Assembly: GCF_015831345.1 (NCBI RefSeq)
Contig: NZ_JADWYS010000001.1
Coordinates: 1,932,118-1,996,117 of the forward strand
DNA length: 64,000 nucleotides
Direction: 5' to 3'
Source of the DNA: Caenimonas aquaedulcis
GTDB taxonomy: Bacteria > Pseudomonadota > Gammaproteobacteria > Burkholderiales > Burkholderiaceae_C
Below are positions 1 through 64,000 of this stretch, in pieces. Every line of letters begins with the position of its first letter. The first letter of the stretch is position 1. The notes beneath the pieces were generated by a model, which was not told where the DNA came from, made no database searches, and saw only the letters and a program-made list of their open reading frames with translations. A program made the translations under genes and the position numbers.

Positions 1-1
1 G

Positions 2-652
2 CGCGGGCTCGGCGCGAAATACGTGCTGGTGGGCGACGACTTCCGCTTCGGCGCGAAGCGGGCGGGCGACTACGCGATGCTCGATGCGGCGGGCCAGGAA
101 CGCGGCTTCGACGTCGCGCGCATGAACAGCTACGAGGTCCACGGCCTGCGCGTGTCCAGCTCCGCCGTCCGGGAAGCCTTGGGGGCCGGCGACATGGACC
201 GCGTCACGGCGCTGCTGGGCCGGCCCTACAGCGTCAGCGGCCATGTGGTCCATGGCCGCAAGCTTGGCCGCCAGCTCGGCTTCAAGACCCTGAACCTGCG
301 GTTTTCCCACTGGAAGCCGGCCGCGAGCGGCATCTTCGCGGTGCGGGTCGAGGGGCTGGGGCCCGAGCCCCTCCCCGGGGTCGCGAACCTGGGCATCCGG
401 CCCTCGCTGGACCCGCAGGACGTGAACGGCGGGCGCGTGCTGCTGGAGACGCATTGCCTGGAATGGCCGCACGGGCTCGGCGAGGAAGGGGCCTACGGTA
501 AAATCATCCAGGTGGAACTGCTGCACAAACTGCACGACGAGCTCAAGTACGACGGTCTCGATGCCCTCACGGCGGGCATTCGCAAGGACTGCGACGAGGC
601 GCGGGCGTTCTTCGCTTCCACGCGGCGCCAGACGACGCGCGACCGAATTTAA
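2..652 (+). CDS. ribF: Bifunctional riboflavin kinase / FAD synthetase, 5' end cut off by window
   Basis: Makes FMN from riboflavin and then FAD, in the cytoplasm. The window opens inside the gene; the frame is open from base 2 and gives about 216 residues, against a usual length above 300, so the first third is missing. The tail of the adenylyltransferase domain is visible (VLVGDDFRFG), followed by the flavokinase domain starting near GRPYSVSGHVVHGRKLGRQ. The usual PTAN nucleotide motif reads KTLN here and keeps the Thr and Asn. It lies 120 bases upstream of ileS and lspA in the same direction, a common proteobacterial order. Identification is firm; the true start is not visible. Confidence 0.95.
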   Translation, partial: RGLGAKYVLVGDDFRFGAKRAGDYAMLDAAGQERGFDVARMNSYEVHGLRVSSSAVREALGAGDMDRVTALLGRPYSVSGHVVHGRKLGRQLGFKTLNLRFSHWKPAASGIFAVRVEGLGPEPLPGVANLGIRPSLDPQDVNGGRVLLETHCLEWPHGLGEEGAYGKIIQVELLHKLHDELKYDGLDALTAGIRKDCDEARAFFASTRRQTTRDRI

Positions 653-676
653 AGGTCTGTCATTGCGGCAGAGCCC

Positions 677-691
677 GGGGGAATCTCCCCC
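677..691. repeat. Small GC hairpin downstream of ribF
   Basis: GGGGGA-ATC-TCCCCC forms a perfect 6-bp stem 24 bases after the ribF stop. There is no T-run after it, so it is at best a weak transcriptional pause or mRNA 3' end structure. Confidence 0.4.
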
Positions 692-725
692 AATCCGCCG
701 CGATCCATCTTCCGCATTCCGAACA

Positions 726-754
726 TCCTGGATGCCGGGTCGAGCCCGGCATGA
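726..754. repeat. REP-like palindromic intergenic repeat
   Basis: The core ATGCCGGG-TCGAG-CCCGGCAT (732-752) is a perfect 8-bp inverted repeat inside a longer unit running TCCTGGATGCC to GGCATGAC. This looks like a short palindrome of the type scattered between genes in many proteobacteria. Only one copy is visible here, so the dispersed nature is from memory of such repeats, not from this window. It ends 18 bases before the ileS start. Confidence 0.5.
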
Positions 755-772
755 CAACCTCAAGGCATTCGC

Positions 773-3643
773 ATGACCGACAAGACAGCCGACAAGACCG
801 ACTACCGCGCCACGCTCAACCTGCCCGACACGCCCTTCCCCATGCGCGGGGACCTGCCCAGGCGCGAGCCGGGCTGGGTCAAGGAGTGGGAAGACAAGGG
901 CCTGTACAAGACCCTGCGCGCCGCGCGCTGCAACCACGAGAAGTTCGTGCTGCACGACGGCCCGCCGTACGCCAACGGCCAGATCCACATGGGCCATGCA
1001 GTCAACAAGATCCTGAAGGACATGATCGTCAAGGCCCGGCAGCTCAAGGGGCTTGACGCCGCGTACATCCCCGGCTGGGACTGCCACGGCCTGCCCATCG
1101 AGAACGCGATCGAGAAGAAGCACGGCCGCAACCTGCCGCGCGACGAGATGCAGGCGAAGAGCCGCGCCTACGCGACCGAGCAGATCGGCCTGCAGATGGC
1201 CGACTTCAAGCGCCTGGGCGTGCTCGGCGACTGGGACCACCCGTATCGCACCATGGACTTCGTGAACGAAGCCGAAGAGATCCGCGCGTTCAAGCGCGTG
1301 ATCGAGCGCGGCTTCGTCTACCGCGGCTTGAAGCCCGTGTACTGGTGCTTCGACTGTGGCTCCTCGCTCGCCGAATTCGAGATCGAGTACGCGGACAAGA
1401 AGTCGCAGACGCTCGATGTGGGCTTCAAGGCGGCCGAGCCGGACAAGGTGCTGGGCGCCTTCGGGCTGGAAGGCAAGAGCACGGACGAGGACATCTTCGC
1501 CGTCATCTGGACCACCACCGCCTGGACGATCCCCGCGAACCAGGCGCTCAACCTCAACCCGCAGATCATCTACGCGCTGGTCGAGACCGAGCGCGGCCGC
1601 CTCATCCTGGCCGAATCGCTCGTCGAGAAGTGCATGGAGCGCTACGGCCTGAAGGGCAAGGTGCTGGCAACGGTGGAAGGCGAAGCGCTGGGCGGCCTGA
1701 ACTTCCAGCATCCGCTCTACGACGTCGATGCGGGCTATCGGCGCCTCTCCCCGGTCTACCTCGCCGACTACGCGACGGCCGACGACGGCACGGGCATCGT
1801 CCACTCCTCGCCCGCCTACGGCCTGGACGACTTCAACTCCTGCGTGTCGCACGGCCTCGCCTACGACGACATCCTCAACCCCGTGCAGGGCAACGGTTCG
1901 TACGCGCCGGACTTCCCGCTGTTCGGCGGGCTGAACATCTGGAAGGCCGTGCCGACCATCATCGACACGCTCAAGGGCGCCGGCCGCCTCTTCGCGACCG
2001 AAACGATCTCGCACAGCTACCCGCACTGCTGGCGCCACAAGACGCCGGTGATCTACCGCGCCGCCGCCCAGTGGTTCATCCGCATGGACGAAGGCGTGGG
2101 CGTCTTCACGAAGGACAAGGCGCCCGACACGCTGCGCAACATGGCGCTCGCCGCGATCGAGGAGACCAGCTTCTACCCGGAAAACGGTCAGGCCCGACTG
2201 CGCGACATGATCGCGGGCCGGCCTGACTGGTGCATCAGCCGCCAGCGCAGCTGGGGCGTGCCCCTGCCCTTCTTCCTGCACAAGGACACGCACGACCTGC
2301 ACCCGAAGACGATGGAAATCCTCGACCTCGCCGCCGACATGGTGCAGGCGGGCGGCATCGAAGCCTGGAGCAAGGCCTCGCCCGAGGAGATCCTGGCGAA
2401 GGTCGGCGCAGCGGTCGATGCGGCCTCGTACAACAAGAGCACCGACATCCTCGAAGTCTGGTTCGACTCCGGCACCACGCACACCACGGTGCTCAAGCAC
2501 TCGCACCCGGGCTCGGCGCACGACAGCGGCCCCGAGGCCGACCTGTACCTCGAAGGCCACGACCAGCACCGCGGCTGGTTCCACTCGTCCCTGCTCACCG
2601 CCTGCGCGATGTACGGCCGCGCGCCGTACCGCGGCCTGCTCACGCACGGCTTCACCGTCGATGCGCAGGGCCGCAAGATGAGCAAGTCGCTCGGCAACGG
2701 GATCGATCCGCAGGAGATCAACAAGAAGCTCGGCGCGGAAATCACCCGGCTGTGGGTGGCCGCATCCGACTACTCGGGCGACATCGCGGGCGACGACAAG
2801 ATCCTCGCGCGCGTCGTGGACGCGTACCGCCGCATCCGCAACACGCTGCGCTTCCTGCTCGCGAACGTGAGCGACTTCGACCCCGCGAAGGACGCCGTGC
2901 CGTTCGCGGACATGCTGGAGATCGACCGCTACGCGATGTCGCGCGCCGCGCAGTTCCAGGCCGAGGTGCTCGCGCACTTCGAGGTCTACGAGTTCCACCC
3001 CGTGGTCGCGAAGCTGCAGGTGTACTGCTCGGAAGACCTCGGCGCTTTCTACCTCGACATCCTCAAGGACCGCCTCTACACCACCGCGCCGAAGTCGCTG
3101 GCCCGCCGCAGCGCGCAGACGGCGTTGTGGAATATCACGCACGCGATGCTGCGCTGGATGGCGCCTTTCCTGAGCTTCACGGCGGAAGAGGCCTGGAAGA
3201 TCTTCGGCGACTCCGAGTCGATCTTCCTGGAGACCTACGCCGAGATCGGCGCGCCCGACCCCGCGCTCATGGAAAAGTGGACGCGCATCCGCGTCGCGCG
3301 CGAAATGGTGAACAAGGAAATCGAGGCGCTGCGCGAAGCCGGCAAGGTCGGCTCGTCGCTGCAGGCGAACGTGGAACTCACCGTCCCGATGGCCGAGCAC
3401 GGCGAGCTGTGGGAGGCCCTGGCCAGCCTGGGCGACGACCTCAAGTTCGTCTTCATCACCTCGGTGATGCGCATCGCCGCGGGCGACACGATGGCCGTGA
3501 AGGTCACGCCGTCCGAAGCCGCGAAATGCGACCGCTGCTGGCACTGGCGCGATGACGTCGGCATCGATCCGGCCCACCCGACCCTCTGCGGCCGCTGCAC
3601 GAGCAACCTGTTCGGCGCCGGCGAAGAAAGGAAGTTCGCCTGA
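773..3643 (+). CDS. ileS: Isoleucyl-tRNA synthetase
   Basis: Charges tRNA-Ile with isoleucine; class Ia synthetase, cytoplasmic, essential. The 956 residues match the usual bacterial length. The HIGH-type motif is HMGH at residues 72-75, and KMSKS is at about 635-639. The large CP1 editing domain lies between them. A C-terminal zinc site is formed by Cys919/Cys922 and Cys939/Cys942 (CDRCWH ... CGRC). The ATG at 773 gives the expected N-terminus ahead of the conserved PFPMRGDLP. Its stop overlaps the lspA start by one base (TGATG), so the two are translationally coupled, as in many proteobacteria. Confidence 0.98.
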
Positions 3644-4149
3644 TGGCATCCCGCAACGCCCCCCGCGGCGCCTCCGGCACCGGCTGGCTGCCCTGGCTCG
3701 GCCTCGCCCTCGTCCTGTTCCTTGCCGACCAGTTCACCAAGGTGCTGATCCTGGGCTACTACCGCCTGGGCGACTCCACCTACGTGACGAGCTTCTTCAA
3801 CGTCGTGCGTGCGCACAACACTGGCGCGGCGTTCTCGTTCCTCGCGTCGGCGGCGGGCTGGCAGCGCTGGCTGTTCGTGGGCATCGGCGTCGCCGCCGCG
3901 ATCTTCATCGTCTGGATGCTGCGCTCGCATGCGGGCCAGAAGCTGTTCTCCTTCGCGCTCGCCTGCATCCTGGGCGGCGCGGTGGGCAACGTGGTGGACC
4001 GCCTGCTTCATGGCTACGTGGTCGACTTCCTGCAGTTCCAGTGGAACGGCTGGTACTTCCCGGCCTTCAACGTCGCCGACACCGCGATCACCATCGGCGC
4101 CGGCTGCCTGATCCTCGACGAGATCCTTCGCGTCCGGCGCAACAGATAG
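3643..4149 (+). CDS. lspA: Lipoprotein signal peptidase (signal peptidase II)
   Basis: Inner-membrane aspartic protease that removes the signal peptide from diacylated prolipoproteins. It has 168 residues with four hydrophobic segments, beginning with [16 protein letters not shown]. The catalytic aspartates lie in the conserved NVVDRL and FNVADT motifs. The start overlaps the ileS stop by one base. Its substrates in this window should include the lipobox proteins encoded at 48015 and 56882. Confidence 0.97.
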
Positions 4150-4214
4150 GGCCCGCTTCCTGCTACGAGGCCGATGCTGCGCCGCACCACGGCGTATAGT
4201 TGAAACCTCAAGCA

Positions 4215-5876
4215 ATGAAGCATTTGTTGAATCTCCTGGCGGCCATCGCGCTGCTGGTCTGGGGCACGCACCTGGTGAGGGCCGGCATCCTGAGGGTGTT
4301 CGGGGCGAACCTGCGAAATGTGCTGTCCCACAGCGTCTCCAACCGCTGGACCGCCGCCATCTCCGGGCTGGGCGTCACCGCCCTGGTGCAATCGAGCACC
4401 GCCACCGCGCTCATCGTCTCGTCCTTCGTCGGGCAGGGCCTCGTCACGCTCCCGATCGCGCTTGCCGTGATGCTCGGCGCGGACGTCGGCACCAGCCTCA
4501 TGGCGGTGGTGTTCTCGTTCGACCTCTCCTGGCTCTCCCCGCTCTTCATCTTCTCCGGCGTCGTCATGTTCCTCTCGCGCCAGTCGAGCCCGGTCGGGCG
4601 CTTCGGCCGGGTGCTGATCGGCCTCGGGCTCATGCTGCTGGCGCTGCGCCTCATCGCCGCGTCGACGGCCATCATGACGCAGTCGCCGGTGGTCAAGGCG
4701 CTGCTGGAGTCCATCACGACCGAGTTGCTGCTCGAAATCACCGTGGGCGCCTTCATCTCGCTCATCGCCTATTCGAGCCTCGCCATGGTGCTGCTGACCG
4801 CGACGATGGCGGCGTCCGGCCTCGTGCCGCTGGAGTCGGCGCTCGGCCTCGTGCTCGGCGCGAACCTGGGCAGCGGGCTGCTGGCGGTGCTCACCACCGC
4901 CAAGTCCGCGATCGAAGTGCGGCAGGTTCCGCTCGGCAATTTCGTCTTCAAGGCGATCGGCGTGATGGTCGTCGCGCCCTTCGCGGGCTTGTGGCTGCGC
5001 TACGCGCGGCCGTACATCACGGACGCGGCGACGGTGGTGGTCCTCTTCCACCTCACGTTCAACATCGTGGTCGGGGTGCTGTTCATCGGCCTCACGCAGG
5101 TGGTCGCGGGCTGGGTGGGCAAGTGGCTGCCCAAGCCCGAGAAGAACATGGTCGCGGGCCGGCCGCACCACCTGGACCCATCGGCGCTCGCGACCCCCTC
5201 GCTCGCGATCTCCTGCGCCGCGCGCGAAGCCCTGCACCAGGCCGACGTCGTCGAGACCATGATGGTCGGCATGCTCACCGTCATCAAGAACAACGACTTG
5301 AAGCTCGCGGAAGACCTGCGCAAGCTGGACGACTCGGTCGACGAGTTGTATTCCGCCATCAAGTACTACCTCACCAAGATCTCGCGCGAGGCGCTGGGCG
5401 AGGAAGAGAGCCGCCGCTGGACGGACATCATCAGCTTCACGATCAACATGGAACAGATCGGCGACATCGTCGAGCGCATCCTCATCGACGTGGAAGACAA
5501 GAAGATCAAGAAGGACCGCAACTTCTCCGACGCCGGCATGGCCGAGATCTGCGAGCTGCACGCGCGCCTCATCGACAACCTGCGCCTGGGCATGAGCGTC
5601 TTTCTCAACGGCTCGGTGCGCGATGCGCAGAAGCTCCTCGAAGAAAAGGCGCGGTTTCGCGACCTCGAACGCGCCTATGCCTCGACGCACCTCACGCGGC
5701 TGTCGGGCAACACGATGCAGAGCATCGAAACCAGTGGCCTGCACATCGACCTGATCAGCGACCTGAAGCGCATCAATTCGCACATCTGCTCGATCGCCTA
5801 TCCGATCCTCGACTCCGCCGGCGCGCTGGCGCCCAACCGGCTGCGGCAGGCCGCGATCGAGGAAGCCTCCGGCTAG
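4215..5876 (+). CDS. Na/Pi cotransporter family protein with PhoU-like domain
   Basis: Probable sodium-coupled phosphate carrier of the inner membrane (NptA/YjbB type). About 553 residues. The N-terminal half holds two repeated Na/Pi-cotransporter units with the signature QSSTATALIVSSF and membrane spans to about residue 320. The C-terminal 200 residues are helical and PhoU-like (HQADVVETMMVGML onward). I take the ATG at 4215 (MKHLLNLLAA) rather than the TTG at 4200. It converges on the next gene with a 4-base overlap of stop codons. YjbB-type proteins have been linked to phosphate export, so direction of transport is not certain. Confidence 0.9.
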   Translation: MKHLLNLLAAIALLVWGTHLVRAGILRVFGANLRNVLSHSVSNRWTAAISGLGVTALVQSSTATALIVSSFVGQGLVTLPIALAVMLGADVGTSLMAVVFSFDLSWLSPLFIFSGVVMFLSRQSSPVGRFGRVLIGLGLMLLALRLIAASTAIMTQSPVVKALLESITTELLLEITVGAFISLIAYSSLAMVLLTATMAASGLVPLESALGLVLGANLGSGLLAVLTTAKSAIEVRQVPLGNFVFKAIGVMVVAPFAGLWLRYARPYITDAATVVVLFHLTFNIVVGVLFIGLTQVVAGWVGKWLPKPEKNMVAGRPHHLDPSALATPSLAISCAAREALHQADVVETMMVGMLTVIKNNDLKLAEDLRKLDDSVDELYSAIKYYLTKISREALGEEESRRWTDIISFTINMEQIGDIVERILIDVEDKKIKKDRNFSDAGMAEICELHARLIDNLRLGMSVFLNGSVRDAQKLLEEKARFRDLERAYASTHLTRLSGNTMQSIETSGLHIDLISDLKRINSHICSIAYPILDSAGALAPNRLRQAAIEEASG

Positions 5877-6259
5877 TCGCCGGACCGGGCGCCGCCCTGT
5901 TCGAGGCAGAAGTCCACGAGCTTCTCGATCTCGGTGGATTTGTCGAACACCGCATCCGCACCCATCTGCTCGCAGCGCCACCGGACGTCGTTGGTCGCGT
6001 GGTTGCTGAGGATGACGAGCTTCTGCGTGGGCTTGCGTTCCCGCAGCGCCTCCAGGATGTTCAGCCCGTTGCCTTCCTTGAGGAACAGGTCGACGATCGC
6101 GAGGTCCCAGTAGGAATCGTTCTGCGCGAGCCACACGGCGCCTTCGCTCTCGGTGTCCGCCGTCCCGACGGCATCGACCTGCGCGAGTTCCTGCAGCGTC
6201 TCGATGAGATTGTCCCGGATCGTCGGGCTGTCCTCGACGATGAATGCACGGCATGCCAT
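5873..6259 (-). CDS. Single-domain response regulator (CheY-like receiver)
   Basis: Receiver domain only, 128 residues, no output domain. The acidic pair in FIVEDSPT and the phospho-acceptor Asp57 in LAIVDLFL are present. The start is ATG 6259, with a GGGAG ribosome site just upstream; the open frame further upstream has no family similarity. Such stand-alone receivers act by protein contact or in a phosphorelay. No histidine kinase is adjacent, so the partner is unknown. Confidence 0.88.
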   Translation of the reverse strand: MACRAFIVEDSPTIRDNLIETLQELAQVDAVGTADTESEGAVWLAQNDSYWDLAIVDLFLKEGNGLNILEALRERKPTQKLVILSNHATNDVRWRCEQMGADAVFDKSTEIEKLVDFCLEQGGARSGD

Positions 6260-6343
6260 TGTTGTTCTCCCTTGTGCTGCCGGGCCAGCACCCGCGCAGC
6301 TTGCTGTCTGATGAGGACAATCTACGCGGTCAGGCCGCCGCAA

Positions 6344-6368
6344 GGTGCAAGGCCCGGGGCCTTGCACC
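6344..6368. repeat. Perfect 11-bp inverted repeat with 3-base loop
   Basis: GGTGCAAGGCC-CGG-GGCCTTGCACC lies between the response regulator start and the NUDIX gene stop. It is a very stable hairpin on either strand, 55 bases downstream of the NUDIX stop. It lacks a T-run, so it may protect a 3' end or act as a Rho-linked stop rather than an intrinsic terminator. Confidence 0.6.
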
Positions 6369-6422
6369 TGTAGGAGTGATCGTTCAGCAGGGCGCACGGC
6401 CCGCGCGCCTGTGGGAGAGTGA

Positions 6423-7220
6423 CTACAGCGCCATGCACTGCGCGATGATCAGGGCCGCTTCCAGCGTGAATTCGTCACGATGCAATCGCGACGCGAGCTC
6501 GTCAGGCGCGAGCAGGCCGAACTGCGCGACTTCGCCGTCCTGGTTCACCGGCACCACGCCCTCGGGCACGACGCAGCGATACCAGTCGATCTGTTCGACG
6601 ACGTAGCCGCCGCGGCCGGAGTCCGTGGGGCAGCGCAGCGTCACGCGGCCGCCACGCGACAACTCGCGAAGCTGCGCGACGCGCAGCCCCGCCTCTTCCC
6701 AGGTCTCGCGCTCGAGCGCGGCCTCGACGGAGTCCGAAGCCGGCACCATGCCACCCATCAGCGTGTCCCACAGCCCCGGGTCGTTGGGCTTGGTGAGCGA
6801 GCGCTGCTGCACCCAATGCCGGCCGTCGGGCGACAGGCCCACGAGGTGCACGGCGCGGGTGGCGATGCCCAGGGGCCGCACCGCTGCGCGCTCCACCGTC
6901 GCGATGATCGCGCCGGAGTCGTCCCGCACGGCCAGCTGCTCGTCGCGCCAGGCATGCGCCGCCCCCGCATCGCGCAGCGCGAGCGCGACCGCGTGGAGGC
7001 TCGCCGTGATGTCGCCAAGCACTTCCCACCCCGCCTCGCCACCCCGCTGCGCGGGCGCGATCCACTCGGGCCGGAGCACGAGGCCGCGCGCCCACTCCGG
7101 CTCGACGGAGCCGATGCGCGTGCCGCCCGCCCACAAGGCGACCCTCGGCACGCGCGGCGGCTCGTCCGCCTGCCGCCGCAAGGCCGCCAGCCAGGCCGCA
7201 TCCAGCAACTCGCCGCTCAC
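6423..7220 (-). CDS. NUDIX hydrolase with DUF4743-type N-terminal domain
   Basis: Predicted to hydrolyse a nucleoside-diphosphate-linked substrate; the exact substrate is unknown. 265 residues. The first ~130 residues look like the DUF4743 domain that precedes NUDIX in thiamine-pyrophosphokinase-related proteins. The Nudix box runs GGMVPASDSVEAALE then RETWEEAG; the first Glu of the consensus is Asp here. The start is GTG 7220, overlapping the upstream quinone reductase stop by four bases (GTGA), so the pair is translationally coupled. Confidence 0.88.
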   Translation of the reverse strand: MSGELLDAAWLAALRRQADEPPRVPRVALWAGGTRIGSVEPEWARGLVLRPEWIAPAQRGGEAGWEVLGDITASLHAVALALRDAGAAHAWRDEQLAVRDDSGAIIATVERAAVRPLGIATRAVHLVGLSPDGRHWVQQRSLTKPNDPGLWDTLMGGMVPASDSVEAALERETWEEAGLRVAQLRELSRGGRVTLRCPTDSGRGGYVVEQIDWYRCVVPEGVVPVNQDGEVAQFGLLAPDELASRLHRDEFTLEAALIIAQCMAL

Positions 7221-8200
7221 AGCGTGAGGATCGTGCTGCCGGTGGTCTTGCGCGCTTCCAGGTCGCGGTGCGCCTGCTCGACGTGCTCGAGCGGATAGCG
7301 CTGCTCGATGTGGATCTTCACCTTGCCGCCCGTCACCGCGGCGAACAGGTCGTCCGCCATCTCCTGCGCCGCCTCGCGCGTGGCGATGTGGGTGAACAAG
7401 GTCTGCCGCGTGACGTAGATCGAGCCCTTGGCCGCGAGCATCGCCGGTGCGAAAGGCGCGGGGGCGCCGGAAGACGCGCCGAAGCTCGCCATGAGGCCGA
7501 AGGGCTGCAGGCAATCGAGCGACTTGTCCCAGGTGTCCTTGCCGACGGAGTCGTAGACGACCTTCACGCCGCGGCCGCCGGTGATCTCCTTCACGCGCGC
7601 CTGGAAATCCTCGGTGGAGTAATTGATGACGTGCGCGGCGCCGTTCTCCTTCGCCAGCGCGCACTTCGCGTCCGAGCCCGCGGTGCCGATCAATTGCAGG
7701 CCCATCGCGCGGGCCCACTGGCAGGCGATCAGGCCCACGCCGCCCGCGGCCGCGTGGAACAGGATGTGGTCGCCTTCCTTCAGGCCGCCCTGCGGCTGCG
7801 TGCGCTTGAGCAGGTACTGCGCGGTGAGGCCCTTGAGCATCATCGCCGCGCCGGTCTCGAAGGAGATCGCATCGGGCAGCTTGCACACTGTCTTGGCGGG
7901 CATGACGCGCACCTCGCAATAGCTGCCGGGCGGCTGGCTGGCATACGCCGCGCGGTCGCCCACCTTCAGGTGCGTGACGCCCTGGCCCACCGCTTCCACC
8001 ATGCCCGCGCCCTCCATGCCGAGCGTGTGCGGCAGCTTGAGCGGGTACATGCCGGTGCGGTGATAGACGTCGATGTAGTTCAGGCCCACGGCCTTGTGGC
8101 GGATGCGGATCTCGCCGGGGCCGGGCTCGCCCACGCTCACGTCGGCGATCTTCAGTTGTTCGGGCCCGCCGGGCTGCTGGATCTGGACGGCTCTGCTCAT
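7217..8200 (-). CDS. NADPH:quinone oxidoreductase (zinc-less MDR family)
   Basis: Two-electron reductase of quinones or other enones, using NADPH, cytoplasmic. 327 residues, the standard size for QOR/zeta-crystallin proteins. The GroES-like N-terminal domain holds GLNYIDVYHRTG, and the Rossmann fold holds the AAAGGVGLIACQWA motif. The structural zinc cysteines of alcohol dehydrogenases are missing, as expected for this branch. It is the first gene of a two-gene unit with the NUDIX hydrolase. Confidence 0.93.
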   Translation of the reverse strand: MSRAVQIQQPGGPEQLKIADVSVGEPGPGEIRIRHKAVGLNYIDVYHRTGMYPLKLPHTLGMEGAGMVEAVGQGVTHLKVGDRAAYASQPPGSYCEVRVMPAKTVCKLPDAISFETGAAMMLKGLTAQYLLKRTQPQGGLKEGDHILFHAAAGGVGLIACQWARAMGLQLIGTAGSDAKCALAKENGAAHVINYSTEDFQARVKEITGGRGVKVVYDSVGKDTWDKSLDCLQPFGLMASFGASSGAPAPFAPAMLAAKGSIYVTRQTLFTHIATREAAQEMADDLFAAVTGGKVKIHIEQRYPLEHVEQAHRDLEARKTTGSTILTL

Positions 8201-8314
8201 GGGAATACCTCAGGCAATGAAAGAAAAAAACTCGGGCGAAGGATCGTGCCACGAAATCGCCAGCCTTGCGCAAGGCAGGACACGTTCCGGCCCGATACAG
8301 TGGCGGGTCCGCCC

Positions 8315-9214
8315 ATGACCCAGAAACTCGACCTGCGCTCCGCGCTGCTGCTCACCGTCCCGCCCTTGCTGTGGGCGGGCAACGCCATCGTCGGGCGCAT
8401 GGTCCAGGGCCTCGTGCCGCCGGTCACGCTCAACTTCCTGCGCTGGGGGCTCGCCTTCCTCATCCTGCTGCCGATGGCCGGCTGGGTGCTGCGGCGGGGC
8501 AGTCCCCTGTGGGGCTCGTGGAAGCGATTCGCCCTGCTGGGCCTGCTCGGCGTCGGCTGCTACAACGCGCTGCAGTACCTCGCGCTCAAGACGACGACGC
8601 CGCTCAACGTGACGCTCGTGGCCGGGAGCATCCCGGTGTGGATGCTGGTGATCGGCGCGCTGTTCTTCGACCAGCGCGTCACCGCGCGGCAATGGCTGGG
8701 CGCGGTCCTTTCCATCGCCGGCGTGGTGCTGGTGCTGAGCCGCGGCGACATGGACGTGCTGCGGCACCTTCGACTCGTGCCGGGCGACGTCTACGTGCTC
8801 GTGGCGACGGCGGCCTGGGGCTTCTACAGCTGGCTGCTCGTGCGCCCCGGCGACCCGCCCGAGATACGCGGCGACTGGGCCGCCTTCCTCATGGCGCAGG
8901 TGCTGTACGGGCTGGGCTGGTCGGCCCTGTTCGCGGGCGCCGAACTCGGTTCGGGCAACGCGCATTTCGAGTGGGGCTGGCCCCTCGCCGCGGCGCTCGC
9001 GTACATCGCGATCTTCCCCGCCGTGGTCGCGTACCGTTGCTGGGGCCTGGGCGTGCAGCGCGTGGGGCCGAGCGTCGCCGGCTTCTTCTCGAACCTCGCG
9101 CCGCTGTTCACGGCGCTGTTGTCCACGGCATTCCTGGGCGAGCCGCCGCGCCTCTACCACGCGATCGCGTTCGTGCTGATCGTCGGCGGGATCGTCGTGT
9201 CGTCTCGCCGCTGA
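8315..9214 (+). CDS. EamA/DMT-family transporter
   Basis: Inner-membrane drug/metabolite transporter, 299 residues with about ten membrane spans in two EamA repeats (LLLTVPPLLWAGNAIVGRM begins repeat one; DVYVLVATAAWGFYSWLL begins repeat two). The substrate cannot be read from sequence. The ATG at 8315 gives the short cytoplasmic N-terminus typical of the family. It converges on the SDR gene with three bases between stop codons. Confidence 0.9.
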   Translation: MTQKLDLRSALLLTVPPLLWAGNAIVGRMVQGLVPPVTLNFLRWGLAFLILLPMAGWVLRRGSPLWGSWKRFALLGLLGVGCYNALQYLALKTTTPLNVTLVAGSIPVWMLVIGALFFDQRVTARQWLGAVLSIAGVVLVLSRGDMDVLRHLRLVPGDVYVLVATAAWGFYSWLLVRPGDPPEIRGDWAAFLMAQVLYGLGWSALFAGAELGSGNAHFEWGWPLAAALAYIAIFPAVVAYRCWGLGVQRVGPSVAGFFSNLAPLFTALLSTAFLGEPPRLYHAIAFVLIVGGIVVSSRR

Positions 9215-9217
9215 ACA

Positions 9218-10015
9218 TCAATAGGTGCCCGGGTAGGCGCCGCCGTCCGTCAGGATGTTCTGCCCCGTGATGTAGCCCGCTTGCTGGCTGCACAGGAACG
9301 CGCAGGCCGCGCCGAATTCCTCCGGCGTGCCGAAGCGCTTCGCCGGGATGGTCCCCTTGCGCGCTTCCATCACCTCCTCGATCGGCTTGCCCGACTTCTG
9401 CGCGGCGCCGGCCATCGTGCCCTTCAGGCGGTCGGTGTCGAAGGCGCCGGGCAGCAGGTTGTTGATCGTCACGTTCGCCGACGCGAGCTTGGACGTGCGC
9501 GCGAGGCCCGCGACGAAACCCGTGAGCCCGCTGCGCGCGCCGTTGGACAGCCCGAGGATGTCGATCGGCGCCTTCACCGCGCTGGAGGTGATGTTGACGA
9601 TGCGACCGAAACCGCGCGCGGCCATGTTGTCCACGCAGGCCTTGATGAGCTCGATCGGGGTGAGCATGTTGGCGTCCACCGCCTTGATCCAGGCGTCGCG
9701 GTCCCAGCTGCGGAAATCGCCGGGCGGCGGGCCGCCCGCGTTGGTGATGACGATGTCGAAGTCGCTGCGCTTGGCGAACACCTTGGCGCGGCCCTCGACG
9801 GTGGTGATGTCGGCCGCGACGTGCTGCACGGCCGTGTCGGCAGGGCGCGACGGCTCCGCCAGCAGCTTCTCGACGGCGGCGTTCAGCGCGTCCTCGCCGC
9901 GCGCCACGAGCACGACATGGACGCCCTCGCGCACCAGCGCCTGCGCGCAGCCGAAGCCGAGACCCTTGCTGGCGCCGCACACCAGCGCCCATTTGCCCGC
10001 TATACCCAAATCCAT
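9218..10015 (-). CDS. Atypical short-chain dehydrogenase/reductase
   Basis: 265-residue SDR fold. The NAD(P) site GASKGLGFGCAQ and the NAG motif (ITNAGGPPP) are intact. The catalytic Tyr-x-x-x-Lys is not: the corresponding stretch reads LGLSNGARSGLTG, with no Tyr. This resembles an SDR branch annotated as 3-oxoacyl-ACP-reductase-like whose activity is uncertain. The start is ATG 10015 (MDLGIAGKWALV). It is divergent from the CsgG/kinase operon, with 37 bases between starts. Confidence 0.88.
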   Translation of the reverse strand: MDLGIAGKWALVCGASKGLGFGCAQALVREGVHVVLVARGEDALNAAVEKLLAEPSRPADTAVQHVAADITTVEGRAKVFAKRSDFDIVITNAGGPPPGDFRSWDRDAWIKAVDANMLTPIELIKACVDNMAARGFGRIVNITSSAVKAPIDILGLSNGARSGLTGFVAGLARTSKLASANVTINNLLPGAFDTDRLKGTMAGAAQKSGKPIEEVMEARKGTIPAKRFGTPEEFGAACAFLCSQQAGYITGQNILTDGGAYPGTY

Positions 10016-10052
10016 AATAATCGTCCTTCCATCCAGATGAGCTGTACACGTG

Positions 10053-10706
10053 ATGCGCACATCATCGGCCATTTTGCTTGCCAGTTGGTCCGTCGCGGTT
10101 TCCGTGCACGCCCAGGGGTTCAAATTCTCGAACCCGCCGGAAGGAGCCAAAGCCGAAGCGCAGGCCCAGGCGGACCGCCGCGCCACCATCGACGAGATGC
10201 TTTCCACGCCCTGCCGCGAGCGCATCAGGAACGCGAAGATCATGGTCCTCATCGCCGAGGAGAAGAACGGCGCGGTGAACGCGAGCCAGGGCGGCTACGG
10301 CCGCCATGTGGATGCGATCAACAACCGCCTGCGCGCGCTGGGCTTGAAGACCTTCTCCCCCGAACAGATCCGCGCGCAGATCGCGCAGGAAGAAGTCGAC
10401 GCGTATTTCAAGGGCGACGCGGACCGCGCGCTGAGCGCCTCCAAACGCCTCGCCGCGAAGTACGTGCTGCGCGGCGTGATCGCGAGCCAGGCCACGCGCA
10501 ATGCCATGGTCAACGTGAACCAGGTGCGCGTGGGCATGAACTTCACGCTCTCGGACGCGGCGGGCCGGCCGGTCTCGACGGCGTCGGCCACCAACGAAAG
10601 CTACGCGGGCAGCGACACCTCCGGCATGGCGCTCACGCTCATCGAGGAGCGCGCGGACGAAGTGGTCGCGCGCCTGTACAGCGACTACTGCCGCGCCGCG
10701 CGCTGA
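10053..10706 (+). CDS. Exported hypothetical protein, CsgG/FlgT-middle-domain-like
   Basis: 217 residues, function unknown. The N-terminus is a clear Sec signal (SSAILLASWSVAVSVHAQ). The mature part alternates strands and helices like the ABD-type domain of CsgG and FlgT: a strand (AKIMVLIAEE), then NNRLRALGLKTFSPEQIRAQ, then KYVLRGVIASQ. A GTG at 10050 precedes the ATG at 10053; I use the ATG. It is 41 bases upstream of the CsgG-like gene, which is 10 bases upstream of a Ser/Thr kinase, so the three probably form one operon. Confidence 0.7.
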   Translation: MRTSSAILLASWSVAVSVHAQGFKFSNPPEGAKAEAQAQADRRATIDEMLSTPCRERIRNAKIMVLIAEEKNGAVNASQGGYGRHVDAINNRLRALGLKTFSPEQIRAQIAQEEVDAYFKGDADRALSASKRLAAKYVLRGVIASQATRNAMVNVNQVRVGMNFTLSDAAGRPVSTASATNESYAGSDTSGMALTLIEERADEVVARLYSDYCRAAR

Positions 10707-10747
10707 AGGCGCTGCCGTCCGATTCCAGCATGACAAGGAGAAGCACC

Positions 10748-11557
10748 ATGAACCGCAAGAACATCCTGCCTTTCGCGCTCGCCGCCGCGGCATCGCTGGC
10801 CGCCATGGCGCCCGCGCTCGCGCAGCCGACCTTCGGCAACCCGTCGCCCAACGCGGGCAGCTCCACCTCGCAGCAGGCGAATGCCGCCGCGGACGCCGCG
10901 ACCTACCAGGAAGTGTCGTACGTCAACAAGGGCAAGAAGGGACCGGCGCTCGTCGTGATCCCCGGCGAGATCAAGAGCAACAACGCGGGCTTCATGGCGA
11001 AGTTCGGCCCGAACAACATCGCCGATTTCGGTGAGCTGGAACTGTCGCAGGCCAACTTCGCGGTGCTCGAGCGTTCCAACCTCGGGCCGCTGCTCAATGA
11101 AGTATCCCTCGCCTACAACCTGGGCGACGTGCAGGCCGCGCGCAAGACGATGCAGGTGGGCCGCCTGAAGACCACCCAGTGGGTCGTGAAGTTCGACATC
11201 CTGAAGGCCGAGCAGATCGCGGAGAACAAGAAGGGTTTCGACGGCCGCGCCGTGGGCGGGCTCATGTCGATGCTCGGTGGCGGCGTCGGCGGCGCGGCGG
11301 CGGGCCACGTGACGAGCAGCGTGAACACGCAGGAGTCCACCGGCGTGTGGCTGATCGGCATGCGCTACAAGATCATGGACGCCAACACCACCGAGCAGGT
11401 CGCGCAGGGCTACAAGGAACTGAAGATGGAAGTCGGCGCGAATTCGAGCTCCGTCATGGGCGTGTCGCAGCAGGCCAGGGGCGGCGTCGGCCTGGACACC
11501 ATGGTGCAGCGCCTGGTGCAGACCACCGTCTGGGAAATCGACTCCAAATACAAGTGA
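10748..11557 (+). CDS. CsgG/HfaB-family exported protein
   Basis: 269 residues with a Sec signal (NILPFALAAAASLAAMAPALAQ). The body fits the CsgG/HfaB family: a strand leading into FGELELSQANFAVLERSNLG, a repeat of VKFDILKAEQ, and a glycine-rich stretch GLMSMLGGGVGGAAAGHV. CsgG makes an outer-membrane channel for curli, HfaB one for holdfast attachment; here no lipobox Cys is visible, so a pore role is not implied. A strong AAGGAG site (10735-10740) fixes the ATG. It lies between an exported relative and a receptor-like kinase. Confidence 0.82.
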   Translation: MNRKNILPFALAAAASLAAMAPALAQPTFGNPSPNAGSSTSQQANAAADAATYQEVSYVNKGKKGPALVVIPGEIKSNNAGFMAKFGPNNIADFGELELSQANFAVLERSNLGPLLNEVSLAYNLGDVQAARKTMQVGRLKTTQWVVKFDILKAEQIAENKKGFDGRAVGGLMSMLGGGVGGAAAGHVTSSVNTQESTGVWLIGMRYKIMDANTTEQVAQGYKELKMEVGANSSSVMGVSQQARGGVGLDTMVQRLVQTTVWEIDSKYK

Positions 11558-11567
11558 CGCGGCGCGC

Positions 11568-13844
11568 GTGAACAAGCTCGGCAAATACCAGATCCGCCGC
11601 ACCCTCGGCAAGGGTGCGATGGGCATCGTGTACGAAGGCTTCGATCCCGTGATCGAGCGCACCGTCGCGATCAAGACCATCCTGCCCTCGCAGCTCGGCG
11701 GCCAGGACGTCATCGGCGTCATGGCGCGCTTCAGGCGAGAGGCGCAGGCGGCCGGGCGCCTGAACCATCCGGGCATCGTCGCGATCTACGACTACGGCGA
11801 GGAACTCGCGCAGGACATCAGCGACGAGGAGGCGACGATGATGGCCGCGCCGGCGTCGTCGGCGCAACGGGTCGCCTACATCGCGATGGAATTCGTGCAG
11901 GGCCGCGAGCTGCGCGACTACTTCGAGAAGGGCGAGCGCTTCGCCCTGCCGGAAGTGGTGCGGATCATGCGCGAGATGCTGGACGCGCTGGACCACGCGC
12001 ATTCCCAGGGTGTCGTGCACCGCGACATGAAGCCCGCCAACCTGATCCTGCTGCAGAACGGCCGGGTGAAGATCGCCGACTTCGGCATCGCGCGCATCGA
12101 GGCCTCCGAGCTCACGCAGACCGGCACCGTGCTCGGCACGCCGTCGTACATGTCGCCGGAACAGTTCACCGGCCAGCCGGTGGACGGGCGCAGCGACCTC
12201 TTTTCCTGCGGCATCATCCTGTACCAGCTGCTCACCGGCGAGAAGCCCTTCACCGGCGAATCGACGACGACCATCATGTACAAGGTGCTGCGCGAGGAGC
12301 CGGTGCCGCCTTCGCAGTTGAATGTCTCCATCGCACCGTCGCTCGACGCGGTGATCCGCAAGGCGCTGGCGAAGGCACCCGCGCAACGGTTCCAGACGGG
12401 GCACGAATTCGCGCAGGCGCTGCAGGAGGCGGTGGAGGCGCCGGCTGTGGCGCAGCCGGTGGCCGCAATGCCCGTCGCGCCGCCCTCACCCGCTCCCGTC
12501 ACCGCCGTCAAGCCGCGCGCCGCCGGCCTGTGGGCGGCGGGCGCCGCCGCTGTCGTCGCGTTGGGTGCGATCGGCTATATCGCCTTCGCACCGGGCCGCC
12601 CGGCTGCCCCTGCCGCCGCGCAAGCGCCCGCCACGGCGCCGGTGAACGTCGCGCCCGCCGTGGCCGCGGCGCCTGCGCCCGCGGCCGCGCCGGTGGAGCC
12701 CGGCACGATGGTCATCAGCGCGCTGGGCCTCGTCGACCCGCAGGACGCGCGCTTCAAGGGCGACGCCGCCGCGGCGCAGGCCGAGGCGCGCAACGACGCG
12801 AAGCGCCAGCTCGTCGAGAAGGCCCTGGCGCTCTACGTGGACAAGTCCTCGCTGGACAGCAACCGGGACGTGCTGCAGGCCAAGCTCCTGGCGAACTCCG
12901 GCGCGTTCATCAAGACCGTGATCCAGGAAGGCGCGCCGAGCACCGGCAAGGACGGCCTGGTCGAGATGCAGACGCGCGCCGTGGTGAGCATGCGCGACGT
13001 GCAGAAATCGCTCAACCAGCTCTCGCGCGAGGAGCGCATCGACTTCATCCGCAACAAGGGCGACCCGAAGATCTCCATCCGCATCGACGTGGGCAGCGCG
13101 GACGGGGCGAACCTCGCGCGCGAGCGTTCGCAGCTCGCGGAGAACGTGGTGAAGGACCGCATCAAGTCCTTCGGCTTTCGCGTGTGGTCCGGCGAGGGCG
13201 ACAACCCGGCGCCCGCGAACGCGCAGCCCGCGGACTTCGCCATCAAGGGCGAAGTGAAGGTCAAGCAGCTTTCCACGAAGCTGCCTGCGTCCGGCCTGAC
13301 GATCACCAAGACGATGCTCACCTCGTGGACGCTCAAGGCGATCGACGTCGCGACCGGCGAAGAGGTCTACCTGAGCACACGCCTGCCGACAGGCCAGAGC
13401 TGGGCCACCGAAGACCAGGCGCTGGCGGACATCGGCAAGCTGGTGGGCGACGAGTTTTCGCGCAACTTCTTCCTGCAGCATTTCAACTACCGCACGCAGA
13501 AGACCAACCTCGTCGTCACCGGTTTGCCCGACCAGGGCAGTGCAGCCCTGCTGCGCGAATTGCGCGGCATGCGCACGGTGCTCGATGCGCAGCTCGTGGC
13601 GGAGCCCGGCAAGTACCAGCTGCAATTCTCCGAAGGCAACCTGCCCGACCTCGTACAGGAATCGGTAGTGCGTCCGCTCAATGCCAAGCTCGGCATGGAA
13701 TGTTTCTCGCTCGCCGGCACCAGCGGGCAGGACGTGACGCTCGCCTACGCGGCCAATTGCGCCAATGCCCAGATGCGCGCGAAGCTGGAATCCGGGCCGC
13801 CCGCGGGGTGGAAGTTCACGCCGGCAAAGCGCACCTCAACGTGA
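11568..13844 (+). CDS. Transmembrane Ser/Thr protein kinase with large periplasmic FlgT/LPP20-like region
   Basis: 758 residues, GTG start ten bases after the CsgG-like gene. Residues 1 to about 290 are a Hanks-type kinase: glycine loop LGKGAMGIVYEG, Lys36, HRD at 151-153 (HRDMKPAN), DFG at 171-173, and the SPEQ form of APE. A Pro/Ala linker and one membrane span (about 319-341) follow. The remaining ~385 residues would be periplasmic. They contain an LPP20/FlgT-N-like segment (AEARNDAKRQLVEKALALYV), a middle domain like that of the first gene in the operon, and a C-terminal domain of repeated strands. PASTA repeats are absent. The ligand is unknown; neighbours suggest an envelope complex. 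Confidence 0.88.
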   Translation: MNKLGKYQIRRTLGKGAMGIVYEGFDPVIERTVAIKTILPSQLGGQDVIGVMARFRREAQAAGRLNHPGIVAIYDYGEELAQDISDEEATMMAAPASSAQRVAYIAMEFVQGRELRDYFEKGERFALPEVVRIMREMLDALDHAHSQGVVHRDMKPANLILLQNGRVKIADFGIARIEASELTQTGTVLGTPSYMSPEQFTGQPVDGRSDLFSCGIILYQLLTGEKPFTGESTTTIMYKVLREEPVPPSQLNVSIAPSLDAVIRKALAKAPAQRFQTGHEFAQALQEAVEAPAVAQPVAAMPVAPPSPAPVTAVKPRAAGLWAAGAAAVVALGAIGYIAFAPGRPAAPAAAQAPATAPVNVAPAVAAAPAPAAAPVEPGTMVISALGLVDPQDARFKGDAAAAQAEARNDAKRQLVEKALALYVDKSSLDSNRDVLQAKLLANSGAFIKTVIQEGAPSTGKDGLVEMQTRAVVSMRDVQKSLNQLSREERIDFIRNKGDPKISIRIDVGSADGANLARERSQLAENVVKDRIKSFGFRVWSGEGDNPAPANAQPADFAIKGEVKVKQLSTKLPASGLTITKTMLTSWTLKAIDVATGEEVYLSTRLPTGQSWATEDQALADIGKLVGDEFSRNFFLQHFNYRTQKTNLVVTGLPDQGSAALLRELRGMRTVLDAQLVAEPGKYQLQFSEGNLPDLVQESVVRPLNAKLGMECFSLAGTSGQDVTLAYAANCANAQMRAKLESGPPAGWKFTPAKRTST

Positions 13845-14753
13845 CGCGCGGCTGAAGACGAAGATCCCCGCGATCACGAGCGCGGAGCCCGCCGCGATCC
13901 ACGCGGTGAACGGTTCGCCCAGGATCACCACGCCCATCAGGATCGTCGACATCGGGCCCACCATGCCGGCCTGCGCCGACACCGCGGGCCCCACGCGCTC
14001 GATGGCCATCATCACGAGCAGCACGGGCACGGCCGTGCAGAGCGTCGCATTCAACAGGGACAGCCAGATCACCTCGGGCGCGACGTGGGTCGCGGTCGCG
14101 AGCGGCCGCAGCAGGGGGAACTGGACGATGCAGCAGACACAGGCGACCGAGGTGGCCCAGCCGACCAGCCGCAGCGAACCCACGCGCTTGACCATTTGGC
14201 CGCTGTAGACGAGGTAGATCGCATAGGTGACGGTGCTCGTGAAGACAAGCAGCGTGCCGAGCGCGGCATGGGCGCCTGCGAGCGACACCTCGCGGCCGAA
14301 GACCATGAACACACCCGCATAACTGATCGCCATGCCGGCCACCTGGACGCGCGTGAACACCTTGCGGTACAGCAGCCAGCCCAGCAGCATCACGATCGTC
14401 GGGGTGAGGTACATGATCAGCCGCTCGAGCGAGGCGCTGATGTACTGCAGCCCCATGAAATCGAGGAAGCTGGAGAGGTAATAGCCCGAGAAGCCCAGCG
14501 CCACCACGCCCAACGCATCGCGCCCCGAGAGCCGCGGCTGCCCGCGTCCTGCCCACCACGCCATCGCCAGAAAGATGGGCAGCGCGAACAGCATGCGATA
14601 CATGATCAGCGTCACCGCGTCCACGCCGTAGCGGTAGGCGAGCTTGACGATGATGGCCTTGCCGCTGAAGGCAATGGAGCCGGCCAGTGCGAACACCAGG
14701 CCCGACCATGCCGCGCCCCTCGCCGGTGCGGCGGGTACTTCGGGATCACTCAT
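13836..14753 (-). CDS. EamA/DMT-family transporter
   Basis: 305 residues, about ten membrane spans, two EamA repeats (GLVFALAGSIAFSGKAIIVK starts the first; LGTLLVFTSTVTYAIYLVYS the second). Likely an exporter or permease of a small metabolite, substrate unknown. It is not closely similar to the DMT protein at 8315. Its end overlaps the kinase gene end by nine bases on the opposite strand, leaving no room for a terminator between them. Confidence 0.9.
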   Translation of the reverse strand: MSDPEVPAAPARGAAWSGLVFALAGSIAFSGKAIIVKLAYRYGVDAVTLIMYRMLFALPIFLAMAWWAGRGQPRLSGRDALGVVALGFSGYYLSSFLDFMGLQYISASLERLIMYLTPTIVMLLGWLLYRKVFTRVQVAGMAISYAGVFMVFGREVSLAGAHAALGTLLVFTSTVTYAIYLVYSGQMVKRVGSLRLVGWATSVACVCCIVQFPLLRPLATATHVAPEVIWLSLLNATLCTAVPVLLVMMAIERVGPAVSAQAGMVGPMSTILMGVVILGEPFTAWIAAGSALVIAGIFVFSRASR

Positions 14754-14785
14754 GCACCGAGTGTCCCACGGGCCGCGGCATCAGT

Positions 14786-15730
14786 TCAGCGTGGGTCCGC
14801 GACGACCCTGAAGCCGCAATTGCTCGCGGAACTCGAGGGCGTGTTGTGCCCGCGCGCCGCGACGCGGTAGCGGTTGCAATACGAGTCGTGGCACAGGAAG
14901 GAGCCGCCGCGCGTCGATCGCTCGCCGGTCGCGCGCGCCTGCAGCGGGTTCTCCGCCGCCGTGTCGCGGTGGTAGGCGGGGCAGAACCAGTCCTCGCACC
15001 ACTCCCACACGTTGCCCGCCGTGTTGTGCAGGCCCCAGGCGTTGGGCTCGAAGGAAGTCACCGGTCTCGTCCCGGGGCGCCAGCCGTCCGCGGGACGATG
15101 CGGGAATTCGCCTTGCCAGATGTTGCAGCGCGCGGCGCCGCCGGGAGCGAGTTCGTCGCCCCATGGGTAGCGGCACTGCGCGAGGCCCCCGCGCGCCGCG
15201 TACTCCCACTGCGCCTCGGTGGGCAATCGCACACCGGCCCAGTCGCAATACGCCTTCGCGTCGTGCCAGGAGACATGCACCACCGGATGATCGGGCCGGT
15301 CCCGGACATGCGATCCAGGCCCCTCGGGACGCTGCCAGCAGGCGTCGTCCACGGCCAGCCACCACGGCATGCCGGCAGAGACCTGGCGCTGCGCGTCGCG
15401 CTGCGCAGCCGGCACCTGCAGGTAGAAGACGAAGGACTGCCCGAGCTGTTCGGCCTGCGTCGCGTAATGCGTGTCCCGCACGAATTGCGCGAACTCGGCG
15501 TTGGTCACGGCGGTAGGCGAGATGCGGAAGGCATCCAGAGCCACGCGCCGCGCGGGGCCCTCACCGTCGGCGGGAAAACCATCGCCGCCGTCGTTGCCCA
15601 TGAGGAATTCACCTGCCGGGATGTCGCACCATGCGCTCGTTGTGCGCATGGCCCGCGACGGGGGCGCCGCCCCAGCCGGCGCCGTTCCCGCCGCATCGCG
15701 CGACGGCGTGCAGCAGGGCTTGCCGTTCAC
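14786..15730 (-). CDS. Formylglycine-generating enzyme (sulfatase maturation)
   Basis: Copper oxidase that converts the active-site Cys of type I sulfatases to formylglycine. 314 residues, FGE-sulfatase fold from PAGEFLMGNDGG to GFRVVADPR. Both catalytic cysteines are present: Cys280 and Cys285 in GGSFLCHDSYCNRYR, together with the NTPSSSASN stretch, which separates true FGEs from EgtB/PvdO relatives. No signal peptide, so it acts in the cytoplasm. The GTG start at 15730 overlaps the sulfatase stop by four bases; an internal ATG at 15649 is the alternative. With the GTG start the N-terminus reads KPCCTPSR, containing its own C-x-P-x-R motif. Confidence 0.93.
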   Translation of the reverse strand: MNGKPCCTPSRDAAGTAPAGAAPPSRAMRTTSAWCDIPAGEFLMGNDGGDGFPADGEGPARRVALDAFRISPTAVTNAEFAQFVRDTHYATQAEQLGQSFVFYLQVPAAQRDAQRQVSAGMPWWLAVDDACWQRPEGPGSHVRDRPDHPVVHVSWHDAKAYCDWAGVRLPTEAQWEYAARGGLAQCRYPWGDELAPGGAARCNIWQGEFPHRPADGWRPGTRPVTSFEPNAWGLHNTAGNVWEWCEDWFCPAYHRDTAAENPLQARATGERSTRGGSFLCHDSYCNRYRVAARGHNTPSSSASNCGFRVVADPR

Positions 15731-17367
15731 GGCAGGTACGGCGCCTTGAAGTCGTCGCGCTCCCAGAACGCCGTGCCCACGTTCTGCTCGCGCAGCATCT
15801 CTTCCACCCGCTCGCGCGGGATCACGCCGCAGCGCTTCGCCCAGGCGTCGTACTGGGCCTTCATCTCCTGCACGCGCTGCGGCTCTTTCGCCGCGAGGTC
15901 GTTGAGTTCGGTGCGGTCCTGCTCCATGTCGTACAGCTCCCACGGGTCGGGAAACTTGCGCACGAGTTTCCACTTGCCGAGGCGCACCGCCGCGTTGCCT
16001 TCGTGCTCCCAGAACATCGGCGGTCTCGTGGTGCTCTCCTGCCGCATCGCGCCCAGCAGGCTGTGGCCTTCGAGCGGCTCGACCTGTCGGCCGGGCCACT
16101 CCTTCGGATAGGCCGTGCCTGTCGCCTCGAGCACGGTCGCCATGATGTCGGGCAGGTAGCCCGGCGTGTGGCGCACCGCATTGCGTTCCGCGATGCCCCG
16201 GGGCCAGTGCACGATGAGCGGCGTGGAAATCCCGCCCTCGTGGATCCAGTGCTTGTACAGGCGGAACGGCGAATTCGACAGGTTGGCCCACGCACGGCCG
16301 TAGCTTTGGTACGTGTCCTCCGGCCCGGGCATCAGAGACGGGTCGTTGCCGAAGCGCACCGGCTCGCCGGTGCGCGTGTGTTCCTTGGCGATCATGAGCT
16401 TGTTCACCAGCTCGTCGACGGTCAGGTCTTCGGGAATGTCTTCCGCGCACGCGCCGTTGTCCGAGAGGAAGATCACGAGCGTGTCGTCGAGGCGCCCCGT
16501 TTCCTCGAGCGTCCTGAGGATGCGGCCGATGCCCTGGTCCATGCGGTCGATCTGCGCGGCGTATACCTCCATGCAGCGCAGCAGCCACTCCTTGTGCCGC
16601 GCATCCACCCACGCGGGTTGCGTCGGGTCGCGGTCGCTCAGGGGCCAGTGCTTGTCCAGGATGCCGCTTTGCACCAGGCGCTGCAGGCGTTCCTCGCGCA
16701 ACCTGTCCCAGCCTTTGTCGAAGCGGCCCTTGTATTTGGCGATGTCCTCGTCGTGCGCATGCAGCGGCCAGTGCGGCGCGGTGTAGGCGACATACTGGAA
16801 GAAGGGCTTGTCCTTGTGCTCGCGGTCGTGGTCGCGGATGAACTTGACCGCGTTGTCGCTGATCGCGTCGGTGTAGAAGAAGCCCGGCTCGCGCGCCTCG
16901 TGCTCGATGTTCTCGTTGCCGCGCGTGAGCGTGTTGGGGTCGTAGAAGCTGCCCGCGCCGATGATGGTGCCGTAGAAGCCGTCGAAGCCGCGCTGCAGCG
17001 GCCAGCTCTCAGTCGGCTGCGTGAGGTTGCCCGCCACGTGCCACTTGCCGCTCAGGTAGCTGCGGTAGCCGCTCGCCTTGAGCGCTTCGGCGATGGTGAC
17101 GCAGCGCTGGTTGAGGTTGCCGGCATAGCCCTCGGGTCCCATGTTGTACGTGAGCACGCCGATGCCGGTCTGGTGCGGATGCAGGCCGGTGAGCAGCGAG
17201 GCACGCGACGGGCTGCAGCGCGCCGTGTTGTAGAACTGCGAGAAGCGCACACCGCCCGCCGCGAGGCGGTCGAGGTGGGGCGTCTGGACTTCGCCGCCGT
17301 AGCAGCCGATGTCGGAGAAGCCCATGTCGTCGTTGAGGATGAGGAGGATGTTGGGTCGGTTGGCCAT
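15727..17367 (-). CDS. Type I arylsulfatase (formylglycine-dependent)
   Basis: Hydrolyses a sulfate ester to alcohol and sulfate. 546 residues. The signature C-S-P-S-R is at residues 51-55 (Cys51 becomes formylglycine). Metal ligands Asp13/Asp14 are in LNDDMGF and the Asp-Asn pair is in FLSDNGA; the catalytic Lys is in SGKWHV. Overall it resembles the AtsA/S1_4 branch. There is no signal peptide: the protein starts MANRPNILLILND. It should therefore work in the cytoplasm on an imported substrate. It is coupled to the FGE gene and follows the ABC importer genes by 31 bases. Confidence 0.93.
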   Translation of the reverse strand: MANRPNILLILNDDMGFSDIGCYGGEVQTPHLDRLAAGGVRFSQFYNTARCSPSRASLLTGLHPHQTGIGVLTYNMGPEGYAGNLNQRCVTIAEALKASGYRSYLSGKWHVAGNLTQPTESWPLQRGFDGFYGTIIGAGSFYDPNTLTRGNENIEHEAREPGFFYTDAISDNAVKFIRDHDREHKDKPFFQYVAYTAPHWPLHAHDEDIAKYKGRFDKGWDRLREERLQRLVQSGILDKHWPLSDRDPTQPAWVDARHKEWLLRCMEVYAAQIDRMDQGIGRILRTLEETGRLDDTLVIFLSDNGACAEDIPEDLTVDELVNKLMIAKEHTRTGEPVRFGNDPSLMPGPEDTYQSYGRAWANLSNSPFRLYKHWIHEGGISTPLIVHWPRGIAERNAVRHTPGYLPDIMATVLEATGTAYPKEWPGRQVEPLEGHSLLGAMRQESTTRPPMFWEHEGNAAVRLGKWKLVRKFPDPWELYDMEQDRTELNDLAAKEPQRVQEMKAQYDAWAKRCGVIPRERVEEMLREQNVGTAFWERDDFKAPYLP

Positions 17368-17398
17368 GGTCGGACTTCCAGGAAATGGGGGTTGACGC

Positions 17399-18457
17399 TC
17401 AGATGCGCAGGCCGCTGGCCCGGTCGAACAGGTGCGCGCCGCGCGGATCGAACGCCAGGTGCACGCGCTCGCCTTCGTTCAGCCCCGGCGTCTCGCCCGC
17501 GCGCAGCTTGACGCGCTGGCCCTCGACTTCGAGGTTCACGATGCTGCTGTCGCCGAAGTCCTCGATGAACTCCACGCGCGCCGGGATGCCCTGGGGGGCG
17601 ATGCGCAGGTCGCCGGGGCGCACGCCCAGCATCACCTCGCGGGAATTCTCGGCGCCGTGGCCCGCCTGCACGTCCATGAGCGCGCCCGCGACCTGCACGC
17701 CGGCGGGCGAGAGCACCGCGGGCAGCAGGTTCATCGGCGGCGTGCCGATGAAGCCGGCCACGGCCACCGTGGCCGGCTTGCGGAAAATCTCGTGCGGCGT
17801 TCCCACCTGCACGATGCGCCCTTCCATGAAGACCGCCATGCGGTCGGCGACGGTCATCGCCTCTTCCTGGTCGTGCGTGACGTACACGGCGGTGACGCCG
17901 AGCGAACGCTGCAGCTTGCGCAATTCGGCGCGCGTCTCCAGCCGCAGCTTCGCGTCCAGGTTGGACAGCGGCTCGTCGAGCAGGAAGAGCTTGGGCTGGC
18001 GCACGATCGCGCGCGCGAGCGCGCAGCGCTGCTGCTGGCCGCCGGAGAGCTGCCCCGGCCGACGGTCGAGCAGGTGTCCGATGTCCACCTTGGCCGCCGC
18101 CTCGCGCACCGCCGTGTCGATCTGCGCCGGGGCCATGCCCACCATCTTGAGCGGAAAGCCGATGTTGCCCGCCACCGTCATGTGCGGATACAGGGCGTAG
18201 CTCTGGAACACCATCGCCACGTCGCGCTCGCCGGGCTGCGCATGCGTGACGTCGACGCCGTCCATCACGACGCGGCCCGCGTCGACCGCCTCCAGCCCCG
18301 CGAGGATGCGCAGCGTCGTGGTCTTGCCCGAGCCCGAAGGCCCCAGCAGCGCGAAGAATTCGCCCGGACGAACCTCCAGGTCGATGCCGTGCAAGGCCGT
18401 GAAGCTGCCATGCTTCTTCACGATGCCTTCCAGGCGAACGTTGGCCGATGGGCTCAT
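17399..18457 (-). CDS. ABC transporter ATPase, MalK/UgpC type
   Basis: Energises a CUT1-type sugar importer. 352 residues. Walker A GPSGSGKTT, signature LSGGQQQR, Walker B LFLLDEPLSNLDA, and a C-terminal regulatory TOBE region (from VMLGVRPGDLR) as in MalK. Its start ATG 18457 overlaps the upstream permease stop by four bases. MalK-type subunits can serve several importers, but tight coupling to two permeases argues for a dedicated one. Confidence 0.93.
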   Translation of the reverse strand: MSPSANVRLEGIVKKHGSFTALHGIDLEVRPGEFFALLGPSGSGKTTTLRILAGLEAVDAGRVVMDGVDVTHAQPGERDVAMVFQSYALYPHMTVAGNIGFPLKMVGMAPAQIDTAVREAAAKVDIGHLLDRRPGQLSGGQQQRCALARAIVRQPKLFLLDEPLSNLDAKLRLETRAELRKLQRSLGVTAVYVTHDQEEAMTVADRMAVFMEGRIVQVGTPHEIFRKPATVAVAGFIGTPPMNLLPAVLSPAGVQVAGALMDVQAGHGAENSREVMLGVRPGDLRIAPQGIPARVEFIEDFGDSSIVNLEVEGQRVKLRAGETPGLNEGERVHLAFDPRGAHLFDRASGLRI

Positions 18458-19305
18458 CGCCTGCCTCCCCCTTTGACAGCGCCCACCGTCAGGCCCTTGA
18501 CGATGTGGCGCTGCGCGAAGAGACCGATCAGGATCACCGGCGCCATGGCCAGCATGGCCCCGGCCGCCAGGCGCGCCCACTGGGTCTGCTCCACGGAAAT
18601 GAAATTGAACATCGCGACCGTGACCGGCCGCACGCGGTTGCCGCCGAGCACGACGGCGAAGAGGAACTCGTTCCAGGCGTTGAGGAACACGAACACCGTG
18701 GTGACGGCGATGCCCCCGCGCACCTGCGGCAGGATGACGTACCAGAGCGTGCGCATGCGCCCGGCGCGGTCGAGCAGCGCCGCCTCCTCCATCTCGAACG
18801 GGACGTCCTCGAAGTACGACACCATCAGCCACACCGCGAAGGGCAGCGAGAAGGTGAGGTAGATCGCGGTGAGGCCGCTGTACGAATCGAGCAGGCCCGT
18901 CTTCTGCAGCACGAGGTAGTAGGGAATGATCAGGCCCACCGGCGGCAGCATCTGCGTGGCCAGCACGTAGAAGCCGGAGGCGCGCTTGCCCGGATAGCGC
19001 AGGCGCGCGATCGCATACGCCGCGGGCACGGCGAAGAGCATCGTGAGCAGGGTCGACGCGCTGGACACCACGATGCTCGACCACAGGTTGGGCAGGATCG
19101 ACGAGGTGCCGAAGATCACCTCGCGGTAGTTGTCCAGCGTGGGTGTGAAGAGCCACACCGGCGGGTACGCCAGCACGTCGCGCTCGGTCTTGAAGGACGT
19201 AAGCAGTCCCCACACCACCGGGAAGGCCCAGACCGCGAGCAGCACGCCCGCCCCCATCCACAGCAGGAGGCGGCGCAGCGGCGCGCCACGCGAGGCGGGA
19301 CTCAT
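18454..19305 (-). CDS. ABC transporter permease, CUT1 MalG type
   Basis: Second membrane subunit of the importer. 283 residues, six membrane spans, with the EAA loop MEEAALLDRAGRMRTLWYVI that docks on the ATPase. ATG 19305 overlaps the previous permease stop by four bases. Family: binding-protein-dependent sugar permease, inner membrane. Confidence 0.93.
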   Translation of the reverse strand: MSPASRGAPLRRLLLWMGAGVLLAVWAFPVVWGLLTSFKTERDVLAYPPVWLFTPTLDNYREVIFGTSSILPNLWSSIVVSSASTLLTMLFAVPAAYAIARLRYPGKRASGFYVLATQMLPPVGLIIPYYLVLQKTGLLDSYSGLTAIYLTFSLPFAVWLMVSYFEDVPFEMEEAALLDRAGRMRTLWYVILPQVRGGIAVTTVFVFLNAWNEFLFAVVLGGNRVRPVTVAMFNFISVEQTQWARLAAGAMLAMAPVILIGLFAQRHIVKGLTVGAVKGGGRR

Positions 19306-20210
19306 CGCGCCCTCCGCAGGCGGAACATGAAGTACGACACGGCGAGCGTGATGCCCAGCAGCACCATCGCGAGCGAAGCGCCATAGCCGATGTTCAGCTC
19401 GGTGAAGGAGGTGCGGTAGGCGTAGAGATTGAGAATCTCCGTTGACGAACCCGGCCCGCCGCCCGTGGCCGCGAAGATCGCGGCGAAGGCCGAGAGCGCC
19501 GTCATCATCCGCATGATCACCACCATCATGATCGCGGGCCGCACCAGCGGCAGCGTGATGTGCCGAAAGCGCTGCCACGCGCTCGCGCGATCCAGCCGCG
19601 CCGCTTCATAGACGTCGGGTGGCAAGGTGGCGAGCGTTGCCAGCAGCACGAGGAAGGCGAACGGCGTCCACTGCCAGGTATGGATCGCGATCACCGACAC
19701 GAGCGCGAGTTGCGGATCGCCCAGCCAGTTGTGGCTGCCCAGGCCGAGCGAACGCGTGACGAGGTCGACCAGGCCGAACTCCGGCGACAGCACCAGCGTT
19801 CTCCAGAAAAGGCCCACCACCACCGGCGCGAGCACGATCGGAAGAATGGCCGCGACGCGCAGAACGCCCTGTCCTTTCGGGATCTGCAGCACGAGCAGCG
19901 CGAGCGACAGGCCGATCAGCACCTGCAGCACCACGGTGGAGCCCGTGTACACGAGCGTGAGCCACAGCGAATTCCAGAAGCGCGGATCGCTCCCCATCTT
20001 CGCGAAGTTGCCCAGCCCCGCGAAGCCCGACAGCCACGGCATGCCGAGGTCGATGCGGTTCAGGCTGTTCCACGCAAGGTAGAAGAGGGGCGCCGTCGTC
20101 GTGACGAGCAGCACCAGCAGCGCGGGCGCGAGCAGGGCGAGCGCGAAGCGCCGCTCCTGCCGCGCGAGGCTGTCGCCCGGACGCGGGATGTAGGCCGCGG
20201 GGACGGACAC
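19302..20210 (-). CDS. ABC transporter permease, CUT1 MalF type
   Basis: First membrane subunit of the importer. 302 residues, six membrane spans, starting with a cytoplasmic stretch and then FALALLAPALLVLLVTTTAP. The EAA loop YEAARLDRASAWQRFRHI is present. It begins one base after the solute-binding-protein stop codon and overlaps the next permease by four bases, so the order is binding protein, MalF-like, MalG-like, MalK-like, sulfatase, FGE. Confidence 0.93.
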   Translation of the reverse strand: MSVPAAYIPRPGDSLARQERRFALALLAPALLVLLVTTTAPLFYLAWNSLNRIDLGMPWLSGFAGLGNFAKMGSDPRFWNSLWLTLVYTGSTVVLQVLIGLSLALLVLQIPKGQGVLRVAAILPIVLAPVVVGLFWRTLVLSPEFGLVDLVTRSLGLGSHNWLGDPQLALVSVIAIHTWQWTPFAFLVLLATLATLPPDVYEAARLDRASAWQRFRHITLPLVRPAIMMVVIMRMMTALSAFAAIFAATGGGPGSSTEILNLYAYRTSFTELNIGYGASLAMVLLGITLAVSYFMFRLRRAR

Positions 20211-20211
20211 G

Positions 20212-21618
20212 CTAGCTCTTGAGGATCTGCTGGATGCGCGCCTGCGCCTCGTCGAGCGCTTCCTTGGGCTTTTTCTGCCCGACCAGCGCCGACTGGATCG
20301 CGGTGGCCATGGTTTCGCCGATCGCGGGCCACTGCGGCACGCGCGGGCGCCATTCGACGTCGGTGTCCTGCTCCAGCGATTCGAGCGCGGCCGCGATGAA
20401 GTTGTTGCCCGCGCCGCCCACGGCCTGCGAGAACTCCGCGGACTTCCAGGCGGAGAGGCGGTTCACGCCCGAGCGCTTGGCCGCGCCCGCGAACTTCCAC
20501 GAGGTGCGCGCCTGCGTCTCGGCCGACGCGGCCCAGCTGATGAAGAGCCAGGTGGCCTTCTTCTGCTTGTCGGTGAGGGCCGAGTTGATCGGGAAGCCCC
20601 AGTTCCAGATGGACGTGACCCGCTTGCCGTTCGGGCCCCTGGGCCAGCGCGCGAAGCCGATCTTGCCGATCACCTTGGACTTCGCGGGATCGTTCAGCAC
20701 CGCGGCGGACGAATGCGCGTCCAGGTAGGTCGCGACCGTGCCCTGCGAGAACGCATCGGCGATGTCCGGCCAGTTCCAGTTGCGCACCGCGGGCGGCGCG
20801 TAGGCGGTGAGCGCGTCCACGTACCACTGCAGGGCCTTCACGGCCTCGGGCGAATTCACGACGACGTCCTTGCCCTGGAACCAGTTGCCGCCGAAGCCAC
20901 GGAAGAGCGACGGGTAGATGTACATGTTCTGCCCGGCGCCGGCAAAGCCGCGCATCGCCAGGCCGTACACGCGGTTGGCCGGATCGTTCAGCGCCTTCGC
21001 GTTGGACAGCAGCTGGTCGTAGGTCGTCGCGGGGTGCAGGCCCTTCGCGTCGTAGAGGTCCTTGCGGTAGACCTGCACCGTCACTTCGCCGTCGTACGGG
21101 ATGCCGTAGGGCTTGCCGTCGATCGAGTCGGCGTCGCGCCAGGCCTTGAGGATGTCGTCGTAGCGGAACCACGCGGGGTCGGTGAGCGTCCCGTCGTTGA
21201 GGTACTTGTCGAGCGGCTCGACCCACTTGTTCGCCACGTACAGCGGGTAGTACATCGGGTCGGCGGCGTGCGTCGCGTAGGTGGTCGTGCGCGACGACAG
21301 GTCGAGCAGCGCCTTCTGGCGGATCTGGCCGGGCGGCACCTTCTCGGCGCGCACCTTGATGCCGGTGAGCGCCTCGAACTGCGGCAGCAGCGACAGGAGG
21401 TTGTCGAAATAGCTCGCGGGGATCACGGCGACGGAAATCGATTCGCCCTCGACCTGCTTCCAGTTGATCTTCGCGCTGCGATACGGCGCGAGGTCGTCGC
21501 CCTGCGCGAGCAGGTGCGGCGCGGCGGTGGCGAGCAGGCCCACGGACGCGGCCTGCTTCAGGGCGCGGCGGCGCGTGGGTTGCGAGGGATGGGGATCGAG
21601 CGGTTCGCGTTGCGTCAT
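20212..21618 (-). CDS. Extracellular solute-binding protein (family 1) with Tat-like signal
   Basis: Periplasmic receptor of the importer, 468 residues. The N-terminus carries arginines and a hydrophobic core, TRRRALKQAASVGLLATAAP, which fits a twin-arginine-type signal. The mature body is a large sugar-binding-type fold (YFDNLLSLLPQFEALTGIKV is the usual N-lobe motif). ATG 21618 has an AGGAG site upstream; codons further upstream are unlike the family. Ligand not readable, but the sulfatase and FGE genes in the same operon point to a sulfated sugar or other sulfate ester. A LacI-type operator lies 22-38 bases upstream. Confidence 0.9.
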   Translation of the reverse strand: MTQREPLDPHPSQPTRRRALKQAASVGLLATAAPHLLAQGDDLAPYRSAKINWKQVEGESISVAVIPASYFDNLLSLLPQFEALTGIKVRAEKVPPGQIRQKALLDLSSRTTTYATHAADPMYYPLYVANKWVEPLDKYLNDGTLTDPAWFRYDDILKAWRDADSIDGKPYGIPYDGEVTVQVYRKDLYDAKGLHPATTYDQLLSNAKALNDPANRVYGLAMRGFAGAGQNMYIYPSLFRGFGGNWFQGKDVVVNSPEAVKALQWYVDALTAYAPPAVRNWNWPDIADAFSQGTVATYLDAHSSAAVLNDPAKSKVIGKIGFARWPRGPNGKRVTSIWNWGFPINSALTDKQKKATWLFISWAASAETQARTSWKFAGAAKRSGVNRLSAWKSAEFSQAVGGAGNNFIAAALESLEQDTDVEWRPRVPQWPAIGETMATAIQSALVGQKKPKEALDEAQARIQQILKS

Positions 21619-21640
21619 GGCGTCTCCTGTGGCAGGCTGG

Positions 21641-21656
21641 ATGTATTCGATTACAT
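21641..21656. promoter_or_regulatory. LacI-type operator upstream of the binding-protein gene
   Basis: ATGTATTCGATTACAT is a palindrome with a central CG (14 of 16 positions symmetric), the form typical of LacI/GalR-family sites. It sits 22 bases before the start of the ABC/sulfatase operon, where repression would block transcription. It matches the second site at 21732 in layout. Confidence 0.72.
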
Positions 21657-21731
21657 GCGGATTGTGAGCGGGGATGGCCCCCTGCTCCAGCCCCGCAATG
21701 TAGGGGAATTCCCTTGACGGCCGCCAATACA

Positions 21732-21747
21732 ATGAAATCGTTTACAT
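21732..21747. promoter_or_regulatory. LacI-type operator upstream of the regulator gene
   Basis: ATGAAATCGTTTACAT is an imperfect palindrome around a central CG, sharing the outer ATG...CAT and inner A/T pattern of the site at 21641. It is 21 bases before the lacI-family start codon, which suggests autoregulation. The centres of the two sites are 91 bases apart, so a repression loop across the divergent promoters is possible. Confidence 0.68.
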
Positions 21748-21768
21748 ATCCGAATAAGCTCATGCGCC

Positions 21769-22803
21769 ATGGACCAGCGAAACGCGACTAACCGGCCCGG
21801 CGCCAAGCACGTGGCCCTGCTGGCCGGCGTGTCCACGGCAACGGTTTCGCGCGCGCTGAACTCCCCCGGCGCCGTGGACCCCGCCACGCTGCAGCGCGTA
21901 CGCGACGCGGTGGCCCAGCTGCGCTACGTACCGCACGGTGCGGCGCGCTCGCTGCGAAGCCAGCGCAGCCGCATGGTCGGCGCCATCGTGCCCTCGTTCG
22001 ACTACGCGCTGTATGCCAAGACGACGAGCGCGCTGCAGCAGCACTTGTCTGCGCAAGGCTATTCGGTCGTGCTCGCCGAACATCACTACGACCTGGAACA
22101 GGAGCTGCACGTCGCGCGCCAGCTGGTGGAGCACGGCGTGGACGCCTTCATGCTGGTGGGCATCGACCACGACCCCCGCCTGTTCGACCTGCTCGACGAG
22201 CACCGGCGACCCTTCGTGCTGACCTGGGGCGTGGACACCACGGGCCGGCACCCCTACATCGGCTTCGACAACCGCGCGGCAGCGCAGGAAGTGGCGCGGC
22301 ACGTCATCTCGCTCGGGCACGAGCGCATCGGCATCGTGAGCGCCCCGGTCGAGGGCAATGACCGGGGGCGGGAGCGGCTCGCGGGGTTCCGCGCCGCGAT
22401 CGCACAGGCGGGCCTGAAGGAGCCGCAGGTGGAGCATGCGCGCATCGCCCTGCACGACGCCGCCGCCGCGATGAAGAAATTGCTCGCGCGCAAACCCCGG
22501 CCGACGGCGGTGCTCGCCACGAACGACGTGCTGGCGGTGGGGGCGATGATGGCTTGCCGGGCAGCCGGGATCTCGATCCCGGACGACGTGGCGATCACCG
22601 GCATCGACAACACCGACCTCGGCGCGACGCAAACGCCCGGGCTGACGTCGGTCAGGACCCCGATCGTGGAGATCGGCGAGGCGGCCGCGGAGCAATTGGT
22701 CGCCCTGATCGAAGGGCGCGGCGAAGCGCGAAGCCGCGTGATGGAGTTCGAGCTGGTGGTGAGGGATAGCGCACGCCGGAGGCTCCGGCGCAAGGACGGC
22801 TAG
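21769..22803 (+). CDS. LacI-family transcriptional regulator
   Basis: 344 residues. The N-terminal helix-turn-helix is KHVALLAGVSTATVSRALN with the hinge after it; the rest is a periplasmic-binding-protein-like sensor domain ending with VRTPIVEIGEAAAEQLV. It is divergent from the ABC/sulfatase operon across 150 bases that hold two palindromic operators, so it is the likely local repressor, released by the imported compound or a product. ATG 21769 gives the standard N-terminus. Confidence 0.93.
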   Translation: MDQRNATNRPGAKHVALLAGVSTATVSRALNSPGAVDPATLQRVRDAVAQLRYVPHGAARSLRSQRSRMVGAIVPSFDYALYAKTTSALQQHLSAQGYSVVLAEHHYDLEQELHVARQLVEHGVDAFMLVGIDHDPRLFDLLDEHRRPFVLTWGVDTTGRHPYIGFDNRAAAQEVARHVISLGHERIGIVSAPVEGNDRGRERLAGFRAAIAQAGLKEPQVEHARIALHDAAAAMKKLLARKPRPTAVLATNDVLAVGAMMACRAAGISIPDDVAITGIDNTDLGATQTPGLTSVRTPIVEIGEAAAEQLVALIEGRGEARSRVMEFELVVRDSARRRLRRKDG

Positions 22804-22819
22804 CGGACCCCGGCGCCCG

Positions 22820-24100
22820 TCAATCCCCGAACACCCGCGAGTGCAGCCGCCTCAGCGACCACCACACCGCCAGCGCCACCACGGGAATCGCGCACGCCGC
22901 CGTGCTCTCCGCGCTCCAGGGCCAGCCGATGGCATGCGCGCCCTTGGCAAGGTAGCTCACCAGCCCGACGATGTAATAGGTGATGGCCGCGACCGACAGG
23001 CCCTCGACCGTGGCCTGCAACTTGAGCTGCAGGCCCTGCCGCGTGTTCATCGCGGCCAGCAGCGCCTGGCTGCTTTGCTGCTGCTCGATCTCCACGCGCG
23101 TGCGCAAGAGGTTGCTGATGCGCGAGACGCGCTGCGACAGCGCGTCCTGCCGGCGCGTCGCCCACTCGCAGGTCGCGCGCGCCGGGGACAGGCGCCTGTC
23201 CATGAATTCACCGATGGTCTGCAGCGTGCCGAGGCGCGCCTCGCCGATGTCGGCGATGCGCCGGTCCACCAGCTCGAAATAAGCCGAGCTCGCCGAGAAG
23301 CGCGAATGCGTCGCGGCGTACTGGCTCTCGACCTGGCCCGCCAGCTTGGTGAGGCGGTCCAGCAGTTGCGGCTCCTCGTGACGCCCGGCATTGCGGATGG
23401 CCCCGGCGAGTTCGGCAAGCTCCCGCTCGGCATAGGCGAGCACCGACGCGGCTTCGCGCGCGGCCGGCAAGCCGAGCAGCGCCGCCATGCGGTAGGTGTC
23501 GATCTCCAGCAGGCGCTGCACCAGCCGCCCGAGGCGCCGATGTGTCACGCTGCCCGTGAGCAGCACCATGCGCGAGAACCCGTCGGGGTGCAGCGCGAAA
23601 TCGGTGTAGACCTCGCCCAGCCCCTCGGCGACGGTGGAGGCGACCAGCGTGTCCTCGTGCAGCACGTTCCTGGCGAGCGACGCGCCGGTCACGGCTTTGG
23701 CCGGGAGCACCCACAGGTGCAGGCTTGCGAGGCACTGCCCGGGCAGGCCGGCCAGCCAGTCCTCGGGCACGGCGTCGAGGGCCGTGTCCGGGTCGCGGTC
23801 GCCGAATCCCTGCGCGTCGTACGGGCGCGAGAAGGTCCAGGTGACGAATTCCGTGTGCAGTTCCCAGCGCAGGCGAAAGGCGCCCACGTCCATGCGCAGG
23901 TGCGTCGAATCCGCGTCGGGCAGCGGCAGGTGGTGGTCGCGCAGCAGGTCCGCCAGGTGCGCGCGGCTCGCCTCGCGGTCCTCCGTGCCGCCGGCCATCA
24001 CGATGTGCGACAGCGCGAGCGGCACCTGCATCGCCTCGGGCGGCCGGGCGTGGATCTCGTTGTGCAGCGCGATGCGCTGCGGGTGGCTTTTCGTCAGCAT
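22820..24100 (-). CDS. DUF3422 family membrane-anchored protein
   Basis: 426 residues, unknown function, conserved in proteobacteria. The N-terminus LHNEIHARPPEAM is the family signature. A long helical stretch in the middle is followed by two membrane spans near the C-terminus (GLSVAAITYYIVGLVSYLA and the segment around STAACAIPVVALAVWW). It ends 16 bases from the lacI stop on the opposite strand. No neighbour suggests a role. Confidence 0.88.
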   Translation of the reverse strand: MLTKSHPQRIALHNEIHARPPEAMQVPLALSHIVMAGGTEDREASRAHLADLLRDHHLPLPDADSTHLRMDVGAFRLRWELHTEFVTWTFSRPYDAQGFGDRDPDTALDAVPEDWLAGLPGQCLASLHLWVLPAKAVTGASLARNVLHEDTLVASTVAEGLGEVYTDFALHPDGFSRMVLLTGSVTHRRLGRLVQRLLEIDTYRMAALLGLPAAREAASVLAYAERELAELAGAIRNAGRHEEPQLLDRLTKLAGQVESQYAATHSRFSASSAYFELVDRRIADIGEARLGTLQTIGEFMDRRLSPARATCEWATRRQDALSQRVSRISNLLRTRVEIEQQQSSQALLAAMNTRQGLQLKLQATVEGLSVAAITYYIVGLVSYLAKGAHAIGWPWSAESTAACAIPVVALAVWWSLRRLHSRVFGD

Positions 24101-24131
24101 ACGGTCCCTCTGGCGCCATTGTCGCGCTAAA

Positions 24132-24157
24132 AAAAAGCCGCCCGAAGGCGGCTTTTT
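24132..24157 (-). terminator. Intrinsic terminator of the tctBA operon
   Basis: AAAAAGCCGCC-CGAA-GGCGGCTTTTT: an 11-bp stem with a 4-base loop, T-runs on both strands. It is 18 bases after the tctA stop and 31 bases before the DUF3422 start. Confidence 0.9.
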
Positions 24158-24175
24158 GCGGAAGGAGCCCTGGCG

Positions 24176-25687
24176 TCAATCCTCGACGAAAGCCTCTTCG
24201 CGCTTGGCCTTGATCGACGGCAGCGCCACGATGATCACCAGCAGCAGCGCGGCAGCCAGGAGACCGGCCGACAGCGGGCGCGTGACGAACACGCTCCAGT
24301 CGCCGCGCGACAGCAGCAGCGCGCGCCGCAGGTTCTCCTCCATCATCGGGCCGAGGATGAAGCCGAGCAGCAGCGGCGCGGGTTCGCATCCGAGCTTGAT
24401 GAAGGCGTAGCCGACCACGCCGAAGATGCCGACCATCCACACGTCGAAGGTGTTGTTGTTGGTGGAATACACGCCGATCGCGCAGAACAGGACGATGGCG
24501 GGGAACAGCCAGCGGTAAGGCACCGTCAGCAGCTTGATCCACATGCCGATCAGCGGCAGGTTCAGGATGATGAGCATCAGGTTGCCCAGCCACATCGACA
24601 CGATGAGGCCCCAAAACAGCTGCGGGTTGCTGGTCATCACCTGCGGGCCCGGCTGGATGTTGTGGATCGTCATCGCGCCCACCATCAGCGCCATCACGGC
24701 GTTGGGCGGGATGCCCAGCGTGAGCAGCGGGATGAAGGACGTCTGCGCGCCGGCGTTGTTGGCCGACTCGGGCGCCGCCACACCGCGGATGTTGCCCTTG
24801 CCGAACGGCACTTCGCCGGGTTGCAGCTTGGTCTTCTTTTCCACCGTGTAGGCGGCGAAGGCGGCCAGCAGCGCGCCGCCGCCGGGCAGGATGCCCAGCG
24901 CGGAGCCCAGGGCCGTGCCGCGCAGCACGGCGGGAATCATGCGCTTGAAGTCTTCCTTGGTGGGGAACAGGCCCTTCACCTTGCCCGTGAAGACCTCGCG
25001 GTGCTCGGCGGACTTGGAGAGGTTGCTGATGATCTCGCCATACCCGAACACGCCCATGGCGATGGTGATGAAGCCGATGCCGTCGGTGAGCTCAGGAATG
25101 TCGAACGAGTAGCGCGCGACGCCGGAATTCACATCGGTGCCGATCAGGCCGAGCAGCAGGCCCAGCACGATCATCGCGATGGCCTTGATGAGCGAGCCGG
25201 ATGCCAGCACCACCGCACCGATCAGGCCCAGGATCATCAGCGAGAAGTATTCGGCGGGACCGAACTTGAACGCGACTTCGGTCAGGGGCGCGGCGAAAGC
25301 CGCGAGGATCAGCGTGCCGACGCAGCCGGCGAAGAACGAGCCCAGGCCCGCCGCCGCCAGCGCCGGGCCGGCCCGCCCCTGCCGCGCCATCTGGTAGCCG
25401 TCGATCACGGTCACCACCGACGAGGATTCCCCCGGCAGGTTCACCAGGATGGCGGTGGTGGAGCCGCCGTATTGCGCGCCGTAGTAGATGCCGGCCAGCA
25501 TGATCAGCGCCGACACGGGCGGCAGCGCGTACGTGGCGGGCAGCAGCATCGCGATGGTGGCCACCGGGCCGATGCCGGGCAGCACGCCGATCAGCGTGCC
25601 CAGCAGGCAGCCGATGAAGCAATACAGCAGGTTGATCGGGGTGAAAGCGACGCCGAAGCCGATCGCGAGGTTGGAGATGAGATCCAT
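24176..25687 (-). CDS. tctA: Tripartite tricarboxylate transporter, large permease TctA
   Basis: Large membrane subunit of a secondary carrier that uses a periplasmic receptor. 503 residues, about twelve spans. The glycine-rich LLGTLIGVLPGIGPVATIAM and ILPGGGALLAAFAAY motifs are characteristic. It follows tctB by 16 bases. No TctC/Bug receptor gene is adjacent; in Burkholderiales those are numerous and often encoded elsewhere. The substrate is a carboxylate in known members. Confidence 0.93.
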   Translation of the reverse strand: MDLISNLAIGFGVAFTPINLLYCFIGCLLGTLIGVLPGIGPVATIAMLLPATYALPPVSALIMLAGIYYGAQYGGSTTAILVNLPGESSSVVTVIDGYQMARQGRAGPALAAAGLGSFFAGCVGTLILAAFAAPLTEVAFKFGPAEYFSLMILGLIGAVVLASGSLIKAIAMIVLGLLLGLIGTDVNSGVARYSFDIPELTDGIGFITIAMGVFGYGEIISNLSKSAEHREVFTGKVKGLFPTKEDFKRMIPAVLRGTALGSALGILPGGGALLAAFAAYTVEKKTKLQPGEVPFGKGNIRGVAAPESANNAGAQTSFIPLLTLGIPPNAVMALMVGAMTIHNIQPGPQVMTSNPQLFWGLIVSMWLGNLMLIILNLPLIGMWIKLLTVPYRWLFPAIVLFCAIGVYSTNNNTFDVWMVGIFGVVGYAFIKLGCEPAPLLLGFILGPMMEENLRRALLLSRGDWSVFVTRPLSAGLLAAALLLVIIVALPSIKAKREEAFVED

Positions 25688-25703
25688 TTTCTTGATCCTT
25701 GTT

Positions 25704-26192
25704 TCAGCCCGTGATGAACGAGGGCCACACCTGGAACTGCAGTTTCAGGAGGACGATGAACGCAAGGTAGCTGCCGATGGCCAGGAGGGTCGCCAGGACG
25801 ATGTTTTCCTTGAAACTGAATTCGTCGCCGGCGAGGCTGGCGATGAAGGTCAGTGCGTAGATGCCGACGATCATGCCCATGGCGGGCAGCTTGATGCTCG
25901 GCAGTCCGCCCAGCAGGATGCCGAACACCAGGTTGGCCGCGATGATGAAGCCCAGCGGCCGCCACGCCCAAGACCCGATCTTCTCGCCATCCTCGGTTTC
26001 CACCACCAGCGATTCGAAGACGATGAAGCCCCCGAGGCCCGTGAGCAGGATGCCCAGCATCAGCGGGAAGTACCCGGGCCCCATGCGGGCGCCCTCGCCG
26101 ATGTTGTAGGTAGTGGCGCCCCACGCGAAGGCGATGCCGACCGTCATGAACATGAGGCCGGAAAAGAAGTCTTGCTGACTCTTGATTTTCAC
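25704..26192 (-). CDS. tctB: Tripartite tricarboxylate transporter, small permease TctB
   Basis: 162 residues, four membrane spans (FFSGLMFMTVGIAFAWGA is the first). GMGPGYFPL-like sequence (ARMGPGYFPLMLG) is the TctB signature. The start is GTG 26192, chosen because a GAGGAG site lies just upstream and the residues further upstream do not fit the family. First gene of the tctBA unit. Confidence 0.88.
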   Translation of the reverse strand: MKIKSQQDFFSGLMFMTVGIAFAWGATTYNIGEGARMGPGYFPLMLGILLTGLGGFIVFESLVVETEDGEKIGSWAWRPLGFIIAANLVFGILLGGLPSIKLPAMGMIVGIYALTFIASLAGDEFSFKENIVLATLLAIGSYLAFIVLLKLQFQVWPSFITG

Positions 26193-26320
26193 GGTGTTGT
26201 CTCCTCGGGAAGGATTTCGATGGCGCATTGTGGGTGCAATCTCGCGGCCCACCGTTGTGGGTTACACCTACAGCTTCCGGTCAGGCCGCAGTTAGGCCCC
26301 ACTCAGCCTGGGACCGGATT

Positions 26321-28117
26321 TCAATCCAGCGGCGGGGTCGCCGTCAACACTTCTTCCAGTGTCGTGAGCCCTTCGGCGACCCGCAATGCACCAGCAAGGC
26401 GCAGCGGGCGCATGCCGTCGGTGACCGCCTGCTTGCGCAGCGCATCCATGCCCGGCTCCTGGCCGAGCTTCTGCTTGAAGGCGTCGCTGACGGTCAGCAG
26501 TTCGTACAGCCCCATGCGGCCCATGAAGCCGGTCATCCGGCAATCCACGCAACCCACGGGCTTGTAGGGCGTGTAGCCGCCGTTGATCTTCCAGGGCTTG
26601 ATGGCTGCGTCCAGCGCTTCGCGCGACGCTTCGTCGTCGGGCTGGCGGCACTGCTTGCACAGCGTCCGCACGAGGCGCTGCGCGAGCACGCCCAGCATGG
26701 TGGCATTGATGAGGTAGGCCGGCACGCCGAGCTCCATCAGGCGCGTGATCGCCGAGGGCGCGTCGTTCGTGTGCAGCGTGGAGAAGACGAGGTGGCCCGT
26801 GAGCGCCGCCTGCACCGCCATCTCCGCGGTTTCCAGGTCGCGGATTTCGCCGACCATGAGGATGTCCGGGTCCTGCCGCATCAGCGCACGCAGCCCTTCC
26901 GCGAACCCGAAGTCCAGCTGTGGCTGCACCTGCGTCTGGTTGAAGGCCGGCTCGATCATCTCGATCGGGTCTTCCACCGTGCTCACGTTCACCTCCTCGG
27001 TGGCGAGGCGCTTGAGCGTCGAATAGAGCGTGCTGGTCTTGCCGGAGCCGGTCGGCCCGGTCACGAGGACGATGCCGTGCGGGCGCTTCACCAGCGCCTC
27101 CCAGCGCGCGGCGTCGTGCTGCGCGAAGCCGAGCGCATCGAGGTCCTTCACCGCGGTGTCGGGGTCGAAGATGCGCATCACCATCTTCTCGCCGAATGCG
27201 GTGGGCAAGGTGGAAAGGCGCATCTCGATCTCGTCGCCGCGCGGGTTGCGCGTCTTGATGCGGCCGTCCTGCGGGCGGCGCTTCTCGACCACGTCCATGC
27301 GGCCGAGCAGCTTGATGCGCGCCGTCATCGCATTGAGCACGCCCAGGGGCATCTGGTAGACCGGGTGGAGGATGCCGTCGATGCGGAAGCGGATCACGCC
27401 CTGCTCGCGCCGCGGCTCCAGGTGGATGTCGCTCGCGCGCTGGTCGAAGGCGTAGGTCCACAGCCAGTCGACCACCTGCACCACGCCCTGGTCGTTCGCG
27501 TCGAGCTGCTTGTTTGTCTTGTTGAGTTCGACGAGCTGCTCGAAGCTCGCGGCGCCCGCGTTGCCCCCGGCCTTCTGCGCCGCGCGCACCGACTTGGCCA
27601 GGGCGAAGAATTCCGCCGTGTAGCGGTGGATGTCCACCGGGTTGGCGACGACCCGCCGCACGCTGCGGCGCGACTGGCGCTCCACCTCCGCGACCCAGTC
27701 GGTGATGAAGGGTTCGGCCGTCGCGACCACCACTTCGGCGGCCGTCACCTGCACCGGCAGCACGCGATGCCGCTCGGCGTAGGCCGCGCTCATGGTGTCC
27801 GCGACCTTGCCCACGTCGACCTTGAGCGGGTCGATGCGCAGGTGGTCCAGCCCCGCGCGCGCCGCCAGCCACTGGGTGAGGGTCTCGATGTCCAGCGGCT
27901 TGCCGTCGCTCGCGCGAGCCATCGCGACGGCGGCGAGCCGCACCAGCGGATGCTGCGCGCTCTCGGCCTGGGAGCAGCGCGCGATCGTGCGCCGCGCTTC
28001 GTCGGGAGAGATCATCGCGTCGTGGCTCAGCCACTCGACGAGGCGGCGCCAGTCGATGGGACCGTGGTGCGGCGTGCGGGCGGCGGGGATGACTTTGGGT
28101 TTGGCGGCGGTGCTCAT
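26321..28117 (-). CDS. GspE/PilB-type secretion ATPase
   Basis: 598 residues. Hexameric ATPase of the type II secretion / type IV pilus family. An N-terminal GspE-N-like domain is followed by Walker A GPTGSGKTSTLYS, the Asp box, Walker B DPDILMVGEIRD, the His box (STLHTNDAPSAITRL), and a zinc tetracysteine split as CKQC and CVDC. ATG 28117 overlaps the previous gene by four bases. No other secretion or pilus genes are nearby, so which machine it drives is unclear. Confidence 0.88.
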   Translation of the reverse strand: MSTAAKPKVIPAARTPHHGPIDWRRLVEWLSHDAMISPDEARRTIARCSQAESAQHPLVRLAAVAMARASDGKPLDIETLTQWLAARAGLDHLRIDPLKVDVGKVADTMSAAYAERHRVLPVQVTAAEVVVATAEPFITDWVAEVERQSRRSVRRVVANPVDIHRYTAEFFALAKSVRAAQKAGGNAGAASFEQLVELNKTNKQLDANDQGVVQVVDWLWTYAFDQRASDIHLEPRREQGVIRFRIDGILHPVYQMPLGVLNAMTARIKLLGRMDVVEKRRPQDGRIKTRNPRGDEIEMRLSTLPTAFGEKMVMRIFDPDTAVKDLDALGFAQHDAARWEALVKRPHGIVLVTGPTGSGKTSTLYSTLKRLATEEVNVSTVEDPIEMIEPAFNQTQVQPQLDFGFAEGLRALMRQDPDILMVGEIRDLETAEMAVQAALTGHLVFSTLHTNDAPSAITRLMELGVPAYLINATMLGVLAQRLVRTLCKQCRQPDDEASREALDAAIKPWKINGGYTPYKPVGCVDCRMTGFMGRMGLYELLTVSDAFKQKLGQEPGMDALRKQAVTDGMRPLRLAGALRVAEGLTTLEEVLTATPPLD

Positions 28118-28878
28118 GCGTCGGCGGAGGTGGCGGGCTTGAACACGCGCAACCACTTGCGTGCGGGAAGGCCCCAACGAGTTTCGATGGTTTCGGCGCG
28201 TTCGGCAAGCTCCCCGCGCACCGGGTGTTGCGGCTCGCGCAGGGCGAGCACGATGGTGTTGCCTTCGCGCGTGGGCCGGAAGGCCCAGACCGCGTCGGCG
28301 CCGAAGGCCGCCACGATCTTCGCGAGGCTCTCCGGATAGCTCGACGAGCGCCCGAAGAGGTTCACCGTCATGCAGCCGTCCCCGGTCAGGAGCGCGCGGC
28401 AGTCGGCATAGAACTCCGCGCTGTCCAGCACCGGCGCGGCCGCCTCGTGGTCGTAGAGATCCACCTGCAGCGCATCGACCTGCCCGCGCCAGTGCGCGTG
28501 CGCGGCAACTTCCGCCGCGTCGCCGAGCACGACGGAGAGCTTCGCGTCGTCCGCCGGCAGCTTGAACCAGAGGCGGCATGCGGCCACGACTTGCGGGTTC
28601 AGCTCGATGGCGGTCGTCTTCATCCGCAGCTTGCGCCGGCAGAACTTGGTGAGCGCGGCGGACCCGAGGCCCAGCTGCATCGCGTGGCGCGACGCCACCG
28701 ATGCGGGCTCGACGAAGAGCAGCCAGGCCATCATCCGCTGCACGTACTCGAGGTGGATGTCGAAGGGCTTGTCCAGCCACATCGACCCCTGCACCCACTC
28801 GGTGCCCAGGTGCAGGTAGCGGACGTCGCCGTGGTCGGAGAAGTTGACTTCGGGGAGTGCGGGCGGACTATGTTTCAC
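28114..28878 (-). CDS. Spermidine synthase-like methyltransferase-fold protein
   Basis: 254 residues. Rossmann core with MQLGLGSAALTKF (glycine motif), TTAIELNPQVV (acidic ribose ligand), and ALQVDLYDHEA. It belongs to the SpeE-like group, but the Asp/Tyr set that defines true polyamine synthases cannot be confirmed by eye, so I do not name the product. Its stop overlaps the GspE-like start by four bases (ATGA), an odd pairing. Confidence 0.75.
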   Translation of the reverse strand: MKHSPPALPEVNFSDHGDVRYLHLGTEWVQGSMWLDKPFDIHLEYVQRMMAWLLFVEPASVASRHAMQLGLGSAALTKFCRRKLRMKTTAIELNPQVVAACRLWFKLPADDAKLSVVLGDAAEVAAHAHWRGQVDALQVDLYDHEAAAPVLDSAEFYADCRALLTGDGCMTVNLFGRSSSYPESLAKIVAAFGADAVWAFRPTREGNTIVLALREPQHPVRGELAERAETIETRWGLPARKWLRVFKPATSADA

Positions 28879-28927
28879 TGGCGCGCATTATCGGAGAATG
28901 CCGGCTGTCCAAAGCAGCGGAGCGAAG

Positions 28928-29749
28928 ATGAATACGGAAGTCATGTGGAGTTTCCTCGGCACGCAGGGTGTCGATTTCGGGCTGAAGGTGCTGGGCGCGA
29001 TCGCCGTCTGGATCGTGGGCCGATGGGTGATCGGATGGATTCGCCGCCTCGCGCTCGCGGCGCTCAAGCGCGGCCGGCACATCGACGCGACGCTCGCGGG
29101 CTATCTCAGCGCCGCGTTGTCGATGGGCCTGAACATCCTGCTCGTGCTGGCGGTGCTGGAGGTCTTCGGGGTGAAGACCACCTCGTTCGCCGCCCTCCTC
29201 GCCGGCGCGGGCATCGCGATCGGCACCGCGTGGGGCGGGCTGCTCACGCACTTCGCCGCCGGCATCTTCCTGCAGGTGCTGCGGCCCTACAAGCTGGGCG
29301 ACCACGTGATCATCGGCGGCGTCAACGGCAAGGTGACGGAGCTGGGCCTCTTCGGCACGACGCTCGTCATGGGCGACGGCGTGGTCGCGCTGGTGGGCAA
29401 CAACAAGGTGCTGTCGGACACGATCCAGAATTTCAGCACCCTCCCCGCGCGCCGCGTGGACACCACCGCCAAGGTCGCGAACAGCGTGGACGTGCACGAT
29501 GCGATCGCGCGCCTGAAGACAGCGCTGGAAAAGATCCCCAACGTGTCGAAAGACCCGGCGCCCGAAGTGCAGATCCTGCAGTTCACGCCTGAAGGCCCGC
29601 TGCTGGCGGTGCGGCCGTACACGCATACGGACAACTACTGGCAGGTGTACTTCGACACGCACAAGGCGATCGTCGACACCTTCGGCGCCGCGGGCTACCC
29701 GGTGCCGGAAACGCCGACGGTGCAGCGGGCGCTGGCCGACATGAAATAG
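28928..29749 (+). CDS. Small-conductance mechanosensitive channel (MscS family)
   Basis: Opens under membrane tension to relieve osmotic shock. 273 residues, the size of E. coli MscS. Three N-terminal spans, with the pore helix rich in Gly and Ala (SFAALLAGAGIAIGTAWGG), then the beta domain (LRPYKLGDHVIIGGVNGKV) and the cytoplasmic cage. ATG 28928 gives the usual short periplasmic N-terminus. Confidence 0.93.
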   Translation: MNTEVMWSFLGTQGVDFGLKVLGAIAVWIVGRWVIGWIRRLALAALKRGRHIDATLAGYLSAALSMGLNILLVLAVLEVFGVKTTSFAALLAGAGIAIGTAWGGLLTHFAAGIFLQVLRPYKLGDHVIIGGVNGKVTELGLFGTTLVMGDGVVALVGNNKVLSDTIQNFSTLPARRVDTTAKVANSVDVHDAIARLKTALEKIPNVSKDPAPEVQILQFTPEGPLLAVRPYTHTDNYWQVYFDTHKAIVDTFGAAGYPVPETPTVQRALADMK

Positions 29750-29757
29750 CTCCACGG

Positions 29758-30591
29758 TCAAAGCCTGCCCAGCTCCACCACCTGTGCCAGCTTGGGCAGC
29801 GCCTCGACCGCATTCCTGGACGTAGCCGCCGCCAGTTCCTCCACCTCGATTCCCCGCAACGACGCCAGCTCAGCCGCGATGCGCGGCAATTCCGCCGGTT
29901 CGTTGCGGCCCTGCGGCTGCCCCTGCGCGCGCTCGTCGGCCGTCCTGTAAAGCCAGTGCGGGGGGATGTCGGGCGAATCGGTTTCCATCACGATCGATTC
30001 CAGCGGCAATTCCGCGGCGAGCCGGCGGATCTGCAACGCGCGGTCGAAGGTCACCGTGCCGCCGAAGCCCAGCTTGAAGCCCAGGCGGATGAATTCGTTC
30101 GCCTGTTGTGCGCTGCCGTTGAACGCATGCGCGATGCCCCGCACGCCACCCGCGCGCAGGTGCTTGAGCAGCTTGTCCGCCGAGCGCCGCACATGCAGCA
30201 ACACCGGAAGGCCGTGCCGCCGCGCGAGGTCGAGCTGCGCGGCATAGAACTTCTCCTGCCGCGCCGGATCGAGCCCGGGAACGAAATAATCCAGGCCGAT
30301 CTCCCCGACGGCGACCAGGCGCGGATCGCCCGCCGCCGCCGCGAGCGCGCGATCGAGCGTCTCGATGTCTTCGTCGCGCGCATCGCCCGTGCACAGCGGA
30401 TGGATGCCGAGCGCGTAGCTGTCGCCGTGCGCATGTGCGAGCTCGCACACCGCCGTGAAATTCGACACGGCCACGGCCGGCAGGATGCAATGCACCACGC
30501 CGGCGCGCGACGCGCGCGCGCGCATGGCGGCCGTGTCGGCGGCGAACTCCAGCGCGTCCAGGTGGCAATGGGTGTCGATCCATGCGGGCAT
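29758..30591 (-). CDS. TatD-family metal-dependent hydrolase/DNase
   Basis: 277 residues, TIM-barrel. Metal ligands: WIDTHCHLD at the N-terminus (His-x-His), the Glu in AVGEIGLDYF, a His in LLHVRR, His in IAHAFNG, and Asp in METDSPDIPP. Family members act as 3'-5' exonucleases or deacylases. ATG 30591 (MPAWIDTH) is preferred over an upstream in-frame ATG. Convergent with the MscS gene, eight bases apart. Confidence 0.92.
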   Translation of the reverse strand: MPAWIDTHCHLDALEFAADTAAMRARASRAGVVHCILPAVAVSNFTAVCELAHAHGDSYALGIHPLCTGDARDEDIETLDRALAAAAGDPRLVAVGEIGLDYFVPGLDPARQEKFYAAQLDLARRHGLPVLLHVRRSADKLLKHLRAGGVRGIAHAFNGSAQQANEFIRLGFKLGFGGTVTFDRALQIRRLAAELPLESIVMETDSPDIPPHWLYRTADERAQGQPQGRNEPAELPRIAAELASLRGIEVEELAAATSRNAVEALPKLAQVVELGRL

Positions 30592-30701
30592 GCGCCCATC
30601 ATGCCCGCATGACGGGCGCGGGGTCACGCACGTGCATGCGGGCGCAAACCGTGATACCGTGTCATTTCACTCTCGCGATCTTGTTTTCGATAGGTGAACG
30701 C

Positions 30702-31703
30702 ATGCGAAGGCCAGCTCTCTACAGCTCCAGCCGACCGGACCGCTCCGCCCAGGCGCAGGTTCCCGAAGGCGAGGCTGCGCCGGTTCCGGCGGCTCCGGCC
30801 CGCCCCTCCCGCTTCGCCCATGCCGGCACGCGCTTGCTGTGGGCCGCGATCGTCCTGCTCGCCGCCGCGCTCGCCTTCAGCACCTGGCACAACCAGCACG
30901 GCAGCCAGCGCCGCCTCACGCAGGAAGACATCGACGCCGCGGTGCTCAAGACCCTCGAGAAGGAAACGCTTCCCTCCGAATACGCCAAGGCCTACGAAAA
31001 CATCCTGCCTTCGGTCGTGCGGGTGGTGAGCTACGTGAAGAAGAGCCGGCTCAAGGATGAGTCCGAAAAGCCCAAGGCGGGCGCCAAGGCCACGCCCAAG
31101 CCCAAGCCCCTGGGCCCGGCCGTGCCGCCCGGAACCGCCACGCCCGCCGCGGAAGACGAGGAAGTCGAGCAGGGCGTGGGCACCGGCGTCGTCATCATCG
31201 ACAAGGGCGTGATCCTCACCAACCTGCACGTCGTCTCCGGCGCGGACCGCATCAAGGTGATCTTCTCCGACGGCCTGGAAGCCTCGGCCACCGTCACCGG
31301 CGCGCAGCCGGAGAACGACCTCGCGGTGCTGCAGGCCTCGAAGATTCCAGACGACATGATCGCCGCCACCATGCGCTCCACCGCGGACCTGCGTCCCGGC
31401 GACAAGGTGATGGCCGTGGGCTTTCCCTTCGGCATCGGGCCGTCCGCCTCCGGCGGCGTGGTGTCCGGCCTGAAACGCGCGTTCCGCTCGCCCGAGGGCA
31501 AGCAGGAGATGAACAACCTGATCCAGTTCGACGCCGCCGCCAACCCCGGCAACTCCGGGGGGCCGCTGGTCACCATGGACGGGGAAGTCGTGGGCATCGT
31601 CACGGCCATCCTGAACCCGACCTCGGCGCGCACCTTCCTCGGCATCGGCTTTGCCGTGCCGATCGAGAACGCCGCCACCGCCGCCGGCCTGCCGCCGTTC
31701 TGA
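30702..31703 (+). CDS. Membrane-anchored trypsin-like (HtrA/DegP-type) protease without PDZ
   Basis: 333 residues. A cytoplasmic Pro/Arg-rich N-terminus, one membrane span (LLWAAIVLLAAALAFSTW), a Pro/Lys linker, then an S1C protease domain. The triad is His176 (TNLHVV), Asp206 (ENDLAVL) and Ser285 (GNSGGPL). The protein ends right after the protease domain, so the PDZ module of DegP/DegS is missing. It is 43 bases upstream of moxR and may head that operon. Confidence 0.87.
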   Translation: MRRPALYSSSRPDRSAQAQVPEGEAAPVPAAPARPSRFAHAGTRLLWAAIVLLAAALAFSTWHNQHGSQRRLTQEDIDAAVLKTLEKETLPSEYAKAYENILPSVVRVVSYVKKSRLKDESEKPKAGAKATPKPKPLGPAVPPGTATPAAEDEEVEQGVGTGVVIIDKGVILTNLHVVSGADRIKVIFSDGLEASATVTGAQPENDLAVLQASKIPDDMIAATMRSTADLRPGDKVMAVGFPFGIGPSASGGVVSGLKRAFRSPEGKQEMNNLIQFDAAANPGNSGGPLVTMDGEVVGIVTAILNPTSARTFLGIGFAVPIENAATAAGLPPF

Positions 31704-31746
31704 CGGCCACGCCATACCCATTTCTTTCGCAAGGACCACCGCCTCC

Positions 31747-32734
<988 letters not shown>

Positions 32735-32754
<20 letters not shown>

Positions 32755-33733
32755 AACTTCGCGGAGCGGGGACGCGGTGCCGGGCGCCGCGCCCGCGAGC
32801 GCGCCGGTGCCGGGCGCGGAGACGGTGCTGCGCCGGCTGGAGTGGACCGTCATCCGGCGGCTCGACGGCCTGCTGCAGGGCAACTACCGCACGCTGATGC
32901 GCGGCAGCGGCCTGGACCTCGCCGACCTGCGCGAATACCAGCACCACGACGACGTGCGCCACATCGACTGGAACGTCACCGCGCGACTGCAGGTGCCGCA
33001 CGTGCGCGTCTTCACGGAAGACCGCGAGATGGCCGCCTGGTTCCTCGTGGACCTCAGCCCCTCGGTGGACTTCGGCTCGGGCGAGCAGCGCAAGCGCGGC
33101 GTGTCGGCGGAATTCGTCGCCGTCATCGCGCGGCTGCTCACGCGCCACGGCAACCGCGTCGGCGCCATGCTCTACGGCAGCGGCGTGGACACCGTCATCC
33201 CCACGCGCGGCGGCCGCCGGCATGTGCTGCACGTGCTGCACAGCCTCCAGGCCCGGCCCGCGGCGGCCGAAAGCGGCGTCACGCGCCTTTCCGACCTCCT
33301 CGAATCGGCGGCCGGCACGATCAAGCGCCGCTCCACCGTGTTCGTGGTCTCCGACTTCATCAGCGAACCCGGCTGGGAACGCCCGCTCGCCCTGCTCGCG
33401 CAACGGCACGAGGTGGTGGCGGTGCGCGTGCTCGATCCGCTGGAACTCGAGCTGCCCGACCTCGGCCTGCTCACCATCCGCGATTCCGAAACCGGCGAGC
33501 AGCTGCTCGTGGACACGCACGACGCGGGCTTTCGCAAGCGCTTCGCGCGCGTCGCCGCGCAGCGCGAAGCCGAGCTGCGCGAATCCTTCGTCAAGGCCGG
33601 CGTCGACGCGCTCGAGCTGTCCACCGACGGCGACCTGGTCGACGCGGTCGTGCGCTTCGCGGACATGCGCAAGCGCCGCATCCGCCTGGCCGCCGGCGGC
33701 GGGCTGCCGCATCACCTGAGGCGCGCCGCATGA
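32735..33733 (+). CDS. DUF58 domain protein
   Basis: 332 residues, a usual partner of MoxR. The DUF58 signature DLREYQHHDDVRHIDWNVTA is present, followed by a VWA-like fold (FLVDLSPSVDFGS). Function unknown; probably an adaptor in the MoxR/VWA complex. ATG 32735 lies inside the end of moxR, and the stop overlaps a 20-codon ORF by four bases. Confidence 0.9.
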
Positions 33734-33792
33734 GCCGCCGGGCCGCTCCCAAGGCGAATACCGCAGCTCGCGGAGCGGAGGTTTTCCCGTGA
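33730..33792 (+). CDS. 20-codon mini-ORF coupled on both sides
   Basis: MSRRAAPKANTAARGAEVFP, 20 residues. Its ATG overlaps the DUF58 stop (ATGA) and its TGA overlaps the GTG start of the VWA gene (GTGA). In other MoxR operons a gene of about 150-170 codons (DUF4381) often occupies this place. The mini-ORF could be a coupling peptide that carries ribosomes to the next gene, or a remnant of that gene. A GCGGAGG ribosome site for the VWA gene lies within it. Confidence 0.45.
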   Translation: MSRRAAPKANTAARGAEVFP

Positions 33793-34829
33793 ACTTTCTC
33801 TGGCCCGAATTCCTGTGGCTGCTGCTGGCACTGCCCGTGCTCGTGCTGCTGTACGTCTGGCTGCTGCGGCGCAAGAAGAAGATGGCGCTGCGCTACGCGT
33901 CGCTCTCGATCGTGCGCGAGGCGATGGGCGCGGGGCAGACCGTGCGCCGGCACATCCCGCCTGCGCTCTTCCTGCTCGCGATGGCCGCGATGCTCATCGC
34001 GGCCGCGCGCCCGGTGGCGGTCGTCACCCTGCCGTCGAACCAGCAGACCATCATCCTCGCGATGGACGTCTCGGGCAGCATGCGCGCGACCGACGTGCAG
34101 CCCAGCCGCATCGTCGCCGCGCAGAACGCCGCCAAGTCCTTCATCAGCGAGCTGCCGCGCAACGTGAAGGTCGGCATCGTCGCCTTCGCCGGCTCGGCGC
34201 AGGTGGCGCAGCTGCCCACGGTGAACCGCGAAGACCTCGTCACCGCGATCGACCGCTTCCAGCTGCAGCGCGCCACGGCCACGGGCAACGCGATCGTGAT
34301 TTCGCTGGCGACCCTCTTTCCCGATGCGGGCATCGACCTGCAATCGCTGCAGTCGGGCCGCGAGCGCCAGCGCGGCTTCGCGATCGACGGCGACAAGAAG
34401 GAAAAGAAGGACTTCGTGCCCGTCGCACCGGGCTCGTACACGTCCGCCGCGATCATCATGCTCACCGACGGCCAGCGCACCACCGGCGTGGACCCGCTGG
34501 AGGCCGCGAAGCTCGCCGCGGACCGGGGCGTGCGCGTCTACACCGTGGGCATCGGCACCGTGGACGGCGAGACCATCGGCTTCGAGGGCTGGTCGATGCG
34601 CGTGCGGCTGGACGAGGAAACCCTGAAAGCGATCGCCAACAAGACGAGCGCGGAGTACTACTACGCCGGCACCGCCGGCGACCTGAAGAAGGTCTACGAG
34701 ACCCTGAGCTCGCGCCTGACCGTGGAGAAAAAGGAAACCGAAATCTCCGCATTGCTTGCCATGGCCGCCGCCGTGCTCGCGCTGCTGTCGGCCGGCCTGT
34801 CGCTCCTATGGTTCAACCGGATCCTGTAG
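33789..34829 (+). CDS. VWA-domain protein, BatA-like
   Basis: 346 residues with a GTG start. An N-terminal BatA-type hydrophobic segment (FLWPEFLWLLLALPVLVLLY) and a second span lead into a VWA domain with the complete metal-ion site: MDVSGSM (DxSxS), the Thr in TATGNAIV and the Asp in LTDGQRTTG. The C-terminal span ([22 protein letters not shown]) anchors it. Works with MoxR and DUF58 as an envelope-located complex. The final 22 bases overlap the glycosyltransferase gene. Confidence 0.92.
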   Translation: MNFLWPEFLWLLLALPVLVLLYVWLLRRKKKMALRYASLSIVREAMGAGQTVRRHIPPALFLLAMAAMLIAAARPVAVVTLPSNQQTIILAMDVSGSMRATDVQPSRIVAAQNAAKSFISELPRNVKVGIVAFAGSAQVAQLPTVNREDLVTAIDRFQLQRATATGNAIVISLATLFPDAGIDLQSLQSGRERQRGFAIDGDKKEKKDFVPVAPGSYTSAAIIMLTDGQRTTGVDPLEAAKLAADRGVRVYTVGIGTVDGETIGFEGWSMRVRLDEETLKAIANKTSAEYYYAGTAGDLKKVYETLSSRLTVEKKETEISALLAMAAAVLALLSAGLSLLWFNRIL

Positions 34830-36688
34830 CGCCCCAGAGCCTGCCGCGCGGGGCGGCTGCCCAACTGGCGCAGCTGCACAGGGAAGGACGCCACGCAGAC
34901 CTCGAGGCCGCCACCCGGCGGCTCGTCGCGGCCCACCCGAAGGAAGGCTTCCTGTGGAAGGCGCTCGGCGTCGCGTGCGCCGCGCTCGGCAAACCGCAGG
35001 AGGCGCTGGAGGCGAAGCGGCGCGCGGTGCAGTTGCTGCCGCGCGACGGCGAGGCGCGCTACAACCTCGCCAATGCGCTGGTGCAGGCCGGGCAGCTCGA
35101 AGAGGCGATCGCCTGCATCGAACAGGCCGTGCCGCTTTTGCGCGAGCCGGCCGATGCGCTCAACCACCTGGGCAACCTGCTGCGCGACGCGCACCGCATG
35201 CCCGAGGCGCGGCGGCGCTACGAGGAGGCGATCTCGCACCGGCCGGACTTCGCGGAGGCGCACAGCAACCTCGGCAACACGCTGTCCGACCTCGGCGACG
35301 TGAGCGGTGCGGAGCGGCACTACCTGCGGGCGCTGGCGCTGCAGCCGAACCGGGGCGCGATCCACAGCAACCTGGGCAACCTGCTGAAGGAACAAGGCCG
35401 CCACGCCGAAGCGCAGGCCGCGTACCGCAGCGCCGTCGAACTCGACCCCGGATTCGCCGGCGCGCGCAGCAACCTGCTGCTGGCGCTGAACCACGACCCC
35501 TCGGTCACGCCCTCCGATTTCAAGGCGGCGGCCATGGCGTTCGGCCGCTTCGCCTCCAAGCGCGCCCGCGGCATCCCGTTCACCGTCCAGGGCGAAGTCC
35601 CGGCGCGCCGCCCGCTGCGCGTGGGCTTCGTGAGCGGCGACCTGCGCCAGCACCCGGTCGGCTATTTCCTGGAGGGCCTGCTCGAGCACCTCGACCCGGC
35701 CGAAGTGACGGCGTACGCCTATCCCACGGTGATGCGGCGCGATTCGCTCAGCGACAGCATGCGCCCGTACTTCGCGCAGTGGCGCGAGATCGCGCGGCTG
35801 GACGACGAAGCCGCGGCACGGCTGATCCATGCCGACGGCATCGACGTGCTGATCGACCTTGCCGGGCACACCGCGTACAACCGCCTCTGCGTGTTCGCGT
35901 ACCGGCCCGCGCCCATCCAGGCCACCTGGCTCGGGTACTTCGCGACGACGGGCGTCGAGCAGATGGACTGGCTGCTGGCCGACGCGGCGAGCATCGCGCC
36001 GGGCGAGGAGACGCACTACACCGAGCGCATCGGGCTGCTGCCGCGCACGCGCCTGTGCTTCCGGCCGCCGGGCGATGCGCCCCCCGTGGCGGCACTGCCC
36101 GCGCTCGCCAACGGCCACATCACCTTCGGCAGCTTCCAGAACCTCGGCAAGATCGGCGACGCGGTCCTGGCGGCCTGGTCGCGCGCGATGCGGGCCGTGC
36201 CCGGTTCGCACCTGCGCCTGCAGAACGGGCAGCTCGGCGACGCCGGCGCGCGCGAGCAGCTGATGCGGCGCCTGCGGGCCGCGGGAATCGACGACGGCCG
36301 CGTCGCGATGCACGGGCGCACGTCGCGGCTCGCGTACCTGCGGGCGCATTCCAAGGTCGACATGATCCTCGACACCTTCCCCTACCCGGGCGGCACGACC
36401 ACCTGCGAGGCGCTGTGGATGGGCGTGCCCACCCTCACGCTCGCGGGCGACCGCATGCTGTCGCGCCAGGGCGCAAGCCTGCTGCATGCGGCCGGGCTCG
36501 ATGGGTGGATCGCGAAGGACGAGGGCGACTACCTGCAAAAGGCGCAGGCGTTCTGCTCGGACATCCACGCGCTCGCGAAGCTGCGGGGCGGTTTGCGGGA
36601 GCGGGTGGCGGGCACGCCGCTCTTCGACGCGGCCCTGTTCGCGCGCGACTTCACGCAGGCGCTGCGCGAGATGGCGCTGGCGCGCTAG
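34808..36688 (+). CDS. TPR protein with OGT-like glycosyltransferase (GT41/SPINDLY type)
   Basis: 626 residues. The first ~220 hold TPR units (for example [20 protein letters not shown] and [20 protein letters not shown]). The remainder is the GT41 catalytic region: [41 protein letters not shown], and [21 protein letters not shown]41 enzymes add a sugar to Ser/Thr of proteins. ATG 34808 lies inside the VWA gene, so it is translated from the same message. No obvious acceptor is visible; proteins of its own operon are candidates. Confidence 0.9.
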
Positions 36689-37371
36689 ACCAGCGATCCG
36701 CTGTTGAGCCGCAGCTGCCGGCCGCAGCGCGCGGCCAGCGTCTCGTCGTGCGTCACCATCACGAACGCCGTGCCGCGCTCGCGCGCGAGCTTGAGCATCA
36801 GGTCGAACACGATGTCGGCGGTGCCGCGGTCGAGGTTGCCGGTGGGCTCGTCCGCCATCACGCAGGCCGGGTTCGCGACCAGCGCGCGCGCGATCGCGAC
36901 GCGCTGGCGTTCACCGCCCGATAGCTCCGCCGGCCGGTGGCCGATGCGGTGGCCGAGGCCCACGGACTCCAGCGTCTGCTTCGCAACGCGCGCGCAATCT
37001 TCCGGCGAGTCGCGGCGGATGCGAAGCGGCATGCCGACGTTGTCCAGGGCGCTGAACTCAGGCAGCAAGTGGTGGAACTGGTAGACAAAGCCCAGGTGCC
37101 GGTTGCGCAGCTTGCCCTGCGCGGCGGCGTCCAGTCGCGTGAATTCGTGCCCCATCAGTTCGACAGTGCCCGAGGTGGGTGCGTCGAGGCCGCCGAGCAG
37201 GTGCAGCATCGTGCTCTTGCCCGAGCCGGACGCACCGACGATCGCGACCGTCTCGCCCTTGCGCACTTCGATGTCGACGCCACGCAGCACCTCGACGTCG
37301 AGTCCGCCTTCGCTGAAACGCTTGGTAAGCCCCTTGGCGCGCAGCACGTAGTCGCTCATCGGCTCACTCAT
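36685..37371 (-). CDS. lolD: Lipoprotein-releasing ABC ATPase LolD
   Basis: 228 residues. Drives release of lipoproteins from the inner membrane to LolA. Walker [19 protein letters not shown], the LolD-type [19 protein letters not shown] after it, signature LSGGERQR, Walker [12 protein letters not shown]. Overlaps the lolC/E gene by eight bases and the glycosyltransferase end by four. Confidence 0.95.
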
Positions 37372-38617
37372 AACGCAGGGCCTCCGCGGGGTTGACGCGG
37401 CTCGCGCGCCAGCTCGGATAGATCGTCGCCACGAAAGCGAGCACCAGCGAGATGACGGCGATCGGCAGGATGTCCGATCGCTGCGGGTCGCTGGGCATGC
37501 GGCTGATCAGGTAGATGTCCTTGGGCAGGAAGCTCGCGTGGAACAGTTGCTCCAGCGCCGGCACGATCACATCGATGTTGTAGGCGATCCCCAGGCCCAG
37601 CATCAGGCCGGCGAAGGTGCCGATGACGCCCACCGCGGCGCCCTGCACGACGAAGATCCCCATGATGCTGGCGGGGCTCGCGCCGAGCGTGCGCAGGATC
37701 GCGATGTCGGCGCGCTTGTCGGTCACCGTCATCACGAGCGTGCTCACGAGGTTGAACGCGGCCACGGCGACGATCAGGGTGAGGATGATGAACATCATGC
37801 GCTTTTCGACCTGCACCGCCGCGAACCAGGTCCGGTTCTGCCGCGTCCAGTCGCGGATCAGCACTTCGCCGGTGAGCGTGCGGCCCAGCTCGGCGGCCAC
37901 CTCGGGCGCCTGGTGCAGGTCCTTGAGCTTCAGGCGGATGCCCGTCGGGCCTTCGTAGCGGAAGATTTTCGCCGCGTCGTCCTGGTGCAGCATCGCGAGC
38001 GCGCTGTCGTATTCGAAGTGGCCCGAATCGAAGGTGCCGACCACCGTCATCTGTTTCAGGCGCGGCACGACGCCGGCCGGGGTGACCTGGCCGCTGGGCG
38101 CGATCAGGGTGACCGGGTCGCCGGTGCGCACGCCGAGGGCCCGCGCGAGCTCGACGCCCAGCACCACGCCGAATTGGCCGGCCACCAGCTTGTCGAGCAC
38201 CGGCTGCATGCTCGCGGCGATGTCGGTCACCTCGGCTTCATGCGCGGGGTCGATGCCGCGCACCATCACGCCGCGCATGTCCTCGCCCCGCGCGAGCAGG
38301 GCCTGGGCCGAGACGAAAGTTGCGGCGCCGACGACCTGCGGATTCTTCTTCGCCTCCGCGATCGTGCGATTCGCATCCGGCAGCATGCCCCCGCCGGGGC
38401 CGAACACTTCGATGTGCGACACCACGCCCAGCATCCGGTCGCGCACTTCCTTCTGGAAGCCGTTCATCACCGACAGCACGATGATGAGCGCCGCCACGCC
38501 CAGCGCGATGCCGAGCATGGACACGCCGGAGATGAAGGAGATGAAGCCGTTGCGCCGGGTGGCGCGGCCTGCGCGGGTGTAGCGCCAGCCCAGGGCCAGT
38601 TCGTAAGGGATTCGCAT
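37364..38617 (-). CDS. lolC: Lipoprotein-releasing permease LolC/LolE
   Basis: 417 residues, four spans with a large periplasmic loop between the first and second. N-terminal [14 protein letters not shown] and [20 protein letters not shown] are family hallmarks; the C-terminus ends [18 protein letters not shown], the usual MacB/FtsX tail. ATG 38617 starts the conserved part. Only one such gene is here; it may be LolC, LolE or a single fused-role LolF type. Confidence 0.93.
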
Positions 38618-38677
38618 GGATGAGGGCAAGCCCTGCTTATTGTTGGGCCAGATTGTGGCATCCCCGACAATACGGGC

Positions 38678-39631
38678 ATGTCGGACGGCGCCCACTTGTT
38701 GATCCCCTTCGCCTCATGCCTGGCGCCGGGGTCCGGCGAGGCGTTGCGGAGCACTCCCCTGCCCCACCTCGCGAGCCTGCTCACGCGCCTCGTTCCCGGC
38801 GAGAAGCCGCCGGGCGACGAGCACTCGCTGTCGATGCCGCACGAGCGCCTGCTCGCCACGCTCCTGGGGCTCCCCACCGTCGACGGCCTCATCCCGTGGG
38901 CCGCGCGCGAGGCGTCGCATGAGCGGCTCGGCGGCGCGGACGGCGCCTGGGCCTGGATCACGCCCTGCCACTGGCGCGTGGGCACCGACCACGTGGCCAT
39001 GGACGTGGTGGCCGACCTGTCCGTAGATGAGCAGCAGTCCCGCACCTGCCTCGAAGCGATGCGCCCTTACTTTGCCGAGGACGGGATCGACCTGCACTAT
39101 GTCGCGCCCACCCGCTGGCTCGCGCGCGGCGACCTCTTCCGGCAACTGCCCGCCGCATCGCTGGATCGCGTGGAAGGCCGCGTCATCGACCCCTGGATGC
39201 CGCGCACGGCCGGCGCCGCGCCGCTGCGCCGCCTGCAGCAGGAGATGCAGATGCTGCTGTACACGCATCCGCTGAACGAGGACCGCATCGCGCGCGGGCT
39301 GCTGCCCATCACGTCGTTCTGGGCGAGCGGCACGGGCGCGCTGGGCACCGACAGCGCGGCGTCCACGGCTCCGCCGCGCATCGCCGAAGCCTTGCGCCAG
39401 CCCGCGCTGCATGAAGACTGGGCCGCGTGGGCCTCGGCGTGGCGCGAGATCGATGCGACCGAGTGCGCGGCCCTCGTGCAAACGCTGCGCACCGGGGCGC
39501 CGGTCCAGCTCTCGTTGTGCGGCGAACGCAGCGCGCGCACCTGGACGAGCGAAGGCGCCGGCGGACTCATGCGCAGGCTCGGTGGCATGATCGCGCCCGT
39601 GAAACCCGCCGACGTGCTCGAAGCCCTATGA
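38678..39631 (+). CDS. Conserved protein annotated as phosphoglycerate mutase-like in Burkholderiales
   Basis: 317 residues, cytoplasmic, function uncertain. Features that stand out are HLLIPFASCLAPGSGEAL near the start and LLPITSFWASGTGAL near residue 210, which fit the alkaline-phosphatase-superfamily-like annotation used for this gene family. I cannot identify a full metal site by eye. Its stop overlaps the recJ start (ATGA), a conserved arrangement in related genomes as I recall it. Confidence 0.7.
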   Translation: MSDGAHLLIPFASCLAPGSGEALRSTPLPHLASLLTRLVPGEKPPGDEHSLSMPHERLLATLLGLPTVDGLIPWAAREASHERLGGADGAWAWITPCHWRVGTDHVAMDVVADLSVDEQQSRTCLEAMRPYFAEDGIDLHYVAPTRWLARGDLFRQLPAASLDRVEGRVIDPWMPRTAGAAPLRRLQQEMQMLLYTHPLNEDRIARGLLPITSFWASGTGALGTDSAASTAPPRIAEALRQPALHEDWAAWASAWREIDATECAALVQTLRTGAPVQLSLCGERSARTWTSEGAGGLMRRLGGMIAPVKPADVLEAL

Positions 39632-41343
39632 AGATCATTCCCCGCGACATCCCGCCGCGCGCCGCCTGGGCGCTGGAACAGGCGGGTGTCCATCCGCTGC
39701 TCGCGCGGCTCTACGCCGCGCGCGGCGTGCTCGGCAAGGACGAACTCGACGACGGCCTCGCCCGCCTGCTGCCGCCCGCCGGCATGCGGGGCCTCGCGCA
39801 GGCCTCCGTGCTGCTGGCCGATGCCATCGCCGGCGACCGGAAGCTGTGCATCGTCGCGGACTACGACTGCGACGGCGCCACCGCCTGCGCCGTCGCCGTG
39901 CGCGGCCTGCGCCTCCTCGGCGCGAAGCACGTCGACTACCTCGTGCCCGACCGCGTGATCGACGGCTACGGCCTCACGCCGCCGATCGCACGGCGCGTCA
40001 AGCAGCGCGGCGCCGACGTGCTCATCACGGTGGACAACGGCATCGCGAGCGTGGAGGGTGTCGCGACCGCGAACGAGCTGGGCCTGCAGGTGCTGGTGAC
40101 GGACCATCACCTGCCCGGCGCGCAACTGCCGGACGCCGCGGTGATCGTGAACCCGAACCACCCCGAGTGCGGCTTCGAGAGCAAATCCATTGCCGGTGTC
40201 GGCGTGATGTTCTACGTGCTGCTGGCCTTGCGCTCCGAGCTGCGCCAGCGCGGCGTCTTCGATGCGCAGACGCAGCCCAAGCTCGACGCGCTCCTGCCGC
40301 TCGTCGCGCTGGGGACTGTGGCCGACGTCGTCAAGCTCGACGCGAACAATCGCCGCCTCGTCGCGCAGGGCCTCAAGCGCATCCGCGCGGGCGCGATGCC
40401 CTGCGGACTCGCGAGCCTCTTTGCCGCCGCCGCGCGCAAGCATGCGATGGCCACGACCTTCGACTTCGGCTTCGCGCTCGGGCCGCGCATCAATGCGGCG
40501 GGCCGCATGTCCGACATGACGCTCGGCATCGAATGCCTGATGACGGACGACGCCGCGCGCGGCGACGAACTCGCGAAGCAGCTCGACGCGATCAACCGCG
40601 AGCGCCGCGAAGTCGAGGGCGACATGCGCGAACAGGCGATGGAAATCGTCGACACGCTGTTCGACGAAGGCGAGGAACCGCCGCCCGCCATCTGCGTGTT
40701 CGACCCCGACTTCCACGAGGGCGTGGTGGGCATCGTCGCTTCGCGCGTGAAGGACAAGCTGCACCGCCCCACCTTCGTCTTCGCGGCGAGCCAGGCGCCG
40801 GGCAAGGAGCACGAGCTCAAGGGATCGGGCCGCTCGATCCCGGGCTTCCACCTGCGCGACGCGCTCGACCTCGTGGCCAAGCGCCACCCCGGCGTGCTGC
40901 TGCGTTTCGGCGGCCATGCGATGGCTGCGGGCTGCACGGTGCCGGAGGACCAGCTCGACGTCTTCGAGAACGCGCTGACGCAGGTCGCTCACGAATGGCT
41001 GGACGCCGCGACACTCAAGCGTAGCCTCGCCACAGACGGCCCGCTCGCGCCGGAATACCGCCGCGCCGACCTGGTCGACACGCTGCATCATGAAGTGTGG
41101 GGCCAGGGCTTCGCGCCGCCGGTGTTCAGCGAGGAGGTCGAAGTGATTTCACAGCGCCTCGTGGGGGACAAGCACCTGCAGCTGAAGCTGAAGCACCAGG
41201 GCCAGCCGGTGGACGGCATCTGGTTCGGCCGCACGGAACCTTTGCCCGCGCGCGTGACGCTCGCGTTCCGGCTCGATGCGGACGAATGGCAGGGGGTGCG
41301 GCGCGTGCGCTTCCTGGTGGAAGGCGCCGACGAGCAGGCGTGA
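39628..41343 (+). CDS. recJ: Single-stranded-DNA-specific exonuclease RecJ
   Basis: 5'-3' exonuclease in RecF recombination and mismatch repair. 571 residues. DHH-family motifs: ADYDCDGATA starting at about residue 77, TDHHLPG (Asp159, His160, His161), NPNHPEC, and the DHHA1 region with GFHLRDAL and RFGGHAMAAG. ATG 39628 overlaps the upstream stop. The length and motif set are complete. Confidence 0.96.
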   Translation: MKIIPRDIPPRAAWALEQAGVHPLLARLYAARGVLGKDELDDGLARLLPPAGMRGLAQASVLLADAIAGDRKLCIVADYDCDGATACAVAVRGLRLLGAKHVDYLVPDRVIDGYGLTPPIARRVKQRGADVLITVDNGIASVEGVATANELGLQVLVTDHHLPGAQLPDAAVIVNPNHPECGFESKSIAGVGVMFYVLLALRSELRQRGVFDAQTQPKLDALLPLVALGTVADVVKLDANNRRLVAQGLKRIRAGAMPCGLASLFAAAARKHAMATTFDFGFALGPRINAAGRMSDMTLGIECLMTDDAARGDELAKQLDAINRERREVEGDMREQAMEIVDTLFDEGEEPPPAICVFDPDFHEGVVGIVASRVKDKLHRPTFVFAASQAPGKEHELKGSGRSIPGFHLRDALDLVAKRHPGVLLRFGGHAMAAGCTVPEDQLDVFENALTQVAHEWLDAATLKRSLATDGPLAPEYRRADLVDTLHHEVWGQGFAPPVFSEEVEVISQRLVGDKHLQLKLKHQGQPVDGIWFGRTEPLPARVTLAFRLDADEWQGVRRVRFLVEGADEQA

Positions 41344-41344
41344 C

Positions 41345-41665
41345 TCAGGCGTGCAGGCCAGCGGGGACCGGCGCGCGCTCGTCGTCGAAATAGGCGAAGA
41401 GCTTGGCCGCGATGCCGCGCAGCTCGCGGTCCTGCAGGGTGTGCGCGCGTGCCAGCTGCCACATCGCGTACTCGCGGTCGCCCAGCATCATGGAGGTGTT
41501 GATGCAGCGGCCATGCCCTGCCATGAGCAGCGCGAAAGCCGAGAGCAGGGAGGTGGGGCAGTAGCGCATGGAGCCGGTCAGGGCGTCGTACTCGTCCGAG
41601 GCATCGATCGACGTCAGGGTGATTTCGCTCCAGGGCACATTGACGTGGGCGACGGCGTTGTTCAT
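41345..41665 (-). CDS. Hypothetical protein, 106 aa
   Basis: Not recognised. Cytoplasmic, mixed composition, with a possible helix LLSAFALLMAGHGRC. A good ribosome site (CAGGAG) lies 8 bases before the ATG, and its reading direction converges with recJ one base apart, so it is likely a real gene. No signal peptide or membrane span. Confidence 0.6.
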   Translation of the reverse strand: MNNAVAHVNVPWSEITLTSIDASDEYDALTGSMRYCPTSLLSAFALLMAGHGRCINTSMMLGDREYAMWQLARAHTLQDRELRGIAAKLFAYFDDERAPVPAGLHA

Positions 41666-41791
41666 GACGGGGCTCCTGCGGTGGCTGGGGTTTCTCGTTT
41701 CGACCTGGATTGATCCTAGGTCGAGCCCCGCGTCGGCGCGGTCGGCGAGGGCAGGTTCCGTCTGTCGGACGCCTGCCGCCGCCGCGCGTAG

Positions 41792-42034
41792 TCAATCGCG
41801 ATGGGCCCTGTCGGCGCAGGTGTAGAAGGTCGAGCGCGGCATGGCGCGCTGGCAGTCGGCCATGGCGACACGCTGCACCGGGGCGGCCGCGTCACGCGTC
41901 TGGGCCCTGGCCACCTGCTGGCTGCACAGCATCCAGAACGCGACGAGCTGGCCGATGGCCAGCAGACCGAGGGCGGCCCACATCAGCATGTCTCGGGGCG
42001 TGGCGGCGCGGGTGCGGGCGGAAGAGGTGGGCAT
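41792..42034 (-). CDS. Small membrane-anchored hypothetical protein, 80 aa
   Basis: One strong membrane span (MLMWAALGLLAIGQLVAFWM) with a short basic cytoplasmic N-terminus; the C-terminal ~45 residues hold two further cysteines (ADCQRAM, FYTCADR) that could form a disulfide in the periplasm. A CAGGAA site precedes the ATG. Function unknown. Confidence 0.6.
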   Translation of the reverse strand: MPTSSARTRAATPRDMLMWAALGLLAIGQLVAFWMLCSQQVARAQTRDAAAPVQRVAMADCQRAMPRSTFYTCADRAHRD

Positions 42035-42155
42035 GTCGGGTTCCTGCGGAAGTTGCAGCGATGTTAGGAAGCCCCTTGCACGGCCGAGTCAGGCCGCAGC
42101 CGCGTGAGGCTGTAGGACGGGAGCGCGGCGCGGCGGGAGCCGCCACAATCGCGGC

Positions 42156-43073
42156 ATGCAGAACCTGCTCGACGCGGCCATGACGGCGGCCCGGCTCCCC
42201 TATCCCGCCCTGGCCGAGGAGATTCGCCGGCTGCTGGCGGATGCGTCGGTGCAGGTGCCCGAACGGCTCGTGCAGCCCCTCGCCGGAGGCGGCAGCCTGT
42301 TCGTCATGCCCGCCTGCGACAGCCGCATCGCGATCGCCAAGCTCATCACGTTCACGCCCGCTAACGCGGGCAGCGGCCGCGCCGCCATCCAGGGCGACGT
42401 CGCCGTGTTCGACGTGGCGACGGGCGCGCGCATCGGCCTGCTCGACGGTCCCACCGTCACCGCGCGCCGGACCGCCGCGGTGTCGCTGCTGGCGGCGCAG
42501 CATCTCGCACCCAGCGCGGCCGGGCCGCTGCTGGTGGTCGGCGCCGGCGCGCAGGGGCGTGCGCACGTGGAAGCCTTTGCACAGGGGCTCGGCGTGCGCG
42601 AGGTCGCGATCGCGTCCCGCAGCGCCGCCAGCGCGCAGGCGCTCTCCGCCCATGCACGGACGCTCGGCCTTGCGGCCCGTGTCGTGGAGGACCCTCACGC
42701 GGCGCTCGCGGACTGCCCGCTGGTAGTGACCTGCACACCCGCGAACGCAGTCGTGCTGCGTGCCAGGCCACGCGATGACGCCTTCATCGCGGCCGTCGGC
42801 GCCTTCACGCCCGCCATGGTCGAGCTGGACGCCGGCATGTGCCGGGACATGGCGCAACGGGGACGCGTGGTCGTCGATACGCGCGATGCTCAACACGAAG
42901 CCGGTGACCTGATCCAGGCCGGCCTGGACGTGTCCTCGTTCCCCACACTGGGCGAGGTCCTGCGCGATGCGGCGCCGGCCGGGCGCGGACCCGTGCTGTT
43001 CAAGAGCTGCGGCTGGGCCGGCTGGGACCTGGCCGCCGCCCGCCTGGCGGTCAGGCAAGGGGAAGCGGGATGA
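42156..43073 (+). CDS. Ornithine cyclodeaminase / mu-crystallin family, probable delta1-pyrroline-2-carboxylate reductase
   Basis: 305 residues. The NAD(P)-binding motif VVGAGAQGRAHVEAF and the AIAKLITFTPANA and GLLDGPTVTARRTAAVSLLA segments are typical of the family. The sequence fits the branch acting as Pyr2C reductase in hydroxyproline and D-amino-acid pathways, but ornithine cyclodeaminase cannot be excluded. No amino-acid genes are adjacent. Confidence 0.85.
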   Translation: MQNLLDAAMTAARLPYPALAEEIRRLLADASVQVPERLVQPLAGGGSLFVMPACDSRIAIAKLITFTPANAGSGRAAIQGDVAVFDVATGARIGLLDGPTVTARRTAAVSLLAAQHLAPSAAGPLLVVGAGAQGRAHVEAFAQGLGVREVAIASRSAASAQALSAHARTLGLAARVVEDPHAALADCPLVVTCTPANAVVLRARPRDDAFIAAVGAFTPAMVELDAGMCRDMAQRGRVVVDTRDAQHEAGDLIQAGLDVSSFPTLGEVLRDAAPAGRGPVLFKSCGWAGWDLAAARLAVRQGEAG

Positions 43074-43115
43074 AGATTCGCGGCCCGGCGATCCGGATCG
43101 CCGCGTCGCAGCGGC

Positions 43116-43682
<567 letters not shown>

Positions 43683-43726
43683 GAAGTTCTCTCCTGCCGG
43701 GAATTGTAGGGGCGGGGCCCCGCCCC

Positions 43727-45004
43727 TCAACCGGCGATCACCGCGCGTTCGATCGCCCGGTCGTCCCCGAGCACGATCAGGGAGAAGAGCAGCTCGTCGA
43801 GGTTGGCCGCCTGCGCTGTCTTGCGCGCGAGCAGCGGCGTGGCCTTCGGGTCGATCACGATGAAGTCCGCTTCGCAGCCCGGCTGCAGGTTGCCCACGAC
43901 GCCGTCGAGGCCCAGCGCCTGCGCCGCGCCCGCCGTGTGCTGCCACCAGAGGTTCTGCGGCGACAGCGACACGCCGGGCTTGGTCTGGCCTTCGCGCCCC
44001 ACGTAGTACGCCGCCAGCATCGTGTGGAAGGGACTGAAGCTCGTGCCGCCGCCGACGTCGCTCGCGAGGCCATGCTTGAAGCCGATGCGCCGGGCGCCTT
44101 CGTAGTCGAAGAAGCCGCTGCCGAGGAACAGGTTGCTCGTGGGGCTCACCGCCGCCGCCGCACCGGTGGAGCGCATCAGCGCGCGGTCTTCGTCGTCGAA
44201 ATGGATGCAATGCGCGTAGATGGCACGCTCGCGCATCAGCCCGAAATCGTCGTAGATCGACAGGTAGCTGCGCGAGGCGGGAAAGAGCTCGCGCGCCCAT
44301 GCGATCTCGTCGAGGTTCTCCGCGACGTGCGACTGGATCCACACGTCCGGATACCTGGCCGCGAGCTCGCCCGCGCCGCGCAGCTGCGCTTCGGTGCAGC
44401 TGGGCGCGAAGCGTGGGGTGATCGCATAGCCCAGCCGGCCGTTGCCGTGCCAGCGCTGGATCAGCGCTTCGGTGTCGACGAGCGATTGCTCCGTCTGGTC
44501 GCGCACGCCGTCGGGCGAGTGCCGGTCCTGCAGCACCTTGCCCGCGATCATCCGCATGCCGCGCCCCTGTGCCTCGGTCATGAGCGCATTGACCGACGAC
44601 GGATGCGATGTCGCGAACGTGAGCGCACTCGTCACGCCGTGGCGCAGCAATTCGTCGACGAAGAAGGTCGCGAGTTCGCCCGCATAGGCCTCGTCCGAGA
44701 ATTTGGATTCGTGGGGAAAGGTGTAGTTCTCGAGCCAGGGCAGCAGCCCCGGGGCCGGCGAACCGATCACGTCCAGTTGCGGGAAGTGGATATGCAGGTC
44801 GATGAAGCCGGGGGCGATGATGCGGCACGGGAGGTGTTCGACGGCGACGCCGGGGAAGTTGCCCGCCAGCGCCTGGTAGCTGCCCGCCGCCCGGACGACG
44901 CGCCGCCCCTGCGCATCCGGGCCGACCACCAGCAGGCCGTCCTCGTCGAAGACCGCCGAAGCATCGTCGGCGAAACGGAGAAGGGAGGCTCGAAAGGCGC
45001 GCAT
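43727..45004 (-). CDS. guaD: Guanine deaminase
   Basis: Converts guanine to xanthine. 425 residues from ATG 45004; a TTG at 45019 would overlap the upstream gene and add five residues. Zinc ligands: [10 protein letters not shown] (His-x-His), a His in [11 protein letters not shown], a His in YAHCIHF, and the Asp in [11 protein letters not shown]. Directly follows the BMP binding-protein gene, so purine capture and deamination are co-expressed. Its product is the substrate of the xanthine dehydrogenase at 61.7 kb. Confidence 0.95.
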
Positions 45005-45008
45005 CGCC

Positions 45009-46082
45009 CTATTTTGCAATTTTCCCCTGCACGCCCGACACGAGGTAGTTCATGGAGAGGATCTGTTCGTCCGTCAGGGCCTGACCGCGCGCGAGCACTT
45101 CATGGCCTTCGTTGTCCACGATCGGCCCCACGAAGGGTCGCAGCTTGCCCGATGCGATGTCCTGCTGGCGCGCGAGCACTTCGCCCTGCACCGACTTCGG
45201 CACCTTCGGGCCGAAGTCGCCGACGCGGATCATCCCTTCCTTCACGCCGCCCCACACGTTGCCGCTCTTCCAGGACCCGTCGAGCACCGCCTGCGTGCGG
45301 CGCTTGTAGTAGTCACCCCATTGGTGCGTGACGGCGACGATCTGCGCGTCCGGGCCGGCCTTGCGCATGTCCGAGTGGTAGGCCACGGCCATCTTGCCGC
45401 GCTCCTGCGCCGCCGTCATCACGGCGGTGGAACCGGTGTGGAACGCGATCACGTCGACGTCCTGGTTGAAGAGCGTCATCGCCGCCTCCCGCTCGCGCGG
45501 CGGGTCGAACCAGGCGTTGAGCCACACGACCTTGACCTGTGCCTTCGGGTCCACCGAGCGCATGCCCAGCGTGAAGGCGTTGATGCCTTGCAGCACTTCG
45601 GGAATCGGGAAGCCGGCCACGTAACCCGCGACGTGCGACTTCGACATGCGCCCCGCCGCGATCCCCGCGAGGTAGCGGCCTTCGTAATAGCGGGCGTTCG
45701 CTGTTGCCACGTTGGGCGCCGTCTTGTAGCCGGTGATGGATTCGAACTTCACATCCGGAAATTCCTTCGCCACCTTCATGGTGGGCTCCATGTAGCCGAA
45801 GCTCGGCGTGAAGATGAGCTTGTGGCCCGTCGCCGCGAGATCGCGAATCACGCGCTCGGCGTCGGGGCCTTCGGGCACGTTCTCCACGAAGTCCGCCTTG
45901 ACCTTGTCTCCGTAGGCCGACTGCACGGCCTGCCGCGCGTCCTCGTGCTGGCGCACCCAGCCGGCCTCGGTGACCGGCGCGACATAGACGAAGCCGATCT
46001 TCAGCGGCTCGGCCGCGGCGGCATGAAAGGCGGGAATCGAAAAACAGGCGGCCGCGAGCGCAGCAGCGAGGTTTTTGTACAT
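45009..46082 (-). CDS. BMP-family solute-binding protein (orphan, purine/nucleoside type)
   Basis: 357 residues with a cleavable Sec signal (NLAAALAAACFSIPAFHAAA) and no lipobox Cys at the cleavage site. Body typical of BMP/PnrA purine-nucleoside receptors: KIGFVYVAPVTEAGW, FTPSFGYMEPTM, GYVAGFPIPEVLQGINAF. No permease or ATPase genes adjoin it. A second BMP receptor with its transporter is at 56.9-61.6 kb, so this one may feed that importer. It stands between ada and guaD. Confidence 0.9.
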   Translation of the reverse strand: MYKNLAAALAAACFSIPAFHAAAAEPLKIGFVYVAPVTEAGWVRQHEDARQAVQSAYGDKVKADFVENVPEGPDAERVIRDLAATGHKLIFTPSFGYMEPTMKVAKEFPDVKFESITGYKTAPNVATANARYYEGRYLAGIAAGRMSKSHVAGYVAGFPIPEVLQGINAFTLGMRSVDPKAQVKVVWLNAWFDPPREREAAMTLFNQDVDVIAFHTGSTAVMTAAQERGKMAVAYHSDMRKAGPDAQIVAVTHQWGDYYKRRTQAVLDGSWKSGNVWGGVKEGMIRVGDFGPKVPKSVQGEVLARQQDIASGKLRPFVGPIVDNEGHEVLARGQALTDEQILSMNYLVSGVQGKIAK

Positions 46083-46197
46083 GGTGGTCCTCTACATGGC
46101 CCCGAAAATGAAATTGCCGCTGCGGGGCGCAACGGCGACGATGATTTTACCCAGTCGCGTTGGTCGATGGCTGGGAAGCTCGGTGTAGTCACGCGCT

Positions 46198-46428
46198 GGG
46201 TCGCGTCAGGCAGTGCCCGGTGGGGCTCATACTGCGGCGGTTTTGCTTCGCAAAACTTCCCTGGGATTTCCGGGCTGGGGGCGGGGCCGCAAAAACTCGC
46301 TTCGCTAACGCTCTCGCTCAAACACTTGCGGCCAGTCAGTTCACGAAGCGCGCAAGCGCGCCCGCCCCCAGCCCGGAAATCCCAGGCGCCGCAGAAATCG
46401 CCCCACCGGGCACCGCCTGCCGCGACCC
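46198..46428. repeat. Structured palindromic element E1
   Basis: 231 bases, with no coding signal. From outside in: an outer helix (46198-46239 with 46386-46428) with a few mismatches; a hairpin GTTTTGC-TTC-GCAAAAC (46240-46256) on one side only; a perfect 26-bp stem (46260-46285 with 46361-46386); and a 75-base loop that starts CCGCAAAAACTCGC. It forms one arm of a head-to-head pair with E2 at 46475. With 46083-46197 this fills the gap between the ada and BMP genes; the 115 bases next to the BMP start hold no signal I can support. Confidence 0.85.
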
Positions 46429-46482
46429 GGAGAGTGGTACTCGGATGTTCAAACCCGCAGGCACGCCACTCCTCGGGTCGCG
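46421..46482. repeat. Junction hairpin between E1 and E2
   Basis: CGCGACCCGGAGAGTGG (46421-46437) pairs with CCACTCCTCGGGTCGCG (46466-46482), 15 of 17 positions, around a 28-base loop. It includes the last bases of E1 and the first of E2, so the two elements can fold either each on itself or across the junction. Confidence 0.65.
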
Positions 46483-46709
46483 TCAGGCGGTAGGCGGCAG
46501 GGGCGATTTCTGTGGTGGCTGCTTTCGCTGCTCCGGCGGCGGAGCGCGCTTGCGCGCCTTGTGAACTGACTCACCGCAAGTGTTTGAGCGAGAGCGTCAG
46601 CGAAGCGAGTTTTTGCGGTGCCGCCGCCGGAGCAGCGAAAGCAGCGGAGTTTTTGCGAAGCAAAAACCGCCACAGTATGAGCCCCTGCCGCATACCGCCT
46701 GACGCGACC
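46475..46709. repeat. Structured palindromic element E2, inverted relative to E1
   Basis: 235 bases. Outer helix (46475-46517 with 46667-46709), a hairpin GTTTTTGC-GAA-GCAAAAAC (46649-46667) on one side, a perfect 25-bp stem (46518-46542 with 46621-46645), and a 78-base loop that is a near-identical reverse complement of the E1 loop. Its inner stem sequence differs from that of E1 although both are perfectly paired. It begins 15 bases after the ada stop codon. Confidence 0.85.
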
Positions 46710-46724
46710 AGCGCGCTCTACAAA

Positions 46725-47765
46725 TCACTCAAAGGACGCAAACACCTCGTCGAGTTGCGCACGCCACTTCTTCTTCATCGCCTCATCCACGAAGCTCGCC
46801 TCGAAGCTGTTCGCGGCCAGCTGGTAGGCGTGCCTCGCATCCATGCCGGTCGCCGCGAAGGTCTGCAGGAAGTTGTCGTTCATGTAGCCGCCGAAGTACG
46901 CCGGGTCATCCGAGTTCACCGTCGCAACGATGCCCGCGTCGAGCAGCTGCTTCAGGTTGTGGTCTTCCAGTTTCGGGAACACGCACAGCTTCAGGTTGGA
47001 CAACGGGCACACCGTGAGCGGAATGCGGTCCTTTGCCAGCCGCTTCATCAGCGCGGGATCCTTCACCGACTGCACGCCGTGGTCGATGCGCTCCACGTGC
47101 AGGGTGTCCAGCGCCGTCCAGACGTACGCGGGCGGGCCCTCTTCGCCCGCATGCGCGACGAGGTGCAGGCCGAGTTCGCGGCAGCGCTCGAACACGCCCG
47201 CGAACTTCTCGGGGGGATGGCCCACCTCGCTCGAATCGAGGCCCACGCCGATGAACTTGTCCCGGAAGGGCATGGCCTCCTCCAGCGTCGCGAAGGCCTC
47301 GGCCTCGCTCAGGTGGCGCAGGAAGCACAGGATGAGCGAACCGTCCACGCCGAGCCGCGCACGCGCGTCTTCGCAGGCGCGATGCAGGCCGTCGATCACC
47401 GTGCGCATCGCGACACCCCGCGCCGTGTGCGTCTGCGGATCGAAGAACAGTTCCGCGTGCACCACGTGGTCCGCGGCGGCGCGCTCGAAGTACGCCCACG
47501 CCATGTCGTAGAAGTCCTGCTCCTTGAGCAGCACACTCGCCCCGGCGTAGTAGATGTCCAGGAAGCTTTGCAGGTTGGTGAAGGCATAGGCGCGCCGCAA
47601 CGCCTCGACGCCCGGGTACGCAAGCTTCACGCCGTTGCGCTGCGCGAGCTCGAAGATCAGCTCGGGCTCGAGCGAGCCCTCGATGTGGATGTGCAGTTCG
47701 GCCTTCGGCATGCGGCGCAGCAGCTCGGGCAGGCGTGCGGGGGAAATGTCGGGGTGTTGGTTCAT
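46725..47765 (-). CDS. add: Adenosine deaminase
   Basis: Converts adenosine to inosine, or adenine to hypoxanthine in the closely related adenine-deaminase branch. 346 residues. Zinc and catalytic residues: [32 protein letters not shown] and [12 protein letters not shown]. The start context places ATG 47765 at the expected N-terminus. Its message runs into the E2/E1 elements and then toward the BMP receptor gene. Confidence 0.93.
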
Positions 47766-48014
47766 GGAGTCGGCGACGCAGAAAAATACACATGCAGGAT
47801 ATCGCGCCGACGCAGTCGCAACAGCTCGTTACCAAATAGTCCTGCTCATCCAGCCGGCCCCTCAGGTTGCTCCCATTGACGGCATGAAGCCTGCATGACC
47901 GAATGGGCCCGGCGCGCGCATTACCAGTGCCCGCGCCGAGCGGATCCAAGTATCAACCGAAACTTTCGGCGCGCCTACGAGGCACGCCGATCGACTGCCC
48001 AAGGAGGGTAAGCA

Positions 48015-51000
48015 GTGAAAATCCTATCCAGGACATGGATGCCGGCGTGCGCGTCGGCGGTGGCTGCGGCGATGCTCGCGGCCTGCGGTGGCGGCGCTGA
48101 TACGGCCTCCACCAATTCCTCGGCCCAGGCCCCGCTGGCGGCGGCCCAGGCCCCCGCCCCGCTTCGAGCGCAGCCCTCCCCCTCCGGCGAGGTCACCAGC
48201 ACACCGGTCGACACCGACCGCGGCAGCCGGGTCGGGCAGGCGCGCAAGAACAACGTGTACATCGTGCAGCTGGACGAAAAGCCGGTCACCGCGTACGACG
48301 GAAGCATCAAGGGCCTGCAGGCGACCAAGCCGAAGAAGGGCCAGAAGATCGACCCGAACTCGCCGGCCGTCGTCAACTACATGGCGCACCTCGCGTCCAA
48401 GCACGACGCCGCGATCCAGGGCGTCGGCGGCGCCAAGAAGCTCTATAGCTACGGCTATGTCTACAACGGCTTCGCGGCCGAACTCACGGACGCGCAGGTC
48501 GCCAAGCTCTCGCAGGCCAAGGGCGTGCTCGCGGTGAGCAAGGACGAAGTGCGCAGCATGGACACCTCGTCCACGCCCAACTTCCTGGGCCTCGCGGGCT
48601 CGGGCGGTTTCTGGAACACGACCGGCGCCAAGGGCGAAGGCGTGATCATCGGCATGGTCGATTCGGGCATCTGGCCCGAGTCCCTCAGCTTCACCGACCG
48701 CACCGGCACGAACGGCAATGCGTCCAAGGACGGCAAGCTGGACTACCAGCAGATCCCCGGCTGGAACGGCAAGTGCACGCCCGGCGACCAGTTCTCCGGC
48801 ACGGATTGCAACCAGAAGCTGATCGGCGCGCGTTACTACAACGCGGGCTGGGGCGGCAATGCAGGCGTCGCCGCGGCCTTCCCCTTCGAGTACAACTCGC
48901 CGCGCGACTGGGGCGGCCACGGCACGCACACGGCCAGCACGGCGGGCGGCAACAGCGGCGTGCCGGTCACCGGCCCCGCGGCGCCCTTCGGCACGATCAG
49001 CGGCATGGCGCCGCGCGCGCGCATCGCGGCGTACAAGGTCTGCTGGGCGGTCGAGCCGGAAGGCGGCTGCTTCTCGTCGGACAGCGTCGCGGCCATCGAC
49101 CAGGCGGTCGCGGACGGCGTGGACGTGATCAACTTCTCCATCAGCGGCTCGACGACGAACTTCCGCGACCCCGTGGAAATCGCCTTCCTGTTCGCGGCGG
49201 ACGCGGGCGTCTTCGTCGCGGCCTCCGCCGGCAACAGCGGCCCCACGGCCAGCACCGTGGCGCACCCCGGCCCGTGGCTCACCACGGTGGCGGCAGGCAC
49301 GCACAACCGCACGGCGGTGGGCTCGGTCACGCTCGGCAACGGCACGACCTACAACGGCATCTCGCTGGCGGCCACCGCCGCGGGTCCGGCCGGGTTCATC
49401 GACGCCAGCGCCGCAGCACTCCCGGGCGCGAGCACGGCCTCCGCGGGCCTGTGCTTCTCGGCGTCCTGGAACGGCGGCACCCCCGTGCTCGACCCGGCCA
49501 AGGTCTCCGGCAAGGTCGTCCTGTGCGACCGCGGCACCAACGACCGCGTGAACAAGAGCCTCGCGGTGAAGGAAGCCGGCGGCATCGGCATGGTGCTGGT
49601 CAACGTCGCACCGGGCTCGTCGCTGAACGCCGACTACCACTCGGTGCCCACCGTGCACGTCGACGACACGGCGCGTCCGTCGCTCAAGGCCTATGCCGCC
49701 ACGACGGGCGCCACGGCGACCGTCGCGAAGGGCACCTTCGACTTCAGCGCGCCGGCGCCGTTCACCGCCTCGTTCTCCTCGCGCGGCCCCTTGCTCGCCG
49801 GCGGCGGCAGCCTGCTCAAGCCCGACCTGATCGCGCCGGGCAACGACATCCTCGCGGCGGTCGCGCCCCCGGGCAACTCGGGCCGCAGCTTCGACCTGTA
49901 CAGCGGCACCTCGATGTCCAGCCCGCACGTGGCCGGCCTCGCGGCGCTGTTCAAGCAGCTGAAGCCCACGTGGTCCCCGATGGCGATCAAGTCCGCGCTG
50001 ATGACGACCGGCACCGACGTGCTCGACGGCCCCAACACCAACCCGCTGGTGATCTTCCGCCAGGGCGCGGGCCACGTGAAGCCGATCGCGGCGACGGACC
50101 CCGGCCTGGTGTTCGATTCGGGCTACGCGGACTGGCTGGGCTTCCTGTGCGGCACGCAGCTGCCGGCCTCGTTCTGCACTTCGTCGGGCATCCCGGTGCT
50201 GAACCCGAGCGACATGAACGTCGCGTCGATCGCGCTGGGCGCCCTGCCGGGCGTGCAGACCGTGACGCGCCGCGTGACGAACGTGAGCAACACCACTGCC
50301 ACTTACAACGCCAGCCTCACCGGCATGGCGGGCTTCACGGTGGCCGTGAACCCCGCGACCTTCACGATCGCGCCCGGCCAGACGAAGTCGTTCACCACGA
50401 CCTTCACCCGCACCACGGCGGCGCCGCTGCTCACGTACGCGGGCGGGCAGCTCACGCTCTCCGACGGCACGCACAACGTGCGCATCCCGATCGTCGCGCG
50501 GCCGGTGGCCATGGGCGCGCCGACCGAGGCGAGCGGTTCGTACAACGTGACCTTCGGCTACGACGGCGCATTCACCGCGACGGCGCGCGGGCTCGTGCCG
50601 GCGGCCAAGCAGCCGGGCTCGGTCGCGACGAACGGCGCGGTGGACTTCACCGTGACGCTGCCAGCGGGCATGACGCACGTCCGCTTCTCGACCTTCGACA
50701 GCGACGTGAGCCAGGCGAGCGACCTCGACATGGAGGTGTACTACGGCGGCAACCTCGTGGGCTCCAGCGGCGGCGCCACGGCGCAGGAAGAAGTGAGCTT
50801 CCGCAACCCGCCGGCGGGCACGTACACCGTGCGCGTGATCGGGTTCGCGGTGCCCTCGGGCGCGGCCAACTTCAACCTGTACAGCTGGCAACTGGGTGCC
50901 GCGGCCACGGGCAACATGACGGTGACCGCGCCGTCGACGGCGACCACCGGCCAGGCCGGCACCATCAACATCGCGACCAGCGGCTTGACCCCGGGCACGA

Positions 51001-51074
51001 AGTACATGGGCTCGGTGGCCTACAGCGGCACGAGCAACCTGCCCAACCCGACGATCATCCGCGTCGATCCGTGA
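48015..51074 (+). CDS. Subtilisin-like (S8) lipoprotein protease, cucumisin type
   Basis: 1019 residues, GTG start with AAGGAGGG upstream. A lipobox (AAMLAAC) puts it in the outer membrane or periplasm. An I9 inhibitor pro-domain (VYIVQLDEKPVTAYDG to about residue 185) precedes the catalytic domain with Asp216 (GMVDSGIWPES), His302 (GGHGTHTAS) and Ser633 (SGTSMSSPHVAGL). A PA domain (KVVLCDRGTNDRVNKS) is inserted in the catalytic domain. The C-terminus has a fibronectin-III-like region and a PPC-like module (DSDVSQASDLDMEVYYGG). The architecture is like plant cucumisins, which is unusual but known in proteobacteria. Confidence 0.92.
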   Translation: MKILSRTWMPACASAVAAAMLAACGGGADTASTNSSAQAPLAAAQAPAPLRAQPSPSGEVTSTPVDTDRGSRVGQARKNNVYIVQLDEKPVTAYDGSIKGLQATKPKKGQKIDPNSPAVVNYMAHLASKHDAAIQGVGGAKKLYSYGYVYNGFAAELTDAQVAKLSQAKGVLAVSKDEVRSMDTSSTPNFLGLAGSGGFWNTTGAKGEGVIIGMVDSGIWPESLSFTDRTGTNGNASKDGKLDYQQIPGWNGKCTPGDQFSGTDCNQKLIGARYYNAGWGGNAGVAAAFPFEYNSPRDWGGHGTHTASTAGGNSGVPVTGPAAPFGTISGMAPRARIAAYKVCWAVEPEGGCFSSDSVAAIDQAVADGVDVINFSISGSTTNFRDPVEIAFLFAADAGVFVAASAGNSGPTASTVAHPGPWLTTVAAGTHNRTAVGSVTLGNGTTYNGISLAATAAGPAGFIDASAAALPGASTASAGLCFSASWNGGTPVLDPAKVSGKVVLCDRGTNDRVNKSLAVKEAGGIGMVLVNVAPGSSLNADYHSVPTVHVDDTARPSLKAYAATTGATATVAKGTFDFSAPAPFTASFSSRGPLLAGGGSLLKPDLIAPGNDILAAVAPPGNSGRSFDLYSGTSMSSPHVAGLAALFKQLKPTWSPMAIKSALMTTGTDVLDGPNTNPLVIFRQGAGHVKPIAATDPGLVFDSGYADWLGFLCGTQLPASFCTSSGIPVLNPSDMNVASIALGALPGVQTVTRRVTNVSNTTATYNASLTGMAGFTVAVNPATFTIAPGQTKSFTTTFTRTTAAPLLTYAGGQLTLSDGTHNVRIPIVARPVAMGAPTEASGSYNVTFGYDGAFTATARGLVPAAKQPGSVATNGAVDFTVTLPAGMTHVRFSTFDSDVSQASDLDMEVYYGGNLVGSSGGATAQEEVSFRNPPAGTYTVRVIGFAVPSGAANFNLYSWQLGAAATGNMTVTAPSTATTGQAGTINIATSGLTPGTKYMGSVAYSGTSNLPNPTIIRVDP

Positions 51075-51108
51075 TGAGGTGAGCGATGGCCGCTCGCGCG
51101 GCCTGAAT

Positions 51109-51140
51109 AAAAAAAGCCCGGCCATGCCGGGCTTTTTTTT
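51109..51140 (+). terminator. Intrinsic terminator after the protease gene
   Basis: A-run, GCCCGGC-CAT-GCCGGGC stem, then eight T. It starts 35 bases after the protease stop and lies just before the convergent exporter gene end at 51148, so it can serve both. Confidence 0.92.
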
Positions 51141-51147
51141 CTTCGCC

Positions 51148-51720
51148 TCAAAAGCCCCACTTCGACCCCGCGCCGAACGCCGTCGCCACGCCCAGCGCAA
51201 GGAAAAGCAGCGCCGCCACGATCCGCACCAGCCGCAACGGGATGCGATGCGCCGCCCGGTCCCCCAGCAGCACGGCCGGCACGTCGGCGATCAACATCCC
51301 CAGCGTCGTGCCCGCCACGACTTCGAACAGCGAGTTGTACTTCGCCGCGAGCGCGATGGTCGCGAGCTGCGTCTTGTCGCCGACTTCGGCCAGGAAGAAG
51401 GCGACGAGCGTCGTGCCGAAGGCGCCGAAGGCCGCGAACTTCGCGTCGTCCTCCAGCTTGTCGGGAATCAGCGTCCAGGCCGCCATGGCGACGAAGGACG
51501 CGGCCAGGATCAGGCGCAGGGTCTGCGGCTCGACCAGCGAGGTCAGCCAGGCGCCCAGCGCCCCGGCCAGGCCGTGGTTGACCACGGTGGCGGCCAGGAT
51601 GCCCAGGATGATGGGGATGGGTTTGCGGAACTTGGTGGCCAGGAGAAAGGCCAGCAGCTGGGTCTTGTCGCCGATTTCCGCGACCGCGACGATGCCGGTC
51701 GATACGAGGAATGCTTCCAT
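51148..51720 (-). CDS. TMEM165/GDT1-family (UPF0016) manganese exporter
   Basis: 190 residues, six membrane spans in two repeats. Each repeat carries the E-x-G-D-K-T/S motif: AEIGDKTQLLAF and AEVGDKTQLATI. Family members move Mn2+ or Ca2+ out of the cytosol. The upstream region carries a manganese riboswitch, which makes a manganese export role very likely. ATG 51720 gives a short N-terminus. Confidence 0.93.
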   Translation of the reverse strand: MEAFLVSTGIVAVAEIGDKTQLLAFLLATKFRKPIPIILGILAATVVNHGLAGALGAWLTSLVEPQTLRLILAASFVAMAAWTLIPDKLEDDAKFAAFGAFGTTLVAFFLAEVGDKTQLATIALAAKYNSLFEVVAGTTLGMLIADVPAVLLGDRAAHRIPLRLVRIVAALLFLALGVATAFGAGSKWGF

Positions 51721-51753
51721 GAATGCTCCAGGCCGGGATGAACGAAGTCCAAT

Positions 51754-51895
51754 GACTACGCGCCTCCCGGCCGAGGGGTGGCGGCGTAGTCAAAGGTCTT
51801 GCCAGGCTGGATGCTGCTTGCACCATGGCCGCGAGGGCCAAGTGTGTTGATGCAAGCTCCTTCGGGGCGGAAGGACGGCTACTCCCCAATGACCG
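51754..51895 (-). promoter_or_regulatory. yybP-ykoY manganese riboswitch
   Basis: Read on the minus strand it shows the conserved aptamer parts in order: GGGGAGTAGCC (51887-51877), TCAACACACTT (51850-51840) and GGCAAGACC (51803-51795). An expression-platform hairpin follows in which GACTACG (51791-51785) pairs with CGTAGTC (51760-51754), and about 33 bases then lead to the start codon. Mn2+ binding should switch on the TMEM165-type exporter gene at 51720, as this class does for MntP and other Mn exporters. The exact boundaries are estimated. Confidence 0.9.
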
Positions 51896-51939
51896 CACGA
51901 TTCTAGCCGGGGGCGTTCACCCGCGCCCGCCGGGGGGCT

Positions 51940-52317
51940 TCAGTCGCGGCGGCCGTCGCGGTGGTGGCGTTCCCAGCCGCCGCCATGGTGGTGGGTGCGT
52001 GCCCATTCGCGGCGCTGCCATTCGGCACGGCGCCAGGCGCGCTCCTCATACGTGGTGCGGAAGTAGATCGGCGCGGGGCCGAGGTAGATCGGCTCGGACT
52101 CGACGTACACCGGGCGCTGTTCGTAGTACGGCCGGGGTTGCACGTAGACCGGGCGGGGCTGCACGTACACGGGCGCGGGCTCCACGTACACCGGCGCGCC
52201 TTGCAGGCCGATGGAGAAGAAGACGTCGCTGCGGGCATGCGCCGCGGAGGCGGCACCGAGGCCCGCGACCGCCAGGGCGGCGCCTGCGAGCAATTTGGCG
52301 GAGAGAGAGGCTTTCAT
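51940..52317 (-). CDS. Exported PXPV-repeat protein
   Basis: 125 residues. Signal peptide SAKLLAGAALAVAGLGAASA, then repeats APVYVEPAPVYVQPRPVYVQ and a His/Arg-rich tail (HHHGGGWERHHRDGRRD). PXPV proteins are short secreted envelope proteins of unknown role; the His-rich tail could bind metal. Its promoter region carries the same 34-base motif as the two-component operon at 55.2 kb. Confidence 0.78.
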   Translation of the reverse strand: MKASLSAKLLAGAALAVAGLGAASAAHARSDVFFSIGLQGAPVYVEPAPVYVQPRPVYVQPRPYYEQRPVYVESEPIYLGPAPIYFRTTYEERAWRRAEWQRREWARTHHHGGGWERHHRDGRRD

Positions 52318-52343
52318 GTGGACTCCTTGGTTGGGATGGGTCC

Positions 52344-52377
52344 ATCATCTGCCTGCCTGCATGAACGCTGACTGAAC
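52344..52377 (-). promoter_or_regulatory. Response-regulator box upstream of the PXPV gene (box 1)
   Basis: On the minus strand: GTTCAG-N5-GTTCAT (an 11-base direct repeat), then GCAGGCA and GATGAT ten bases after TTCATG. This is the layout of OmpR-family sites overlapping a promoter -35 region, with GATGAT as the -10. It starts 26 bases before the start codon and matches box 2 at 55210 in sequence and spacing. Confidence 0.7.
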
Positions 52378-52398
52378 GGATCGCAGAAATCCGTTCAG
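52372..52398. repeat. Hairpin built from GTTCAG boxes at the histidine kinase stop codon
   Basis: CTGAACGGAT (52372-52381) and ATCCGTTCAG (52389-52398) form a perfect 10-bp inverted repeat with a 7-base loop. It overlaps both the kinase stop codon and the first GTTCAG of box 1. It could be an operator dyad, a weak terminator, or both. Confidence 0.6.
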
Positions 52399-53726
52399 GC
52401 TGCGGGAAGCGCGATGCGCACGCGCCCCCCGCCCCATTCCGAGCGCTCCAGCTTCAGTTCCCCCTCGTGGCTGGCCACCAGGTCGTTCACCACCGCCAGG
52501 CCCACCCCGTGCCCGGGCACCTGCTCGTCGGCGCGCACATGCAGCTGCAGGATGGCCTGCGTGTCGCCGAAGCCCTTGCCGTCGTCGTCGATCTCCAGCA
52601 CGAGGCGCCTGCGCTCGGTCCACGCTTTCACGCGCACCCGGTGCACGGCCCACTTGGCCGCGTTGTCCATGACGTTGCCGAGCATCTCGAAGGCATCGCC
52701 CTCGTCGATGCGCCAGCTGAGGCCGGCCGGGCAGTCGATGGCGAAGTCCAGCGACTTGTCCGCGTAGACCTTCTGCAGGGAGTCCCGGATGCGATGCAGC
52801 ACCGGCGCGATCGCAAGGTGCGGCGCGAAACGCGCCAATCCGCTGGCCGCCGCGCGGCCGAGCTGGTGCTGCACGATGTCGTCCATGCGCGCCACCTGCT
52901 GCGTCACCGCGGCCGGCAGCTCCGCGGGCTCGTGCAGCGCGCCGCGCAGCACGGCCAGGGGCGTCTTCAGGCTGTGCGCGAGAAAACTCAGCGCCTCCTT
53001 GTAGCGCGTCTGGCGCACGCGCTCCTGCTTGATGAGCGTGTTGAGGTTGCCGGTGAGCGCGGCGATCTCGGCGGGATAGCGCCCTTCGACCTCGGACTGC
53101 TCGCCCTGTTCGATGCGCCGCACTTCGCGCGCCACGCGGCGCAGCGGCGACAGGCCCCATTCGAGCAGCAGCGTCTGCGAGAGCAGCAGCAAGAGCGAAG
53201 CCCCCGCGAGCCAGGTCCACATGGTGCGTTCGAAGACAGCGATCTCGCGGTTGAATTCCGACTTGTCCTCCAGCACCGAGAGCACCAGCGGCACGGGCTG
53301 CGTCTTGCCCGCCCAGCTCACGCCGTAGCTCGCGGCGAGGTAGGTGCGGCCCTGCGTGGTGCGCGTGTCGTAACGCCATTGCCCGACGGGCACGTCGCGC
53401 TGGAAGGGAGGCTCCGCGCCCACGGTGGAAGGCGACTGCCACTCCTCGCGCTTCGCGACGTTGACGACATTGGCATACAGCCCGGAGGCGGGCAGCGACA
53501 GGCGCGGCTCGGGAAAGGACGGCGGCATGACGAGCGCGCCCGCGTCGTCGATCTCCGCGCCGGCGAGCAGCAGGTACACCGTGCTTTGCAGCTGCGCGAA
53601 GCGCTGGGTGAGCACGCTGTCCTGGTGCGCGCGCTGCACCGCCCAGCCCGCGCCCGCGACGAAAGTGACCAGCACCACGGCGGCGCCCAGGATCAGGCGC
53701 GCGCGGATGGAGTCCTGGACCTTCAT
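52395..53726 (-). CDS. Sensor histidine kinase, PhoQ/QseC-like
   Basis: 443 residues. Two spans (LGAAVVLVTFVAGAGWAVQR and LAGASLLLLLSQTLLLEWGL) bracket a periplasmic sensor of about 140 residues. The DHp box is LAHSLKTPLAVLRGAL with His251, and the ATPase domain has the N box and DDDGKGFGD, GHGVGLAVVNDLVA motifs. Its start overlaps the response-regulator stop by four bases, making the two a coupled pair. Confidence 0.92.
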   Translation of the reverse strand: MKVQDSIRARLILGAAVVLVTFVAGAGWAVQRAHQDSVLTQRFAQLQSTVYLLLAGAEIDDAGALVMPPSFPEPRLSLPASGLYANVVNVAKREEWQSPSTVGAEPPFQRDVPVGQWRYDTRTTQGRTYLAASYGVSWAGKTQPVPLVLSVLEDKSEFNREIAVFERTMWTWLAGASLLLLLSQTLLLEWGLSPLRRVAREVRRIEQGEQSEVEGRYPAEIAALTGNLNTLIKQERVRQTRYKEALSFLAHSLKTPLAVLRGALHEPAELPAAVTQQVARMDDIVQHQLGRAAASGLARFAPHLAIAPVLHRIRDSLQKVYADKSLDFAIDCPAGLSWRIDEGDAFEMLGNVMDNAAKWAVHRVRVKAWTERRRLVLEIDDDGKGFGDTQAILQLHVRADEQVPGHGVGLAVVNDLVASHEGELKLERSEWGGGRVRIALPAA

Positions 53727-54394
53727 TGGAGCGTGAGGCGGTACCCCCGGCCGCGCAGGGTTTCGATGGGCGCGAGCGTGCCGTCCGCGTCGAGCTTGCG
53801 GCGCAGGCGGCCGATCAGCACCTCCAGCACGTTGCTGTCGCGGTCCTCGTCGTGCGGGTACAGGTAATCGGCGAGCTCCTGCTTGGTCACCACGCGCGCG
53901 CGCTCGCGCACCAGGAATTCGAGCACGCGGTATTCGAAGGCGGTGAGGTCCAGCGGCTCGCCGTGGAGCTTCGCGGACTGCGCGGAGAAGTCGATGGCGA
54001 GCGGCCCGAGCGTGAGCACGTCGGAGGTGGCCTTGAGCGAGCGGCGCAAGAGCGCCTTCACGCGGGCGGCGAGCTCCGGGTATTCGAAAGGCTTGACGAG
54101 GTAGTCGTCGGCGCCCGCCTCCAGCCCCGTCACCTTGTCCTGCCAGCTGCCGCGCGCGGTGAGGATCAGGATGGGGAGGGTGCGGCCGTCGGCGCGCAGC
54201 TGCTCCACCACGGAAAGGCCGCTCCGCTTGGGCAGACCAAGGTCGACGATGGCGAGGTCGACGGGATATTCGCGCGCCTGGAAGAGGCCGTCTTCCCCGT
54301 CATTCGCCTGGTCGACGCGGTAGCCGTCCGCTTCGAGCTGGCGAGCCAGCGTGAGCCGCAGCGGCGCCTCGTCCTCGATCAGCAGCAGGCGCAT
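53723..54394 (-). CDS. OmpR-family response regulator
   Basis: 223 residues. Receiver with Asp51 (LAIVDLGLP) and winged-helix output ending LRGRGYRLTLQ; PhoP/QseB-like. It is preceded by the PepSY gene (4 bases) and glycine-zipper gene in one operon, and followed by the kinase. The repeated GTTCA boxes in front of its operon and in front of the PXPV gene are probable targets. Confidence 0.93.
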   Translation of the reverse strand: MRLLLIEDEAPLRLTLARQLEADGYRVDQANDGEDGLFQAREYPVDLAIVDLGLPKRSGLSVVEQLRADGRTLPILILTARGSWQDKVTGLEAGADDYLVKPFEYPELAARVKALLRRSLKATSDVLTLGPLAIDFSAQSAKLHGEPLDLTAFEYRVLEFLVRERARVVTKQELADYLYPHDEDRDSNVLEVLIGRLRRKLDADGTLAPIETLRGRGYRLTLQ

Positions 54395-54398
54395 GGCA

Positions 54399-54668
54399 TT
54401 ACAGCGGCCGGCCCGTGGCGGCGTCGATCAGGATCACGCGGACCTCGCCCTGCGCCGTGACCACCTTCACGCGCCACACGACGCGCCGGCCCGCCTCGGA
54501 CCGCTCCACCGACAGAACGCGCCCGTTGGTCATGCGCTGCGCGACGGCGGCCGCGTCGTCCCGGCTCACGTCGGCCCATGCGGGGCCGGTGAGAAGGAGG
54601 AGGACGAGCAGGATCGGCAGGATGAGCAGGTTCATTTTCAGCGGAAGCAGCCAGAGACGTCTGCGCAT
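54399..54668 (-). CDS. PepSY-domain exported protein
   Basis: 89 residues. Signal/anchor LLILPILLVLLLLTGPAWA, then a PepSY domain (VLSVERSEAGRRVVWRVKVV and ILIDAATGRPL). PepSY proteins often accompany two-component systems as periplasmic modulators. A GGAAGG ribosome site supports the ATG at 54668. Four bases separate it from each neighbour. Confidence 0.8.
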   Translation of the reverse strand: MRRRLWLLPLKMNLLILPILLVLLLLTGPAWADVSRDDAAAVAQRMTNGRVLSVERSEAGRRVVWRVKVVTAQGEVRVILIDAATGRPL

Positions 54669-54672
54669 GTTA

Positions 54673-55182
54673 TTACCTTCCGGCAGGCTCGACCGAAACC
54701 CGGACCTGCAGGCTGGGGCCGGGGTTCTCGCGCATCAGCGTGGTGAACTGCTGGCCGCGGTACTCGTAGGCGACGCGGTAGCCGGTGAGGCGGTTCTGCA
54801 CCTCGTTGACGGTGCGGCATGTGGTCACTTCGCGCGGGACTTCCTGGTACTGCTGCACCCGGTCGCCGTTGGCGATGCGGTCGCCCGCCAACGCGCCGAC
54901 CACGGCGCCGAGCGCGGTGGCGGCTTCGCGGCCGTGGCCCTGGCCGACCTGGTTGCCGAGCACCGCACCGGCCACGCCTCCGACCACCACACCGCCGTAA
55001 TTGCGGTCGCCGTCCACGCGGCGCACCTCGCTTACCAGCTGGCGGCTGCACTCCTCGCGCGGGACGCTGACGCTCTCGAACTGCGGATCGGCGCTGCGCA
55101 CCCGTGCGTTGTCCAGGTAGGTCTCGGCGTGCGCGCCGGCGGCTGCGGCGGCGATCAGGGAGGCGATGGCGATGCGGTTCAT
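54673..55182 (-). CDS. Glycine-zipper 2TM-domain exported protein
   Basis: 169 residues. Signal peptide IAIASLIAAAAAGAHA; central glycine zipper GGVVVGGVAGAVLGNQVGQG and TALGAVVGALAGD; C-terminal region with two Cys. This family (17 kDa antigen-like) sits in the outer membrane envelope. It is the first gene of the two-component operon and is preceded by box 2. Confidence 0.85.
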   Translation of the reverse strand: MNRIAIASLIAAAAAGAHAETYLDNARVRSADPQFESVSVPREECSRQLVSEVRRVDGDRNYGGVVVGGVAGAVLGNQVGQGHGREAATALGAVVGALAGDRIANGDRVQQYQEVPREVTTCRTVNEVQNRLTGYRVAYEYRGQQFTTLMRENPGPSLQVRVSVEPAGR

Positions 55183-55209
55183 GAGGGCTCCTTCGGTTGT
55201 GATGGAGCG

Positions 55210-55243
55210 ATCATCCGGGTGCCTGCATGAATGCAGGCTGAAC
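55210..55243 (-). promoter_or_regulatory. Response-regulator box upstream of the two-component operon (box 2)
   Basis: On the minus strand: GTTCAG-N5-ATTCAT, then GCAGGCA and GATGAT ten bases after TTCATG; 27 bases later the start codon. It has the same 34-base length as box 1, which argues for a real shared site and autoregulation. Confidence 0.7.
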
Positions 55244-55252
55244 GAACAGGAT

Positions 55253-56443
55253 TCAGGCCGCGGGCGGCTTCACGGGCACCCGGGTCCGTACGGCGGCCAG
55301 GACGGCGAGCGTCGCCACGCAGCAAATCGCGCCCGCGTAGAACGTGGCGGCCGGCCCCCCGGCGTCCCACAGCACGCCCGCCAGCACGCTGGCGGCCAGC
55401 ATCGCGACGCCGCTCACCAGGTTGAACAGGCCGAAGGCCGTGCCACGCAGTTCGGCCGGCGCGGCATCCGCGACCATCGCGGCCAGCAGGCCCTGCGTCA
55501 TGCCCATGTGCAGTCCCCAGAGCACCACCCCGGCCATCACCACGCTCCAGTGGGCCGCCAGCGCCAGGACGACATCGGCGGCCAGCAGCACGGCCACGCC
55601 GATCGCCAGCAGGCGCAGGTGGTCGACGCGGTCGGCGAGCTTGCCGAAGGGGTAGGCGGAAGCGGCATAGACGAGGTTCATCGCCACCAGCACCAGCGGC
55701 ACCAGCGCGATGGGAAAGCCCGTGCCCTGCGCGCGCAGCACCAGGAATGCCTCGCTGAAGCGCGACAGGGTGAACGCCGCGCCGATCGCGACGATCCACC
55801 AGAACGCGGCGGGCAGGCGCTTCATCGACTCGCGGCGAAGCGGATTGACGCGCTGCTGCGCCGGCGGCCGCGCCGGCTCGCGCAGGCCGAAGCACAACAG
55901 CAGCACAGCCAGCGCGCCCGGGATGACCGCGACCCAGAACACGCGGTGGAAGTCGTTGGACCAGAGCAGCATCAAGCCCACGGCGACCAGGGGGCCCGCG
56001 AACGCGCCCACCGTGTCCAGCGACTGCCGCAACCCGAACGCGGCGCCGCGCAGGTGGGCGGGCGTGATGTCCGCGACGAGGGCATCGCGCGGCGCGCCGC
56101 GGATGCCCTTGCCGACCCGGTCGATGAAGCGGGCGCACACGACGACGCCGAGCGAATTCGCCATGGCGAACAGAGGCTTGCTCGCAGCGCCCATGCCGTA
56201 GCCGAGCACCGCCAGGCCCTTGCGCTTGCCGAGGTAGTCGCTCAGCGTGCCGGAGAAGATCTTCACGATCAGCGCCGTCGCCTCGCCCAGGCCTTCGACC
56301 AGCCCGACCGCCGTCGCGCTCGCACCCAGGCCCGTCATCATGAACACCGGCAGCAGGCTGTGGATCATCTCCGAGGAGATGTCCATGAGCATGCTGACGA
56401 GGCCGAGGACCCAGACGCCCGCGGGGATGCGCGCAGCGGCCAT
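55253..56443 (-). CDS. MFS transporter
   Basis: 396 residues, twelve membrane spans; the A-loop signature is present in altered form (GTLSDYLGKRKGLAVLGYGM) and the second half repeats it (GKLADRVDHLRLL). Typical of small-molecule or drug exporters; the substrate is unknown. ATG 56443 follows the preceding gene's stop by two bases. Confidence 0.88.
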   Translation of the reverse strand: MAAARIPAGVWVLGLVSMLMDISSEMIHSLLPVFMMTGLGASATAVGLVEGLGEATALIVKIFSGTLSDYLGKRKGLAVLGYGMGAASKPLFAMANSLGVVVCARFIDRVGKGIRGAPRDALVADITPAHLRGAAFGLRQSLDTVGAFAGPLVAVGLMLLWSNDFHRVFWVAVIPGALAVLLLCFGLREPARPPAQQRVNPLRRESMKRLPAAFWWIVAIGAAFTLSRFSEAFLVLRAQGTGFPIALVPLVLVAMNLVYAASAYPFGKLADRVDHLRLLAIGVAVLLAADVVLALAAHWSVVMAGVVLWGLHMGMTQGLLAAMVADAAPAELRGTAFGLFNLVSGVAMLAASVLAGVLWDAGGPAATFYAGAICCVATLAVLAAVRTRVPVKPPAA

Positions 56444-56445
56444 GT

Positions 56446-56808
56446 TCAGTTGCTCGAAGCCGGCAGGGGCGCCCTGGAGCGGCCGGGCGGGCACGGCAGC
56501 GGCGCGCCGCGCTCGCCGAGGTGGTAGTCCAGCTCGCCCGCGGCGGATTGCAACCGCACGCGCCAGCCCTTCACCAGCGCCTGCGTATAGAGCACGCCTT
56601 CGCGCGGGCACCCCAGGCTCGCGTCGGGCCAGGTGACGCGCTCCACCGACAGCACTTGCAGTTCGCCTTCGGGGATGCCGGCGCGTCGCACCGCATCCTC
56701 GCGCGCGGCCGCCACGGCGGCAGCGGGGTCGGCCCACTGGCTGCGCGCGGTGATGGGTGCCAGCAGCGACGCAGCGACCAGGACGGATCGGATCAGGAAA
56801 GTGTGCAC
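56446..56808 (-). CDS. Small exported hypothetical protein
   Basis: About 120 residues from a GTG at 56808; no ATG is available in frame near the signal. Signal-like sequence HTFLIRSVLVAASLLAPITA. The mature part contains VERVTWPDASLGCPREGVLY, a motif seen in several small secreted proteins. Function unknown; directly upstream of the MFS gene. Confidence 0.65.
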   Translation of the reverse strand: MHTFLIRSVLVAASLLAPITARSQWADPAAAVAAAREDAVRRAGIPEGELQVLSVERVTWPDASLGCPREGVLYTQALVKGWRVRLQSAAGELDYHLGERGAPLPCPPGRSRAPLPASSN

Positions 56809-56835
56809 AGCATCCAAGGATACGCGGCGCCCATG

Positions 56836-56862
56836 AAAAAAGCGCGGCAGCGCCGCGCTTTT
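56836..56862 (-). terminator. Intrinsic terminator of the BMP importer operon
   Basis: AAAAGCGCGGC-AGC-GCCGCGCTTTT: an 11-bp stem, flanked by A- and T-runs, 20 bases after the BMP receptor stop and 28 bases before the small gene starts. Confidence 0.88.
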
Positions 56863-56881
56863 CGGGGAAGGAGCAATTGGC

Positions 56882-58066
56882 TTACTTCTTGTCGCCGCCG
56901 GGGACCTTGCCTTCCACGCCCTTGACATAGAAGTTGATGCCGCCGAGCTGCGCATCGCTGCCGGTCCATTCCTTGCCTTCGGCGTCCTTGATGGGCTTGC
57001 CGTCCTGGCCCATGATGGGGCCCTTCCAGATCGAGAAGCTGCCGTCCTTCAGGCCGGCGCGCACTTCGTCGACCTTCTTCTTGGCGTCTTCCGGCACGTC
57101 GGCGGCGATGGACACCATGTCGATCGCGCCTTCCTTCACGCCCCACCAGGTCTTCTCGGCGGAGGTGGCCCACTTGCCTTCCAGCGCGTCGCGCGTGGCC
57201 TTGATGTAGTACGGCGCCCAGTTGATCGCCGCGGAGCCCAGGTGCGCCTTCGGGCCGTAGGCCGTCATGTCGCTGTCCCAGCCGAAGGCGCGCTTGCCCA
57301 TCTTCTCCGCCGTCTGCAGCACGGCCGACGAGTCGGTGTTCTGCATCAGCACGTCGGCGCCGCCGTTGATGAGGGACGTCGCGGCCTCGGTTTCCTTGGG
57401 CGGGCTGAACCACTCGTTCACCCACACCACCTTGACCTTCACCTTCGGGTTCATCGACTGCGCGCCGAGCGTGAAGCTGTTGATGTTGCGGATCACTTCC
57501 GGGATCGGGATCGAGCCGACCACGCCCAGCGTGTTCGTCTTGGTCATCTTGCCCGCGATCACGCCCGCCATGTACGCGCCTTCGTACGTGCGGCTATCGT
57601 AGGCGCGCATGTTCGGGGCGTTCTTGTAGCCGGTAGCATGCTCGAACTTCACGTCCTTGCTGTCGGCGGCGACCTTGAGCATCGGCTCCATGTAGCCGAA
57701 GGTCGTGCCGAAGATCAGCTTGTTGCCCTGGGACACCATGTCGCGCAGCACGCGCTCGGCGTCGGCCGATTCCGGCACCTTCTCGACGAAGCTCGTGACG
57801 ATCTTGTCGCCGAATTCCTTCTCGATCGCCTTGCGGCCGTTGTCGTGCGCGAAGGTCCAGCCGCCGTCGCCCACCGGGCCGACGTAGGCGAAGGCGATCT
57901 TCAGGGGTTCGGGCTTGGGCGCGGGGGCCGCGGCGGAGGCCACGGGGGCTGGCGCGGCGGGCGCGGGCGCCGGTGCCTCTGTCTTGCTGCATCCTGCAAG
58001 CGCCGCAGCCGCCATCGCGGTCAGCGCGGCAAGCTTCAGCATCGATCGCTTCTTCGAGTCAATCAT
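56882..58066 (-). CDS. BMP-family lipoprotein receptor (purine/nucleoside type)
   Basis: 394 residues. Lipobox at Cys26 (LAGC), Ala/Pro linker, and PnrA/BmpA-type receptor body (KIAFAYVGPVGDGGW, FGTTFGYMEPMLK, GSIPIPEVIRNINSF). Last gene of the operon with ATPase and two permeases, so it is the dedicated receptor. It shares clear similarity with the orphan receptor at 45009 but has the lipid anchor that one lacks. Confidence 0.93.
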   Translation of the reverse strand: MIDSKKRSMLKLAALTAMAAAALAGCSKTEAPAPAPAAPAPVASAAAPAPKPEPLKIAFAYVGPVGDGGWTFAHDNGRKAIEKEFGDKIVTSFVEKVPESADAERVLRDMVSQGNKLIFGTTFGYMEPMLKVAADSKDVKFEHATGYKNAPNMRAYDSRTYEGAYMAGVIAGKMTKTNTLGVVGSIPIPEVIRNINSFTLGAQSMNPKVKVKVVWVNEWFSPPKETEAATSLINGGADVLMQNTDSSAVLQTAEKMGKRAFGWDSDMTAYGPKAHLGSAAINWAPYYIKATRDALEGKWATSAEKTWWGVKEGAIDMVSIAADVPEDAKKKVDEVRAGLKDGSFSIWKGPIMGQDGKPIKDAEGKEWTGSDAQLGGINFYVKGVEGKVPGGDKK

Positions 58067-58105
58067 GGCCGGGGTCCTTCTCCATAGGTGTGACGAAAAC
58101 GGTGA

Positions 58106-59026
58106 TTATGAGCCGGGATAAAACGGCTTGCCCAGCGACGCCGGCATGTTGATGCGGATCCAGGCCGGGTTGCGCGAAATGAGGGCCAGCACCACGATGG
58201 TCGCCAGGTAGGGGAGCATCGTGAGGAACTGGCTGGGGATGTCCACGCCGATGCCCTGGAAGTGAAACTGCAACATGGTGACGCCGCCGAACAGGTAGGC
58301 CCCCAGCAAGACCCGGGCCGGGCGCCAGGTGGCGAAGGTGGTGAGCGCCAGCGCGATCCAGCCCTTGCCCGCCACCATGCCCTCCACCCAGAGCGGCGTG
58401 TACACGACGGAGATGTAGGCCCCCGCCAGGCCGCACAGCGCGCCGCCTGCGACGACGGCGGCCAGGCGGATGCGGCGCACCGGGTAGCCCAGGGCATGCG
58501 CGGATTCGGGCGACTCGCCCACCGACCGCAACACCAATCCGGTGCGGGAGCGGTACAGGAACCAGATCAGCCACGCCACGAGCGCCATGGTGAGGTACAC
58601 CATCGGGTGCTGGCGGAAGAGCGCGGGGCCGAGCAGCGGGATGTCGCCCAGGAGGGGAATCGAGAAGTGCGGCCGCTCCGGCAACTTCTCCTGCACGTAC
58701 TTGATGCCCGCGAAGGCGGAAAAGCCCGCGCCGAACAGGCTGAGCGCGAGGCCGGTCGCGTACTGGTTGGTATTGAGCCAGATCACGAGCAGGCCGAAGA
58801 GGAAGGCGAGCACCGCGCCCGCGCCCATGCCGGCGGCGAAGCCGATCCAGTCGTTGCCGGTATGCACCACGGTCGCGAACCCGGCGACGGCGGCGCACAG
58901 CATCATGCCTTCGGCGCCCAGGTTGACGATGCCGGCCTTCTCGTTGATCAGGAGGCCCAACGCCGCGATGGCGAGCACCGTGCCCGCATTGAGCGTTGCC
59001 GCGAACAGCAGTGCGTAGGATTCCAT
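58106..59026 (-). CDS. BMP-importer permease 2 (BmpD/YufQ type)
   Basis: 306 residues, about nine membrane spans, with the motif GIVNLGAEGMMLCAAVAGF characteristic of this permease family. It shares one base with the previous permease gene. Forms a heterodimer with permease 1. Confidence 0.9.
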   Translation of the reverse strand: MESYALLFAATLNAGTVLAIAALGLLINEKAGIVNLGAEGMMLCAAVAGFATVVHTGNDWIGFAAGMGAGAVLAFLFGLLVIWLNTNQYATGLALSLFGAGFSAFAGIKYVQEKLPERPHFSIPLLGDIPLLGPALFRQHPMVYLTMALVAWLIWFLYRSRTGLVLRSVGESPESAHALGYPVRRIRLAAVVAGGALCGLAGAYISVVYTPLWVEGMVAGKGWIALALTTFATWRPARVLLGAYLFGGVTMLQFHFQGIGVDIPSQFLTMLPYLATIVVLALISRNPAWIRINMPASLGKPFYPGS

Positions 59027-60105
59027 CAGGCCGATTCCTTCAGCGCGGGCCGCGCCGCGAAGCGCAGGCGGTAGGCCATGAGGGTGTCACAGGCCAGCAG
59101 CGTGAACAGCAGCAGGCCCTGGAACACGCCGGTCAGCGACTTGGGCAGCCCCAGGCGGGACTGCGCGAGCTCGCCGCCGATGTAGAACATGCTCATGAGC
59201 ACCGCAGAGAACACCATCCCCACCGGGTGCAGCCGCCCGACGAAGGCGACGATGATGGCCGCGAAACCGTAGCCCGCCGGCACGTACGGCGTGAGCTGGC
59301 CGATCGGCCCCGCGACCTCGAGCGCGCCCGCGAGCCCCGCCGCGCCGCCGGAGGTGAGCAGCGCGATCCACAGTGCCTTGCGCGAGGAAAAGCCGGCATA
59401 GCGCGCGGCGGCGGGCGCGAGCCCGCCGACCTGCTGCGCGAACCCCGCGCGCGTGCGGAACAGGAACACCCAGAGCGCCGCCACGCCCGCCAGCGCGATG
59501 AGCAGGCCGATGCTCACGCGCGACCCCTGCATCAGGCGCGGAATCTGCGTGATCGCGTCGAAATTCTTGGTCTGCGGGAAGTTGTAGCCCGCAGGGTCCT
59601 TCCAGGGCCCGTAGACCAGGTAGCTGAGGACCATGTCCGCGACGTACACCAGCATCAGGCTCACGAGGATCTCGTTCGCGTTGAACCGGTCGCGCAGCAG
59701 CGCCACGAATCCGGCCCAGGCCATGCCCCCGAGGATGCCCGCCAGCACGATCGCCATCACGATCCAGCGGCCGGTGTCCTTGCCCGCGAGCAGCGCCACG
59801 CCACCGGCGGCCACCGCGCCGATGATGAACTGGCCCTCCGCCCCGATGTTCCATACGTTGGAGCGGAAGCACACCGCCAGGCCCAGGGCGATGACGAGCA
59901 GCGGCGTGGCCTTGACCGTCAACTCGCCCAGCGCGTACGGCGACTTGATCGGCTCCCAGAAAAACACCTGGAGTCCCTTCACCGGGTCCTTGCCGAGCGC
60001 GACGAAGAGGATCACGCCGATGACCACGGTGATCAGCAGCGCGAGGATCGGCGAGGCCACGCTCCAGAATTTCGAGGCCTGCGGCCGGGGCTCAAGCTTG
60101 AGCAT
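59026..60105 (-). CDS. BMP-importer permease 1 (BmpC/YufP type)
   Basis: 359 residues from ATG 60105; a GTG at 60114 would add three residues. About ten spans; the motif WNIGAEGQFIIGAVAAGG is conserved. The start lies within the last bases of the ATPase gene, indicating coupled translation. Confidence 0.9.
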   Translation of the reverse strand: MLKLEPRPQASKFWSVASPILALLITVVIGVILFVALGKDPVKGLQVFFWEPIKSPYALGELTVKATPLLVIALGLAVCFRSNVWNIGAEGQFIIGAVAAGGVALLAGKDTGRWIVMAIVLAGILGGMAWAGFVALLRDRFNANEILVSLMLVYVADMVLSYLVYGPWKDPAGYNFPQTKNFDAITQIPRLMQGSRVSIGLLIALAGVAALWVFLFRTRAGFAQQVGGLAPAAARYAGFSSRKALWIALLTSGGAAGLAGALEVAGPIGQLTPYVPAGYGFAAIIVAFVGRLHPVGMVFSAVLMSMFYIGGELAQSRLGLPKSLTGVFQGLLLFTLLACDTLMAYRLRFAARPALKESA

Positions 60106-61615
60106 GCATGTCACCCTGTCCCGACGTCCACAAACCGCTCATCCACTCGCCCACTTGCGGCACCGTCGCCTGCGCGCGGGCGATGGACGGCGAGAGCCGC
60201 CCCTTCGCGATCACATGCAGGCGGTCGCACACTTCGAACAGCTCGTCGAGCTCTTCGCTCACCACGAGCACCGCGCAGCCGGCATCGCGCAGGGCGAGGA
60301 TGGCGCCGCGGATCTGCGCCGCCGCGCCGACGTCCACGCCCCAGGTGGGCTGCGAGACGATGAGGAGCTTCGGGTTCGCGTCGATCTCGCGGCCCACGAT
60401 GAACTTCTGCAGGTTGCCGCCGGACAGCGACTTCGCCGCCGCGTCGGGCCCGCCGGCCTTCACGTTGAAGCGGGCGATGATGTCCTTCGCCTGCTGCTGC
60501 AGGGTCTTCACGCGGATCCATCCGCCCCGGCCGATCGCGTCGTCGCGCGTGAGCAGCAGGTTGTGCGCGAGCCCGAGCGTGGGCACCGCGCCGCGGCCCA
60601 GCCGCTCCTCCGGCACGAAGTGCACGCCCAGCGCGCGGCGCTGCGCCGGGCCGAGGCGCGCGGCATCGCGGCCGAACACCTGGATCATCGGCGCCTGCGC
60701 GCGCGTGTCCTCGCCCGAGAGCGCGTACAGCAACTCCTTCTGGCCGTTGCCCGACACGCCGGCGATGCCGACGACCTCGCCGGCGCGCACTTCGAGCGTG
60801 ACGCCGTCCAGGTCCACGCCGAACTGGTCACCCCGCGGCAGGCGCAGGTCGCGCACGGCCAGCACGACCTCGCCGGCCTGGCGCTCGTGGTGCTCGAGCT
60901 GCGGCGGCTCCGCGCCGATCATGAGCCGCGAGAGCGACGCGTTCGATTCGTCCTGCGGGTTGCACACGCCCGTCACCTGGCCGCCGCGCAGCACGGTGCA
61001 CGCGGTGCACAGCTCGCGGATTTCGTGCAGCTTGTGGCTGATGTAGAGGATGCTGCAGCCCTCGGAGGCCAGCTTGTTCAGCACCACGAAGAGCTTCTCC
61101 ACCGCCTGCGGGGTCAGCACGGAGGTGGGTTCGTCCAGGATCAGCAGCTTGGGGTTCGTGAGCAGGGCCCGGATGATCTCCACGCGCTGCATCTCGCCCA
61201 CCGAGAGCGTATGGACGGGCCGCTGCGGATCGATGTCGAGGCCGTACTCGCCCGCCTTGGCGGTGATGCTTTGCGTCACCTGCGCGAGCGTGAGGTGCTT
61301 GTCCAGTCCCAGCCACACGTTCTCCGCCACGGTGAGCGTGTCGAACAGGCTGAAATGCTGGAACACCATGCTGATGCCCAGCGCCCGCGCCTCCTGCGGG
61401 TTGCGCACGTGCACGGGCTCGCCGTTCCACAGCACGCTGCCCTCGTCGGGCTTGACGCTGCCGTAGATGATCTTCATGAGGGTGGACTTGCCCGCGCCGT
61501 TCTCGCCGAGGACGGCATGGATCTCCCCGGGCTGGACGGTGAGCGACACGTCGCTGTTGGCGACGACCGCCGGGTAGCGCTTGGTGATGTGGGCGAGCTG
61601 GAGCCGGGCGGTCAC
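60092..61615 (-). CDS. BMP-importer ATPase, duplicated-domain (YufO type)
   Basis: 507 residues with a GTG start at 61615. Two ABC domains: the first has Walker A GENGAGKSTLMKI and VGEMQRVEI; the second, degenerate, has LSGGNLQKFIVGREI. This is the RbsA-like layout used by nucleoside importers. First gene of the operon, divergent from xdhA with 111 bases between starts. Confidence 0.93.
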   Translation of the reverse strand: MTARLQLAHITKRYPAVVANSDVSLTVQPGEIHAVLGENGAGKSTLMKIIYGSVKPDEGSVLWNGEPVHVRNPQEARALGISMVFQHFSLFDTLTVAENVWLGLDKHLTLAQVTQSITAKAGEYGLDIDPQRPVHTLSVGEMQRVEIIRALLTNPKLLILDEPTSVLTPQAVEKLFVVLNKLASEGCSILYISHKLHEIRELCTACTVLRGGQVTGVCNPQDESNASLSRLMIGAEPPQLEHHERQAGEVVLAVRDLRLPRGDQFGVDLDGVTLEVRAGEVVGIAGVSGNGQKELLYALSGEDTRAQAPMIQVFGRDAARLGPAQRRALGVHFVPEERLGRGAVPTLGLAHNLLLTRDDAIGRGGWIRVKTLQQQAKDIIARFNVKAGGPDAAAKSLSGGNLQKFIVGREIDANPKLLIVSQPTWGVDVGAAAQIRGAILALRDAGCAVLVVSEELDELFEVCDRLHVIAKGRLSPSIARAQATVPQVGEWMSGLWTSGQGDMHAQA

Positions 61616-61726
61616 GGGCGTCGTCCTCCGGTGCGCATCGTGACCTGCGCACTCTCGCGGGAAGCTGCGAAGTGAAACATTCTCAGTACTGCCCGAAAGG
61701 CCTGACAACACCTAACATGCGTTGAT

Positions 61727-63181
61727 ATGGAATCCAAGACCCTCCGATTCATCCGCCGCGGCGAGCTGGTTGCGCTGGACAATGTACCACCCGCGCGCAC
61801 GCTGCTGGAAGTGCTGCGCGAGGATCTCGCGTGCACCGGCACCAAGGAAGGCTGCGGCGAGGGCGATTGCGGCGCCTGCACCGTGGTGCTGGGCGAGGTC
61901 GAGGGTGGCGCGCTGCGCTATCGCGCGATCAACAGCTGCATCCGCCTCGCGCATTCGGTGGACGGCATGGCGCTGTGGACGGTGGAAGACCTCGCGGCCG
62001 GCGACGGCACCCTGCACCCGGCGCAGGAGGCGATGGTGCGCTCCCACGGCTCCCAATGCGGCTTCTGCACCCCCGGCTTCGTCATGAGCCTGTTCGGGAT
62101 GTACCAGAACCACGTGTGCAAGGGCGAGGCCGTGACGCGGGAGCTCGCGCAGGAAGAACTCTCGGGCAACCTGTGCCGATGCACGGGCTACCGGCCCATC
62201 CTCGAGGCGGCGCAGGAGATGGCGAAGCTGCCCGCGGTGCGCGTGAACGAGAAGGCGCTGCGCGCGCAACTGGCCGCGCTGCGGCCCGCGCCGGACGCCG
62301 GCGGCTACATGCGGCCGGCATCGCTCGCCTCGCTGCTCGCATTGCGCGCCGCGCACCCCCAGGCGCAGGTCGTCGCCGGCTGCACCGACGCCGGCCTGTG
62401 GGTGACGAAGATGCACATGGAATTCGCGCAGGTGCTCGACGTGACCGCGGTGGAGGAATTGCGGCGCGTGGAACGCTTCGCGAACCACATCGCCATCGGC
62501 GCGGCGGTGACCCTGGAGGATGCCTACGGCGCCCTCGCCGCCGACCGCCCGCAACTCAAGACCTTCGCGAACCGCTTCGCCGGGTTGCCGGTGCGCAATT
62601 CCGGCACGCTGGGAGGCAACGTCGCGAACGGCTCGCCCATCGGCGACTCGATGCCGCTGCTCATCGCGCTGGGCTCGAGCATCGTGCTCATGAGCGCGCG
62701 CGGCCATCGCGAGATGCCGCTCGAAGACTTCTACACCGGCTATCGCAAGAACGTGCTCGCCCCCGATGAAGTGCTCGCGTGGATCAAGGTGCCGCTGCCG
62801 CGCCAGGACGAGTTCCTGCGCGCCTACAAGATCAGCAAGCGCTATGACGACGACATCTCCGCCGTGTGCCTCGTGGTGAACCTCGCGCTGCAGGACGGCG
62901 TGGTGGCGCAGGCCGGCATCGGCGCCGGCGGCGTGGCCGCGACGCCCGTACGCGCCGTGCAGGCCGAAGCCGCCCTGCGCGGCAAGCGCTGGACGGCCGA
63001 CGCGGCGCAAGCGGCCGCGGCATCGCTGCGCGCGCAGTTCCAGCCGATCAGCGACATGCGCGCCTCCGCCGCCTACCGCAGCGAAGTCCTGGGCAACCTG
63101 ATGCAGCGCTTCTGGCTGGAGAGCCAGGGCGTGCAGGGGATCAACCTGGAGTCCATCACGATCAGCGAGGTGTCTGCATGA
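61727..63181 (+). CDS. xdhA: Xanthine dehydrogenase small subunit (2Fe-2S and FAD)
   Basis: 484 residues. Two 2Fe-2S sites: EGCGEGDCGACTVV, then CGFCTPGF with NLCRCTGYRP. The FAD domain follows, with SGTLGGNVANGSPIGDSMP. Transfers electrons from the molybdenum subunit to NAD+. Its stop overlaps the xdhB start (ATGA). Divergent from the nucleoside importer, so uptake and oxidation probably share regulation. Confidence 0.95.
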   Translation: MESKTLRFIRRGELVALDNVPPARTLLEVLREDLACTGTKEGCGEGDCGACTVVLGEVEGGALRYRAINSCIRLAHSVDGMALWTVEDLAAGDGTLHPAQEAMVRSHGSQCGFCTPGFVMSLFGMYQNHVCKGEAVTRELAQEELSGNLCRCTGYRPILEAAQEMAKLPAVRVNEKALRAQLAALRPAPDAGGYMRPASLASLLALRAAHPQAQVVAGCTDAGLWVTKMHMEFAQVLDVTAVEELRRVERFANHIAIGAAVTLEDAYGALAADRPQLKTFANRFAGLPVRNSGTLGGNVANGSPIGDSMPLLIALGSSIVLMSARGHREMPLEDFYTGYRKNVLAPDEVLAWIKVPLPRQDEFLRAYKISKRYDDDISAVCLVVNLALQDGVVAQAGIGAGGVAATPVRAVQAEAALRGKRWTADAAQAAAASLRAQFQPISDMRASAAYRSEVLGNLMQRFWLESQGVQGINLESITISEVSA

Positions 63182-64000
63182 ACATGCGGGACAAGGAATT
63201 CAACGCGTCGACCGGCGGCGGGCCGGGCGGGCCGGCCGACGCGGGCGAGCGCAACCTCGCGCCCGGCACGGACTCGCCGCATGCCGAGGCGGACACGGGC
63301 CGCGCGATGGGCAGTTCGCGGCCGCACGAGAGCGCGAGGGCGCAGGTCGCCGGCAGCGCCCCCTATGTCGACGACATCCCGGAGGTCAAGGGCACACTGC
63401 ATGCGGCGCCGATTCTCTCCAGCGTCGCGCACGGCAAGCTGCGCGGCGTGGATGCGGCCGCGGCACTCGCCATGCCGGGCGTGCGCGGCGTTGTGCTCGC
63501 GGCGGACATCCCCGGCGACCCGATGCTGGCGACCTTCGTCGGCGACGAACCGATCTTCGCGCGCGACACCGTGCAGCATGTCGGCCAGGTGATCGGCCTC
63601 GTCGTCGCGGACACCGTGATGCAGGCGCGCCGCGCGGCCCGCAAGGTCCAGCCCGACATCTCGCCGCTCGCGCCGATCCTGTCGCCGCGCGACGCGCACG
63701 CCGCGAAGAGTTACGTGCTGCCGCCGGTGACGGTGCGGCGCGGCGACGCCGACGGCGCGTTGAAGCAGTCCGTCCACACCATGACGGGACACCTCGAAGT
63801 CGGCGGGCAGGAGCACTTCTACCTCGAAGGGCAGGTGGCGTACGCGCTGCCGCTGGAGCAGGACCAATGGTGGATCCACTCCAGCACCCAGCACCCCGGA
63901 GAGATCCAGCACTGGGTCGCGCATGCGCTCGGGCTGGAGAACAACGCGGTGACGGTGGAGTGCCGGCGAATGGGCGGCGGCTTCGGCGGCAAGGAGACGC
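63178..64000 (+). CDS. xdhB: Xanthine dehydrogenase large (molybdopterin) subunit, cut off by window end
   Basis: The first 274 residues are visible and the gene runs off the window; the family is about 770-800 residues. A Gly/Pro-rich N-terminal extension (about 45 residues) precedes PHESARAQVAGSAPYVDDIP, the usual start of the domain. The motif RRMGGGFGGKET (Moco-binding region) ends the visible part. The first ATG overlaps the xdhA stop. Confidence 0.93.
   Translation, partial: MNMRDKEFNASTGGGPGGPADAGERNLAPGTDSPHAEADTGRAMGSSRPHESARAQVAGSAPYVDDIPEVKGTLHAAPILSSVAHGKLRGVDAAAALAMPGVRGVVLAADIPGDPMLATFVGDEPIFARDTVQHVGQVIGLVVADTVMQARRAARKVQPDISPLAPILSPRDAHAAKSYVLPPVTVRRGDADGALKQSVHTMTGHLEVGGQEHFYLEGQVAYALPLEQDQWWIHSSTQHPGEIQHWVAHALGLENNAVTVECRRMGGGFGGKET

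Follow-up and report, generated by a model that had tools for sequence, protein, structure and literature searches.

The window, by which the whole analysed stretch of 64,000 nucleotides of Caenimonas aquaedulcis DNA is meant, contains a unit of ~520 bp that consists of two hairpins of ~235 nt, whose 5' ends face each other across a spacer of ~50 nt and whose 3' ends are directed outwards. Copies of the unit are dispersed over its own genome and related ones, its fold is kept by changes on both sides of the stems, and the mispairs in these stems single out one strand. With somewhat better than even confidence we regard the pair as a copy of a mobile unit that is MITE-like and non-autonomous, its ends being the ~235-nt hairpins folded as single strands.

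Architecture of the hairpin pair

The preliminary description, which was made from the letters of the window, had reported two mutually inverted elements with perfect inner stems, long loops and small one-sided hairpins, and all of these features were found again in the sequence (Table 1). The two loops, called there near-identical reverse complements, match at 93% over 75 bases. The inner stems and the outer helices differ in sequence between the left hairpin (E1) and the right one (E2) and yet pair in both, the outer helices with a few G-T pairs and mismatches. In the repeat search E1 was returned with 31-nt arms (46260-46290 and 46356-46386, 94%), inside which the perfect 26-bp stem lies. 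Folded as RNA, E1 (plus strand) reaches -169.2 kcal/mol (z -15.6) and E2 (minus strand) -162.5 kcal/mol (z -15.2); in either case none of 200 shuffled sequences was as good.

Table 1. Features of the hairpin unit in the window and intervals enclosed by divergent hairpin pairs at four other loci (last four rows, positions of the respective locus).
Feature	Position	Strand	Basis or remark
E1, left hairpin	46199-46429	- (conserved fold read on this strand; 5' end at spacer, 3' end outward)	sequence, repeat search, RNA folding, model R1
E2, right hairpin	46476-46709	+ (conserved fold read on this strand)	sequence, repeat search, RNA folding, model R1
Spacer between E1 and E2	46430-46475		52 nt between R1 matches
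E1 inner stem, outer-side arm	46260-46285		pairs with 46361-46386, 26 bp
E1 inner stem, spacer-side arm	46361-46386		pairs with 46260-46285
E1 loop, 75 nt	46286-46360	-	conserved unpaired motifs and two small stems
E2 inner stem, spacer-side arm	46518-46542		pairs with 46621-46645, 25 bp, 100%
E2 inner stem, outer-side arm	46621-46645		pairs with 46518-46542
E2 loop, 78 nt	46543-46620	+	sequence, repeat search
E1 one-sided hairpin	46240-46256		read from sequence
E2 one-sided hairpin	46649-46667		read from sequence
Flanking gene, 357-aa ORF	45009-46082	-	ORF list; adjoins the 346-aa ORF gene in relatives; taken to be a BMP-type substrate-binding protein
Flanking gene, 346-aa ORF	46725-47765	-	ORF list; unit starts 16 bp past its stop codon; taken to be of adenosine deaminase type
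L096 bracketed interval	6385-8448		MAPEG protein, HicA toxin, small upstream ORF, another small ORF
L097 bracketed interval	6369-8089		261-aa ORF without Pfam match
L291 bracketed interval	2331-3715		helix-turn-helix protein (matches below cut-offs) and 114-aa ORF without Pfam match
L301 bracketed interval	1846-3896		LysR regulator and 191-aa ORF

The covariance model R1 was built from other copies of the hairpin, 2 of its 40 rows being other copies from the same genome. It recognizes E2 at 46478-46708 with 206 bits on the plus strand against 74.8 bits on the minus strand, and E1 at 46200-46425 with 196.4 bits on the minus strand against 73.5 bits on the plus strand; unlike the mismatch counts given below, this preference is not independent evidence, R1 having been trained on the predicted strand.

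The same geometry is found outside the window. At all 14 chosen loci, taken from several genera, R1 finds both hairpins with their 5' ends facing, at a distance of 44-55 nt in 13 cases and of 76 nt in the one with a partial match. The right hairpins of these loci, none of which was in the training alignment of R1, score 102-173 bits on the predicted strand. In several species the outer helix of the right hairpin is quite different, yet the hairpin matches R1, and some right hairpins have cleanly lost their inner part. In more distant genomes 5'-to-5' pairs are present at 6 of 20 loci (gaps of ~40-200 nt), and another search gave several more; most of the other loci show a single hairpin, and the row for L288 is an overlapping one that does not fit. 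A partner could not be recognised for all hairpins: a set of 163 full-length matches, which includes repeats of one place, yielded 68 distinct partner hairpins at a distance of up to 330 bp.

Three loci of strain 2FH (L121, L127 and L139) carry an extra terminal repeat outside the hairpins. It was set aside, being present at 3 of 302 loci, all from 2FH, and having only weak plasmid matches. Two of these copies have direct repeats outside the extra repeat (11 bp at L127 and 13 bp at L121), and the two kinds of repeat together may be a clue to the mobilising enzyme. Other short palindromic repeats, seen by eye, adjoin several units (flanks of L096, L097, L180, L182 and L183; Ramlibacter sp. WS9).

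Comparison with Rfam release 15 (window positions 40000-54000 and seven further loci) gave no match to the hairpins at the gathering threshold. A looser search of eight loci returned weak matches on the hairpins (miRNA models, isrG), which were discarded as far below the gathering scores. Elsewhere in the window a manganese (yybP-ykoY) riboswitch is present at 51722-51899 on the minus strand (102.1 bits), and L042 has a TPP riboswitch at 2001-2095 (+) with 51.7 bits, just below the gathering score of 54.3.

Conservation of the fold and strand bias

The profile comprised 104 full-length hairpins, namely the left ones and those right ones that are of full length. From these, 44 representatives were picked at <85% similarity and 40 entered the alignment A1, those left out (L057:1905-2168, L048:1391-1625, L196:4157-4387 and L058:838-1102) being among the five lowest-scoring. 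In this alignment of non-redundant hairpins, 59 of the 74 consensus pairs show two-sided changes. Of all cells, 96.6% pair (81.5% after shuffling). The covariation score of 0.426 compares with 0.135 in shuffled alignments, none of 500 reaching it, and with no more than 0.065 in slid ones. The loop has conserved unpaired motifs, and the mismatched internal loops as well as the one-sided hairpin are kept across genera. The proposal of the preliminary description that the fold and not the sequence is kept is thus strongly supported by covariation, pairing and the one-strand bias described below. According to that description, a lack of other copies, or copies with one stem sequence and random mismatches, would make the covariation a matter of chance or of template-switch correction; other copies were found, and both sides of their stems vary.

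On the strand that has its 5' end at the spacer, the transition-type mispairs of the 40 hairpins comprise 104 G-T and 13 A-C cells. The ratio is 34 to 7 when counted by column pair (p = 2.5e-5), 35 to 1 when counted by sequence (of 40), and 81 to 13 when one mostly U-G column pair is omitted; the count with all 44 representatives (109 to 16) is in agreement. The 11 hairpins of the own genome, which are related copies and hence not independent, have 37 G-T and 2 A-C. Right hairpins, read on their own corresponding strand, have 280 G-T and 124 A-C, of which 191 and 93 belong to the 44 of 68 that are not full-length matches. Of the 104 hairpins, 99 fold at lower energy on the predicted strand and 5 on the opposite one.

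Such a bias implies that a folded single strand, either RNA or single-stranded DNA, is the conserved form. Strand-specific deamination could add to the excess of G-T; it would likewise single out that strand. G-T pairs are tolerated in DNA too, and therefore the mispair test does not separate the two kinds of molecule. In our judgement RNA is somewhat the more probable of them, since unpaired internal loops, too, are conserved in the fold.

The bias bears as well on two explanations that need no folded single strand. It is possible in principle that quasi-palindromes are corrected by template switching, so that perfect stems come from repair and not from selection on the fold. This alternative was named in the preliminary description, and it agrees with the perfect stems that differ between copies and with the loss of the inner parts of some hairpins, such as replication slippage on palindromes gives. 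It predicts, however, no strand bias and equal numbers of G-T and A-C, against the 104 to 13 found on one strand and the 37 to 2 of the own genome, and it does not account for mismatched internal loops and a one-sided hairpin kept across genera. Template switching is for these reasons very improbable.

The other explanation is a protein-bound double-stranded cruciform in which both strands are equal. The long near-perfect palindromes would suit it, but equal G-T and A-C would be expected of it instead of an excess on one strand, and nearly all hairpins fold at lower energy on the predicted strand, which likewise disagrees with it; a cruciform alone is hardly credible. Among the three options considered at the outset (structured RNA, cruciform and hairpin-type mobile element), the last, acting as a folded single strand, fits best. 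Beyond this case, the many copies make the count of G-T against A-C a simple and reusable test of selection on a fold against palindrome repair.

Copies and distribution

The own genome contains five complete pairs with 87-100% identity to the copy in the window, all five divergent and with the same order and strands of the hairpins. In a further pair the right hairpin is truncated, and additional copies run into contig ends. In a first sample similar DNA was present in 12 of 25 genus genomes but missing from all 16 genomes that belong to other genera. A second search, whose query was more central, found it in 27 of 60 genus genomes and gave nothing in the other 33 at E up to 1e-5. Within the family, similar DNA is present in at least 130 of 399 genomes and at least 56 of 141 genera, these counts being lower bounds with two candidates scored per genome. 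Ramlibacter, Caenimonas soli and other Comamonadaceae are among the named relatives that have it.

Matches of R1 extend beyond the family. They occur in at least 12 of 369 class genomes, nine of them outside the family (three with 4-6 matches each, the others with one weak match each), and the search of the order gave at least 16 of 300 genomes, of which 10 do not belong to the family. Both searches were run with stricter filters and give lower bounds; several single matches in the class are weak (38-48 bits) and the E-values of R1 are rough. Copies group by genome, because those of the own genome align at 87% or more and those of other genus genomes at ~65-85% over long stretches.

No match to the unit was found in the plasmid and phage collections. 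A phage origin was also considered and dropped, since the profile did not match at any of the three places in viral contigs that a short pattern had picked out. The same holds for the idea that contig C2 is itself a transposon: the assembly breaks at copies of the unit, and C2 bears ordinary-looking genes, presumably chromosomal. In the likely order of contigs C2 sits between L016 and L020 (end and start of contig C1 of the own genome), and the outer flanks of these two copies share a 15-nt inverted sequence.

Insertion sites and gene context

The genes on either side of the own unit are no more than 2.5 kb apart at 10 other genus loci, where R1 detects no hairpin between them. Their gaps are 55-149 bp at eight loci, 271 bp at one and 1228 bp, including a coding-looking stretch, at one, compared with 632 bp in the own genome. 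The comparison drew on the loci of 30 of the 60 genomes and kept those with a distance of up to 2.5 kb, the own locus and these 10; in other genomes the genes stand further apart. Inspection by eye puts the upstream gene's stop codon on one side of the own unit and a terminator-like hairpin on the other, and no target-site duplication was found at this locus. In genome G010 a hairpin stands beside the same gene and on the same side as in the own genome, which may be either shared or independent.

Units favour the 3' ends of genes. Of 73 units, 30 lie between convergent, 38 between tandem and 5 between divergent genes, whereas 564 adjacent ORF pairs taken as background divide into 104, 345 and 115. 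Direct repeats of 12 bp or longer surround 4 of 94 units, against 0.55 expected; one of the four is GC-rich and probably due to chance, and the repeats are mostly at chance level. Both tests were made on units with enough flank and callable ORFs, the ORFs being called by a script.

Dispersed copies, presence and absence of the unit between the same genes across genus loci, the divergent geometry, strong covariation and the one-strand bias in both hairpins are what the reading as a mobile unit is built on. The lack of matches in the plasmid and phage collections is unusual for a transposon and is a point against this reading, as are the missing target-site duplication at the own locus and the negative search for a transposase or recombinase in the bracketed intervals and beside 132 loci; because of the first, and because no movement within a species was seen, we place our confidence in the mobile unit only a little above even. 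Each hairpin would function in single-stranded form, running from a 5' end beside the spacer to a 3' end on the outside. Both ends would be bound as folded strands by a protein acting in trans, which would move what stands between them, usually the ~50-nt spacer and rarely genes. Copies would then be retained mainly next to gene 3' ends, which tolerate insertion.

The main rival of the mobile unit is selection for a pair of structured RNAs that diverge from each other, or for 3'-UTR elements acting in stability or termination, with spread being secondary (duplication, conversion between copies). The bias of G-T towards one strand together with covariation, the preference for gene 3' ends and the conserved unpaired motifs are all in line with it. 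Against it, the unit is evidently not required, being absent in 33 of the 60 genus genomes (E up to 1e-5), and a spacer of ~50 nt would be short for two promoters. We consider this explanation rather unlikely, albeit the most serious of the alternatives.

Enclosed genes and search for a partner enzyme

At four loci (L096, L097, L291 and L301; Table 1) a divergent pair of hairpins encloses other genes. The small ORF upstream of HicA in L096 is HicB-like by position, its sole Pfam match being below cut-off, and the two genes of L291 resemble what we take to be a toxin-antitoxin pair. The genes enclosed in L301 may be host genes between two separate copies. Inspection by eye shows attC-like motifs in the interior of L096 and an inner repeat common to L096 and L097. 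It can be proposed tentatively, as a possibility that we hold to be less than probable, that the unit belongs to a new class of mobile elements with mirrored, 3'-outward ends of ~235 nt made of RNA or single-stranded DNA, which are moved by a putative structure-recognising enzyme and can bracket genes such as toxin-antitoxin pairs.

No transposase or recombinase was seen in the bracketed intervals. Among 366 script-called ORFs beside 132 loci, some of which are one place, the largest cluster of recurring neighbour proteins spans 5 loci; such clusters look by eye like ordinary genes and were rejected as partners. A non-exhaustive search for a parent transposon with the same ends gave none beside the 132 loci or among the bracketed genes.

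A distant RAYT-like transposase had been suspected in the preliminary description, and the unit could accordingly be a giant element of REP/REPIN type moved by a resident RAYT (Y1 tyrosine transposase). The unit is indeed an inverted pair of strand-specific hairpins, mostly intergenic, and PF01797 proteins are present in all 16 genus genomes tested. They are present there with or without detected units, though, including six genomes (G002, G006, G007, G008, G011 and G014) in which neither DNA search found the unit. The hairpin profile at E up to 10 had no match at 30 loci that each comprised ~1.5 kb to the left and to the right of a Y1_Tnp gene. The hairpins moreover measure ~235 nt instead of 20-40, and the RAYT-like gene of the own genome appears by eye to have other ends. 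The suspicion was therefore not borne out, and a RAYT as partner is quite improbable. That gene, L068 (C1:3509436-3509765), is a single-copy Y1_Tnp gene whose own short inverted ends are unrelated to the hairpins.

Two further candidates were dismissed on the basis of protein families. The hairpins as RNA of a retron or group II intron are opposed by the own genome having no RVT_1 match, and as guide RNA of TnpB type by its having no PF07282 match (PF07282 is present in 4 of 60 genus genomes). In L239 a group II intron (RF00029, 51.4 bits; domain V at 3302-3372) immediately follows, from ~1487 on, a hairpin with an interrupted second arm, and the reverse transcriptase in G024:C109 goes with this intron.

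Comparison with known systems

The fold is complex and strongly covarying, occurs in at least 56 of the 141 genera sampled in one family and also in other families, and has no entry in Rfam. Were it an RNA, a protein partner in environmental Betaproteobacteria would be predicted from its conserved loops; as single-stranded DNA it would be an unusually elaborate transposition end. In the literature searches no description of the paired covarying unit was found, the Betaproteobacterial repeat element (BRE) being nearest; a search with sequence fragments, covering 20 of 987 papers, is weak evidence of absence. Part of the unit may nevertheless already be in print, given the BRE, which is set apart here by description only, and a MITE of Polaromonas JS666.

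The likeness to MITEs consists in the size of ~520 bp, dispersal in many copies, the absence of protein-coding genes as judged by the ORF list alone, and terminal inverted repeats, these being the two mutually inverted hairpins. Correia/NEMIS, ERIC and other MITEs are not known to have a conserved ~235-nt fold that covaries on one strand at each end; the present unit has such a fold, and no parent transposon was found for it beside the 132 loci or among the bracketed genes. Integron attC sites are likewise folded single strands recognised by shape. They are shorter than the ~235-nt hairpins and stand in direct arrays, whereas a divergent pair is present here; the genes bracketed in L096 belong to types that also occur in gene cassettes.

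These MITEs share with the unit a small, dispersed, non-autonomous and gene-free nature and the ability to form hairpins in transcripts (PMC10969869). The same review cites the MITE of Polaromonas JS666 (Mattes 2008), which resembles the unit in being a small dispersed element of a Comamonadaceae genome.

The BRE, according to the accessible portion of its description (PMC3110155), is a repeated, mostly intergenic chromosomal element of ~75-91 bp that was discovered via a transcribed sRNA region. There are 29 copies in Polaromonas JS666 and 13 in Delftia acidovorans, and it occurs also in Bordetella, where copies stand in tandem with few or no bases between them (VNTR). It shares with the present unit some of the same groups (Comamonadaceae), and its length is about that of the conserved loop. 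By comparison of descriptions only, the two differ in arrangement, since the hairpins here are inverted and 44-55 nt apart at 13 of 14 loci and BREs are tandem; that portion of the text describes no paired hairpins, covariation or divergent unit.

REPs, as characterised in PMC3733652, are 20-40 bp long with stems of 5-13 bp and form intergenic inverted (head-head) dimers of hairpins, some of them 20-100 bp apart. The ~235-nt hairpins with internal loops, none of which was found near a RAYT gene, lie outside this group in size and in linkage to RAYT. The unit shares the inverted pairing of intergenic hairpins with REPs, BIMEs and REPINs; it would work somewhat like a REPIN and looks like a MITE.
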